NCBI GenBank assembly: GCA_964017185.1
Contig: OZ024876.1
Span: forward strand, 36,012,406 to 36,076,405
Direction: 5' to 3'
DNA: 64,000 bases
Origin: Rugalucina vietnamica
Lineage: Eukaryota; Mollusca; Bivalvia; Lucinida; Lucinidae
Shown piece by piece: positions 1 through 64,000 of the stretch. The notes beneath the pieces are model-generated. The model did no database searches and had not been told where the DNA came from. It saw nothing but the letters and a program-made list of their open reading frames with translations. Position 1 is the stretch's first letter, and every line of letters starts with the position of its first letter. Made by a program: the position numbers and the translations under genes.

Positions 1-1040
1 TCACAGAAAAACGGAGGGGGTATACCACCAAAAACCTTATTACGTCAGCAACCAAAAAAATACAGAAGGCTTAAATTGGTATCAAATAATTGCTATGGTA
101 ATGTTCTATAAGCATAAGATAAGAATTATGAAAAATTAGACTTTCTAAGTGTTTGAATATTGATGAAAACTTAAAATATTAGATAAAAAATCACAGAAAA
201 ATATAGGGGGTATATCAATAAAACTGCTGATATCTCAGTTACCAAAGGCTCTACAGAGCTGAAATTGCTATAAAATGATTGCTATGACAATATTCTATAA
301 CCATGCAACAAGTATATAAACTAGCTGACTTTCTTGTTTCTCAAATATTTAAAAGAACTTAAGATATAAGAGAAAAATCACTTGCAAACGAAGGGGGTAT
401 ACCAATAAAACTGCTACTATCTCAATGACAAACAGCTCTAGAAAGCTGAAATTGGTATCAAATAATTGCTAAGATAATGTTCTAAAACCACGTGGTAAGA
501 CACACAAACAACCTGACTTACTTTTTTTCGAATATTGATAAAAACTATAAATATTAGAGAAAAATCACAGAAAAAAAGTGGAGGGGTTTTACCCCCAAAA
601 CATCTTTATAACTCGGCAACCAAACGTTATAGAGAGCCGAAATTGGTATCAAATAATTGCTATGGTATTGCTCTATAATCATAGGATAAGATTTATGAAA
701 AACTAGGCTTTCTTAGTGTTGAATATTGATGAGAACTTAAAATATTAGATAAAAAAATAGAGGGGGTATATCAACAGAAACGTTTATATCTCAGCAGCCA
801 AAAGTCATAGAGAGCTAAAATTGGTATCAAATGATTGATATGGCAATAATTGATAGCCATGTTATATAATAAGACATATGAACAAGCTGATTATCTTGTT
901 CCAAAAATTGAAGAAAACTTAAGATATAAGAGAAAAACACAGACAAATGAAGGGGGTATACTAGAATAAACTCGAAGATTTTAATCATAAAGTTACCACC
1001 TAGAAAGGTCCCCCCGATTTTATCTAATTCTATACATGCC
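1..1040. repeat. ~187 bp satellite, trimeric higher-order array
   Basis: Six tandem units are marked by a recurring G-rich box (aggggGtata type) near 15, 205, 392, 582, 761 and 950, giving spacings of 179-190 bp. Each unit then carries a CAGCAACCAAA-like box and an AATTGGTATCAAATAATTGCTATG-like stretch. Units 1 and 4 share one type of 3' half, units 2 and 5 another, and unit 3 resembles the start of unit 6. The true period is therefore a trimer of about 560 bp. The array is cut by the left window edge and decays after about 1000. It contains no gene. Confidence 0.85.
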
Positions 1041-1111
1041 AAAATTGTCAAAAAGTGCGGGGGGATCTGTTCAGGTCAGGTGGTACCGACATCTTAAATA
1101 GCTCATGGACC

Positions 1112-3249
1112 AAGAACCGGTGGGTCGATTTCCACGAAACTTGGTATGTAGCATCCGGGACTTCAGCCCATCATAGTTTGATCAAATGATGACCCTTGGA
1201 TGACCTTGACCTATTTTACGGCAAGGTCAAATTTGGAAACATAGGCTTTTACATGGGAAAAAAAGGAAAACTATGGATTTTTTGAAAACTATTGCAGCCT
1301 GAGGCCTGAAAAGTGGTAGATGCAAACAACTAATGGAGTAGATGAAGGTATATGATTAATATAGGTCAAGGTCATCTCTTGACCTTGGCCAGTCTGTTGT
1401 CCATACACACTTTTCAAAGATCTTCTTCTCTGAAACTGCTAAGCCAATCGAAGTGAAATTTTATGTGGAGCATCCATGGGTAGGGTAGACGAAAGTTTGA
1501 TCGAGAAATTCAGGTCACATGACCAAGATGGCCGCCATGCCCATATATGGTAAAAACCACTCAAAAATCTTCTTCTCCAGAAGCGGTAGGCCGATTTCCA
1601 CGAAACTTGGTATGTAGCATCAAGGACCTCAGCCCATCATAGTTTGATAAAATGATGACCCTTGGATGACCTTGATCTATTTTACGGCAAGGTCAAATTT
1701 GGAAAAATAGGCTTTTACATAGGAAAAAGTGAAAACTAAGGAATTTTTTGAAAACTGTTGCAGCCTGAGGCCTGAAAAAGGGTAGATGCAAACAAATAAT
1801 GGAGTAGATGAATGTATGTGATTAATATAGGTCAAGGTCATCTCTTGAGCTTGGCCAGTCTGTTGTCCATACACATTTTTCAAAGATCTTCTTCTCTGAG
1901 ACTGCGCAGCCAATCAAATGGAAATTTTATGTGGAGCATCAATGGGTAGGGGAGACGAAAGTTTGATCACGAAATCCAGGTCACATGACCAAGATGGCCG
2001 CCACGCCCATATATGGTATAAAACACTCAAAAATCTTCTTCTCCAGAACCGGCTGGCCGATTTCCACGAAACTTGGTATGTAGCATCAAGGACTTCAGGT
2101 GTGAGTATTCAAGGTCAAGGTCATTTCATTATGACTTAATACTCCAAGATCAGGCTTCAGGTGAGCGTTCTCAGGACCAATGGTCCTCTGGTTTGAAAAG
2201 TATTGCAGCCTGAGGCCTGAAAAGTGGTAGATGCAAACAACTAATGGAGTAGATGAAGGTATGTGGTTAATTTAGGTCAAGGTCATCTCTTGACCTTGGC
2301 CAGTCTGTCGTCCATACACCATACACACTTTTCAAAGATCTTCTTCTCTGAAACTGCTTGGCCAATCAAAGTGAAATCTTATGTGGAGCATCCGTGGGTA
2401 GGGGAGACGAAATTTTGATCGCGAAATCCAGACCACATGACCAAGATGGCTGCCACGCCCATATAAGCTATTGCAGCCTGAGGCCTGAAAGTGGTAGATG
2501 CAAACAACTAATGGAGTAGATGAAGGTATGTGATTAATTTAGGTCAAGGTCATCTCTTGACCTTGGCCAGTCTGTCGTCCATACACACTTTTCAAAGATC
2601 TTCTTCTCTGAAACTGCTTGGCCAATCAAAGTGAAATTTTATGTGGAGCATCCATGGGTAGGGGGAACGAAAGTTTGTTTGCGAAATTCGGGTCACATGA
2701 CCAAGATGGCCGCCATGCCCAACTATGGTAAAAACACTCAAAAATCGTCTTTTCCCGGGACCGGCTGGCCAATTTTCGTGAAACTTGGTGTGTCGCATTT
2801 GGGACTCCAGCCCATCATAAGTTGTTGAAATGATGACCCTTGGATGACCTTGACCTATTTTACGGCAAGGTCAATTTTGGAAACATAGGCTTTTACATGG
2901 AAAAAGGCGAAAACAATGGATATTTTGGAAACTCTTGCAGCCTGAGACCTGAAAGTTGCTAGATGCAGACAACTAATGGAGTCTATGAAGGTAAGTAATT
3001 AATGAAGGCCAAGGTCCTTTCTTGACCTTGACCCAAGGTCATTTAAATATCAAAATTAAAATTAAAGTTTTCTCAGAAATCACTGGGTTTGGAAACTATT
3101 GCAGCCTGAGACCTGAAACTTTGCAGATGCAGACAACTTATTAAGTCGATAAAGGTGTGTGAGTATTCAAGGTCAAGGTCATTTAATGATGACTTAATAC
3201 TCCAAGATCAGGCTTCAGGTGAGCGTTCTCAGGACCAATGGTCCTCTGG
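1112..3249 (+). mobile_element. A/B-family element, two tandem partial copies
   Basis: This is non-coding repeat sequence of the family found at 4543, 7283, 8936, 15657, 18001, 31900 and 35490. The body repeats about every 500 bp: a TTCTTCTCTGAAAC box, GTCACATGACCAAGATGG, CCAGAACCGG, then AAGGTCAAGGTCA and its complement. A typical B terminus (CAGGTGAGCG, then AGGACCAATGGTCCT, then CTGG) occurs inside at about 2160-2200 and again at the end (3210-3249), so two truncated copies lie head to tail. No A terminus is seen on the left. Small ORFs across it are chance. Confidence 0.75.
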
Positions 3250-3567
3250 TCTAAATTTTATCGTAAACACTATGAATTGATTTCCAAATATAATGTTGGG
3301 TTAAAGACGCTTTTAAGTGAGGGCCTTTCGGAACCAGAATTTTATGGTGACATGGTTTACAAATTTAAGAAACTTATAGAAAGTAGTGATTTTTCTTTTC
3401 AGTTTAGAAAAACCATAACACGTTACAAACGTATAGGTTATAACTTGAATGTTATGCGACAGTCTGCATGCTTAGTTTTTAACCCAATCACGGTTGATAA
3501 CTATGCTGCCTTCTTTAATTGCACGCCGGTGGGTCAGGCGTCAGACTCTATGATGGCCCCGACTTAA
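3250..3567 (+). pseudogene. C-terminus of a Penelope-like reverse transcriptase
   Basis: The reading frame gives a KFYRKHYELISKYNVGLKTL block, then SEPEFYGDMVYKFKK, RYKRIGYNLNVMRQSACLV and NPITVDNYAAFFNC, ending ...APT. I recall this as the conserved tail, after the YLDD catalytic region, of a reverse-transcriptase family common in molluscs and cnidarians and close to Penelope-like elements. The catalytic domain is absent, so this is a 5'-truncated piece. The ATG at 3238 belongs to the preceding repeat terminus and is not a real start. Family placement is from memory. Confidence 0.6.
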
Positions 3568-4195
3568 AGCTATTCATTTTAGTTGGTTGGGGCCGGAGCT
3601 TCTTGTCTGTTGCTCGGCCCACCGGGGTCCAACTGATGTTTTTCTTTTGTTCCGGAGTTAGTAAGTTATTCGGCGCCCAGGGATCTCCATCGTCGGGCAG
3701 CTTACTGAATCTGTGAGTCCTGGTTTTTGATTCATCAGGCTGTTTATCATGATTTATTTGTTTGTTCTTGATGATTCATTGACTAGCTAGAGATTCACCA
3801 CGAGGACCGAAGAACTAACTAAATGTTATGAACCACTGCAGAAGCTGAGGGTGAGGTTATGGTCATGTAAAATCGATTTAAACCCGCCAGTAACTTTGTG
3901 TTACTGATCGTTCCAAGTAGATACTTCTGTGGTGGTTCTTTTTGTTTTATGTTTTGGTGTTTAAAATATTTGTGTGCTGTTGGCGCCTTATGTATGTTTT
4001 CATATTTTTAGTTAAGCTAAAGTAACTGAGTGGCCACCTATTGGGAAAATAGCTGCTCATTCGGCTTACGAAATGTTTTCATGGTATAAGTACCTGATTG
4101 TTAGTTTAGTTTTTCCCACCTCGGTTTTTGGAGTGGGAATCTTTTTCTGATTGCGCCTTTTCCTGATCTTTGCCTGCCTACTTGTACCTTTTTCC
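3250..4195 (+). mobile_element. Penelope-like retroelement, 5'-truncated (copy P1)
   Basis: This insertion holds the last ~105 codons of a reverse-transcriptase ORF followed by about 620 bp of 3' untranslated sequence. The final ~400 bp recur elsewhere in the window, always ending at the same place (sense CTTGTACCTTTT): 17892-17998, 20668-20960, 34371-34745, 40420-40519, 54958-55300 and 56589-56846. Copies of different length sharing one 3' end are typical of target-primed retroelements. It abuts the B terminus of the preceding A/B element at 3249. Confidence 0.65.
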
Positions 4196-4542
4196 ACTCC
4201 GTAGAAAGTCCTTGATCTCTAAGTCAACATTAATGTGTTAATCTGCTGTGGATATTTTACTTCAACTGCAGACTCCCATTGAGATGGAGGCATCGATATA
4301 GCAGAAAGCACATTCTCTGGTTTGTGTCTGGCCTGATCGTAAACCCTGAAGACCAGTTTTGTCGCACCATGGATCACTTATGGTGTGCCAAAGGTGTCAA
4401 AGCACAGCTACTGGTGCATTGCTTTAAGTACAACATTATGAAAACACGCCCATGCAGTGGCGGATTTAGAGTGGGTTCAGGTGGTTCGCTTGAACCCCCC
4501 TCTGGGACCAAATTATTTCAATTTCATGGAGAAATTTATGAA

Positions 4543-5606
4543 CAAGTAGCCCAAGGGCAACGATCGCTCACCTGAGAGTCAACATGTACAGTCACTGGAC
4601 AAAGTGTTGTTTTTTCCATATATGGGTATGACGGTCATCTTGGTCAAGTTTCAGGCCTATGGCTGCAATGGTTTCCATAGGATCATTGGTCCTGTAAATG
4701 CTTACCCGAGACCTAGTTGTCACCTTTTCCCATGTTTCCATGTTTGCCTATGTTTCCAAAATCGACCTTTACCTACATTAATCACATACCTTCATCTACT
4801 CTATCAGTTGTTTGCATCTATCACTTTTCAGTTCTCAGGCTGCAATAGTTTTCAATAAATAACATTTTAAAAGCTCCTGGGCTCCTGGGGTCCATTTTTT
4901 TTTTTCAGAATTATTAAATTTCAGTCCTACTGCCCATTTCCTGCAATACTTTCACTTAAAATGACATTTTAAAAGTTTTTCCTATTCAAATGCATTGACG
5001 ACCTATGTTGACCTTGCCATAAAATAGGTCAAGGTCACCACAGGGTCATGTTTTATATATACATTGTAGTACTTGAGTCATCCATACTTCATGCAAAGTT
5101 TCGTTGAAATCGGTTGACCAGTTCTGGAGAAGAAGATATTTTAATGGTTTTTACCATATATGGGCATGGCGGCCATCTTGGTCATGTGACCTGGATTATT
5201 TATATACACATCGGTTCCCACTTCCTATAGATGCTGCATTTAAATTTTGGCTTTGATTGGCCAAGTGGTTTCAGAGAAAAAAATCTTTGAAAAGTGTGTA
5301 TGGACGACAGACCGGCCAAGGTCAAGAGATGACCTTGACCTAAATTAATCATATACCTTCATCTAATCCATTAGTTGTTTGCATCTACCACTTTTCAGAT
5401 CTCAGGCTGCAATAGTTTTCAAAAAATAGCTAATTTCCACTTTTCCCATTATAATTCTATGGAAACTTAAAGTTACCATAGCAACCAGAGTTCTTATCCG
5501 ACTGGAATAAAAAACCCAAATTATGTAGAGGCTACTGTCAGGAACATGTATACAAAGTACAGGATTCATCCACTTAACAGTTTTTGAGAAGAAGATTTTT
5601 GATTTT

Positions 5607-5651
<45 letters not shown>

Positions 5652-6372
5652 CAAAATTTTGCCCTTTATGGGGCCCCAGCAACCAATCGAAATAAAGGAT
5701 TAGGACAAAACTCGCAAGAAACGTCAAACACCACTCAATAAATATTTCTGCAAAAACAAAATTCAAGTGTCTGCAATTTTAGCGAAAAAAATAGCCGATT
5801 TCCACTTTTCCCTTTTATAAGTCTATGGAAACTTTAAGTTGCCATAGCAACCAGAGTTCTTATCCGCCTGGAATAAAAAACACAAATTATGTAGAGGCCA
5901 CTGTCAGGAACATGTATACAAAGTATAGGCTACATCCCCTTGACAGTTTCTGAGAAGAAGATTTTTGAATGTTTTTCGAAATTTTGCCCTGTATGGGGCC
6001 CCTGCAAACAATCAAAATAAAGGATTAGGACACAAAAGTCACATGAAACGTAGAGGACTACTCAATAAACATTTCTGCAAAAACAAAATTCAAATATCTC
6101 AAACAAGACAGCAAAAATAGGCAATTTTCACTTTTCTCCATTATAAGTCTATGGGAAGCATAAGTTGCCATAGCAACCAGAGTTCTTATCCAATCGAAAT
6201 AAAAAACACAAATATTCGTTTCCCCCACCTGTAGATGCTATATGTGAAATATGAAAAGATTCGGCCTGGCAGCTTCAGAGAAGAAGTCGTTTGAAAATGT
6301 TGACGCACGGACGCCGGCTCGACTACTATAAGTTTATCAGCTCACCTAGTGAGCCTTCGGCTCAGGTGAGCT
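4543..6372 (-). mobile_element. A/B-family element inside element E
   Basis: Read on the minus strand it begins with the A terminus (hairpin AGCTCACCTGAGCC...GGCTCAC..GGTGAGC at 6336-6372) and ends in a diverged B terminus near 4543 with a GCCCTTGGGC palindrome. The right-hand third holds three copies of a variant module with GTTGCCATAGCAACCAGAG, TTATCCG and TGCCCTWTATGGGGCCC. A 42 bp poly-T run interrupts one module. Comparison with the other E copy near 6830 shows insertion in a T run with no obvious target duplication beyond T or TT. Confidence 0.7.
5610..5651. repeat. poly(T) run
   Basis: About 42 consecutive T residues follow two GATTTTT repeats. The run probably grew by slippage from the TTTTTGATTTTTGA sequence normally present at this point of the module (compare 5958-5985). 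The exact length is uncertain in any assembly. Confidence 0.9.
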
Positions 6373-6483
6373 AAAAATTAGGTAAAATGTTAAAAACGAA
6401 CCCCCGCTTGATAGATTTGAACCCCCCTTCCTGAAATCCTGGATCCGCCCCTGCCATGCAATATACAGAAATTTTTGATATTT

Positions 6484-6589
6484 TTCTTATTTTTGCTCAA
6501 AACATAGATTGTGGGTACTCGTTAGAACCGCCTCGACGAGGCGGTTCTAATGTGTACCCACAATCTATGTTTTGGAGCAAAAATAAGAA
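6484..6589. repeat. C-element palindrome, copy 1
   Basis: A near-perfect 106 bp inverted repeat: TTCTTATTTTTGCTC, AAAACATAGATTGTGGGTAC, GTTAGAACCGCCTCG, then the same in reverse. The centre is CCTCGACGAGG. The stem would be about 52 bp with almost no loop. Four further copies occur at 7178, 17324, 54350 and 55814. Confidence 0.85.
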
Positions 6590-6770
6590 ACATAGCTAAC
6601 CCCTGTAAACCTCAATTTTACAATGTAAAAGTGGGGTATGAGGGGGTATACATTTCACAGGCATGTTTTCCTGATAAATATAAGTAAATTATTCCTGAAA
6701 ATACAACTAGTTTACTTCTAAGTGTCCCAAAGACAGAACAACAGAAAACTAACTACGGTTTGGACCCATG

Positions 6771-6892
6771 TATCGGGATCCAGGATTTCTGGAAGTGGGT
6801 TCAAATTCATAGGGGTTCGTTTTCAACATGTTACCTGATTTTTTCATTAATGAAATATTTTGGCCAAGAGGGGGGTTCAAGCGAAAAAGCTA
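6771..6892 (-). repeat. E-element fragment
   Basis: About 120 bp matching the ends of the 4458-6453 element in the opposite orientation: GGATCCAGGATTTCTGGAAG, GGGGTTCGTTTTCAACATG, ACCTGATTTTTTCATTAATG and GAGGGGGGTTCAAGCG. It crosses the point where the other copy carries an A/B element, so it serves as an empty site. Confidence 0.6.
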
Positions 6893-7061
6893 CTGAAGGT
6901 GCTAATGGGGTCCTTTATTTTCAGGGATTTATAGAGTAAGCAAAAGCTTGGGGTTGCAAGGTGCAGGGAGATGAGGAATTACATTTAAGGGAGCTGGGGA
7001 GAACGCCTTTTTTCTTTCAGGGAGTAGTGAGCTAAGAACATTCTGTTGGGCCTTGCTAATG

Positions 7062-8680
7062 AATGGGATGAAACATCATTACGAAAACTTGCCCGTGTAG
7101 TTGTAATTACTGAATAATTCATTAGAAAAAATCGATATTTTCAATATTAATTCATTTGAAAAATTTCGATTTTTTTTTTCAATATTTTTGCTCAAAACAT
7201 TGATTGTGGGTACACGTTAGAACAGCATTGTTGAGGGGGTTCTAACGATTACCCGCAATCTGTGTTTAGGATCAAAATAAGACAAGAGGACCAATGGTCC
7301 TGTAAACGCTCACCTGAGAACTGGGATATATAAAATAGGTCAAGGTCATCCCAAGGTCATGATTTATATAAACTTTGTAGAGCTCCTTTCCCTGATGCTT
7401 CATGCCAAGTTTCAAAATCATAGGCCTTCTGGTTCTGGAGAAGATTTTAAAGGTTTTTTGCTATTTATAGCCATGGCGGCTATCTTGGTCATGTGACCTT
7501 GACCATTTATATAAACTTTCATTCTCCCTTCCTAAGAATACTCAACAAGACGTTTGGCTTTGATTGGCCAAACGGTTTCAGAGAAAAAGATCTTTGAATA
7601 TCATGGTAATATATACATGTATATTGCCCCCTGGATGGGGGCAGACCTGCCCCTGGGGTCCTTTTTTCAGAATCATAAATATTCAGTCCATTTACCCATT
7701 TCCATAAAAATTTTCCTGTCAAATGACATTTAGACAATTTTCCCCATTCAAATGCATGAGCAACCTATGTTGACCTTGCCGTAAAATTGGCCAAGGTCAT
7801 CCCAGAGTCATGATTTATATAAATCTTTGTAGAGCTCCTCCCCCTGATGCTTCATGCCAGGTTTCAAAATCATAGGCCTTTTGGTTCTGGGGAAGAAATT
7901 TTTAAAGGTTTTTGCTATTTATAGCCATGGCGGCCATCTTGGTCATGTGACCTTGACTATTTATATCAGCTTTCATTCCCTCATCCTAAGGATACTACAT
8001 ATAAAATTTGGCTTTGATTGGTTGAGCGGTTACTGAGAAAATTAAGTTTAACATTTAATTTGTAAATGATCTTTGGCCAAGGTCAAGAAATGACCTTGAC
8101 CTTTAATACTCACATCACTTCATTAGCTCAACATGTTGTCTGTATCTACCAACTTTCAGGTCACAGGCTACAAAACTTCCTGAAAAAGTCAATGTTTTCA
8201 CTTTTTTTCCATTGAAAAGCCTATGTAACCAAAATTGACCTTGCCGTAAAATAGGTCAAGGTCAACCCAAGGTCATGATTTATATAAACTATGATGGGCC
8301 AAAGTCCTCAATGCTACATACCAAGTTTCGCTGAAATTGGTCCACCGGTTCTAGAGAAGAAGAATTTTTTATGGTTTTTACCATGTATGGGCATGGTGGC
8401 CATCTTGGTCATGTGACCTGGATCATTTATATAAACTTTTGTTCCCCCTTCCTAAGGATGCTCCACATGAAGTTTGGCTTTGATTGGCCTAGTGGTTTCA
8501 GAGAAGAAGATCTTTGAAATTGTGGACGGACGACGGAGCATGGCCATCCTATAAGCTCACCTTGTGAGCCTTCGGCTCAGGTGAGCTAAAAAAATAGGTA
8601 TACCTAGCTGGTAAATCCCACGTTTATTATACAAACGTGAGGTATTATGGGGTGTTCATTTCACGGATATATAATAGAGT
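7062..8680 (+). repeat. C-family element (copy 2), interrupted by an A/B element
   Basis: The left part (7062-7282) starts CATTACGAAAACTTGCCC and contains a degraded copy of the palindrome (7178-7282). The right part (about 8588-8680) resumes at AATAGGTATACC and continues to the GTTTTCCCC end. The break lies exactly in the AAGAAAAATAGG tract that is intact at 55914-55926. The intervening 1.3 kb is an A/B element. Confidence 0.65.
7283..8587 (-). mobile_element. A/B-family element, both termini present
   Basis: On the plus strand it opens with the B terminus (AGAGGACCAATGGTCCTGT, AACGCTCACCTGAG) and closes with the A terminus hairpin at 8549-8587 (GCTCACC.TGTGAGCCTTCGGCTCAGGTGAGC). Between are three body modules, each with TGACCTTG boxes, GCCATCTTGGTCATGTGACC and TTGATTGGCC. 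About 1.3 kb, no coding capacity. It interrupts a C element at the same site as the copy at 15657-17323. Confidence 0.8.
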
Positions 8681-8943
8681 TTTCCCCTAGATCTTCTTGT
8701 TGTTTTGATTTCTTCTAATTGCACAATTTTTGCAGACACTGAAGTTGAATTCAGACATAAGTCTTTCTGCTGTTTTCATTTATTCTTTTAATGCATGTTA
8801 GAAAACTTTAGTTTTAAACACTGATATCTGGATGTAGCTGTACATGTCCTGTCCATTTAATGCATATTTCTAGCAAGGGCCGAAGCCCTTGCATTTTCTA
8901 AAATTATCTTTACTGTCACATTTTTAGCTCACCCAGGGACAGT

Positions 8944-9424
8944 AGATTTACAAATATGTGTTTATAGTGGTCAGTTTCTACGAACTACTTCTATATTGCA
9001 TTTTTGTTCAAGCAAAACATAGCACATATTGGGCTGTTGTTTGATGTCAAGTTTGAATAGATACACCAAAAATTACACCTGAGCCATCTGTATAAAAATG
9101 AACAAAAACTGTTTTCTTCCAGAAGAAGTTTTTTTGCCTCTTTTGTAACAGCCTTTTTATATAAAAGTATTCACTCAATCTATTTGAATTTTATATAAAA
9201 CAACACTGGAACAGTTCATCATTAGAATGGTATATTTCTTTGTAAGTTATGTTCAGTATGTTCAGTTCAGTATTTTGTAAAACACAGGCAGTGTTTGGCA
9301 TATTTTGCATTATTAAATTGCATAGTAAATTATTGAAATACCTGTCAAGCCCAGTCCAAGTGGCAAGACAAGCATACTCTATAAAATAGGGCTAGAGTCC
9401 AATCACTTGTATTATAGATCACTG
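8944..9424. mobile_element. hAT-like non-autonomous element, short copy
   Basis: 481 bp with termini CAGGGACAGTAGATTTACA and ...GATCACTG, flanked by a 7 bp direct repeat GCTCACC (8937-8943 and 9425-9431). A longer, inverted copy of the same family is at 19300-19911. No transposase is encoded. The CAGGG/CAGTG ends resemble hAT elements, but hAT duplications are normally 8 bp. Confidence 0.75.
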
Positions 9425-10662
9425 GCTCACCTCAGGTGAGCTTATAGTATACCCATGCTCCGGCGTCCGTCGTCCGTCCGTCCACAATTTCAAAGATCTC
9501 CTCTGAAACCGCTAGGCCAATCAAAGCCAAACTTCATATGAAGCATCCTTAGGAAGGGGGAACGAAAGTTTGTATAAATGGTCCAGGCCACATGACCAAG
9601 ATGGCCGCCATGGCTATAAATAGCAAAAACCTTTAAAAATCTTCTTCTCCAGAAAAAGAAGGCCTATGATTTTGAAACTTGGCATGAAGCATCAGGCAAT
9701 GGAGCTCTACAAATTTTGTATAAATCATGACCCTGGGATGACCTTGACCTTTTTTACGGCAAGGTCAACTTAGGTCACCCATGCATTTGAATGGGAAAAA
9801 TAGGAAAATTTCATTTAATGGCAGAAAAGTTGCTAGGAATGAGCAAATGGACAGAAAATTTATGTTTATGAAAATCTTTTGGGCCCAGGGGGTTGTCTGC
9901 CCCTGCCCTGGGGCTATATACATTTATATGACTATAATATTCAAACATCTTCTTCTCTGAAACCGCAGCAGGCAATGGAGCTCTACAAAGTATGTATAAA
10001 TCATGACCTTGGGATGACCTTGACCTATTTTACGGCAAGGTCAACTTAGGTCGTTAATGTATTCGAATGGGAAAAAATAGTAAAATGTAATTAAATGGGG
10101 GAAACTTGCTGGGAGTATGCAAATGGACAGAAAATTTATGTTTATAGAAAACAATTTGACCCCAGGAGGTTGTCTGCCCCTGCCCTGGGGCTATATACAT
10201 GTACATGTATGTGACCATAATATTCAAACATCTACTTCTCCGAAACCGCTATGCCAATCAAAGCCAAACTTTATGTGCAGCATTGTTAGGAAGAGGGAAT
10301 GAAATTTTGTATAAAATGTCAAGGTCACATGACCAAGATGGCTGCCATGGCTATAAATAGCAAAAACCTTTAAAAATCTTCTTTTTTTTATCATTTATTT
10401 ATCACATTCTATACAAAGATTTACACAACAACATGTTAATACAAATCACTTATGTACAGATATAAATATTTAGGTTAGATGAATAATGTTAACATTCAAC
10501 GTTTTATGTCTAATCATTTTGTATATAAATCTTTCTACATAATGTTTTTATCAGAAGAAAAATCTGAAAATATTGGTAGAAAAAATGACAATAAATAAAT
10601 GAATAAATAAATAATTACATAAATAAATAAATAAATATCTTGCTGCTGTCTACTTTTAAACT

Positions 10663-10968
10663 TTAGGTTTCATGTCTTGTCAGTGTATCAAGTATATTTC
10701 TCCATTTGGTTTCAAAAGAGGCAAGTTTGTCATTCAGAAAAGCTATCTCTTTTTCTACTTTGATTCGCGTTTTAAGGAAAGATTTAAAGTGTTGTATATT
10801 TGGAATTTGTTTTCTTTGTTTTGCTTGAAAAATGAAGAATTTTCCTAAATAAATTATGAAGTTTTGAACTAAGACTTTGTAAGTGGGATTTGATTGAATA
10901 ATTCCGAAACTCATTGTTTTTTGGTCTAAATTTAAGTCAATATTACAATGATTAAGAAAGTCTGTCAT
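10663..10968 (-). pseudogene. LINE ORF2 C-terminal tail, out of frame with the main ORF
   Basis: 101 codons that continue copy 2's protein after its zinc knuckle: MTDFLNHCN, TMSFGIIQSNPTYKVLV, KTRIKVEKEIAFLNDK, ending RHET. The region is basic and helical, and its function is unknown. Joined without the 16 bp deletion, ORF2 would be about 1255 residues. The termination codon TAA is at 10663-10665. Confidence 0.8.
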
Positions 10969-13900
10969 TGAAGTCCAGAATTGTTGGACGTATGTGCACT
11001 CCCAGAAAAGATGTGAAAATGTTTCAATTTCCAGAGAGAAGAATTGACAATTTTACATTTTGTGAGAAACTGGTTGGTCGGTATAATTCGCATTAAGTAC
11101 TTATATTGGAAATTGCGCAGTTTTATTTCGTTTGTTGTTTTAAATGTTGTAGAATATATATTTTTCCAGTGTAAATGTTCATTTGAAAACTGTTCATTCC
11201 ATTTCGTCTCAGATTTTATTTCAAATGTTTGATTTTGGTTCAGAAAACAGTTGTAAATGAATTTATTTGTTTGTGAAGTGTTTTTAAGTTGATCTAATAT
11301 TTTGGTTTCGACTGGGATATTTGAGTTTTCATGGTAAAGTTTTCGTCTCCAATCTTTTGGGATACTGTTTAATAAGCTCAGGTACCTTAAATAATCACTA
11401 TTCGGTACTCCAAATTTATGTTGGATCTTTCTAAATGAACAATATACTTTTGTTTCATCATCATATATATCTTTTATGTATTTTATACCTGGTTCTGACC
11501 AACGTTTATAGAATACTGTGTTGTCATCTATACGTATTTTAGAATTATTCCAAAGAATTTCATTTAAATGATTATAAATTATTGGTTTTATATTTAGTTT
11601 TGACCATGCCATAAGTATATCTTTAAGAAACGGTTTGTTTTTAAAATGTTTCAACACATCAAATTCATTAAAATTACATTCAAATAAAATATTACCTCCA
11701 AATTCTCTGAAATCATTTTCATATAAGGTTTTTAAAAGACTTTTGTTTTCAGATTGTAAAAAGCGTTTAATCCAACTTGCTTTTAGTGACCATATGAATT
11801 TTTCAGTATCGATCATCCTTAATCCGCCCTGGTTGTAATCTTTAATTAGTGTGCTGCGTTTAATTTTGTCCGGTTTATTATCCCATAAAAAGGCATACAT
11901 TAATTGTTCTATTTCTTTAATAGTTTCCTTTGGGGGATTTTGTAATGACGTAAGTGGGTAAATTATTTTAGGGAGTGCAAAGTTTTTAATCACAACAATT
12001 TTTCCCATAAGTGTAAGTTTTCTGTGACTCCATTGTTGTAAACAATTTTTAAATTCTTTAATTTTTGGTTCCAAATTTGAAGATAACACATTTTCTTTAT
12101 TTGTTTTAAAAATCATTCCGAGACAGCTTGCTTCTTCTGTATTCCAAGAGAATTTCCTATGTTTCGTAAATTCTATATTTGTTTGTTTGGTAGTGCCGAT
12201 GCGAAGAATTTGGCATTTTTTTGCGTTTAATTTTAATCCGGAGATGTTTGAAAAGTTGTCCATAACATAAACTAAAGAATCAAAAGATCGTCTTGATCCA
12301 TCCATTATGAAAGCGGCATCATCTGCAAAAAGTGAAGTTTTAAATTCTTTACCATTAATTTTAATTCCTTTAATATCTTGATTCTTTAAAATTTGATTTG
12401 ACAGAAGTTCAATGCAAATTATAAACAAGTAAGGAGATAACGGGCAGCCCTGTCTTACACCTCTTCTAATGTGAAAAAACTCTGAGTAATGACCATTGTT
12501 AGAAACACAGCTTTTTGCATCTTTATAGAATAAATGTATCCAGTTAAGTAAATCGTTGTTAAAATTGAAATGCCTTAAACATTTAAACAAAAAATCATGG
12601 TTTACACTGTCAAAAGCTTTTTCAAAGTCTGAAAAAAATAATATACCTGGCAAGTTATGTTCATCAACGTAGTCTAGTGTTTCGAAAATAAGACGAATAT
12701 TTTCCCCTATATAGCGACCTTTCATAAAACCCGTTTGTGTTTCGTGTATAAGTTTTGGAAGTACATTTTTAATTCTGTTAGCGATTACTTTTGTTGCTAT
12801 TTTATAATCTACGTTGAGAAGGCTAATAGGCCTCCAATTTTCTAAAAATGAAATATCTTTTCCCGGCTTTGGTAAAAGTGTAATGACGCTTTGCTTCTGG
12901 AGTTCAGTTAGTTCTAGGTTTTGAAAAGAGAAGTTAATTGAATTAAGATAATATTCCTTTATTTCGTTCCAAAATATTTTATAAAATTCTGTTGTTATGC
13001 CATCCGAACCTGGACTCTTTTGATTTTTCATTTCTTTTATTGCTTTTACACATTCATGGTTGGTTATTAGCCCCTCACAGCTGTTACTTTCAATTTCGTT
13101 TAGTTTAGGTAGTGAATCGTCAAAGAAGTCGATATTAGAGTTTACTTGTTCTTTTTGTGAATAAACGTTTTTGTAGAATTTCTTTTCTTCTTCAAGGATA
13201 GATTTCTGATTTGTGATTAGATTTCCGTTTACATTTAATCTTGATATTATTTTGGATTCCGCCTTTTTCTTTTCGAGACTTGCAAAATATTTACTGTTTC
13301 TTTCATTTTGTTCGATAATTTGTGCCTTAGATCGTATTATGAGCCCGTTTAGTTTGCTTTCTGTGATTTTATCTAATTCTTTCTTTTTGTTATCTAGTTC
13401 TTGTTTAAGTCTTTCACTGTGTTGTTGTTCATGTGGGTGCGTTAATTCATTTTCTAATCTTTCTATTTCTTTAATATGAGCCTCTTCAATCTGTAGATTA
13501 TTTTTTTTCTTAGCGGATGCATATTTTATTGTTTCATTTCTTATAGTACCTTTTATAATTTCCCATAATGTATTTGGATTTGCGTCCTTGTTTATTCTTG
13601 CTATATTATTAATGTTTTCCTTAATTTTTTGTTGATATTCGGTATCTAATATTAAACTGTTATTTAGTTTAAAGTAACCAGGACCTCTTTCACATGTGTT
13701 TGTATCGATCGATAAAGTTACTATGCTATGATCGGACTTGTAACTTGTTTTATGCTCACATGAAATAACACTATTTGAAATATTTTTAGAAATTAAAAAG
13801 TAATCTAGTCGACAGAGAATGGGCGGCTTGTGTGACGAGTGCCATGTATACTGCCTTAAATCAGGATGTTTATCTCTCCATATATCTGTTAAATCGTGTA

Positions 13901-14414
13901 TTTCAATTATATCAATAATTTTTTGTCGACATAATTTATGTGTATCAGTTTGTCCATTTTTCTTATCCATACCTGGATCCAAAACCGTATTAAAATCTCC
14001 CCCTATTATGTAATTTTTATCTTCATTTGCTTGTATATACGTATTCATTATTTCAAAAATATTCAATTCATCTTTATTTGGACCATATATATTTATTACT
14101 GTAACTTGCTTTTCTTGTATTTTAAGTTCAAGTGCCTGTAGTCTGCCACAAATAAGTTCTGCATAATTGAGTATTTCGCATTGAAGATTTGGGTTTATTA
14201 ATATTCCTACACCTTCACTGTTTGAGGATTTACCACTGAGAAAGCATTGTTTGCCCCATATTTGTTTCCATCTGTCACATGTATTGTTTTCCGAGTGAGT
14301 TTCTTGTAATAAACAGATGTCGAACTTTTTGTTTTTTAACCATGTAAAAATGTGTTCTCTTTTATTGGCATTGCCTAGACCCCTAACATTATATGAGCAA
14401 ATTGAGATACCCAT
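10965..14414 (-). CDS. LINE ORF2: endonuclease + reverse transcriptase
   Basis: 1149 codons uninterrupted. The N-terminal apurinic-type endonuclease covers residues ~1-235: NVRGLG, LLQETHS at ~35, IIGGDFN at ~136, CRLDYFLIS at ~201, SDHS at ~227. The reverse transcriptase follows: NQKSPGSDGI, the FSDFEKAFDSV catalytic block at ~595, GVRQGCPLSPYLF, FADDAA at ~695. It would nick target DNA and copy its own RNA. The start MGISICSYNVRG fits the usual beginning of LINE endonucleases. A 16 bp deletion near 11031, seen against copy 2, shifts the frame, so the end reads ...FHIFSGSAHTSNNS instead of the CEFCNMEIETFSHLFWEC zinc knuckle. Confidence 0.9.
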   Translation of the reverse strand: MGISICSYNVRGLGNANKREHIFTWLKNKKFDICLLQETHSENNTCDRWKQIWGKQCFLSGKSSNSEGVGILINPNLQCEILNYAELICGRLQALELKIQEKQVTVINIYGPNKDELNIFEIMNTYIQANEDKNYIIGGDFNTVLDPGMDKKNGQTDTHKLCRQKIIDIIEIHDLTDIWRDKHPDLRQYTWHSSHKPPILCRLDYFLISKNISNSVISCEHKTSYKSDHSIVTLSIDTNTCERGPGYFKLNNSLILDTEYQQKIKENINNIARINKDANPNTLWEIIKGTIRNETIKYASAKKKNNLQIEEAHIKEIERLENELTHPHEQQHSERLKQELDNKKKELDKITESKLNGLIIRSKAQIIEQNERNSKYFASLEKKKAESKIISRLNVNGNLITNQKSILEEEKKFYKNVYSQKEQVNSNIDFFDDSLPKLNEIESNSCEGLITNHECVKAIKEMKNQKSPGSDGITTEFYKIFWNEIKEYYLNSINFSFQNLELTELQKQSVITLLPKPGKDISFLENWRPISLLNVDYKIATKVIANRIKNVLPKLIHETQTGFMKGRYIGENIRLIFETLDYVDEHNLPGILFFSDFEKAFDSVNHDFLFKCLRHFNFNNDLLNWIHLFYKDAKSCVSNNGHYSEFFHIRRGVRQGCPLSPYLFIICIELLSNQILKNQDIKGIKINGKEFKTSLFADDAAFIMDGSRRSFDSLVYVMDNFSNISGLKLNAKKCQILRIGTTKQTNIEFTKHRKFSWNTEEASCLGMIFKTNKENVLSSNLEPKIKEFKNCLQQWSHRKLTLMGKIVVIKNFALPKIIYPLTSLQNPPKETIKEIEQLMYAFLWDNKPDKIKRSTLIKDYNQGGLRMIDTEKFIWSLKASWIKRFLQSENKSLLKTLYENDFREFGGNILFECNFNEFDVLKHFKNKPFLKDILMAWSKLNIKPIIYNHLNEILWNNSKIRIDDNTVFYKRWSEPGIKYIKDIYDDETKVYCSFRKIQHKFGVPNSDYLRYLSLLNSIPKDWRRKLYHENSNIPVETKILDQLKNTSQTNKFIYNCFLNQNQTFEIKSETKWNEQFSNEHLHWKNIYSTTFKTTNEIKLRNFQYKYLMRIIPTNQFLTKCKIVNSSLWKLKHFHIFSGSAHTSNNSGLQ

Positions 14415-14946
14415 GGATCTTTACCGAAGTCCATTCAAACTGGTAAGTAGACAGCAGACAAGAAAACAAAGAAATACAGAAATACAGTAAGTAAAAAATG
14501 AAACAAAATACGTTTACATGTACCAATATTGTAGAATGCATACTGATGGGTGAATTAAGCTGTAGAGTCAATAGCTCGGATTGGTATGCATATACTATTC
14601 CATATTATATACATCAAACACAGAGGAAAGGTAAAAAACGTTAACATTTTGAATAGAGTAGCAGTACCGCCGCTCAAAGGAAATATGCCGCTCAGAGTGA
14701 CATTATTATGTTTTAACATTTATAATTAATTGACATAAGGTTCATATTCTACATTAAAAAATCTTCTTGTACAGAACCAGAAGTCTATGATTTTGAAACT
14801 TGGCATGAAGCATCAGGCAGTAGAGCTTTATAAAGGTTATATAAATCGTGACCCTGGGATGACCTTGACCCATTTTATGGCAAGGTCAACTTAAGTCACA
14901 CATCCCAGATATCAGGTGAGCGTTTATAGGACCATTGGTCCTCTGG

Positions 14947-15539
14947 TCTGTCTTTTTGTAGTTTATTTTCTCCACTTTAAAATAAGATTTTGCCTTTCCA
15001 AAATCTAGCCGGTCCTCTGGTACCAAGAGTAATAATTTCTTTACAAAGATTTCTTTTGTCTGAAGAATGGACATACTAGCTACCAATTATGAATAATTTA
15101 GTATTTTTTGTATATTTTCTGTAGTTAATGGCTTGACACTTGTAGTTATATTAGGTATCTTTAAGAGTTAAACATAAACAATTATTGTACATCTGTTTAC
15201 TACTTCTGCTCATATTGGACAACTAATACCATGTAATTTATCTTCTAAAATGTATAGATGTACCAACTGTACATCAAAAGCATAGTATATTATTTTTCTC
15301 TTGTCACAGATATGTATTTCCTGATGTATTAGCAACTTGGTTACAATGTTCTTATATAATGGGATGGTCTTTGACAAACATGGGTCTAGGAAAAACAACA
15401 ACAAGTAAAACTATGGAAAACATGTTGTTTTGTACTTAAGTTTATTGCAAACTTGATAATTAATACCTTTTTAAGGATGTAGGACAATTTTGTCATTGGA
15501 CCATGCGTAGAATAAGTACCTGAAGCAAAACACAAATAG
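14947..15539. other. No recognisable feature
   Basis: AT-rich sequence between the B terminus at 14946 and the C-family sequence that starts near 15540. Short chance reading frames only; no motif or repeat recognised. Confidence 0.5.
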
Positions 15540-15656
15540 ACAATCCCTTTTTATTTCATCAGGAAAACATGTCCGTGAAGCGTCTACCCCCTTAAACCCC
15601 ACTTTTATATAGAAAAACTGGGGTATGCAGGGGTATACCTATTTTTAGCTCACCTA

Positions 15657-17323
15657 AGCCGAAGGCTCACAAGGTGAGCTTATAGGATGGCCATGATCCG
15701 GCGTCCGTCCGTCCGTCCGTCGTCCGTCCGTCGTCCGTCGTCCACAATTTCAAAGATCTTCTTCTCTGAAACCGCTTGGCCGATCTAGTTGAAATTTTAT
15801 GTGGAGCCTCCTTGGGTAGTGGCATTTCAAGTTTGATCGCGAAATCCAGGTCACATGACCAAGATGGCCGCCACGCCCATATATGGTAAAAACCCTTCAA
15901 AAATCTTCTTCTCTAGAACCGGTGGGCCGATTTCCACGAAACTTGGCATGTAGCATCGGGGACTTCAGCCCATCATAGTTTGATAAAATGATGACCCTTG
16001 GATGACCTTGACCTATTTTACGGCAAGGTCAAATTTGGAAACATAGGCTTTTACATAGGAAAAAGTGAAAACTATGGATTTTTAGAAAACTATTGCAGCC
16101 TGAGGCCTGAAAAGTGGTAGATGCAAACAACTAATTGAGTAGATGAAGGTATGTGATTAATATAGGTCAAGGTCATCTCTTGACCTTGGCCAGTCTGTTG
16201 TCCATACACACTTTTCAAAGATCTTCTTCTCTGAAACTGCTTGGCCAATCAAAATGAAATTTTATGTGGAGCATCCATGGGTAGGGGAGACGAAAGTTTG
16301 ATCGCGAAATCCAGGTCACATGACCAAGATGGCCGCCACACCCATATATGGTAAAAACCACTCAAAAATCTTCTTCTTCAGAACCGGTGGGTCGATTTCC
16401 ACGAAACTTGGTATGTAGCATCGAGGACCTCAGCCCATCATAGTTTGATAAAATGATGACCCTATGATGACCTTGACCTATTTTACGGCAAGGTCAAATT
16501 GGAAACATAGGCTTTTACATAAGAAGAAGTGAAAACTATGGATTTTTTTTAAAACTATTGCAGCCCGAGGCCTGAAAAGTGGTAGATGCAAACAACTAAT
16601 GGAGTGGATGAAGGTATGTGATTAATATAGGTCAAGGTCATCTCTTGACCTTGGCCAGTCTGCTGTCCATACACACTTTTCAAAGATCTTCTTCTCTGAA
16701 ACCACTTGGCCAATCAAAGCGAAATTTTATGTGGAGCATCCATGGGTAGGGGAGACGAAAGTTTATTAGTGAAATCCAGGTCACATGACCAAGATGGCCG
16801 CCACGCCCATATATGGTAAAAAACACTCAAAAATCTTCTTCTCCAGAACCGACAGGCCAATTTTCATGAAACTTGGTATGTAGCATTTGGGACTCCAGCC
16901 CATCATAGTTTGTTGAAATGAAGACCCTATAATGACCTTGACCTATTTTACGGCAAGGTCAATTTTGGAAACATAGGCTTTTAAATGGGAAAAGGCAAAA
17001 ACAAACTGTTGCAGCCGGAGACCTGAAAGTTGCTAGATGCAGACAACTAATGGAGTCATTGAAGGTAAGTAATTACTGAAGGCCAAGGTCATGTCTTGAC
17101 CTTGGCCCAAGGTCATTTAAATATCAAAATTAAAATTATGGTTTTCTCAGAAATCACTGGGTTTGGAAACTATTGCAGCCTGAGACCTGAAACTTTGCAG
17201 ATGCAGACAACTTATGAAGTCAATAAAGGTGCGTGAGTATTCAAGGTCAAGGTCATTTCATTATGACTTAATACTCCAAGATCAGGCTTCAGGTGAGCGT
17301 TCTCTGGACCAATGGTCCTCTGG
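15657..17323 (+). mobile_element. A/B-family element, complete ends, best reference copy
   Basis: 1667 bp. It starts AGCTCACCTAAGCCGAAGGC (A terminus) after TTTTT, then a GTCC-rich microsatellite (about 15704-15748). Three ~500 bp body modules follow, each with TTCAAAGATCTTCTTCTCTG, GTCACATGACCAAGATGG, CCAGAACCGG, a TGACCTTGACCTATTTTACG box and TAGGTCAAGGTCAT. It ends CAGGTGAGCGTTCTCTGG, ACCAATGGTCCTCTGG (B terminus), followed by TT. The 11-mer GCTCACCTGAG at A recurs inverted at B. No protein coding. Confidence 0.85.
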
Positions 17324-17429
17324 TTCTTATTTTTGATCCAAAACATAGATTGTGGGTACTCGTTAGAACCGCCTCGCCGAGACAGTTCTAACGTGTACCC
17401 ACAATCTATGTTTTGAGCAAAAATAAGAA
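17324..17429. repeat. C-element palindrome, copy 3
   Basis: 106 bp inverted repeat with arms CAAAACATAGATTGTGGGTA and its complement. The central GCCTCGCCGAGACAG has lost perfect symmetry. One arm has GATCC where other copies have GCTCC. Confidence 0.8.
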
Positions 17430-17729
17430 AAATATCAAAAATTTTCGACTGAAAATTTTCATTTTTTACATATGAAAAAAAATCTGTAAATTGCTTGGGC
17501 AAGTTTTCGTAATGAAAAAATAAATACACAAACTGGGAATTTATTTAAACTTCAGTATTTCGACTTCAGAAAGTAATTTGGAAATAGATGGAAATTTCCA
17601 TTCATGTTACGGAAACTCATAACGTACATGTATTAAATAATTCCATTTCAATCAGGGGCAAAATCTTCAGTTGTTTAATTGAAAGAATATAAAAAAAAAC
17701 ACGAAACAACGCCCATTTTAACCATTTTT

Positions 17730-17891
17730 AGCTCAAGTGAGCTTATTATACTTTATAGGATAGGCAGGCATCCGTCCACAATTTCAAAGATAGATATTTC
17801 TGAAGCTAGTGGGCCGATCTTGATCAAATTTAATGTGGATCTTCATCAGGTTGGGGGATTGACTGCATTAGGTTTACGAGCAGATTGTCTC
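17730..17891 (+). mobile_element. A/B-family fragment with A terminus (diverged subfamily)
   Basis: After ATTTTT it reads AGCTCAAGTGAGCTTATTAT, then CAGGCATCCGTCCACAATTT, ATATTTCTGAAGCTAGTGGG and CCGATCTTGATCAAATTTAA. The same subfamily is complete at 35490-36374. It is cut by the Penelope-like 3' end that follows. Confidence 0.65.
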
Positions 17892-17998
17892 AAAGGTACA
17901 AGTAGGCAATGATCAGGAAAAGGCGCAATTAGAAATTAGAAATTCCCACCCCAAAAACCGAAGCAAAAACTAAATTGACAATTAGATACTTTTATTAA
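17892..17998 (-). repeat. Penelope-like 3' end (copy P2)
   Basis: About 107 bp, minus orientation: AAAGGTACAAGTAGGCAATG, ATCAGGAAAAGGCGCAAT, TTCCCACCCCAAAAACCG. It is one of the shortest 5'-truncated copies and shares the common 3' boundary at GGTAC. Confidence 0.6.
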
Positions 17999-18000
17999 GA

Positions 18001-20038
18001 CCAGAGGATCATTGGTCCTGAGAACGCTCACCTGAAGCCTGATCCTGGAGTATTAAGTCATCATAAAAAGACCTTGACCTTGAATACTCACACACCTTTA
18101 TTTACTTCACAAATTATCTGCATCTGCAAAGTTTCAGGTCTCAGGCTGCAATAGTTTCCAAACCCAGTGATTTCTGAGAAAACCATAATTTTAATTTTGA
18201 TATTTAAATGACCTTGGGTCAAGGTCAACAAATGACCTTGGCCTTCATTAATTACTTACCTTCATTGACTCCATTAGTTGTCTGCATCTAGCAACTTTCA
18301 GGTCTCAGGCTGCAACAGTTTCCAAAATATCCATTGTTTTCGCCTTTTCCCATGTAAAAGCCTATGTTTCCAAAATTGACCTTGCCATAAAATAGGTCAA
18401 GGTCATCCTAGGGTCATCATTTCAACAAACTATGATGGGCTGGAGTCCCAAATGCTACATACCACGTTTCGCGTAAATCGGTCAGCCGGTTCTGGAGAAG
18501 AAAATTTTTGAGTGGTTTTTACCATAGTTGGGCATGGCGGCCATCTTGGTCATGTGACTCGAATTTCGCGATCACACTTTCGTTCACCCTACCCATGGAC
18601 GCGTCACATAAATTTTCACTTTGATTGGCCAAGCAGTTTCAGAGAAGAAGATCTTTGAAAAGTGTGTATGGACGACAGACTGGCCAAGGTCAAGAGATGA
18701 CCTTGACCTAAATTAATCACATACCTTCATCTACTCCATTAGTTGTTTGCAGGTCTCAGGCTGCAACAGTTTTCAAAAAAATCCATAGTTTTCACTTTTC
18801 CCATGTAAAAGCCTATGTTTCCAAAATTGAAATTGCAATAAAATAGGTCAAGGTCATCCTAGGGTCATCATTTGATCAAACTATGATGGGCTGGAGTCCC
18901 AAATGCTACATACCAAGTTTCATCGGTTCTGGAGAAGAAGATTTTTGAGTGGTTTTTACCATATATGGGCGTGGCGGCCATCTTGGTCATTTGACTTGGA
19001 TTTCGCGATTAAACTTTCGTCTCCCTTACCCATGGATGCTCCACATAAAATTTCACTTTGATTGGCCAAGCAGTTTCAGAGAAGAAGATCTTCGAAAAGT
19101 ATGTATGGACGACAGACAGGCCAAGGTCAAGAGATGACCTTGACCTAAATTAATCACATACCTTCATCTACTCCATTGGTTGTTTGCATCTACCACTTTT
19201 CAGGCCTCAGGCCGCAATAGTTTTCAAAAAATCCATAGTTTTCACTTTTTCCCATGTAAAAGCCTATGTTTCCAAAATTGACATTGCCGTAAAATAGGTC
19301 AGTGATCTATTATACAAGTGATTGGACTCTAGCCCTATTTTATAGAATATGCTTGTCTTGCCACTTGGACTGGGCTGGACAGGTATTGCAATAATTGACT
19401 ATGCAATTAAATAAGGCAAATTATTCCAAACACTGCCTGTGTTTTACAAAATACTCCTACAAGCATACTGAACAGAACTTAAAAAGAAATAAACCATTCT
19501 AAAGATGAACTGTCCCAGTGTTGTTTGATATAAAATTCAAATATAATGAGTGAATACTTTTATATAAAAAGACTGTTACAAAAGAGGCAAAAAAAACTTC
19601 TTCTGGAAGAAAACAATTTTATACAGATGGCTTAGGTGTAATTTTTGGTGTATATATTCAAACTTGACATCAAACAACAGCTCAATATGTGCTTAAACAG
19701 ATGACATGTTTTGCTTGAATAAAAATGCAATATAGAAGAAGGAGTAGTTCTTAGAAACTGACCACTATAAGCTCATATTTTCTTACTTATTTTCCATGTA
19801 AATACCTATTGGGCATATTCTAAAACCTGGCCTGACTCCAAGTCACGCATATATTGGAAAATGATAATAACAGTACTGTAGTTTCAAGTCCCTGTAAATC
19901 TACTGTCCCTGAATAGGTCAAGGTCATCCTATGGTCATCATTTGATCAAACTATGATGGGCTGGAGTCCCAAATGCTACATACCAAGTTTCATGAAAATC
20001 GGCCAGCCGGTTCTGGAGAAGAAGATTTTTGAGTGGTT
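18001..20038 (-). mobile_element. A/B-family element, A end lost, carrying a hAT-like insertion
   Basis: The B terminus CCAGAGGATCATTGGTCCTG starts at 18001. Body modules follow with ATTGGCCAAGCAGTTTCAG, GCCATCTTGGTCATGTGAC and GATGACCTTGACCT boxes. A hAT-like element interrupts it at AATAGGT (19300-19911). Homology stops near 20038 (GAGTGGTTTA) with no A terminus, so the element is truncated. Confidence 0.75.
19300..19911. mobile_element. hAT-like non-autonomous element, long copy
   Basis: 612 bp with ends CAGTGATCTATTATACAAG and ...TAAATCTACTGTCCCTG, flanked by AATAGGT on both sides (19293-19299 and 19912-19918). It is the inverted homologue of 8944-9424 but has ~130 bp extra before the CCCTG end (about 19770-19890). 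Non-coding. Confidence 0.75.
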
Positions 20039-20304
20039 TATTTCTTCCCGAATTATGCATAATTAAATTCATTAGTTTGGCGGATGAAGCAAATACACAC
20101 TACGTGGATTAAAAATAAGAATAATAAATAAAATAAAATAAAATTTTGATAACTTTCTGGTTTATATATGCACTAAAATAAACATTGACGAAGCACACAT
20201 TGCGTTTTGTTACCCATTTTTTTCAAGTAGTATCGGTCGAAATTGATCGACGTAATTCCGCATTTTTACGTCGGGACGTTACTCTTTGGTGATCGAAAGT
20301 TGCC

Positions 20305-20465
20305 CAAAGTAAGTCGGTCTCGAACGACTTATCAAATGTTATAAACCACGATAGAAGCGGATGGCGCGGTTATGCGTCTGCAAAACCGTTTCAAGCCCCC
20401 CAGTAATTTTATATTACTGACTTTCCAATGCGATACATGTACTTCTGCTTGTCATTTTTTTTTTT
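20305..20465 (+). repeat. Penelope-like 3' UTR segment (copy P3a)
   Basis: It matches 3810-3930 of copy P1: AAATGTTATAAACCACGATA, GAAGCGGATGGCGCGGTTAT, CAGTAATTTTATATTACTGA. The part nearest the 3' end is missing. It faces copy P3b tail to tail across ~200 bp. Confidence 0.5.
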
Positions 20466-20667
20466 TAGCCGGCTTACTTTTAAAGTGTGACTTTCGTTCC
20501 CTGACGATTGCTTACTTTTACTTTAAGTGTGTCCCAGTACCTGGTTGCAATTTTTAAAAAGGGTTATACATTATAGGACAAGGGGGCAAGTTATTGAAAT
20601 AGGTCGGTTTCGTTTGTAAAACACATATGATGGGTTCAAGGCGCAAATCATACATTCCGGGTTTGAT

Positions 20668-20960
20668 TAAAAAAGTACAAGTAGGCAATGATCAGGAAAT
20701 GGCGCGATCAGAAAGAAATTCCCACTCTATAAACCGAGGGGTGGAAAAAAGTAAAATGACACTTAGGTACTTATACTAAAAAAAAATATCGCAAACCGAG
20801 TGAGCAGCTATTCCCCAATAGGCGGCCACTCAGTTACCCGAACTAAACTAAAAATATGAACATAAGACTCAAACAGCACAAAAATTCGACTCTAAAACAC
20901 AATGCAAATAGAACCACAACAGAAGTTTCGCCTGGAACGATCAGTAATATATAAAGTATC
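20668..20960 (-). repeat. Penelope-like 3' end (copy P3b)
   Basis: Minus orientation, from AAAAGTACAAGTAGGCAATG through CAGCTATTCCCCAATAGG, GGCGGCCACTCAGTTAC and CCTGGAACGATCAGTAATAT. About 290 bp, non-coding. Confidence 0.65.
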
Positions 20961-21710
20961 ACATAACGTGTTTGTCACTTGAAAACCTGCCACGTTTTTA
21001 TTTGATATGGGTTAACCACGGGTGGTAATCAGGGGAACTAGCTCCAAAAAGAGTCAACGAGATTTTGTTCCCTCGACACATCCGGGAACTCACGAGCTAG
21101 TCCTCTCGACGGAAAAACATAAACAAAGGTATGTCTCGAAGCATTTTATCAATATTTATTTCTTTATAAGCTGTCTGCTGCAAAATCCGGCAATGGTAGT
21201 CTGTGTAGATATGATTTAACACCACTCGCTGATAGGATTGGTCCTTGGAATATGCACGGTGCGAATATGATTGTAAAAGAGCGTTGAAGACATGAAATGA
21301 AAATATGTCAACACAAAGATTTGGGACCACTATTTTTTTCATTTTTCGTCAAATATATATCCTTCCGATCGCATGAAACATCATCCCTGATAAAACTAAG
21401 CCCCTGAAACCATATAAAAGCAAAACAATCCGGTGCAAACATTGTTTTGGGAGGATATTGACTAAATTACCGTCCGAGCTAGTCCTCTCGACATGGAGCT
21501 AGGTGCCTCGTCAAGGAGATAGCACCCTCGTTGAGGTTTTAATGTTGGAATTAGACGGAATCCTCGCGTCGGTCTTCCGTGCGTGGTGCCTCTGTGCAAA
21601 TGTTTTTACGAGCCACCGAAGTGTAACGGGATGCAGCTTAGCCAGCTGATCTCTGTTTGAATCTATATATATGTATATGATACAAATATGAGGGTTTCAA
21701 TGGGGTACCT

Positions 21711-21850
21711 TTGAAATCGCTAATCAGTAAAATTTTGACCCAAAAATCGCTAATCAGTAAAAGTTTGGCCCAAAAATCGCTAATCAGTAAAATGTTTGCC
21801 AAAAAATCGCGAATCGGTAAAATAAATGGCCAAAAATCGCTAATCAGTAG
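21711..21850 (+). repeat. Minisatellite, ~33 bp unit x4
   Basis: Four to five copies of AAATCGCTAATCAGTAAAA followed by a variable TTTGNCCCA-like spacer, in the centre of the TTAA-flanked element. Later copies diverge (GCGAATCGG). It translates by chance to a KSLISK repeat. Confidence 0.85.
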
Positions 21851-22398
21851 ACCCCAATGGGACCCTCTTATATGTTCTGAATGTGCAAAAGCATAAAGGC
21901 ATTTGTTTTATTTATTGTTCAGAGTCAGTGATGTCTAGTAAAAACATTATACGAATTTTCAACTGAAACTTTCATTTTTACTTATGACAAATCGCTGTAT
22001 TTTGTATAGACGTGTTTTGGTAATGTGTTGTTTTCGTTCGTATGTTTTTAGATACAGTAGCATAATGAATTGTGGTCTGCTGTGAGTTATGAAACGGTTA
22101 ACATCTGTTAAACATCTGTAAAATTGCAGTTAACTATCCCATTTCTCGTGATATTTATATTGTAAATCATAATGTCCAAGTTATAAAATAGTATACCATC
22201 ATGGCCCATGCTAATTATGTATACAATTTATGATAATTTCCTATCTATGGTGCTAAAACCAGGAACGACAGCTATCATGAAATGACATTTTTGACTCAGT
22301 AAAACCTCAACGAGGGTGCTATCTCCTTGACGAGGCACCTAGCTCCATGTCGAGAGGACTAGCTCGGACGGTAATTTAGTCAATATCCTCCCAAAACA

Positions 22399-22743
22399 AT
22401 GTTTCCACCGGATTATTTTGCTTTTATATGGTTTCAGGGGCTTAGTTTTATCAAGGATGATGTTTCATGCGATTGGAAGGATATATATTTGACGAAAAAT
22501 GAAAAAATAGTGGTCCCAAATCTTCGTGTTGACATATTTTCATTTCGTGTCTTCAACGCTCTTTTACAATCATATTCGCACCGTGCATATTCCAAGGACC
22601 AATCCTATCAGCGAGTTGAGTTAAATCATATCTACACAGACTACCATTGCCGGATTTTGCAGCATCCGGCTTATAAAGAAATAAATATTGATAAAATGCT
22701 TCGAGACATACCTTTGTTTGTGTTTTTCCGTCGAGAGGACTAG
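22399..22743 (+). other. 114-codon ORF in the right inverted arm, unknown
   Basis: It reads MFPPDYFAFIWFQGLSF... then DIFSFRVFNALLQSYSHRAY, YTDYHCRILQHPAYKEINID, MLRDIPLFVFFRRED. It ends inside the GAGCTAGTCCTCTCGAC direct repeat. The left arm carries the mirror ORF (21097-21342, minus, 81 codons), differing at only a few positions. I recognise no domain. It may be a remnant of an element gene, or chance reading of duplicated DNA. Confidence 0.3.
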
Positions 22744-22827
22744 CTCGTGAGTTGCCGGATGTGTCGAGGGAACAAAATCTCGTTGACTCTTTTTGGAGCT
22801 AGTTCCCCTGATTACCACCCGTGTTAA

Positions 22828-23754
22828 CGAACTTAGCTTTTTGCAAAACGCATTTTGTATAATTATCAGTCTGTACAAGGGAAAGTATCCGTATTTCTAC
22901 TAATGTTAAGCCGTGGTAGATTTACCTGATCTTTGATCCCCAAAAATACACAAAAAAGGAATCTATGTTTTAGCGGCTGAAACAAAATACCAAGTCCTGT
23001 AAACATTGAAAAACAAAACGGGATTCCAATTTCCCAGGGCTCGCGAAACATCTAGAATGTGCTTGTTTCATGTACCTATGATCGATATCTACATGCAAAT
23101 AGCCCACGAAATTCGACAAACCATAATAGATAATCTAGGTTTTACTCTAACACGGTCATCTAATTATAGATTATAGTTGACGATTAAGCTACGGAATCTA
23201 GGCCAGATAAGTCATAATTATGTACATTGTATAAGTACTCGAAGAGTTCTAAAGCAACGTTGAAAAATCGAAAGGACTGTCTGCGAGGGTTTTTACACAC
23301 GCAGCGAAAAAAATGAAAAACAGTAAAAATGGTGCAGTTACATAAACAAAAAAATTATATCTGTCATATTTATAAAAATAATTTAGATGAAATTTTGCAA
23401 CAAACTTTTTGTATCGTAGTTTTATAGAAGTTTTTTTTATTGATTTCTTTCGAAGCCGACCACCCTTTCGATAAAGTCTTAATGAAAAAATAGTTCCTCA
23501 ATTTTTATCATCAAATTTAATTAAAGTCAGTCATTTTAAGACAAAAAGCATGTTAAGATGCAGTTTAAGCTATAGTTCATGTTTTGACAAAACGATTTCG
23601 CATGTATTGAACCAGAAATGGAAGTAGCTGCTCAAATCAAAGCCGCTTATAGCAAAGAAGAATCAATTAATTGTGCCCCATAACCCTTGCTCAAACCAAC
23701 CACAAATAGCACTGGCTTGGGAGCCAGCGCAATAACAGTCGAAACAAATTTATT
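22828..23754. other. No recognisable feature
   Basis: About 930 bp of AT-rich sequence after the TTAA-flanked element. I see no domain, tandem repeat or element terminus. Confidence 0.5.
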
Positions 23755-23759
23755 GGTAT

Positions 23760-23806
23760 TTATCCCAGATCTCAGGTGATCGTTTACAGGACCATTGGTC
23801 CTCTGG
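23760..23806 (+). repeat. Solo B terminus of the A/B family
   Basis: ATCCCAGATCTCAGGTGATC, GTTTACAGGACCATTGG and TCCTCTGG followed by T. Only the terminal ~47 bp remain. Confidence 0.7.
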
Positions 23807-24297
23807 TATGTTGAATTTAGCTCTGATTGGAGTGTTGTAGAAAATTTATAACTTTACAAAATTTAAGATTTTATCTGCCCTTGGAGACCGCGCGTCAAGA
23901 TGTCATTGTCATGGTAATTTGAAATTCGGTCAGGGAAATGTCAGGGAAATTTGTTTCCGCCTGAGCGTGGCAACCCTGTTCTATGCATCGAGTAAGACAT
24001 GCATTGTTCGGTAAAGTACGAGTACTTATTGCAACGCGATTCCACAACGTAAGTTATCTACCCATTGGCTATTTTTGTTTCTTATGAAATGAATATCATG
24101 GACCTCCGGAGAGAGGTGTGTTTCCATTTACAGAAAGCGCTAATCAGTTTGTACTTTACCCAGAAACACCATATTCTCAGAATGGTGTCCAATCCCTTGT
24201 ATATAAACACAGACAAACTCATTTTGTTCATATTTATTGTGGATATGTCCTGGTGAATAGTTCTCTGATGAATTCAGAGCAATAATTCTAAAGGTAT

Positions 24298-24332
<35 letters not shown>

Positions 24333-24479
24333 TCTATGTAGCATATTTATAGCACATTTACATTCTTATATAGTTATTTTGTTAATTTAAGTTATGTCAA
24401 GACGAATACAATTTATACAAACGGAACGAAACAGCCGTTAAAAGATTTCCGGTTGTTTAAATGCGGAAACTGTTCAAAT
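23807..24479. other. Unrecognised sequence with a (TATT)n run
   Basis: No gene or element recognised. A (TATT)n tract of about ten units lies at 24294-24335; similar tails occur at LINE 3' ends, but no LINE sequence is seen beside this one. Confidence 0.5.
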
Positions 24480-24658
24480 GTAAATTGAAGGGAAAAACTT
24501 CCAGGGATATTTATGATTCTGAAAAAAATGACCACAGAGGTTCATCTGCCCCAGTCACGGGACTGCATACATGTATATGACCATAATAGTCAAACGAGTC
24601 CCAGATCTCAGATGAGCATTTACAGGACTACCGGTCCTCTGGACCACCGGTCCTCTGG
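24480..24658 (+). repeat. A/B-family 3' fragment with duplicated terminus
   Basis: Body sequence GATTCTGAAAAAAATGACC, GTATATGACCATAATAG, then CCCAGATCTCAGATGAGC, GGACTACCGGTCCTCTGG and a second CCACCGGTCCTCTGG. The last 15 bp are duplicated. LINE copy 2 abuts it directly. Confidence 0.65.
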
Positions 24659-24661
24659 CAA

Positions 24662-24696
<35 letters not shown>

Positions 24697-24724
24697 ATAT
24701 CTTGCTGCTGTCTACTTTTAAACT

Positions 24725-25735
24725 TTAGGTTTCATGTCTTGTCAGTGTATCAAGTATATTTCTCCATTTGGTTTCAATAGAGGCAAGTTTGTCATTCAGA
24801 AAAGCTATCTCTTTTTCTACTTTGATTCGCGTTTTAAGGAAAGATTTAAAGTGTTGTATATTTGGAATTTGTTTTCTTTGTTTTGCTTGAAAAATGAAGA
24901 ATTTTCCTAAATAAATTATAAAGTTTTGAACTAAGACTTTGTAAGTGGGATTTGATTGAATAATTCCGAAACTCATTGTTTTTTGGTCTAAATTTAAGTC
25001 ATTGTTACAATGATTCAGAAAGTCTGTCATTGAAGTCCAGAATTGTTGGACGTATGTGCACTCCCAGAAAAGATGAGAAAATGTTTCAATTTCCATGTTG
25101 CAAAATTCGCAGAGAGAAGAATTGACAATTTTACATTTTGTGAGAAACTGGTTGGTCGGTATAATTCGCATTAAGTACTTATATTGGAAATTACGCAGTT
25201 TTATTTCATTTGTTGTTTTAAATGTTGTAGAATATATATTTTTCCAGTGTAAATGTTCATTTGAAAACTGTTCATTCCATTTCGTCTCATATTTTATTTC
25301 ATATGTTTGATTTTGGTTCAGAAAACAATTGTAAATGAATTTATTCGTTTGTGAAGTGTTTTTAAGTTGATCTAATATTTTGGTTTCGACTGGGATATTT
25401 GAGTTTTCATGGTAAAGTTTTCGTCTCCAATCTTTTTGGATACTGTTTAATAAGCTTAGGTACCTTAAATAATCACTATTCGGTACTCCAAATTTATGTG
25501 GGATCTTTCTAAATGAACAATATACTTTTGTTTCATCATCATATATATCTTTTATGTATTTTATACCTGGTTCTGACCAACGTTTATAGAATACAGTTTT
25601 GTCATCTATACGTATCTTAGAATTATTCCCAAGAATTTCGTTAAAATGATTATAAATTATTGGTTTTATATTTAGTTTTGACCATGCCATAAGTATATCT
25701 TTAATAAACGGGTTGTTTTTAAAATGTTTCAACAC
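24725..25735 (-). pseudogene. LINE ORF2 C-terminal third (copy 2)
   Basis: 336 codons from MLKHFKNNPFIKDILMAW to ...RHET. It contains the C-terminal zinc knuckle CEFCNMEIETFSHLFWEC (C-x2-C-x9-H-x4-C), usual at the end of L1-type ORF2 proteins, and a basic helical tail. It is continuous with upstream RT sequence after a one-base insertion in an A run near 25848. Confidence 0.8.
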
Positions 25736-26032
25736 ATCAAATTCATCAAAATTACATTCAAATAAAATATTACCTCCAAATTCTCTGAAATCATTTTCAT
25801 ATAAGGTTTTTAAAAGACTTTTGTTTTCAGATTGTAAAAAAGCGTTTAATCCAACTTGCTTTTAGTGACCATATGAACTTTTCAGTATCGATCATCCTTA
25901 ATCCGCCCTGGTTGTAATCTTTAATTAGTGTGCTGCGTTTAATTTTGTCCGGTTTATTATCCCATAAAAAGGCATACATTAATTGTTCTATTTGGAGGAT
26001 TTTGTAATGACGTAAGTGGGTAAATTATTTTA

Positions 26033-26158
26033 AGTTTCAAGTTTATTATTTTCCTCTCAGTTTACAATATATGTAAAAACATGAGGAAAACTGACATGCA
26101 AAAAGAAAAATGTTATGGCGGTATCTAACAAACAATAATACAAATAGACACAAAAACA

Positions 26159-26197
<39 letters not shown>

Positions 26198-26894
26198 CAT
26201 ATGATATATAATATTATACATATATAAACATATATAAACATAGACATATGATGAGGGCGACCTAAGTAAATTAGATGTTAAGACTCGAATAATTCAAGGG
26301 AGAGAAGAGTGAAGAGTTCAAACTCTTCGGAAGTAAGCGATTATTTTTCTTAGACCAACGAACATGTTGGATCTCAAACGAGCCAGTTGAGCTCTCTGGC
26401 CCCTCTTCTACGTATAATTAATCATTCTTTTGTGCGTGTAAATCTATCTTTTGTAAATTACAGATAATTAAACTGTACATATTCTTGTAATGTTGATATT
26501 GGATCTCTGAAGATATAAATTTTGTTCGATTACCTGTACGTCTCTTTTTCTTACGAGCTAGCTTACATCATATTTTTATATGTAATCAGTCATCCGAGTA
26601 TAGGCATACAAATCTCGTGCAATTTCAAGGGTGGCTATCCATTCATATATAGAGAGCACGATTAAGAAGGAAATTTGTTGATCGAATGAAAGATTTCGGC
26701 ATGCACACAAAGAGCTCGCATAACAATACCAGATCGGCGCTGGTGCCATTTTTAGTGACACCAACATCGACATGGCAACATCAGCAGCGTTCTGTGTGTC
26801 TGTCGCGTGCAAGTGATTTATTCTGTTTCAATTTGGATTACTCCTTACGATTTTTGGACTTTATAACCAAAAGCTTTAGGTAAGTTTAGTAGGG
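26033..26894. mobile_element. Unclassified ~860 bp insertion in LINE copy 2
   Basis: Copy 1 reads continuously across this point (AAATTATTTTA|GGGAGTGCAAAG at ~11965). The insert starts AGTTTCAAGTTTATTATTTT and ends TAAGTTTAGTA. It contains an (AAT)n tract at 26160-26195. The first ~130 bp look like the complement of a LINE 3' tail, but no coding remnant is seen. Target duplication is unclear. Confidence 0.6.
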
Positions 26895-27226
26895 AGTGCA
26901 AAGTTTTTTTTATCACAACAATTTTTCCCATAAGTGTAAGTTTTCTGTGACTCCATTGTTGTAAAAAATTTTAAATTCTTTAATTTTTGGTTCCAAATTT
27001 GAAGATTACACATTTTCTTTATTTGTTTTAAAAATCATTCCGAGACAGCTTGCTTCTTCTGAATTCCAAGAGAATTATCTATGTTTCATAAATTCTATAT
27101 TTGTTTGTTTGGTAGTGCCGATGCGAAGAATTTGGCATTTTTTTGCGTTTAATTTTAATCCGGAGATGTTTGAAAAGTTGTCCATAACATAAACTAAAGA
27201 ATCAAAAGATCGTCTTGATCCATCCA

Positions 27227-28757
27227 TTATGAAAGCGGCATCATCTGCAAAAAGTAAAGTTCTTTACCATTAATTTTAATTCCTTTAATATCTTGATTCT
27301 TTAAAATTTGATTTGACAGAAGTTCAATGCAAATTATAAACAAGTAAGGAGATAACGGGCAGCCCTGTCTTACACCTCTTCTAATGTGAAAAAAACTCTG
27401 AGTAATGACCATTGTTAGAATCACAGCTTTTTGCATCTTTATAAAATAAATGTATCCAGTTAAGTAAATCGTTGTTAAAATTGAAATGCCTTAAACATTT
27501 AAACAAAAAATCATGGTTTACACTGTCAAAAGCTTTTTCAAAGTCTGAAAAAAAAAACAATATACCTGGCAAGTTATGTACATCAACGTAGTCTAGTGTT
27601 TCGAAAATAAGACGAATATTTTCCCCTATATAGCGACCTTTCATAAAACCCGTTTGTGTTTCGTGTATAAGTTTTGGAAGTACATTTTTAATTCTGTTAG
27701 CGATTACTTTTGTTGCTATTTTATAATCTACGTTGAGAAGGCTAATAGGCCTCCAATTTTCTAAAAATGAAATATCTTTTCCCGGCTTTGGTTAAAGTGT
27801 AATGACGCTTTGCTTCTGGAGTTCAGTTAGTTCTTGGTTTTGAAAAGAAAAGTTAATTGAATTAAGATAATATTCCTTTATTTCGTTCCGAAATATTTTA
27901 TAAAATTCTGTTGTTATGCCATCCGAACCTGGACTCTTTTGATTTTTCATTTCTTTTATTGCTTTTACACATTCATGGTTGGTTATTAGCCCCTCACAGC
28001 TGTTACTTTCAATTTCGTTTAGTTTAGGTAGTGAATCGTCAAAGAAATCGGTATTAGAGTTTGCTTGTTCTTTTTGTGAATAAAGGTTTTTGTAGAATGT
28101 CTTTTCTTCTTCAAGGATAGATTTCTGATTTGTGATTAGATTTCCGTTTACATTCAATCTTGATATTATTTTGGATTCCGCCCTTTTCGAGACTTGCAAA
28201 ATATTTACTGTTTCTTTCATTTTGTTCGATAATTTGTGCCTTAGATGGTATTATGAGCCCGTTTAGTTTGCTTTCTGTAAGTTTTTCTAATTCTTTCTTT
28301 TTGTTATCTAGTTCTTGTTTAAGTCTTTCACTGTGTTGTTGTTCATGTGAGTGCGTTAATTCATTTTCTAATCTTTCTATTTCTTTAATATGAGCCTCTT
28401 CAATCTGTAGATTATTTTTTTTCTTAGCGGATGCATATTTTAGTGTTTCATTTCTTATAGTGCCTTTTATAATTTCCCATAATGTATTTGGATTTGCGTC
28501 CTTGTTTATTCTTGCTATATTATTTATGTTTTCCTTATTTTTGTTGATATTCGGTATCTAATATTAAACTGTTATTTAGTTTAAAGTACCTAGGACCTCT
28601 TTCACATGTGTTTGTATCGATCAATAATGTTACTATGCTATGATCGGACTTGTAACTTTTTTATGTTCACATGTAATAACACTATTTGAAATATTTTTAG
28701 AAAATAAAAAGTAATCTAGTCGACAGAGAATGGGCGGCTTGTGTGACGAGTGCCATG
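27227..28757 (-). pseudogene. LINE ORF2 reverse-transcriptase part (copy 2), several frame breaks
   Basis: Successive pieces carry IRRGVRQGCPLSPYLF (27227-27436), KGRYIGENIRLIFET and SDFEKAFDSVNHDFL (27381-27644) and ...NQKSPGSDGITTEFYK (27792-28220). The frame changes between pieces. A run of extra A residues near 27550 and a small deletion around 27257 (loss of the FKTSLFADD context) are visible against copy 1. Non-functional. Confidence 0.75.
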
Positions 28758-29317
28758 TATATAGTAAATAACTACCCCGTGACCAAAAATAAACCGATCT
28801 ATCACGTGAGGATTAGTAAGCAGATGAAAGGGCGAGCTTTTAGCGAGCCCTTTCATCTGCTTACGGTCCGAGCGTGATAAATCGGTTTATTTTTGGTCAC
28901 GGGGTAGTTATTCACTTTATAATGCAACGAAAGCCGACAAATTTCGCGAAAAAACTAACCCGATGTGAGGAGATTTGCTTTCCGCCATTTTGTTTATTTA
29001 GTCAACAGCTCAGCAATCACTCCGCAGAACGACTCCTCAAAATTCGCCACCATAGCAGTAGATTTTGTTGATAATTTGAATTTTGCATGTCCATTGTTTC
29101 ATCTACGTAACGTTGCATAACAATGGCGGAGATTGGCGTCACAAAACGTGACTAAATTTGACGTCACTGGCGCGCTTCTTTTTGTTGCGTTAAACAAAAT
29201 CGCAACGCGGTCTTTATTTAGTCAGTAGAGATGGCCTTTATTCGGTCAGTAGCTAAATAAAGCTACTGTTTATGAACCCCCCTTTATTTGGCCGATATGT
29301 AGGATTGTTGCATTATA
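28758..29317. mobile_element. Foldback-type MITE in LINE copy 2
   Basis: About 560 bp absent from copy 1 (GCCATGTATA|CTGCC at ~13845). The left end is a strong hairpin (28764-28915). The last bases (TTGCATTATAAA) repeat the sequence just outside the hairpin's right arm (ATAATGCAAC inverted). Non-coding. Confidence 0.7.
28764..28915. repeat. 152-nt near-perfect hairpin
   Basis: The outer stem is ~42 bp: GTAAATAACTACCCCGTGAC, CAAAAATAAACCGAT against its complement ending GGGTAGTTATTCAC. The inner stem is 18 bp: GTAAGCAGATGAAAGGGC (28816-28833) against 28847-28864, loop ~13 nt. Confidence 0.85.
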
Positions 29318-29880
29318 AACTGCCTTAAATCAGGATGTTTATCTATCCATATATCTGTTAAATCGTTTATTTCAATTATATCAATAATTTTTTGTCGACA
29401 TAATTTATGTGTATCAGTTTGTCCATTTTTCTTATCAATACCTGGATCCAAAACCGTATTAAAATCCCCCCCCCCCATTATGTAATTTTTATCTTCATTT
29501 GCTTGTATATACGTATTCATTATTTCAAAAATATTCAATTCATCTTTATTTGGACCATATATATTTTTTACTGTAACTTGCTTTTCTTGTATTTTAAGTT
29601 CAAGTGCCTGTAGTCTGACACAAATAAGTTCTGAATAATTGAGTATTTCGCATTGAAGATTTGGGTTAATCAATATTCCTACACCTTCACTGTTTGAGGA
29701 TTTACCACTGAGAAAGCATTGTTTGCCCCATATTTGTTTCCATCTGTCACATGTATTGTTTTCCGAGTGAGTTTCTTGTAATAAACAGATGTCGAACTTT
29801 TTTGTTTTTTAGCCATGTAAAAATGTGTTCTCTTTTATTGGCATTGCCTAGACCCCTAACATTATATGAGCAAATTGAGA
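29284..29880 (-). pseudogene. LINE ORF2 endonuclease part (copy 2)
   Basis: The N-terminal endonuclease sequence resumes after the MITE at 28758-29317: INPNLQCEILNYSELICVR, IYGPNKDELNIFEIM, GGGDFNTVLDPG. An expanded C run near 29470 adds a glycine to IIGGDFN. The start region near 29880 corresponds to copy 1's MGISICSYN. Confidence 0.75.
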
Positions 29881-30148
29881 TACCCATGGATCTTCACCGA
29901 AGTCCATTCAAACTGTAAGTAGACAGCAGACAAGAAAACAAAGAAATACAGAAATACAGTAAGTAAAAAATGGAACAAAATACGACATTTGATCCCATAG
30001 AAGTTATACATGTAAGATACTGTGACCTAAGTTCATAGTTCCGTGACTTTGTCGTAACGCACCAAGGGATATGCGAGCATGATGATTCACGCTGGAAACC
30101 CTTCTTGTTTTCACTTCCTCAGAAATGCAGGTGCTTCCATATGAGTCT

Positions 30149-30455
30149 TCTCACAAAATTTCAACTTAATGAAAATGAAGGATATTTCATGCTATTTTAC
30201 GCCTATCCTAGAATCAGTTGATACCCCCACCGTTTTCAGCAAGAATGGCTTGAGATATGCCCATGACCTTCCTCTGTCCCTATGAATTTGTTCGTCTAGT
30301 CGTCATAAAAACCAGTTTCAGGCTCAGTCTGATTCTTCATGGGCATATCTCTAGCCACACTAAATAAAAACACAGTGTGTACCATCTGATTATATTGTTA
30401 AAGAAAGGCACAAAATAGCATGAAATGCCCTTTATTTGAAATTTCGTGAGAAGCC
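30149..30455. repeat. Palindromic repeat of ~300 bp
   Basis: Outer arms TTCTCACAAAATTTCAA / ATTTCATGCTATTTTACGCC (30149-30211) pair imperfectly with 30405-30455. Inner arms GAGATATGCCCATGA (~30252) and TCATGGGCATATCTC (~30338) pair exactly. Probably a foldback MITE; ends not defined. Confidence 0.6.
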
Positions 30456-30541
30456 ACGGCGTTGTTTTATCTAGTGTCTAGTCGTTGTACATTACAATAA
30501 TAAACAAAATTGTCAAAATGTTAACATTTTGAGGACAAGTA

Positions 30542-31481
30542 CGTGGATGATCCAATAATGATTGAGACTTTTTAAATTATTCCTATGTAAATAAATTTGG
30601 CTTATTGTGAATGTCTTGTTAACATTGCTAAATGTAATGTGCACAGCTTACACTGGTAAAAAATCACATGTAGACAACTACCTTCTGTTGCTTAGCAACG
30701 AAAGAATGTGAGTTAAATGTCCTTGGCCATATGGTACTTATGCACATAAAATGAGTTGCCATGGCAACTGGTGATAAAAATTCCAATCATGGCACACTGT
30801 TATTTACAGCGTTCATAGCTAGCTTTAAGCTCTGCAAATATCACTTACATACAGCTGATTAGTCATGTTGGCTGAGCATTTTTGCGAGAAAAGTTGGGTT
30901 TTAGTTGTGAAATAAATCAATGAATTTGGGGGTAGGGGTGAGAAATATCTTATAACCTGAGTATACATGACACAATAAATGATTTTTAACCTCGAACTGA
31001 TTAGTTATGGGATAAATATTGCAACTGAATTCCAAAATGAACACCTGGTCCTTTTGTTTTATGTTGCCTAGCAACGATAGAATTTGTAAAATGCTATAAG
31101 CCAGAATTAGTAGCGGAAAATGGTTGCTAGGCAACCATATCTCGATCACTAGAGCAAGACTCGAATTGACCGAAGCAAACTATTTCAGAGATGAATTTTA
31201 ACACAAGCAATACTCAATTATTTTAAGATACCTTTTTTAAAATTTGTGACATAGCTAGATTTATACAGACAACGTTTGTTCGAAAGGGCAAATGGTGGCC
31301 ATAGGCACTGCACGAGTGTTTCTTAAATAACCATAGCAACCAAAGTTGATGAGCAAATTTGATAAAACCTGCTCTGCAGAGAGATCAGATGTGTATCTAG
31401 TGAACGAAAGTAGTTAACTTGAACCAGTCGATAAGGTTTATAATACAAAAGAAAAGTCTCAGTCATTATTGGATCATCCTC
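30542..31481. mobile_element. Mariner-type MITE with four X-box palindromes
   Basis: Terminal inverted repeats of ~31 bp: CGTGGATGATCCAATAATGA, TTGAGACTTTT on the left; the complement of CGAGGATGATCCAATAATGA, CTGAGACTTTT on the right (31453-31481). Each end is flanked by TA (30540-30541 and 31482-31483), as for Tc1/mariner insertions. ~940 bp, no transposase recognised. Confidence 0.75.
30687..31135. promoter_or_regulatory. Cluster of four RFX-type X-box motifs
   Basis: GTTGCTTAGCAAC (30687-30699), GTTGCCATGGCAAC (30755-30768), GTTGCCTAGCAAC (31063-31075) and GTTGCTAGGCAAC (31123-31135). All match the imperfect-palindrome RFX consensus GTNRCC-N0-3-RGYAAC closely. RFX factors drive ciliary genes in animals. 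Whether these sites are bound is unknown; all lie inside the MITE. Confidence 0.55.
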
Positions 31482-31657
31482 GTATTCTATTCATGAGTCC
31501 CCGCTAGGACCGGTAGTAACATGCGTGACATGCATCTATGTTTGCACATCTAAACTGACTACTACGCCGAGGAGACCTTCAGTGCGCGGTGAGACATTCC
31601 ATGATTCAACCGGAAGCAAGAAATCTTGTATCTTGTATTTTAACTCTGAACCTAATA

Positions 31658-31682
31658 GTCTCGTCCCCCTGGGGGACGAGAC
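31658..31682. repeat. 12 bp stem palindrome
   Basis: GTCTCGTCCCCC-T-GGGGGACGAGAC, perfect, in otherwise unrecognised sequence (31483-31899). Confidence 0.8.
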
Positions 31683-31899
31683 AAATACACCGTAAAGGGT
31701 CTATTTTTCATTTCGAAATAAATCGACTTAAATTTACTAACCGGCGCTGTAAAGAGAAATGGATGAGAGGGTACTTTAAGGGATATATCAGATATTACGA
31801 TCGTTTAACAATGGTAAAACAATAAGGAAATTATGTCTCGTTTCTTTTTCTCCTGTCAACAAATCTCCATTTTGTTGAGAAGCCTATGCGTCCTAATAA

Positions 31900-34370
31900 C
31901 CAGAGGACCAACGGTCCTGTAAACACTCACCTGAGATCTGCTATATTAACCAAATATTTATTTAAAAAAATTTGCCCTTTATGGGGCCCCCACCGACCAA
32001 TCAAAATAAAGGATTAGGACAAAAGTCAACCAAACTGTAGATGACTACTCTATAAACATTTCTGCAAAATTAGAATTCAAATATCTGCGATTGGACCAGA
32101 AAAAAATAGCCAATTTCCACTTTTCCCATTTTAAGTCTATCGAAACTTTAAGTTGCCATAGCAACCAGATTTCTTATCCGACTGAAATAAAAAAAAAAAC
32201 ACAAATTATGTAGAGACTACTGTCAGGAACATGTATACAAAGTACAGGCTTCATGCCATAGACAATTTCTGAGGAGAAGATTTTTAAATGTTTTTCGAAA
32301 TTTTAGCTTTATGTGGCCCTAGCAACTAATCAAAATAAAGGATTAGGAAAAAAAAGTCACATGAAACATAGATGCCGTGTGCGATTTGTAGCTTCTGGAA
32401 GTAGAAGTAAGTTAATTCAGATCGATTTACGTCTTCTGAAACCAGAAGAGGCCTCTTCCGTCAAATCAAACAGGGGTCTTCTGGTTCTACAAGCTCTTCT
32501 GCCTCTTCCGAATTTTGAGTGGAAGACGCAAGACGGAAGAGGTCACGTGACCGCGTTCTTGTCAACAACAATGGCTGCCTCTGCAGCTGGACCGACTTTC
32601 AACGACTTTCACTAGCTCTTGCAAAATGTATGCTTCATATACATTTTACTAAAAGGATTTAGTGAAAGAAAAAGACATGTTTTCATCCTTAATTTCTTTC
32701 ATAGCTTGTTTACAGAATCGATTGTTTTGATTTAAGAATTACAAGGATAGCTTTTAAAAAAGCTAGTGTCGCCCGTTTTCTCTGTTATTTAGATCTAGAC
32801 CACCATCATTTAGTCCTGGATTGCGTAAGAATGGTTATTCAGCTTAACTAACATGTAGATCAACTGTCTAACCTACATCGCGTTTCACTTTTATAACTCG
32901 TTCATTCCATTTGTGTCGAGGGGTGTAAAGGGACATCAACGGAAATGTTCTATTGAACATCCAGCCTGATCAAAATACAGAAACCGAAATTTTGTGCTCA
33001 GGAGACGAAACGCCTTGTAAAACGAATGCGTACACTCATAATTGCTAAATCAAGTCCACCCACAGCAAAGCAAACTCCCCAACAGTGCCAACACCTCCGG
33101 TTTGGAGTTTGACAGCAAAGAATATCGAACCAGTTTTAAGACCAAAGATATGATTGGTCGAAATAGATCTAGCCAATCACTTTCTGCCTTTCAATAATCA
33201 GTTCCTGTCGGTAAAACGTTGCTGGTTTCCCGCTTAGTCAAATTACATGTAAAATATTTCGAGAACCATACACATTTTCGTATTTGGATTCTATCGGTTT
33301 TCTTCCCTGTTTCCTTGGGAAAATCCTACCGTATATGTCACCCGTTGTGACGGGCGACAATCATGGAGGCCGCCATTGCGATTTCCTCCTTTTTGAAGAG
33401 CTACTCTATCGTTTACTGTTCGATTTGTTTTTTGTCTTCTGTCTTCTTTGGTATCTTCCGTCACGTGATATTCTGCTTCCAGAAGTGTCTAAATTGCACC
33501 CGGCAAGAGATATACTCAATAAATATTTCTGCAAAGACAAAATTCAAATACCTACAATTGGTCCAGAAAAAAATAGCTAATTTCCACTTTTCCCATCATA
33601 AGTCTATGGAAACCATAGCAACCAGAGTTCTTTACGACTGGAATAAAAAACACAAATTATGTAGATGCTACTGTCAGGAACATGTATACAAAGTACAGGA
33701 TTCATCCACTTGATAGTTTCTGAGGAGAAATTCAAATGTCTGCAATCTTAGCGGAAAAATAGCCGATTTCCACTTTTCCCATTATAAGTCTATGGAAACT
33801 TTAAGTTGCCATAGCAACCAGAGTTCTTATCCGCCTGGAATACAAAAACACAAATCATGTAGAGGCCACTGTCAGGAACATGTATACAAAGTACAGGCTT
33901 AATCCCCTTGACAGTTTCTGAGAAGAAGATTTTTGAATGTTTTTCGAAATTTTGCCCTATATGGGGCCCCTGCAACCAATCAAAATAAAGGATTAGGACA
34001 AAATTCACATGAATCGTAGAGGACTACTCAATAAACATTTCTGCAAAAACAAAATTCAAATATCTCCAACAAGACAGCAAAAACTGGCAATTTTCACTTT
34101 TTTTCCATTAGAAGTCTATGGGAAGCATAAGGTACCATAGTAACCAGAGTCCTTATCCGATCAAAACAAAAAAAAAACACAATTATTTTCCCCCTACCTG
34201 TAGATGGTGTATGTGTAATATGAGAACAATCGGCCCAGCGGTTTCAGAGAAGAAGATCTTTGAAATTGTGGACGACGACGGACGGACGACGGACCGTGAC
34301 GGACGCCGGACGGATGCCGGAGCATGGGTATACTATAAGCTCACCTATGAGCCTTCGGCTCAGGTGAGAT
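31900..34370 (-). mobile_element. A/B-family element (variant body) with nested TIR element
   Basis: B terminus CCAGAGGACCAACGGTCCTG at 31900, A terminus hairpin at 34338-34370 (GAGCCTTCGGCTCAGGTGAG). The body consists of the variant module also seen at 5460-6340: GTTGCCATAGCAACCAGA, TTATCCG, TGCCCTTTATGGGGCCCC. A GACGGACGAC-type microsatellite precedes the A end. A 1.13 kb TIR element interrupts it at 32374-33504. Confidence 0.8.
32374..33504. mobile_element. TIR element nested in an A/B element
   Basis: Imperfect ~35 bp inverted ends: GCCGTGTGCGATTTGTAG, CTTCTGGAAGTAGAA on the left; the complement of GCCGGGTGCAATTTAGACAC, TTCTGGAAGCAGAAT on the right. CACGTGAC occurs subterminally on both sides. 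The interior has a short in-frame start (ATGGCTGCCTCTGCAGCTGG) that soon stops. No transposase. The flanking duplication is not clear. Confidence 0.6.
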
Positions 34371-34745
34371 AAAAAGGTACAAGTAGGCAAAGATCAGGAA
34401 AAGGTGCAATCAGAAAAAAAGATTCCCACTCCAAAAACCGAGGTGGGAAAAAACTAAATTAATAATCAGTTACTTATACCATGAAAACATATCATAAGCC
34501 GAATAAGCAGCTATTTTCCCCAATAGGTGGCTACTCACTGTTACCTAAACTTAACTAAAAATATGAAAACATACATAAGGCGCCAACAGCACAAAATTTT
34601 AAACACCAGGACATTAAACAAAAATAACCATCACAGAAGTATTGCCTTGGAACGATCAGTAACACAAAATTACTGGCGGGCTTAAACCGGTTGTACATGG
34701 TCATAACCTCACCCGCAGCTTCTGCAGTGGCTCATAACAGTGGTT
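34371..34745 (-). repeat. Penelope-like 3' end (copy P4)
   Basis: Minus orientation, ~375 bp: AAGGTACAAGTAGGCAAAG, CAGCTATTTTCCCCAATAGG, TTGGAACGATCAGTAACAC, ACTGGCGGGCTTAAACCGG, CAGCTTCTGCAGTGGC. It begins immediately at the A terminus of the preceding element. Confidence 0.7.
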
Positions 34746-35489
34746 CATAAGAAGCTCCTGCGTTTCTGAGGAAGCGTATGGTTTCCATTATAACCAGTGT
34801 GTGATTTGGGTTACGAATCAAGTTGCCAAGGCCAAATGCTGTCGAACACGCTGTCATGCGATAGCTAATATACGGGAATTCCAACTTGAACTGTGGTTGA
34901 TCATATCATAAGGTCTATGACTACCAATCAGAGTTCGCGGTTTGAATTGTTTCCCATTTGCATATGACATTTTTCTATGACAAAAAAAAATATGAATAAA
35001 TAAACATTCTCCAGAACTTAGAAATTCAAACGCCTATGCTGACTCCGCTATTTATGAACGAAACATAAGGTGTAAAATAAAGATAGCCGTCTTTCCACTA
35101 ACATATGGAATACGGGACGAGGGTCGGTAGGTCGCTGGGAAAATAATTTTATTTTTAAAACGTTCTAAAATTAATTATTAGTTCTAGAAACAGACATGCG
35201 ATGAAGTTAAACACCATTACGAAGCTAAACAACGTGAGTTTAACTATCATTGTTGAAGTTATAGTAGTTTTTAACTGTCTGTTTACCTCATAAAATGTTG
35301 AGGGTCAGTCGGTATGAAAATATTTTTATTTCAAATTTATTGTCAGTAAAAACTGCAGGGTCGGCGTAAAAAGTCAGAATCGGTCGGGTTAGTGGCAGCA
35401 TTTTTTATATTTACGCCTAAAGCGTGTGTATCTATTTTCCCAAAACCTAAGAAAAAAAATGGCACCAACATACATTATAGGTGTTTCTA
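34746..35489. other. No recognisable feature
   Basis: Unrecognised sequence between a Penelope-like end and an A/B element; only short chance frames. Confidence 0.5.
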
Positions 35490-36374
35490 AGCTCACTTGA
35501 GCCGAAGGCTCACATGTGTGTTTATAGGATAGGCAGGCATCCGGCGTCGTTCGTCCGTCCGACCACAATTTCAAAGAAGAATATTTCTGAAGCTAGTGAG
35601 CCGATCTTGATCAAATTTAATGTGAAGCATCATTGGGTTGTGGGATTGATTGCTTTAGGTTTTGGAGCAGATTGTATTAAAGCAGTGGTTTCCATGGCAA
35701 CATATACCTCCCATAGACTTACAATGGGAAACACTAAAAATCTTCTTCTCTGAAGCCACAATGCCCATAGCTTTGTGGCAATACCTAATGGTCCTGTACA
35801 TAAATTGTGCCATGCATGTCCCTGGGGTCAAATTTGGCCACGCCCCGGGGGTCGATAGTACCCATAGACTTACTATAGGAAAACCTTCAAACATCAATAG
35901 CCAGTAGGCGGATCTTGATCAAATTACACACACAGTATCACTGGGTAGTAGAAAAGGTCGAATATTGCTTTTGGGCAGATTAGACTGGAACTCTTGTTGC
36001 CATGGCAGCATATACGTTTTAATGGAAAAAAAATAAAAATAAATCTTCTTCTCTGAAACCACTGGATCCACAGCTTTGATATTTGGTATGTGGCAATGGC
36101 TAATGGGCTATACATAACTGTGCCATTCATGCCCCAGGGGGTCAAAATTGGCTGCGCCCCGGGGGTCGATAGTTTCCATAGACTTACTAAAGAAAAACCT
36201 TGACATTTGAAGGAAAAGCCTTGCAGGATATTGCAAATGGACAGAATATTATTCTGAAAAAAGTATGGCACCAGGGCTTCATCCGTCCCGGCACTGGGGC
36301 ATATACCATACTATTCAAACATTGTTTATTGGTATATGTTGCATATCTCCGGTGAGCGTTTACAGGACCTTTGG
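35490..36374 (+). mobile_element. A/B-family element, diverged subfamily
   Basis: A terminus AGCTCACTTGAGCCGAAGGC after TTTCTA, B-like terminus CGGTGAGCGTTTACAGGACC, TTTGG at the right. The body differs: ATATTTCTGAAGCTAGTGAG, CCGATCTTGATCAAATTTAA and two GCCCCGGGGGTCGATAGT boxes. It is 885 bp. The fragment at 17730-17891 is the same subfamily. Confidence 0.7.
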
Positions 36375-37316
36375 TACTTTTTTATTTTTTTTTTTTTTTT
36401 TATTTCTTTTTCTTCACCGCCTTCCTTGACAATGGAACAAAATACCCGTGCATTGTATATGATAAAAACAAAAACAAAAAAATCCTTTTAATTGGTGAGT
36501 TGAAAACATCTAAATTCTGAATTCCATGAAATGTATTTGATACTCACCGATAAAAAGTAAATATCCTGTAAGTCTGTCCGACGTGTGTGAAAACTCCTTG
36601 GTTTTACAGTGCTTTGCAATGTTTACTTGGTATAAAAAAAACGTGTTACTCTGAAAAAATGGCCTTCAACTAAAATGGATTACCCGGTTGGTACTTTCGG
36701 TTTTGACTCCTGGCCAGTCAGACTACTACAGTAAAGTATAGAAATTCCATCTTAATTCCGTACATATCATCTTCCGGTGATTATCTTGTTTTACAGTCAA
36801 ATGAATTGAAAATGGCATACACAGATTGGTATATTATGTAGATTAATTATATCAAAATTGTTTTCGATAAATGTTGGATGAAACATGATGATTTCGTTTT
36901 TCCCGTAATTGTCATTACAATGTAATCTAAGTGTATTATTACACATAGACAAGGTGCGCTCGTTTCCATGAGAATGGCCTAAAAATTTTAATGAGAGTGA
37001 ATAAAGAGCAAAAGATTTAATGATTAGTGAATAATGAGGTCCTAAAGAATAATGAATAAATGTAAGTTTTTAATGAATAGCAGAGAAATATAATGAATAG
37101 TGAATAATAACATTTTAAAGAATAATGCATATGCTTAAATTTGGTTATGGGATTGTCTTAGATGGCCTCCCTGACATTCCAGAATTTCATTTTTTTCTGG
37201 GGGCATCACTGGACGCCCCCAGATCCGATTTAGTTCAAATGTTGTATTCATATTTCAGAAATCCTTTAATGTTTGGAAAGACATATGTCTGGATGCCAAG
37301 CATGTAGGGGCTCATA
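36375..37316. other. Unrecognised, with T run and TGAATA-rich stretch
   Basis: A T-rich run at ~36379-36402. At 36985-37130 a low-complexity stretch rich in AATGAATAGTGAATAA. A 60 bp part of this (ATTTTAATGAGAGTGAATAA ... GATTAGTGAATAATGAGGTCC) recurs at 47795-47855. No gene seen. Confidence 0.5.
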
Positions 37317-38001
37317 TCAATTCAATTCAATTCAATTCAATTCTTTATTCAGATTGCCAAATACATTTTAGCGCATCTACAAAACAATCAATACAAATAC
37401 ACAAATACACTAACTTGACATATTTTATCGTGAGTACTGGATGACCGCAAAGCAAATGTTGAGGAATGCTGATGCAGTGCCCAGAGCAGTTATACTACTA
37501 GTAATATGGCATCCCTGATCTAGGCAGTGTCTGCCAGCAACCATAAAATTGCGATCAGATCGGACATCCAATACGCATGAAAAATAGATACATGTAGGAT
37601 GATAAGCCTATGAATGGTAATATAACAAGATTATGACATGACGTAGGTGGCATCTCCAAAGTAGTATAATTATCAGTGTGTTTCAAAAGTTACACATAAT
37701 ATGAACTAAGCTATAGTGAACTGACATAGACTGAATTGAAAAATTGAAAATGTTACAGTTCCCTACGACATGACTATATGTATATATTTAAACATATATA
37801 TTAGTAGTTACTACTTCATTGTAACAAAATCTATCAGAAAAACAGATGATTCTATGTAGCGGCTATTATAAGAAAATAACAATAGCCATACCATCTACTT
37901 ATTTTGTGGACACTTTCTAATATGTAAAGCGTCACCAGTAAAATTACAAATGCTTTTACAATTTTGTTTAGTTTGTGGGTTAAGAATATGTTTAACTGCG
38001 T

Positions 38002-38691
38002 CTATTCCTTGCCAAAATCATGTACAATTTCTGATATAAACCTATTGTTTTTGCGTTTGGAATCATACTTATTGCAGTTTAAAAGGAAATGTTCCTCAGA
38101 TTCTATTGTGTCCGGACAGAAGGGACAGAATCGTTTCTGTCTCACAATTTTTGGTCTACAATAACGCATTGTTTCAATATTAAGTATATGACAACTAAGC
38201 CTAAGTTTGGTAATTAAAGATCTCTTAGCTTTACTAAAATTCATGTTTAAATAACATGGTACACTGAAACTATTATAAAGGGTACTAAAAAGTTCGAGTT
38301 TACTATCAGAAGATTCCTTGATATGTGCTAAGTTAGTCTCTACTTTGTTCTTATAAAATACTTGTAAAGTCTGAATAAAGGCACCTTTACTCAAGCTATT
38401 AAGTTCTTGTATATTCAGAAGCTTTTCTAAGTGTCTAATGTTTGTGAGCCATGAATTACTACCCTGCAGAAACAGCTGTTTGTCAGTTTGATATAGTTTA
38501 TATAGCAATCTGTCAGATGGAAGCTTGATGAGCCTGCAGTAGTAACTGTGCATAAGTTTAAGTATTGATATTAATATAGGGAACCGACCTAGTTCACATC
38601 TCGATGCTAAATTAGAAATTTTATTATGCACTCCTAAAGAGAATCTGCAAGATTTCAAATGGACAAGCTCAAATGGATATTTATCATCCAT
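38002..38691 (-). pseudogene. LINE-2 ORF2 C-terminus with zinc knuckle
   Basis: 229 codons ending in FCPFCPDTIESEEHFLLNC (C-x2-C-x8-H-x4-C), then a basic tail. The first residues (DDKYPFELVHLKSCRFSLG) continue the thumb region from the preceding frame. Confidence 0.8.
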
Positions 38692-38821
38692 TAAATCTAT
38701 CTTATAATCAGAAATCCAGATTTCACTAGCATATGTTAATATTGGCTGGATAAGTGTATCAAATAATTTGGATAAAGTTTCAACATTTATATCACTGTAT
38801 TCTTTAATTTTTGAGTTAAGG

Positions 38822-40396
38822 CTAAATAAGGCCTTTGTTGCTTTGGCTGATGTCTATTGAAGCCTGTTTCAGATTGCCTGTGAAAGATATATTGACTCCT
38901 AAATACTGATAATTATATACTTGCTCAATCGAAGAGTTCTTATATTTCATATCAGCCATGAATACCTTCCGTCTTCTGCTAAATATAATAACTTTGGTTT
39001 TATCTAAGTTGACCTCAAGTTTCCATCTGTTACAGTACTGTTCTAAAATAGATATACAATTTTGCAAACCTTCCTCTGACTCAGATATAATTAGTAAATC
39101 GTCAGCATATAATAAACAGTTTATATTAACATCTTCAATTAAAACTGGTTTACAATCTTCGTCAAAACTATCACATAGGTCATTAATAAAAACATTAAAA
39201 AGTAGAGGACTTAATCCATCACCTTGTTTAACGCCTCTGTAAGAAACTCTTGCTGGTCCTAACTTATTGTCTGCTTTAAATCGAAATTTTGTGCTTGAAT
39301 ACATACTTTTAATAAGTTTATAAAAGTTGCCCCCAATGTTAGTTTGTGTGAGCTTATAAAGCAGAGAATTTCTTGAAACTGAATCAAAAGCTTTAGCAAA
39401 ATCAACGAAACATCCATATACAGGCTTCTTTAATTTGTACACATATTTGTTTATTATAGTTTTAATTGCAAAAATGTGATCAGTTGTTCTATGGTCTGGT
39501 CTGAAACCAGCTTGAAAAGGACTGAAAAAATTATGCGACTCTAAATGTGTTATAAGCCTATTTTGAAGTAGGCTAGTAAATAGTTTACTGAGACAGCTAG
39601 ATAGACTTATGCCTCTATAATTATTACAATTATTTTTATCACCTTTCTTATATATAGTAGATATTAAGGACATATTCCAAGTGTCTGGGTACTCTGTATT
39701 ATTTAGTATATAATTAAACAATTTTACAAGTGGAAGAGTAAGAACTGAGGAGCCATATTTTAGCATCTCATTTGATATGGTATCAATACCTTCTTTTTTA
39801 TTTACCTTAAGGTTTGAGAGTCCCTTTCTGACTTCCTTGCAATTGAATGGGAAGTCAAGATCGTGTGATGTCGACTTATCAGACAAAAAAGCATTTATCT
39901 CCTCATCAAAATTAAGTTCATTATCATTTGGTTTATATAGTTCCTCAAAATAATGTGTCCATTCAGATATGGATTTCACGTTACTAGATTTATTGTTAGA
40001 ACCTTTCATGTCATTTAAGATTTTCCAGAAAAGTTTTGGATTTTTATTACGTGTATCTTCTAACTGATTTGAGATCTTTTTTACATATTCCGAGCGTTTC
40101 TTTTTTCGAAGTCTGTTATAATCATTTCTTACTTTAATAAATGTTTTACGTAAATCAATATTATTTGGATTATTCAATACTTTCTTGCCTAAACTCTTTA
40201 ATGATCTTCTTAAGCTAAAGCAGTCTTGATCCATCCAAGATTTTTTATATCTATGTTTATTCTTGTTATGCTTCTTCTTACATTTAAAAGTAACTGATTC
40301 TTTAGCAGTTTCAAGTACAATCTTGTTGAAACTCTTGACTGCTTCGTCTGTGGAACTAAATTCCTGCACATCTAGTGAAGCCATAGATTCAGACAA
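38822..40396 (-). pseudogene. LINE-2 ORF2 reverse transcriptase
   Basis: 524 codons: a basic linker (KKKRSEYVKKI), LKVNKKEGIDTISNEML, FVDFAKAFDSVSRNSLL (~residue 330), GVKQGDGLSPLLFNVF, LLYADDLLIISES (~residue 428), WKLEVNLDKTKVIIF. The active-site YADD is intact. The frame is lost near 38845 by an indel; sequence continues as ATKALFSLNSKIKEYSD in another frame. Confidence 0.85.
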
Positions 40397-40419
40397 TCTT
40401 TTAATAGAGCTTTTAATAG

Positions 40420-40519
40420 TGCCTGGTTGTTAGTTTGGTTTTTTCCCACCTTGGTTTTTGGAGTGGGAGTCTTTTTCTGATTGCGCCTTTTCCTGATCTT
40501 TGCCTACTTGTACTTTTTT
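40420..40519 (+). repeat. Penelope-like 3' end (copy P5) inside LINE-2
   Basis: 100 bp in plus orientation, GTTAGTTTGGTTTTTTCCCA, CCTTGGTTTTTGGAGTGGGA, TTGCGCCTTTTCCTGATCTT, CTTGTACTTTTTT. It interrupts ORF2 between SINS and TIKSSIKRL, showing retrotransposition after LINE-2 arrived. Confidence 0.75.
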
Positions 40520-41143
40520 ACTGTTAATTGATTGAATAAAATGAGATTTTGAGAACTCGGACCAAATAAATTTTCCATTCAATTGACTAACTGGAACTGA
40601 TTCTTCAGCCTGTGTATAATTACATGTCAGACCCATCCATATAGGACAGTGGTCAGAAAACTCATTTGGAGGTTGAACATTAAAGAATCTGATTCTATCA
40701 AATAATTGTTCAGGCGCTAAAATGTAATCAACAGAACTAACTCCACCATTATCATGAAAACAAGTAAAGAATCCTAAGGAATCTCCAAAAGTTCTGCCAT
40801 TTAAAATTCTCAAACCTGATTCGAGGCATAATGAGGCAAGTAGTTTTCCACTTTCGTTCGATATATTGTCTATATTATTACGAAGATTGGCTTGGTCATG
40901 TATGTAATTGTCTGGAGTTTGACAATAATTTTTGTCTATGGAACCATCATCATGAAATACAAAATCGAGCAACGTACCAGTCCGCGCATTGAAATCGCCT
41001 GTTAAGATAATATTACTCAGATTACTGTATTGGAGGACATCATCTAACAGCTTAGAATAGAATTCAATATTAAATGTTGAGTCTCTATTTGGTGGCATAT
41101 ATATTGAAGCTATGTATATAGGCTTCTCTAAATTGAAGGACAA
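40430..41143 (-). pseudogene. LINE-2 ORF2 endonuclease, second piece
   Basis: IASIYMPPNRDSTF, ILTGDFNARTG, SVDYILAPEQLF and EFSDHCPIWMGL are the remaining endonuclease motifs. Residues after SINSKK come from a 100 bp Penelope-like insertion (40420-40519), which ends the frame. Confidence 0.8.
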
Positions 41144-41184
41144 GCTATCTAGCTTAAACCATACAATATGGTCTGAAACACTTT

Positions 41185-41454
41185 CTAATGATATACCTTT
41201 TTGAAGGTGATCTTTGAAATAAATGATAATTCCTCCAGATCTTCTGCCTCGCTTTTTAATTTTTTTCCTGGTACATGAAAATTACAATACCCAGAAATTT
41301 CAATTGGAGAATCCTTATGAGTCCATGTTTCAACTAAACTAAAAACATCAAACTTATTTACAATGTTTACAAACTCAACATCTTGAACCTTCTTTGAACT
41401 TAAACCTCGTACATTCCAACTAGCAATCTTTAACATAACATCCATGACTATCAT
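41185..41454 (-). pseudogene. LINE-2 ORF2 endonuclease, N-terminal piece
   Basis: MLKIASWNVRGLSSKKVQ, NKFDVFSLVETWTH, then a frame change at the A run near 41270. After it the correct sequence continues as RKKIKKRGRRSGGIIIYF in another frame. This matches the start of an apurinic-type endonuclease. Confidence 0.75.
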
Positions 41455-41460
41455 TAAAAT

Positions 41461-41748
41461 TCACATTTTAAATGAAAAACATATTTCAAGTACTTCACCA
41501 GGGTATATAACTATATCTGCTATACAGAGATACTAATTTACTCAGCTCATCTTATAGTAACTATGACTCAGTCAATACAAGCATATTGTAGGCACTCATT
41601 AGAAGTATCTAGGGCATTTCCAGTGTGTATTATATAATAAATGAAAAACACCTATAGAGTAGCCCCCGAGTCTAGATTTGCAGCATCCACAAAAATATTA
41701 GGTCTGAATTTAACTGTAAGTCAACAACCACTTACTTACTGAGAGAGG

Positions 41749-41789
<41 letters not shown>

Positions 41790-44170
41790 ACTTCTGTCTC
41801 AATTGTAAAATTGTATATCAAAACATATTTCCTTATAGCCTTAGAAGTGAGACTCTTTAAGCATCACAATACATGTACCTCAAGACTAGACATTAGAAAA
41901 ATGCAAATACATGTATTTATCAAATAATCACTGTTAAAAAGTTAAACACAACTTTATAGAACTACTAAAACATATTTACATTCAATCTAGTTTATCACTA
42001 CTACAAATTGTACTATACTACCATAAAGTTATGAAATATCATAAATTCCATACAGGAGTAAATCCTCCTACTTTTTTTCGCTCGCTCGGTATTTAAATCA
42101 TTAATAAAATGTATTGTACAATCAGGCACAAGCACAAATCCATACATCATATAGTATTCCTATGCTAACTAGTTTACTAAATAAAAACAACAGCATTTTA
42201 TTATAACTTTTAGCCCTGAAGTTACATTTTTTCTTTAATAACCTTTGGTATTCATAATTGAAGAGAAAGATTCAGAGTAAAACGTTTGCTAAAAAATGGT
42301 ATACTATTTCGGAAAGTTTCTATGAGGTTTTGTGGTCTAGCAGAGTATATAATTATGCTTCTCTCAAGATGTTAATATCAAGGTTGCACTCAGCAGCCTA
42401 CAATTTAATATCATAGAACTAGTCCTTGTGGCTAAGGGATGCCTTAGGTGGGGGAACACGTACCTACATTGTCTTTGCTTATGGATTTAGCTGGCTGAAG
42501 AAGGCGTGAATAGTAATTATCATATTTTAGTGAATAATCGAGCTAAGGATCTCGGAAGAAAGTCTATGTTTCCCGCCTAAATTTTGAGCGTTTCTGGCGG
42601 CTTCTGTGTTATTTGTATAGAATATCAGTTGCATTCTCAGTAAAATATAACATTTGATAAATGCAACAACATGGTTGAAACCTCTTGATGTTACATACCG
42701 GTAACATAAATCTGTGTCAAAGATGGAGGGGGTCAGATTTTTTCAAAAAATATTTTGTCAGAAAACATATTTTTTGCCATAGATTATCAAGAAAATACAG
42801 CAATATGCTTATTGCAACCTAAAGATTTGGGTAGAAATGATTAATGCAGGAAAAACATGTACATAATCTTTACTAGATTGATAACTGTAAATAACACTGT
42901 CCATTACTTATGCAAATAGACATTTCCAACTTAATCCGATATTGATATTGGAGTTTGACATTGGAGTTCGGATATTTCTTTCGAGGGATATTCTCAAAAA
43001 CAACATGTAAACTAATAGATGTTAGCCATTGTATACAAACATGTTCATGTATATACTCGGGATCTATCGGTTATTCGCTTATTGATGCGCTATGCTGTGT
43101 TAAGAAATAAGATTACGGCATTTGTATGCGTTGGCGAGATCATAACAAATGTGTTAGCCCACATCTTTTCAGCGGCCCTTGGATAGTGGACGCCCGGGTT
43201 GGACGCAATATATCAGGTGAGAACTTGTACAGATGCACACCACCGCATGCGTTACTAGACATTTCTATTCCTACTTGCTAACAATTGCTTTTTCGTGTTT
43301 GGTCGGCAAACGCATAAACGCCGGTCCTTGGAGACCTGCAATGGTAGGACTGTTCAAGGTCTCAATATTGTTTGAAACTTTATATCATACACAATTTCAA
43401 CGTAGAGCATGTACAACAAGCGAAGATTCGTATAAGCATATGAACATGCATATCTTTATTTCGGCTCGTCTCGACGAGCCGAATATACGATAGGATTTTG
43501 GCTGGGAACCTACGAAAAATACCGAACACTCCGCATGACTACACAGGTTGGTTTCCGATCTACACTAATTAGTCATCCGGTAAGCCGAAAACATGTGATG
43601 TTTTAAACGTTAGCAGTGATTGGTTTAATGAAATCCAGCCAATCATCATTTTTCTTTTAAGCAAAGTTCGGATGTAGACCATTTTGCGTATGCTGAGATC
43701 GGGGCCATAAGGGTCGACTAATTACCGAACAGGAAATCCAGGAAGCAGGTCATCTCTGCCTTTTTACTTTTCGGTCTTACCAAGTCCACTCGGCCTTTTT
43801 TTCTTTTTTAATTCAATTTTATGTCCTTTTTAAGATAATTTCAGCTCATATAAGTGGGTGGAACGAAAACGGGAAGTCCACAAGAAAAACCATCTGGCAA
43901 ACCGCAAGCAGAAGGTCTCACACCGTGATCAATAGAACCCCAATTTCACTGACACAATTCACACCAAGTAAACCATGTACACGACTTCCATACATTGGAC
44001 CGTGTCTGTTCGCCTCCGAAACACCTCTAATTTCTATAGCTATTTCATTGCAAGCAGTACTGTGGCTTATGCGTACTTAATGACTGATTAGTGTGGGTCG
44101 GAAATCAACATATTTTTATCCCACTTGTCCATTATGCTTATGCACACAGAGCCGTTTCTAGCCTATAAAA
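41461..44170. other. Unrecognised, poly(A) run and a palindrome
   Basis: A poly(A) run at 41751-41787. A perfect palindrome at 43459-43483 (TTCGGCTCGTC-TC-GACGAGCCGAA). The first few hundred bases may be LINE-2 5' UTR. No gene or domain seen. Confidence 0.5.
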
Positions 44171-44179
44171 GTGTAACGG

Positions 44180-45595
<1,416 letters not shown>

Positions 45596-45820
45596 AAGGC
45601 TCACAGGGTGCGCTTATAGGATGGTCATGCTCCGGCGTCCGTCTGTCCGTTGTCCGTCCGTCGTAGTCCACAATTTCAAAGATCTCCTTCTCTAAAGCTA
45701 AACTTCATGTTGAACATTCTTAGAAAGGGGGAACGAAAGTTTATATAAATGGTCTAGGTCACATGATCTATGGCTATAGAAAGCAAAAAAAAAAAAAAAA
45801 AAAAAAGAAAGAAACCTTTA
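45596..45820 (+). repeat. A/B-family 5' fragment
   Basis: GGCTCACAGGGTGCGCTTATAG is a diverged A terminus, followed by CATGCTCCGGCGTCCGTC, a GTCCGTCC stretch, CACAATTTCAAAGATCTCC and ATGGTCTAGGTCACATGAT. An A run at ~45786-45806 follows and similarity ends. Confidence 0.65.
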
Positions 45821-48120
45821 ACAAATGTCACATTTTGTCCATAAGCAACAGAAGTAATGCTCAGGAAATCCAAATGCTTGCTTAAATATGTTCAGTATTT
45901 GTTTATATTTTGAAATGAAAACGTTTGTTGAAGAAGGCGGGTGATTCAAAAGACAGCGTCTCACAAAATACTGAAATTTGCGAATTAAAAAAGAAAGAAA
46001 AAAAGTGGGACACCTTGTATTGTACGCTATGGTAAAATATTTCGTACAGGCTTCACTGCTCTTAGTCAATTTTTAAAATCATTTTAATTATGAATAAAAT
46101 TAATAAAATGTAAGTGGCTAGAACTTTTTGCTTGTATATTTTGAAGCACGTTTCGCATGCCATAACATCATAATGTACGATAGAAGACCAATTGAAAATG
46201 GAGGCAACGTCCTGACACGACCATAGCTGTTGGCATGTGCGTAAAAACAAACCAATCAAACAGAACTAACAAAACTTCCGCATACAGTTTTCCTTTATGT
46301 TTTCTCTACATAGATCGTTACAAGTACATGTATATAAAAGGATCGTGTTTTACTTATTTCAAGAAGAAAAAATAATAAGTCGAATCCAATTTTCTGTCTT
46401 TTTCGGTAAATCCCTGCTAGTGCCATTGTTGTTTTGTTGTTGTTGTTGTTTCGTAAAGCTCCACCGTTGACTGTTATGCGATCTGGATAACCAAGAATGT
46501 TTGAGCGAAAAAAAATTATCACTATTATATAGGGATCGAATACCATTGGCGACGCCAGTAAAATGTTGATAATTGATAAACCTATCAAATTGTTCCTGCA
46601 TCGGCATATTTCAATGGTTCGATTATCACCTTCCGGGCACGATTTTCTCGACCGAACATCGAGAACTGCTGTGCCCCCCACCACCACCACTAGGCAGTCA
46701 GTGTCTAAGAAGCCAAGCAGAAATGCTTAGCCTGGCGTCTGTTTCTTGCAAGTCATAAATTTGCGTGATTCGTGACAGGACACAATTAAATATATACCAC
46801 GGCCTTAGCATACATGTGATCCGCCGGTGCGCCTGACCAAAATAAGATCTGTGTACAATATTTTAAATTGAAAAGCTTCAGATACCTTCAGAAGAACTTA
46901 TAAAACATGGTACGAAAGTTTGATCGTGTACAGGTACTAGAAGTATAGGGTTATCACCAACTATGTTGGACAGCCTTGATATACCCCCCAGAAATCGATT
47001 AAAGTTTCTCGTATATCCTATATCGTATCTCATACTAAGTTGGAAATGTCTAATACCTGTACCTTAAATAAACTGTGCAAAATATATTAATCAACTTTTA
47101 CTTTTGAACATTGACTCCATATGTTTTTAGACATATGGCAAGTTCTTCTGACAATATCTTGCATGCATCTTATTAGGGTAAAATCATTCATTGTGTGGTG
47201 CTGAAGTGACATTAGATTTTAAGTCCACTGAGGCATATCTCAAATAAAACATAAAGCGTCAGAAATGGATAAACATATTCTACGCAGTATACTTATATGC
47301 ATCAAACTGTGTACACTTTGTGTATACCTGTTAAAATAGGACAGGTAGTCTGTTCATTCAGGTAGAACATACATATACAGTATATTTCCATAGCCTTGGT
47401 ACATTACAAATAATTGCGCTGAGCCCATTTATGGGTTTTGTGGCTTTTTGGCAGCCTTCCCCCCTTGCCCAAACATGGCATTTTGATATAATATGTCAAT
47501 TACAAAAATACAGTTGTATTCAAAATATTTTGATTGGGCAAGGGGGGGGGGGAACATGGTCTTATAAAACGTTTCCTAATTCCTATATGAATCTATGTTA
47601 AATTAAAAGATTTTGTCCATTTTTCATAGAAGTCACTGCTTGACTCACACACAACATAATATGTCTAAATACAACAGAAACTTATTTTTCGACTGCAATA
47701 CACTTCATTTCAGTGCCTGGAACGTGAGATTTTGAAAATTTCTTGGGCAACCTCACAATAGAATTCTTCCGAGATCCTTTTAATTAATAAGCCCAAATTT
47801 TAATGACAGTGAATAAATGGCTAAATTTTTAGTGATTAGTGAATACCAGGACCCCCCATCCAGACCCTCTTCCATGGATGGCAATCATATATGCGCACGT
47901 GGTCGCCTGACACAAACGTAGCATTTTTGGAAGAAAAAAAGTACATTTTGGTTCGTTGTGTAATGCACGTTTGAGAAAAACACTTATTTTTTCCGAAATG
48001 GCAGCGTTCGTCAGTCTCCATCACTGAGGATCAAATTGATAAAGTCATCCCATTGTTTATGCCAGCACAAAATTTGATCAAAATCACGCAAAAGAGTTCT
48101 TTACGAAAATGGGTCACCGC
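45821..48120. other. Unrecognised sequence upstream of the neurotrophin
   Basis: No coding exon recognised. It contains a TTG-repeat (~46428-46450), a 14 bp inverted repeat (CCCCCCTTGCCCAA at 47459 and TTGGGCAAGGGGGG at 47534, ~60 bp apart) and the 60 bp repeat at 47795-47855. The neurotrophin promoter and any 5' non-coding exon should lie here, but I cannot place them. Confidence 0.5.
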
Positions 48121-48146
48121 CCCGTATAGTTGATCTTGAAACTTAT

Positions 48147-48911
48147 ATGCAAGCTATATTTCAGGCAATTATGATGCCGCTGCTGTTGTTGAGCACCAGT
48201 GTTATTGTTCTGATAACGACATGGTCAGGCCATCCGATATGTAGTGAAGCACAGCTCTGGGATGACATGAGGGACTACCAGCCGACCTTCAGCACCAAAG
48301 GTCAACTGAGCCCGAACCCCAACTCCCTGCCAATGGTTATACGAGATGGAACTGCGTCGGCTGCCGGCAGAATTGTCACTGTCAACGGTAACAAAACGCC
48401 AAGTATCTCTCCTGATACCGTTATTGATCGAAAGAAGTCCCTGATTGAAAATCGTAAACGCCGGAAAGGAAAACGTGGTAAAAGAAAACCTACGAGATCC
48501 CACTCACGAAAACACGACTCCCGCAACAGAATGGAATCAACGAGCCAGCAGAAGGACGAATTATTGGGACTTGGTCGTCATATTTGCAGTATGGTATCCG
48601 AAAGTAATCTCATAACAGAAGCGGTTAACAACTACGGTCAGATCGTTCAAATTGCGCCAGTAAAAGGTCATGACGGAACAGAAAAGGGCAACTCCTTCCA
48701 TGAAACATACTGCGAATCAGAGAGGGAAAGTTGTGACGGTATCGACAGGTCAGAATATCAATCCTATTGTCAAACAGAATATCGGTATGTCTATGCCCCG
48801 ACCGTAAGCGACGAAAAGATCGGATTGTCACTGATAAAGATCCGAGCGGGATGCAATTGTATCATACAGAAGAAAATGGTGTACATGAACATTATGGGCA
48901 AAATCGGCTGA
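48147..48911 (+). CDS. Neurotrophin (NGF/BDNF-like secreted cystine-knot growth factor)
   Basis: 254 residues (or 246 from Met9). A hydrophobic signal peptide (PLLLLSTSVIVLITT, ~11-25) is followed by a pro-region with sequon NKT at 82, a polybasic stretch with furin-type sites (RKRR at 103-106, KGKR at 107-110), then the mature domain. Its six cysteines are at 147, 189, 196, 208, 236 and 238, spaced 42-7-12-28-2. Human NGF is 43-10-12-28-2. Family signatures are present: FHETYC for FFETKC, CDGIDRSEYQSYC for CRGIDSKHWNSYC, IKIRAGCNC for IRIDTACVC. It should act as a dimer on Trk-type receptors. One coding exon is normal for the family. I see no obvious poly(A) signal close to the stop. The gene is intact and is the only host gene found. 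Confidence 0.92.
   Translation: MQAIFQAIMMPLLLLSTSVIVLITTWSGHPICSEAQLWDDMRDYQPTFSTKGQLSPNPNSLPMVIRDGTASAAGRIVTVNGNKTPSISPDTVIDRKKSLIENRKRRKGKRGKRKPTRSHSRKHDSRNRMESTSQQKDELLGLGRHICSMVSESNLITEAVNNYGQIVQIAPVKGHDGTEKGNSFHETYCESERESCDGIDRSEYQSYCQTEYRYVYAPTVSDEKIGLSLIKIRAGCNCIIQKKMVYMNIMGKIG
48153..48164 (+). other. Candidate 3' splice site before the neurotrophin start
   Basis: GCTATATTTCAG|GC resembles an acceptor site. If used, the first ATG (48147) would be intronic and translation would begin at Met9 or Met10 (48171/48174), giving a cleaner signal peptide. Neurotrophin genes usually have non-coding 5' exons spliced to one coding exon, which fits. Not proven. Confidence 0.4.
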
Positions 48912-49434
48912 ATTGTTAAGAGACTCAATTCTCACTTGTTGTTGTAAACGGAGAGCATAATTTTACGTCTGTCTAGCTCATTTATCTACGCGATCATATT
49001 AGACGACAATGGCAGTGATGTTATATTTATAAGCGTATGGTATGTGTACCGATAGTAGACATTTCTTGCCTAACCCGAGATAGAATTGTACACCATACAC
49101 TGACAAACCAAATGTCTTTTAACTGGGGGTTTCTCAAAATTAAATACCAGTTTCCATCGGATTTTGGTTGCCGATCAGGCAGACGCTAACCAGGAACTGC
49201 ACAGTCACAAGGTGATAGATTGTTAAATATTTAGTATCCAGGATGTCCTTTTCATACATATATGTGCCGGTTACATCAATGCTATTCTGTGTATCGATGG
49301 AAAGAGCGGATTTTCTCATGCTATTTCTAATCTATGCGTAGTTTTTTCCATCGTGTTATGACAAATGTCGTGGTGCAAGAAACTTTTCTTTTGTTGGGCT
49401 GCACTTATATTTTTAAAACGTACACGGTCAACAG
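48912..49434 (+). other. Neurotrophin 3' flank
   Basis: Probably 3' UTR and intergenic DNA. No AATAAA hexamer close to the stop codon. Nothing else recognised up to the TTAA at 49435. Confidence 0.4.
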
Positions 49435-49438
49435 TTAA

Positions 49439-51381
49439 AGTCCAATTCGCATGCGCAAAAAATACGCGCGTGTAGATATAATCCGGTGTGTGTATATATT
49501 CTCCGACGTGTATTTATACTCCGGTGTGCAAATCAACCTGAGGGTAAATTTAAATTGGGTTCGTATGGGTTTTATCACAGTACTAGGAGTATTTTTGTAT
49601 GTAAATTTATCATTTCTGGATTAAAACCTGTTCATTTAAGTCTTTTGTATTTGCGAAAAAAGAAGAGGCTGCTTCAAGATGTTCTTGCAGACTTTGGCAG
49701 CAGAGGAGAAACATGTAATGCTCAGGCATAACCTTAGCAGTTATACAGTTCCCTTTTATCATCCTTTCACAAGGAATTACTGTTAAAATGCCCCAAGAAT
49801 CTAACCAAGAATGATAAAAAAATAGTGTGGCTGTTTGCACTCCATATGATCTAAAATGTAATGAATGATAATAAACTCTTATTTAGTAACACTGTCCACA
49901 TTTTTGCTTGGCAGCGCCAGCTGCCAAGCAGTTGAGACGGAATGGGAATTTCTCTTCAACCTGCGGGGTCTTTTCCTTCAATCTGTGGGGTTTCCCTTTG
50001 ACAGCCAGGGGCCTGGTTTCAGTCGTAATTTTTTGCTACTCTTGTCGCATTATAAAGCAATTGAAAACGGAAACCAGACGTGCTCTCTAGGACTTGTGGG
50101 AAGAATGACGTGCTTGGCTCTAAACATATATCGGTGCGGAGGTAAACATATACCATGTAAAATTAGACTTATATATACGTTCCTCATAACTATGATTCTC
50201 TGATAATGCTAAAACCCGGAACTAGTCCAAGGTCCGACCAAGTACGATTGTATCCACCGAGGAAGTCTTTTAGATGCTCCACTGCATTTTCCCCGGAGAA
50301 GCGTCTGCTAGAGGATCTAAAATTAACATATTGTTCTTACCTAAAGTAGCTTCTGAACTTTATAACACAATGTTAATAGCTGCACTTAGTAATAAATCTA
50401 TTGAGCCAACGCACTGCAGTACCAACAAAAATAAATGTTTACATTGTTTATTATTTAACAGCCACATTTAAACAGTGCCTAAGTTGTCTGCATGAAGCAT
50501 AGCAAAAGCAAATATTCCCATTAGTCATATTTTGGTCCACGCTTGCACATGGGATTAATGGTTATTTTGTGGGCTTCTCTGTGCATTTAATACTTGGGAC
50601 GAAGTATTTGAATTTTCGTTATCAGAGTGAGTTTTCAGCAGCTCTATAAACAGAATAGGAAACTTGCAGACACTCAGATATGACGTTGTATTTACCACAA
50701 GAATGAGCCACTAAAAACCCAGGGCTGGCAGGTTAAGCAAAGTTCAACATTGGTTTATGATATGGAATGGTCTATAGGAAGTCTTCTGCTGGGGAAGGAG
50801 TAAAACCCGGGACCAAAATCCAGGACCATTTTTTACGGTCATTAAAAGGCACTATCATATGCGTGTGTAGTTTATAAGGTCATTTCAATGAATTAAATCA
50901 TCGTTTATCCAAAGAATTCGAATATTTGAAATTTTGATCAAAATATGGGACCCCATATGGGAACCCATTCAAGAATTTAGATCCAGGACCAGTTTTGCAG
51001 TATAGACGAAATAATGTTTTATACAGACTAGCCAAGCGTTCCTTTTAACAAGGAAAATTTATTCGCAACTGTCATATAATCAGTTATGGTCAAAAAATGT
51101 GAAACTTTGTTACCTAAAAGCAGAATATTGACTTGAAATAAAAATATTCATGGGTCAATTTTACTTTGCGTTCGCATGGGAAAAATAGTAAATTTACACG
51201 TGTGTATTTGTAAAAATAAAATTTGCATCTAGTCAGACCCAGGAGTAAATTTAATCATATGTAAATATACCCCGGTGTGTACATGTTTTTGCGTTCGCAT
51301 GCGCCATTTGCTTACCCCGAGTAAAATTTGCACACCGGAGTATATTTACACGCGTGTATTTTTGGCGCATGCGAATTGGAC
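49439..51381. mobile_element. TTAA-flanked TIR element (~1.94 kb)
   Basis: Flanked by TTAA (49435-49438 and 51382-51385). Inverted ends of ~48 bp: AGTCCAATTCGCATGCGC, then AAAAATAC, CGCGTGTA and TCCGGTGTG, matching the complement of 51335-51381. Subterminal motifs (CCGGTGTG, CACGCGTG, TTCGCATG) recur several times at both ends, as where a transposase binds. No transposase seen; small ORFs inside are not recognised. piggyBac or Kolobok type is likely from the target site. Confidence 0.7.
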
Positions 51382-51385
51382 TTAA

Positions 51386-52209
51386 GCCGAGGCATGTAAG
51401 ATAACCACATGGTTCCCGGACAAGCCTCCCGGAACCTGACTATCGGTGCTCTATGCACATGTCTTTCACCATACCACTGGCAAATAAGCAGGAAGCGGTG
51501 GTTCTGTCCCGACATGACTAAAATTGTGGACAGGGATGTTAAACCACAATACAAAAAGCTGAGCAGCTGACAGAAAAAAAGAAAATAATCAGCGGAAGAT
51601 GGAGAATAGCCGTAGATATATTTCCATGAAAGCATATCATAAATGAAAGAAATGTGCCGAACGTGCTCACCAGTCTCGTGCTTGCTTCAATATGTAAGAC
51701 CGATCAAGCTTATGCACCCGGTTTTGGAGTTAAATGATAAGCTGCAAACCACAGAAAATCTTGGCGCGGTTAACTGCCGAGATAATTTTTAAATACGAGC
51801 ACTGTGAGAAGGCGACGTTATTGTTACTTTTATTATAATAAGCACTCCCAGGGCCTTCCATTTAGCTATTGAGTATGATTGTATCCCACCGTTCATTTCA
51901 GTCCTAGTTTAAATTGAGGTTGAACCACCTAGTTTACATTTTGCAGTCATGTAAGGAGAGAACCACGGCTTCCATACCTGCATGGAGAGATTTTATGGCA
52001 AACCTGGACGAACTGGGAACAACTGGCCACGGTGAACCCCAGTTTGGCATGGAGTCCATTTCACCCCGATATCGGTTTCTATTATTTATCTATTATGTAG
52101 GCCGCGATCGTAAAGCAAACAAACAAACAAACAAGCAAACGCACGTACGAACACACATACACACATTTTATTAACAACTGAATAGTTGGATAAATGAAAT
52201 TGTTCTTAA
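51386..52209. other. No recognisable feature
   Basis: Unrecognised sequence. An AAAC-repeat tract (CAAACAAACAAACAAGCAAA) lies at ~52117-52139. Confidence 0.5.
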
Positions 52210-52219
52210 AGTGCGTCGA

Positions 52220-52541
52220 CCGGCCTCAGTAGCTCCGTAGGTCGAGTGTCCGCTCCGAGATCGGGAGGTACCGGGTTCGATCCCGGGCAGCTACATACCA
52301 AAGTCGTTAACAATGGTACTAGTTGCTCTCCGCTTGGCACTCGGATTTTCGGGGTATGGCTAGGACTAGTCGCTCCGGTGTCAGTATAATGTAACTAAAG
52401 GTGGTATCAGGTAAAAGTGTCTGTGATCTGATACGACAGTGAGGCAGCACTATAAAAGTGAGCATTGAGCTCCCTGTCACAATCATAAACCGTCGTGATA
52501 TGACAGATAATGTTGAAAGCGACGTTTAACAAACAAACAAC
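52220..52541 (+). mobile_element. tRNA-derived SINE with 10 bp target duplication
   Basis: The 5' part is tRNA-like: A box region TAGCTCCGTAGGTCGAGTG, B box GGTTCGATCCC (~52276-52286), then an unrelated body and a 3' end GTTGAAAGCGACGTTTAACA with an AAAC tail. AGTGCGTCGA occurs on both sides (52210-52219 and 52542-52551). The A and B boxes would form an internal RNA polymerase III promoter. The 3' end resembles widespread molluscan SINEs; I cannot name the family with certainty. Confidence 0.88.
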
Positions 52542-52551
52542 AGTGCGTCGA

Positions 52552-54257
52552 TGCAATTAAATATCTTGAGATAATCCCGGACTTTATGTCAATGTATGGT
52601 GTATTTACATCTCAGAATACATCTCAGATTAGGCAAGAAATGTCTAGTAGTGAACATACGTATACACATGGAAATAAGTAAGGGAACACATGTAATAATG
52701 TGACTTCCAACTTTAGAATGTATATATCCTTCTTTGTAAGAATTATGAAGAATGTTTTGACAACTTGACAGGATCTGTAGTATCAAAAGTTGTTTCTATG
52801 TGAAAATGGTAAGCATCAAAACATAAACTGCGGCGGACAGCGGCCATCTTTGATTTAGAAATGTTTTGCTAAATTTAAGGAACGCGCTGATATTCTTCGC
52901 GATAACTTCATTCTGTGAACTCGCATTGTCGTGATTTTTCGTACGCATCAAGCTGAGACATTGCATGTGGAATATTGATCATAATTTCTTTATTTTCTGA
53001 CCGACTGTCGGCGGTAGATCCATACTTTTCCGGGGGTAGGTTTCTTGGTCACGTTTTGTTCTTTGTCTGTACATTTTGCAGGTTGTTTATACGTTGGGAG
53101 AGATATTCTATATGACCCTTTAGGAATTTATACTTGCACGTTCTCACTGGTCATAGCGTCATAGCGGAATTATTCTTTTACGACTTTATGTGCAAAACAA
53201 AAATTCCAAGCATTTTGCTTTCCATAGAAATCAATGCAAACTGTAGATTTTGTATTATTAGTTGGTTTGGAGATGGAACATGAATTTTAAGATCCGAAGT
53301 CGTTTATTCATTGAGATCGATCAGATTCAACATTTTATTCCTGTTTCGCATTCAAAATTTGAGTTTTGCGGAGTGCAGAAGCAAAAAGGCAAACTCGTAT
53401 TCAATAAAAGTGGAGTTTTTTTTTTTATCTATGGCATATTTGTCATCCGTAGCACAAGGATAAAATGTTGTAAATTGCAAAAAAATTGGCCTGTAGCTAT
53501 GCAAAGGTATGAAATACATGTTATAAAATTTTCAGTATCGCCAGAAGAAAGGAAAATGGATTTTTTTTTTTTTTCAAACTTTTCCCAAGAGCTAAAACTG
53601 TTCCCTAACTTATTTCCATGTGTATATATATGCTCAGCGGCAAAAGTTTAGGCAGTGAAAATGCAAGTTTAACCCCATAGGGACTGATTAAATCGATATA
53701 GCTTCCAAACCCCTCGTTAGTTTGGGATTGAAATTACCAGCCGTAAAACGGTGAATAAAACCTAACATTTCCGACAAAAAAAAAAAAAAAATAATAATAA
53801 ATAAATAAATAAATAAAAAATGAAATATCGCATGTGGTTTTGCCAGAGTGCATACATCGATTTTCGTTCTTATTTTAAATGAAAGGGAGGTAATCTCAAA
53901 ATAATGAATATTTGACATGTTTTTTTCTCTCGAGACAGTGGCTGAATTTTTAAAAGATTTTTTTTTTTTCGGATTTTTGTCACTTTCAACAGCCTCTATC
54001 AGAAAGCGCTATTAATCAAAGCGCCGATTTTATCATTTATCGGGTAATTGCAAAAATGATATTTTACGAGAAAGGCCAATAACTCGAAATGGACAATAGG
54101 TGGAGTTTCTTTCAAAACATGATAAGAAACTGGCTTTGCAAATTTTATAAAGGGGGCATCTAAGGCAAACATCAGGATATTATCGGGCTTGTCAAAGTAA
54201 CTGACTAAACGTTTTCCTCTGAGTATAGTGGTATTTTGCTTTATTTATGTGTTGTTT
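52552..54257. other. No recognised gene
   Basis: A 129-codon frame at 53262-53651 has no recognisable domain and poor composition (runs of F). A-rich runs with TAAA repeats lie at ~53776-53820. It may include unrecognised repeat DNA. Confidence 0.45.
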
Positions 54258-54543
54258 ATACATAACGAAAACTTTCCCATGCAATATATATAGAGATTTT
54301 TTTCATCTGTAAAAAATGAAAATTTCACCAGAAAAGTTTTAATATTTTTAGTATTTTTGCTCAAAACATAGATCGTGGGTACACGTTAGGACCGCCTCGG
54401 TTCTAACAGGTTCTAACAAGTAACCACAATCTATGTTTTGGACCAAAATAAGAAAAATAGGTATACCCCTGCATACCCCAGTTTTACTATATAAAAGTGG
54501 GGTTTAAGGGGGTATTCATTGCATGGACATGTTTTCCTGATGA
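54258..54543 (+). repeat. C-family element (copy 4)
   Basis: Full-length layout: CATAACGAAAACTTTCCCAT, CATCTGTAAAAAATGAAAA, a decayed palindrome (~54350-54455, right arm rearranged with a repeated GGTTCTAAC), AAAAATAGGTATACCCCTG, AAAAGTGGGGTTTAAGGGGG, TGTTTTCCTGAT. No A/B insertion, so it is an empty site. Confidence 0.75.
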
Positions 54544-54957
54544 GAAGGCTGACTGGATTATAGCTAAAAGTGTAACCCTCTCGAAATATTGTATAAATAA
54601 AATAAAAATAAATGCTACAAAGTCTAGTTTTGGTTAATTGTTTCCTAATGTCAGTACTCAATGGCTACATCACTGAAAATTTCATCAAAATGACCCGTTT
54701 TCAAGAAAATGTGGTTTTGATTTTTACGCATTTCTTTTGCGAATAAGTATACTATACTATCCAAAAAAAAAAGGCCCTGTACCAGAACTTCCATGCATTA
54801 CCATGGCAAGTCTGGGAGCATTGGCATTTATGATTTATAAATCTTGCAAGAGTGATCATTCAACTATTGAACAGACATAATCATATTTGAATTCTAAGAT
54901 TGTCGTTTGAATGGGGTACCTTTTTTCATTTTCCAATTCTCAAACAGTGGAAATGAT

Positions 54958-55300
54958 TAAAGGTAAAAGTAGGCAATGATCCGGAAATGGCGCAATCAGA
55001 AAGAAATACCCACTCCAAAAACCAAGGTGGGAAAAACTATTAACAGTCAGGTACTTTTACTACGAAAACATATCTTAAGCCGATTAAGCTGCTATTTCCC
55101 AATAGGCGGCCACTCAATTACCCAAACTTTATTAAAATATGAAAACGTACATAAGATGCAAACAGCACAAAATTCAACTCCAAAACATAACAATTAGAAC
55201 CACCACAGAAGTATCGCTTTGGAACGATCAGTAATATACAGTTACTGGCGGGCTTAAACTAGTTTTACAGGCGCCTAACCTCACCAGAGCTTCTCCAGAC
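54958..55300 (-). repeat. Penelope-like 3' end (copy P6)
   Basis: Minus orientation, ~340 bp from AAAGGTAAAAGTAGGCAATG to GAGCTTCTCCAG, matching copies P1 and P4 throughout. It abuts a LINE reverse-transcriptase fragment. Confidence 0.7.
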
Positions 55301-55690
55301 GTTAGTATATTGTCCAGGTCCCACATGCGTACAATTGAGTTGGCAGTACCACAGTCGTTCAGCTTCGTGTCATGCTTGGTTCCATTTCGCTCCCAGTCAT
55401 TTGCACGGCGTCTTCCAAATGCTACACTGGCTTTTGCAATTCTGGCAGTTACCTCATCATCAATATGCACTGCTCTGGAGAGAGTGCTTCCCCGGTCCAA
55501 GGTAGGTGAATTTATCATCAACTTTCAGTTTTTGTCCATTCACAGTGATAGTTGGTTCATTGAACGGTTTTCCAGGTGCTGGTTGGTTTACAACCTCTCT
55601 CTCTTTTGTGCTAATTGTCAGGCCATTATTATCACATGATTGTGAAACTTGTGTGCCAATCTGGTCGAAATTCGAAATCATCCCGGCTAA
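55301..55690 (-). pseudogene. LINE reverse-transcriptase fragment (third family)
   Basis: Two overlapping frames carry NNGLTISTKEREVVNQPAPG, ITVNGQKLKVDDKFTYLG and STLSRAVHIDDEVTARIAK, ASVAFGRRRANDWERNG. This is the segment after the catalytic YADD in a widespread invertebrate non-LTR family (KTEV...FTYLGS...IDDEV.ARI.KA). One frame change lies in the middle. Only ~130 codons remain. Confidence 0.75.
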
Positions 55691-55729
55691 TTATGGTTGT
55701 CCTTATTACCGCCAAGCGATGAAGTTCCA

Positions 55730-56008
55730 ACATTACAAAAACTTGCCCATACAATAAACAGATAGTTTTGAGCTTTCAAAGTCGAAAATTTTCAGCTGAA
55801 AAAATTGATATTTTTCTTATTTTTGCTCAAAACATAGATTGTGGGTACACGTTAGAACCGCCTCGTCGAGGCGGTTCAGACGAGTATCCACAATCTATGT
55901 TTTGGAGCAAAAATAAGAAAAATAGGTATACCCCTGCAAACCCCAGTTTTTCTATATGAAAGTGGGGTTCAAGGGGGTATACATTGCACGGACGTGTTTT
56001 CCTGATGA
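55730..56008 (+). repeat. C-family element (copy 5), best intact copy
   Basis: CATTACAAAAACTTGCCCAT, AAATTTTCAGCTGAAAAAAT, palindrome 55814-55919 (centre CCTCGTCGAGG), AAAAATAGGTATACCCCTG, GTGGGGTTCAAGGGGG, GTGTTTTCCTGATGA. About 280 bp, non-coding. It reads continuously across the site where copies 2 and 3 carry A/B elements. Confidence 0.8.
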
Positions 56009-56277
56009 TCAAAAATAAAGGTGGTGCTAGAGTGTTAACAACACAAAATATCAATTTGTAAACACCCAAGGGCAGAAATCGCCACAATCAGTTGTTCGAC
56101 CCGGTCGAAATTCGAACTATTGTGGTTGTTCTTGTCACTGCCAAGAATGAAGAATAAATGAAGGTGCTATAGTTTTAACAACAATAATCAATTCAAACTC
56201 ATTCGACATAAAAAGGTCGTCCTCATTGATACCAAGGATGATGAAGATCCAATCAAAACTGAAGGCGCTAATATATA

Positions 56278-57290
56278 CTGACTGACAAAAGAAACGCTAC
56301 ACCCTAAAAATTGTGATTTTTTGTAAAATTGTTTTCTCTTTCCCCCATAAAGCCCCACTTTATAGAGAAGGTCAACCACAGGTGTACCGATAATGTACAC
56401 CCCAACCAATAAATGCTAAAGGCGCTTTTACGAAAACATGTTTTTCGTGGAGTTTAATTGGGACGATAACGATAAACTTCAAATTTTGCAACACCTATGC
56501 AATCTACACATTATCAGAAAAACACGCTACATCACCAAACCACAACAAATCAACTTAACAGCATTGTGTCTGTGCAACGGTCTTGCATCTGTGGTGGTTC
56601 TTTTTGTTTTATGTCTTGGTGTTTAAAATATTTTTGTGCTGTTGGCGCCTTATGTATGTTTTCATAGTTTTTGTTAAGGTAACTGAGTGGCCACCTATTG
56701 GGAAAATAGCTGCTCATTCGGCTTACGAAACGTTTTCATGGTATAAGTACCTGATTGTTAATTTGGTTTTTTCCCACCTCGGTTATTGGAGTGGGAATCT
56801 TTTTCTGATTGTGCCTTTTCCTGATCTTTGCCTACTTGTACCTTTTGACAACAAACGACCAACAAAGATCTCAGAGTCCATGAGTTACGTCACAAGTGCA
56901 TGATCACTACATTTGATTACGTCATTTACGCATTTGCTATGCAAATGCTGTAACGATTGCAGCAGATCGTCCCTGTTGTCGTTGGATTAGATCGAGAAAC
57001 ATTTTACGTCAACTGGCAGCAGTTGGTTCATGTCCACATATGCCAAATCTGACGAACGTCACTTACGTCACCGCATACAATACGAACTTTCTCAGGTGAA
57101 ACAACGACGGTGTTTTACCCGGTGTTACCCTAACAATACCTGTCACCAAATCTTCAAAGATGGAGATCTTATGGGATCTTTGGATAGAAGGGTCCGTAAA
57201 ACGTCAACAGAGGCCACAGACGCTGAATTACCTGCGAACTGCCTTAACGGAATATTCGTAGCGCATTTGCGTATTCCACATTTGTCAATT
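56278..57290 (+). mobile_element. Decayed Tc1/mariner-like element with a nested Penelope-like piece
   Basis: After TA the left end reads CTGACTGACAAAAGAAACGC. Further in, scattered frames resemble a Tc1-type transposase: a helix-turn-helix-like VVVGLDRET and RQLAAVGSCPHMP, then IFKDGDLMGSLDRRVRK, which resembles the F..DGR.RVWRR segment after the catalytic Asp. No matching right terminal repeat is seen. Copy P7 interrupts it. Assignment is tentative. Confidence 0.4.
56589..56846 (+). repeat. Penelope-like 3' end (copy P7)
   Basis: 258 bp, plus orientation: CTGTGGTGGTTCTTTTTG, TTGGCGCCTTATGTATG, CTGAGTGGCCACCTATTGGG, CCTGATCTTTGCCTACTTG. Very close to 3945-4190 of copy P1. Confidence 0.75.
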
Positions 57291-57945
57291 AAAACAATAT
57301 TGCGAATTCTAGAATCCGAAATTATTTTTAAATTTCCAGTTACTGTATATGTCCGGCGGGTTGATAAAGATATTTTGAATCTTTACACTCTCAAGACTTA
57401 GGAGTATTAGCATGGATATCAAGATCAGAAACAAGTTTATTGAAATTAAAAATTGCATTTCTGATTGGTTTGTTATATTTGTAACAAATAATAGGAGGTT
57501 CCGAGTCCGATTTGTCCTGGAATATACTTGGTAAATCAATAAAGTCAATTCCTTTATTAATGAATGGAATTTTAATGAAATACCGTATATGATTAGATTC
57601 GGAATCGATAAATGGACGAAGAGCGTGTTGAGTATAACATCTTGTCAGCAGTGCAGCATCGTACATTTGATGATTTCTATCGTAAAATCTGTTAGCCTCT
57701 GTGTCCAAGGAACGTAATACAGCAATAGGTAGAGAACTAAGATAAGAAAGCATAGAATGTCGACCGTGTTCCCTTAGTTTAGCCGCTAAATCATTAAGGG
57801 AAGTGTTCAATTTCATTGCAGCGCACCGTTTTCGCTTGTCATTACCCCTTTTCCTTATACCATGAGATCTAGATTTACGTTTACGAGACTCTAAAAGTGT
57901 AAGAACATCACAATCGGGCATTTTAGAAATATTACCTTCAAAACC
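57291..57945 (-). pseudogene. Penelope-like ORF, N-terminal region
   Basis: Reads MPDCDVLTLLESRKRKSRSH, a basic GIRKRGNDKRKRCAAMKLN, NDLAAKLREHGRHSML, EANRFYDRNHQMYDAALLTR, FIKIPFINKGIDFIDLPSIF, ICYKYNKPIRNAIFNFNKLV, DLDIHANTP, followed in another frame by CKDSKYLYQPAGH. From memory this is the N-terminal region upstream of the reverse transcriptase in the same element family as 3250-3567. The catalytic part is absent. Confidence 0.55.
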
Positions 57946-58484
57946 TCTAAGCTGTAGAGCAACCTAGGAACAATATAAGCCTGATATATCTTGTAAGAGA
58001 CTTTTGGTCCAACCCCGTTTGATCCATGGAAACCAGACTTCATCAGAGCATATCCAGTGCGCCTTGCAATGGAGATTCTTTCTTTAACATTTTCTTTCTG
58101 GTCTGATCGCAGGAGTCCCAGATGCGTTGTCTCAGATGTTGGTGCTATAGGTTTGGTTCCCAGCATCCATTCTGTACATACTGCTTGCTTGTCTCTTGTA
58201 TCACAGCGTTTACACACTATGTTGGTCTTTTGAAGATGAATGATATATCTTTTCTCCCCTGAGAAAGCACTTGCTATGGCCAACATCATAAGCATCTCAT
58301 CTGGGTCCTCTGTTATCATCAAAACATCATCCGCACACGTTGGGCAACCCACGTATATGTGGCCAATGAATTTTCCCAGGCTATTCCGTCGGATTTCAAC
58401 TAGGAGCCCATTCACATACACTTTGTAAAAATGCGTGGACAAGGACACCTTGGAGTCTCTGGAAACTGCCCTCCATTTCATTTT
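57946..58484 (-). pseudogene. LINE reverse-transcriptase fragment (fourth family)
   Basis: About 180 codons: KVYVNGLLVEIRRNSLG, the palm motif TCADDVLMI, AIASAFSGEKRYIIHLQKTN, ETTHLGLLRSDQ, YQAYIVPRLLYSLEVL. The catalytic DD is present. The sequence switches directly to Penelope-like coding sequence after SLEVL at ~57945. Confidence 0.7.
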
Positions 58485-59990
58485 TCTACATTCATCATTA
58501 CCCGGTTGTAAAAAATAAAATTACATACAGATTAATATAAAAACTTACAAAACGATTTTAAATCCATATGGCCTATTGTGGGCCTATTTTATGGTTATAC
58601 TATGTCATCCAAAAGCGCCTAGTGGATCAAGAATGATTAGAGAACTATATTTTAGTGCGCGACTCGACCGCATCACTCCTTGAGGACTAGCGATCATATC
58701 CTACAGAACGAAACCAGGTGCTGCGTTGGAGGGGCGCTGATGGCAATGGATGGTGCAATGTAGAGAAGAAAAACAAATTTGGCGCAAACAGGGCTAAGAC
58801 ATCCTGAAAACACTGATTTTCAATTTTGTTTTGTTGGGCAGCTTGGTTTATTCCTTGAGGATGGTATATTGTATCCAGAAACCTCACAGTGTCCTTACAG
58901 TGTAACTTAAAAATTTTGTCATCAGAATTCGCGGTCAAGGTCACGGCAGCCATTTTGTTTTTGTGTTTATAAAAAGTGTTCTAGTCCTCCATTGAACTCC
59001 TAGTCCATAAAAAGTCTCCCGATATTTTAACATTTTAGCCTAATCTCTTATCCAGTTAACTTTTACCCTGTGATTAAGCAACGTGTGAACTTAGTGCAGA
59101 GGCTGGGGATAACGATCTATAGCAGCACAAGAAGAATTCCTTGGATTGGTAAATGTGTGTACAGAACAGTAAAGGTCATTTTATTATTATTTTATTGTTG
59201 TTTTAACGAAGAGAACAATATCTGGAACATAGTACAGTAACAGATACATAATCGCTGAATAAATTTGTTGAACGAGTCTACAAGATCAACAAAGAAGACG
59301 CCCTCATGAATGCTGTTTTTTAAAGACTTAGAGATTTGTCGCCTGTGCTGCTAGATTGGTCGCAGTGTACCTTCACTCAAAAAAAAAATCATCTTCCATA
59401 TTTTATCTTTAGTAATAGTGATTTTGGCTAGATTTTTTTTTTTTTACTGGTAGCCGTTTTAGTAAGGCTAAGTCTCAATTTTTTGTGTAAATTAGCCTGC
59501 ATTTTATCAGTTTTTATTATTACTCAATTTTTAAGGTGTGTCTTAGATTATTTTTACTGAAATTAAATTACTAAGCCATAGTTATACTAAAGTGGTATCA
59601 AGCCTCATTTTTTTGTGCAAATTAGTTTGTATTTTATTGATTTTAAGGTACATCTTAAACTATTTTACTCAAATCAAATTACTAAGCTACATGAATCACA
59701 TCTAAGTCAAATAAGGTATTGGTTTATAAATTGAATCATAGTCTCTCATAATAATTGTGCCAGAGAGAAGTAATTATTAATTCTTTTACATGTATTGATT
59801 TTTATTCTTTGAGGGTGATTAATCACTTGGGTTTTTAGCGCATGTTTGAACTGTCAAAGGATATCTTATTTTTTATTTTTGCACGTGTATGAGATAGAAT
59901 ATTATTATTCCAATCTTTTTTTCTTTCAATCTGAGAAAGTCTGGCGGATTTTTGTACTGATTATGTGTGGATCAAAAGCACTCCTCCCTT
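58485..59990. other. Mostly unrecognised; tandem duplication before the LINE
   Basis: 59461-59576 and 59595-59690 are diverged copies of one sequence (TCTCAATTTTTTGTGTAAAT / CCTCATTTTTTTGTGCAAAT; AAATTAAATTACTAAGCC / AAATCAAATTACTAAGCT). This may be the promoter-bearing 5' UTR of the LINE that follows. A minus-strand 88-codon frame at 58687-58953 with a good start context (AAAATGGCTGCC) is not recognised. Confidence 0.45.
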
Positions 59991-60103
59991 AACGCCTATC
60001 ATTTAAAAATTGTGGCTGTAGCACCTTTGCTGTTTGGTAGAGACTACATTTGGTTGATTTCCCGAGTTATATACAAAATAATCTTTTTTTACAAACCGTG
60101 AGC

Positions 60104-62856
60104 ATGGACAGTGATCAAATAGCTCCACGAAGGAGTGGTAGACAGAAAAGTCGCATCTCTGTGGTAACGTCTGAATCAGATATAAGAGATAACTCACTAA
60201 ACCTGAAAAAGGCCCTAGAAAAAAAGGCCGAAAATTGTTTGACTGACATAAAGATTAATCATGAAGTAAAAGATGGTGGCAATCACATATATACAATGTC
60301 CACAGCTGTGTATGAAGTGTATAAATGTAACTCATTAAATTTCTTTGAGAAGAAGTGCAATCATGGGGTTCCGAAAATTAAACATATACACGACCAAACA
60401 GGGCTAAATGTGAAAACACAAGTTAAACTATACTCTAAACATAGCAACAAATATACAGAGCAGCTAAAGTATTGCATCAGCTTCTTTCACACAAAATGTA
60501 AACTCTTAGTGAATGGTAAAGCAGTCCATGAATTTAAAAAAGACCATAAAGAAATTGTAAAAATGGTTCTCAGCTGTAGAAACCTCAATGATACTGATAA
60601 GGAAATCTATGAAAAAATCTGTTCGGCATTAAATAACATGTCTTTAGCATCAGAAGGTAGAAAGAATGGGGTGCGATACTCCCCCTCCATCCCTGCTCAG
60701 AAAGCAGTCCCTAAAACTAAGACTAGTCATGACAGCTTACATATAGATAACAATGTAGGCCAACTCTCAATTAAAGACTCTGCCGGCACATATGATACTT
60801 CTGATACCCAGATTAATACTGTCTTAGAGCATGACAATCCCCAGGCCCAGATATGCATGCATTGTGACAAGGTTGTGGAGACTCTGGCTATTGAATACAC
60901 AACCTGTAGTACATGGTACCACTATCTATGCGAGTGTAACGGGATAGTCTCCCTTGTAGAATACGTTGGTGCAACGTATTAGCGGCATATTAGCGGGTAG
61001 TAATATGCAAATTAGAAACTCGAAACTTTGTGATTAGAGTAAGTGTTAGGTATATAGCGCAGTAAACCACCCTTGGTGGATGAGCATGCTTTTCCACTGA
61101 CGGGGTTTCTATGGCTTGGCTCGGCTGTTCGTTACATTTGGTGGCAGCGGTGGGATGATGACAACTGCCAGAACGGAGTTGCCTTACCCATGTAGTCCCC
61201 AGGCCAAGACTCGGGACGAGTCTTCTCGGAGGGGGAAGTAATGTGACGGGATAGCCTCCCTTGGAAAAATACGTTGGTGCAACGTATAAGCGGCTTATTG
61301 AGTGCTTGTGATATGCAAATTTCAAACTCGAAACTTTGTGAATCGAGTTAGTGTTGAGTATATAGCGCAGTAAACCACCCTTGGTGGATGAGCATGCTTT
61401 TCCACCGATGGGGTTTGCTGTGGCTTGGCTCGGCTGTTCGTTACACGAGAATTTATCACATGAATTCTTTGAAAGACATACTGAAGACCTTACTGCTGTC
61501 TATTAATGCATGTTATGTACTCTTATTAATTCAGCAAACTGTGATGACTTGACTACCCCAACAAATCTTAGAGAGCCACATGTGCAAAAGCATATTAACT
61601 TAGCCACTTCAATAGCGCTGGATTTAACAATCCCTTCTTCCCAGATGAGTAATAAGTACTCAAATTCGACTAACTCAAGTAGTTGCGTTTCATCTGCTGC
61701 CATATTGGAGAACCCAACCGTACCTACCCCAAGAACTGTAGCTTCTGCTCCCTATATGCCTCCTCCACCTTGCATTTCATCTGCCGGTGTCACGGCTGTT
61801 GATGTTTCCCACTGTGTCTCCAAACCCATGTCAGCCCCAACTGTAGCCTCCCTTAACACATATACCAACTTAAGCTTATATAGTGTCTATGGAAAATGAA
61901 ATAAAAGAGCTGGAGTCCTCTAACAGATTGCTCAAGCTTAAACTGCTCTCTGTACAACCCACGTTTCTCCCATGTCATATTCTCAGCCCTCCCAAAGTAA
62001 TGGTGGTGACTTAGCTGTGTCCATGCGTGATCTACAGAACCGGGTATTGTCACTTGAAGTAAAACTGCTAGAACAAAGACTCAATTCCTTGGAAACACCT
62101 CACCAATGGGGTGGATTTGGTGGTCACTATTGGCAAAATGGTAAAGGATACGCCCCTGGTAGCCCATATTCTCCTGTATACACACATATGTCCCATCCAT
62201 GGCTTGGAAACTATCCAAACAATTGTAGCCAACAGAATGCATGGTCTCTACCTTATTCTGGATACCATGTTCCTAATAACAATTACTATAATTGGTCTGA
62301 TGAGACACCTGTCTGTACAAGTGGAAATTACTACACCCACAGTGTCCCTTCCAGGGATGATATTTCTCCAGGGTCTAGTGACTTTCATTCTTATACATTA
62401 CACCCAAATGTTAAGTATGGCCCTCATACAGATACAGAGTACCCAACAGTTCATCCTGTAGCTCATCAAGGCATCAACGACGCTGAAACAGGAGGAAGCA
62501 AAGATAATGTTCCCTCTATAGGTAGCCAGATTCCAGTGCATTTTTCCCACAGAGGCCGCAGGCCGAACGTGAGAATGAAGAACCCAAACAACAACATGAC
62601 TCATGGGAAGGAGGATGTTGCAGGTCAGTCGGAAGCACATCCGATAGTCCTGGGACAGTCTCCATCTCCCCAATTAAAAGGTCCTGCACGCAACTCGGAT
62701 ATGACAAAGGGGAAGAAATTACCCCTCTTACCAGACCCCACTCCCAAGAGCCCAAAACAGACTCACAGGAACCGACTTCGAATTCCAGCCCCCACATCAG
62801 TGATATCCAAAATCAACGAAACAATAGAACACCAGAAAGAAACAAGATTACATTAA
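60104..62856 (+). pseudogene. LINE ORF1: basic N-terminus, PHD finger, coiled coil, low-complexity tail
   Basis: Likely start MDSDQIAPRRSGRQKSRISV at 60104. A lysine-rich region follows, then a PHD finger: CMHCDK, TTCSTWYHYLC (C-x4-H-x2-C), interrupted by the TRIM, then an in-frame TAA at 61504 and CMLC. Downstream is a Ser/Thr/Pro-rich part (61510-61899), a coiled coil (MENEIKELESSNRLL in one frame, MRDLQNRVLSLEVKLLEQ in another) and a Tyr/Asn/Gly/Pro-rich tail. At least one stop and two frame changes. The role is RNP assembly by analogy with other ORF1 proteins. Confidence 0.75.
60935..61445 (+). mobile_element. TRIM: two ~203 bp LTRs with a 105 bp interior
   Basis: LTR1 60935-61136 and LTR2 61242-61445, each running TGTRACGGGATAG...GTTCGTTACA. 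The interior starts TTTGGTGGCAGCGGTGGGAT, a plausible tRNA primer-binding site, and ends in a purine tract (CGGAGGGGGAAG). CGAG occurs on both sides. No coding sequence. By eye the LTRs differ at about one position in ten, so it is old, but younger than the LINE it sits in. Confidence 0.85.
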
Positions 62857-64000
62857 CCTCTCTTAACGTTAAAAACGCTAATACAAATATCATTTTCTTA
62901 AAATATTTTTCAAGTAACACAGACATACTTTTACTGCAGGAACACTGGCTGCATAACTATCAATCTGGCTTATTGGCAGAAGTCCTATGTGGTGGATATC
63001 AGATCAAATGTATTGATGATGATAATCCTATTCTTCCTTCTCAGCATCCCCGTGGACAGGCCGGTACTGCTATTCTTTAGAGCCCTTCCTTAGATTCATG
63101 TATTGAAAAGATGGATGACGGTGAACATTGAATCAATGTTATAACTGTTAAAGCATCACCCAAACCACTTTGTATAATGAACGTTTACATGCCTTCCAGG
63201 GGATCTACGGAAGCAGATGCTGAGTATGAGGAAACACTTGACCAAATCCATGAAATTGTTATCAAATTTAACGCCTCTCATGATATTGTTATCGGTGGTG
63301 ATTGGAATGGGTCTCTTCACCGAACCAAATATTGTGCCCATGACTCCTTGCTGAGGTCTTTTCTCAAAGAGCACAGTCTAATTCTACCGGTAAATTATCC
63401 TGTTAGAGACACCTTCTTTCATGCATCTAGTGACTGCTCATCTCAAATTGACTATTTCGTTGTATCACGGCTCTCTAAATTAGAGGAAGTAGCCTCTATA
63501 GAGGACATGCACTATCTCAACGTGTCTGATCATACCCATATTATGCTGAGCCTCTCACAAATACTATTACTCAAAATTCCCAAGTATTAAAACCAAAAAT
63601 CAGATGGAACAAATGCGATCTCAATGAGTACCACTCTTTTGTCGAAAGCTCTCTTAGCAGGGACTCCCCACCTGAACTAGAGTCCAATATGGATGTGGAC
63701 CTAGCTCTCTTGAAACTTACAAACACTCTTTATAATGCATCTTGTAGTGCTACAAAGCAGAGTAATCCAAAGAAATAAAAAAAAATCACGTCTCCCAATC
63801 TGGAATGATAAAATACAGGAGGCTGTTAGTGATAGCAAGAGAGCTCATTGGATGTGGAAGAAGGCTGGTAGACCCAGAGACCCGAATAACGACTATCTGA
63901 GGAGAAAAAAGACCGCAAGAAGACAGATGCGTCTAACTATACGGTCAGAGATAAACTTTCAACGTGATATGAAGCTTAACCTCATCATGGAGACTCGTGA
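62838..64000 (+). pseudogene. LINE ORF2, endonuclease and linker (incomplete at window edge)
   Basis: Endonuclease motifs: TSLNVKNANTNIIFLKYF, DILLLQEHWL, CIMNVYMPSRGS, IVIGGDWNGSL, CSSQIDYFVVSR, NVSDHTHIMLSL. After it comes the basic linker ending AHWMWKKAGRPRDPNNDYL, RRKKTARRQMRL typical between endonuclease and reverse transcriptase. In-frame stops occur at ~63078 and ~63128 and near 63775. ORF2 starts close to or overlaps the end of ORF1 in another frame. Confidence 0.8.

Follow-up and report, generated by a model that had tools for sequence, protein, structure and literature searches.

HINE repeats in the bivalve Rugalucina vietnamica and their probable autonomous Helentron partners

The A and B repeats found in a 64,000-nucleotide stretch of Rugalucina vietnamica DNA (the window) are almost certainly HINEs, i.e. 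internally deleted, non-autonomous Helentrons, which are probably mobilized in trans by autonomous Helentrons with the same ends. A sequence-only reading of the window had proposed a Helentron/HINE-type rolling-circle element, and this is supported by same-ended relatives elsewhere in the genome whose predicted proteins include Rep and a PIF1 helicase, as well as an AP-type endonuclease that scores only marginally. The candidate mobilizing Helentrons share with the repeats their ends, a GTCC microsatellite and 5' tandem repeats, and have one open reading frame of about 2,500-2,600 aa. Its predicted product combines a tegument-like deubiquitinase domain, DUF6570, an HUH Rep, PIF1 and an AP-type endonuclease at the C-terminal end.

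Anatomy and copies of the repeats in the window

The given element, which belongs to the A group, is 1677 bp long (Table 1). Its 3' boundary at 17323 is borne out, but the start proposed at 15657 is wrong, as the element opens 10 bp earlier, at 15647. The 5' junction reads TTTTT|AGCTCACC or, in a longer read, TTTTT|AGCTCACCTAAGCC, and this opening forms a 34-nt terminal hairpin. On the 3' side the palindrome GGACCAATGGTCC is followed by the terminus TCTGG|TT. The ends are unlike, as had been noted (AGCTCACC at the 5' side, CTCTGG at the 3' side), and the GTCC microsatellite described near the 5' end was located there.

The subterminal 11-mer has 19 matches in the window at one mismatch or fewer, against 0.41 expected, a number reached in none of 100 shuffles. 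It had been described as inverted at both ends; it is indeed such a repeat but not an exact one, since the ends of the given copy agree at only 9 of 11 positions. HINEs are characterized as non-coding units whose subterminal inverted repeats measure 11 bp or more. In the six two-ended copies the match between the 5' and 3' repeats is 11/11 in two (8587 and 6372; copies are named here by their end coordinates), 10/11 in one (34370) and 9/11 in three (the given copy, 8926 and 35490). Random 11-mers from the window reach 10/11 or better within a 60-bp 3' end in 51 of 20,000 cases. The 3' repeat is found 21-25 bp inside the element end. The copies are non-coding, and the longest stop-to-stop frame in the five window copies checked is 128 aa.

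Both termini can fold. The proposed 5' hairpin, treated as single-stranded DNA, folds better than shuffled sequences in all four copies submitted (z -3.9 to -6.4). With RNA parameters and seven copies, four show z values of -4.5 to -6.5, followed by 35490 (-2.4), 17730 (-0.6) and 8926 (+1.7); the hairpin of the 8926 copy is broken by an insert. The palindrome near the 3' end, another HINE feature, is present as claimed but is weaker than the 5' hairpin, with single-stranded DNA z values of -2.5 in two of three copies and -0.5 in the third. With RNA parameters z is -2.3 to -3.8 in 8 of 10 copies, and the copies ending at 4543 (-0.4) and 18001 (0.0) are no better than shuffles.

How many copies are there? 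The earlier count of at least eight is upheld by BLAST, motif scans and reading, which together give six two-ended copies (15647, 8587, 6372, 8926, 34370 and 35490), one with only the 5' end (17730), five with only the 3' end (2191, 3249, 18001, 23806 and 24658) and a 5' fragment (45596). At least 12 of these share the anatomy described. Over the last 60 bp, ten 3' ends were compared: those of the A group (2191, 3249, 17323 and 18001) are 95-100% identical, the B group (14946, 23806, 24642, 31900 and 7283) is looser at 70-84%, and the 4543 end is 53-61% identical to the others. At one B-group 3' end (24625-24658) the terminal 16 bp, palindrome included, are doubled in tandem (GGACTACCGGTCCTCT, GGACCACCGGTCCTCT), which might reflect slippage at termination.

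Other sequences share the window with the HINEs. Two inserts within HINE copies (8934-9424 and about 19301-19911), which we take to be hAT-like, have similar ends (CAGGGACAG...GATCACTG) and are flanked by repeats of 7 bp (GCTCACC and AATAGGT). Frames for a LINE-type reverse transcriptase, an endonuclease or both are present at 10965-14420 (-), which sits within the HINE copy 8926-14946, at 38822-41281 (-) and at 63132-63587 (+). A SECIS_1 match (RF00031; 3542-3609, +; 39 bits, gathering score 35) overlaps the end of a short frame that is presumably a retrotransposon-like C terminus. An open frame at 48078-48911 (+) carries a domain of the nerve growth factor family (E 1.4e-13) and is probably a host neurotrophin-like gene.

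Table 1. Coordinates of the given element and its parts, other HINE copies, paralogous empty sites, neighbouring repeats and autonomous Helentrons
Feature	Coordinates	Strand	Remarks
HINE copy, complete, A group (given element)	15647..17323	+	collinear with Helentron C4p at both ends
5' terminal hairpin	15647..15680	+	contains 5' subterminal repeat and complementary inverted repeat; ssDNA fold -9.5 kcal/mol, z -3.9
GTCC-type microsatellite	15702..15743	+	sequence repeat analysis of given element
Tandem repeats, 465-bp unit, 2.7 copies	15748..16983	+	weak internal period of about 147 bp in the unit (self-comparison)
3' subterminal repeat	17288..17298	+	inverted relative to 5' repeat; 9/11 match in given copy
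3' palindrome GGACC-AAT-GGTCC	17306..17318	+	then TCTGG at 17319-17323; sequence read and fold
HINE copy, complete, B group	7283..8587	-	target repeat the same as for 15647-17323
HINE copy, complete	4543..6372	-	3' end differs (GCCCTTGGGCTACTTG); end comparison
HINE copy, B group	8926..14946	+	presumed hAT-like insert (8934-9424) and LINE insert (about 10383-14750)
HINE copy, B group	31900..34370	-	bases 3-643 94% identical to Helentron C8p
HINE copy	35490..36378	+	3' terminus decayed, end uncertain
HINE 5' end	17730..17891	+	broken by another repeat
HINE, A group, 5' truncated	18001..20039	-	3' end present; presumed hAT-like insert (about 19301-19911)
HINE, A group, 5' truncated	1113..2191	+	3' end 2191; adjoins next copy at T run
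HINE, A group, 5' truncated	2192..3249	+	3' end 3249
HINE 3' end, B group	23740..23806	+	coordinates of 3'-end portion only
HINE 3' end, B group	24560..24658	+	terminal 16 bp doubled in tandem; coordinates of 3'-end portion only
HINE 5'-end fragment, degraded	45596..45696	+	
Paralogous empty site, 15647-17323 / 7283-8587 insertions	54375..54532	-	86% and 74% across the two junctions
Paralogous empty site, 15647-17323 / 7283-8587 insertions	55840..55997	-	89% and 76% across the two junctions
Paralogous empty site, 15647-17323 / 7283-8587 insertions	6510..6666	-	84% and 75% across the two junctions
Paralogous empty site, 4543-6372 insertion	6776..6885	+	75% across the junction
Near-perfect palindrome, about 100 bp	6502-6570, 7197-7265, 17343-17411, 54366-54436, 55832-55900		ACATAGATTGTGGGTAC arms
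CTACTTGTAC-ending repeat	17892-17994, 34371-34520, 4043-4193, 20669-20812, 40418-40519, 54952-55100, 56700-56846		
Autonomous Helentron C5p	G000:C5:54459549-54472619		
Autonomous Helentron C7p	G000:C7:11862314-11876241		
Autonomous Helentron C4p	G000:C4:1593848-1608243		
Autonomous Helentron C8p	G000:C8:61254183-61267254		

Target sites

Insertion in T runs, with T on both sides, had been read from the window and is confirmed there: of seven 5' ends counted, six come directly after TTTTT, and nine of ten 3' ends have T next to them on the outside. The degraded 5' terminus at 45596 and the decayed 3' one near 36378 are left out of these numbers. The 35490 copy is the exception at the 5' side (TTTCTA), and as the 8926 copy was located partly by its T-run context, the independent count for TTTTT is 5 of 6.

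The absence of a clear target duplication also holds. Strings common to the two flanks of a copy average 5.0 bases in six copies, compared with 5.03 for mismatched flank pairs (the 8926 copy being entered as 8934, and the end of the 35490 copy as 36372). Empty sites were sought by joining the flanks of copies, and the sites found in the window are paralogous: three are common to the 15647-17323 and 7283-8587 insertions and one corresponds to 4543-6372 (Table 1). The T run counts 7, 8 and 7 at the three filled sites and 5, 5 and 6 at their best empty counterparts, i.e. one to three extra Ts and no longer duplication. The same search for the 8926, 34370 and 35490 copies found no empty site. Seven autonomous elements (described below) were treated in the same way. 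For C2b this identified five empty repeats; the one most similar to the joined flanks (87% identity across 106 bp) also has seven Ts in a row, and the remaining four have 3-5. C7p gave a single weak hit (74% identity across 81 bp), and the other five elements gave none in the sequence stretches searched. A target duplication of several base pairs, which would have spoken against a Helentron, is thus absent, as the three window copies and C2b show only a few Ts. A TT or T-rich target without duplication is what is expected of HINEs.

Two repeats at these sites deserve mention. A near-perfect palindrome of about 100 bp, present in five copies, sits within a longer repeat; the 15647-17323 and 7283-8587 HINEs are both inserted in this one repeat, beside the palindrome, where the base of its arm is rich in T. 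Another repeat is seen seven times, each copy closing with CTACTTGTAC(C), or something very similar, and then some 3-6 Ts; the 34370 HINE begins directly at the T run of one of them.

Autonomous Helentrons with the same ends

The sequence-only reading had suggested a search for an autonomous Rep/helicase and endonuclease element with the same termini. Of the window's 21 frames that reach 130 aa, 20 were searched with Pfam, and none has a match to Rep or helicase; matches in 7 of these 20 were to reverse transcriptase, endonuclease and zf-RVT, with one to the nerve growth factor family. The same genome (1.09 Gb, 47 contigs) yielded 409 first-look candidates for Helitron_like_N (PF14214). Of 150 that were scored, all are above the curated cut-off, and at least 45 have frames of at least 2,500 aa. 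Eighteen of the 150 loci were sampled, 12 from a main class and six from other Rep lineages. For ten of these (four main class, six other lineages) 20 kb around the Rep locus were fetched; the remaining eight were looked at for ends alone and were assigned to the main class by the pattern of Pfam matches, their proteins being left unread. Of the 12 main-class Rep loci in this sample, 11 are bracketed by the same ends as the repeats, and on this sample the suggested search is positive.

The four fully read Helentrons (C5p, C7p, C4p and C8p) are 13-14.4 kb long, with one open frame each (2621, 2621, 2627 and 2526 aa). Upstream is the 5' end AGCTCACCTGAGCCGAAGGCTCA, preceded by at least five Ts, and downstream the 3' end CAGGTGAGCG......GGACC...GGTCCTCTGG|T. 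Both ends are also present in seven of the eight end-only picks (C4b, C10b, C2b, C3b, C9c, C1c and C9d). Of the 11 bracketed loci, 10 have five or more Ts before the 5' end (C3b has ATTATT instead), and all 11 have T immediately after the 3' end. The 5' end of C3b is 9.3 kb before the Rep match, compared with the usual distance of about 6-7 kb, and from that end the element is 98.8% identical to C5p for 1,938 bp. C15b was excluded from the bracketed count because its 5' end, of a foreign type and about 10.5 kb upstream, is followed by sequence unlike C5p, and the stretches fetched contain no 3' end. C4p has its 5' end within a T run that belongs to another A-type element, the remainder of which is absent after the 3' end; as the two flanks do not rejoin, the pairing of the C4p ends is only inferred.

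Could the ends around Rep frames be chance neighbours, HINEs being so common, with the Helentrons using other ends? HINE 3' ends are indeed found downstream of the frame at two of the six loci of other Rep lineages (C2m and C12p). Yet none of these six has a 5' end on its upstream side together with a 3' end on its downstream side, as opposed to 11 of 12 in the main class. This is a weak control, since only 1.9-6.7 kb upstream were covered and the main class spans 2.6-3.2 kb from 5' end to frame, so that in two to three of the six the 5' end could lie outside. More direct is the comparison of C5p and C7p, located on different contigs. Their identity is 99.3% across one aligned block of 10.5 kb and 98.7% across another of 2.6 kb, C7p having about 0.8 kb extra between the two, and the proteins are 99.9% identical; the identity begins 7 bp before the 5' end and ceases 8 bp past the 3' end, and the sites are unrelated. 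Chance association is therefore highly improbable.

The Helentrons with these ends encode a multidomain protein. In the three main-class proteins scanned with Pfam, each in two halves (frames of 2621, 2627 and 2526 aa), all have Herpes_teg_N, DUF6570, Helitron_like_N, REP_ORF2-G2P and PIF1, the PIF1-family helicase at E values of 1.0e-18 to 2.9e-18. A DSH motif is present in the tegument-like domain. The frames also have matches to the endonuclease/exonuclease/phosphatase family at the C terminus, where Exo_endo_phos (PF03372) is marginal (24.5, 25.6 and 24.3 bits versus a cut-off of 24.5). An AP-type endonuclease appears to be fused there, marginal by profile score, with the GDFN and SDH motifs in all four proteins (C5p, C7p, C4p and C8p). 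A phmmer comparison of the endonuclease with solved structures gave only an antibody chain at E 0.69, which is not credible. Rep motif 2 is VEFQQRGSPHIH and motif 3 is YIVGYISK. Two signatures of Helentron Reps are described for the motif 2 region, S in place of L and a preceding F/Y-x-R (PMC4067079); the form ExQxRG-S-PHxH with F/Y-x-R before it is seen in the same four proteins as YFYRVEFQQRGSPHIH. A related L-type protein of the same genome, C10p, has EDQKRGLPHAH and serves as an internal contrast. Further lineages of Helentron type (S in motif 2) are found on contigs C6, C12, C14, C2 and C13, with frames of 2545-3542 aa and about 30-33% identity to the main class in the four of five that were compared.

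How close are the HINEs to these Helentrons? Compared with C4p, the given copy is 80% identical over its first 1515 bp and 85% over its last 158 bp, with 12.7 kb, including the frame, absent between them; by this alignment it is a deletion derivative of a C4p-like Helentron. Copy 34370 is 94% identical to C8p over about 640 bp. The tandem repeats of the HINEs recur in the Helentrons, in the region that separates the 5' end from the frame. The published line for a subfamily is 80% identity or more across the last 60 bp (PMC4067079). The A group reaches 83-87% with C4p, above this line. The B-group 3' ends, at most 78% identical to any of 11 Helentron 3' ends, fall below it, and the 4543 end is at most 62% identical to any of them. 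Since no 3' match of at least 80% was found for it among these 11, the B group was placed by its subterminal repeats and 5' region. The comparisons thus support a putative partnership at the subfamily level for the A group and at the family level for the B group.

Mobilization and comparison with known systems

The repeats invite another reading, that of cut-and-paste MITEs of a DDE transposon, whose transposase would bind the inverted 11-mers and duplicate the target. They have short inverted repeats at both ends, many copies and no long open frame in the five copies checked, and elements of this kind have been so classed before, as DINE-1 once was; Pearl was considered a MITE until it was re-categorized (PMC7492417). 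However, the 3' repeat is internal to the end, the two ends are unlike, empty sites lack a duplication beyond a few Ts, and the autonomous elements with the same ends encode Rep, helicase and endonuclease. Neither a target duplication of fixed length nor a DDE partner was found, and Pfam detects no DDE transposase in the three Helentron frames scanned, where such a relative would have counted against the original reading. A MITE origin is highly improbable. Canonical Helitrons, which begin with TC, end in CTRR and insert between A and T, would likewise account for a Rep/helicase element with a 3' hairpin and no target duplication, but can scarcely be reconciled with the ends AGCTCACC and CTCTGG, which have neither 5' TC nor 3' CTRR, with T-run sites, with an S-type motif 2 in place of L, as in Helentrons, or with C-terminal endonuclease motifs.

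How would the HINEs, as derivatives of Helentrons, be moved? From what is described for the Helentron family (PMC4067079), Rep would make nicks at the two junctions, T|A and G|T, one strand would be peeled off replicatively by the helicase and the 3' hairpin would halt copying. The endonuclease may perhaps open the T-rich target, and the single strand would be joined into it without duplication.

It is likely that the genome has a HINE/Helentron pair that is active now or was so very recently, and that the satellite-like repeats of the HINEs were not picked up by each HINE on its own but have their source in an identifiable autonomous element, which also spreads them. The near-identity of C5p and C7p suggests recent activity of the autonomous class. 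As many open-framed Helentrons, including at least two that are near-identical, have the same arrays in their own 5' regions, the HINE repeats would derive from the autonomous element.

An exact 22-mer of the 5' end has no match in viral contigs, and a literature search for the end motif gave no transposon paper, by title or start of abstract, among the matches listed. In the open-access literature, with most subscription papers outside the search, no link between HINE and partner was found for a mollusc. Helentron proteins have already been reported from molluscs (PMC4067079), and the kind of element is itself known; what is added is the link, made by sequence comparison, of mollusc-type HINEs to intact Helentrons. 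HINEs that carry satellites are abundant in the oyster genome, and no source of their enzymes could be linked there (PMC7492417). With open-framed copies at hand, two of which differ by about 1%, it becomes testable whether the Helentrons still move, and whether satellite-like arrays spread as cargo of an autonomous element.

A close parallel is Cg_HINE of Crassostrea gigas (PMC7492417). As here, it has a 5' subTIR of 11-12 bp with a complementary inverted repeat, a 3' subTIR with a palindrome, satDNA-like tandem repeats, T-rich or TT insertion without TSD, a GTCC-type microsatellite in several elements and the same order of parts. The repeat unit is mostly 140-180 bp in Cg_HINE as opposed to 465 bp here. 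The oyster study lists ten autonomous elements from Repbase and could tie none of them to the Cg_HINEs, whereas a partner is linked here. The Pearl elements CvA, CvE and CvG of bivalves, originally described by Gaffney et al. (2003) and later grouped with non-autonomous Helentrons (PMC7492417, PMC11136912, PMC5139131), have a modular structure with satDNA-like core repeats similar to those found here, a likeness drawn from description only.

HINE/DINE-1 elements and Helentrons (Thomas et al., 2014; PMC4067079) share with the present family the subTIRs, the 3' palindrome, insertion in T runs with a variable number of Ts and the status of deletion derivatives of Rep/helicase/endonuclease elements. 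Identity between HINEs and sampled partners is about 80-94% here, compared with 84-99.9% in a mite, >95% in Culex and 98% in Drosophila, and no window HINE is as close to a sampled Helentron as the Culex or Drosophila pairs. The mite Helentron has an RPA frame, and the four 20-kb main-class loci have no second sense-strand frame of more than 300 aa, such as RPA. The predicted protein architecture has a precedent in the VTD-containing Helentrons, in which VTD or tegument-like deubiquitinase domains occur, with molluscs among the hosts (PMC9741609). In these, as in the Helentrons described here, a Herpes_teg_N/VTD-like domain with D-x-H, predicted as a VTD in the present case, comes before Rep, and an AP endonuclease is at the C-terminal end.
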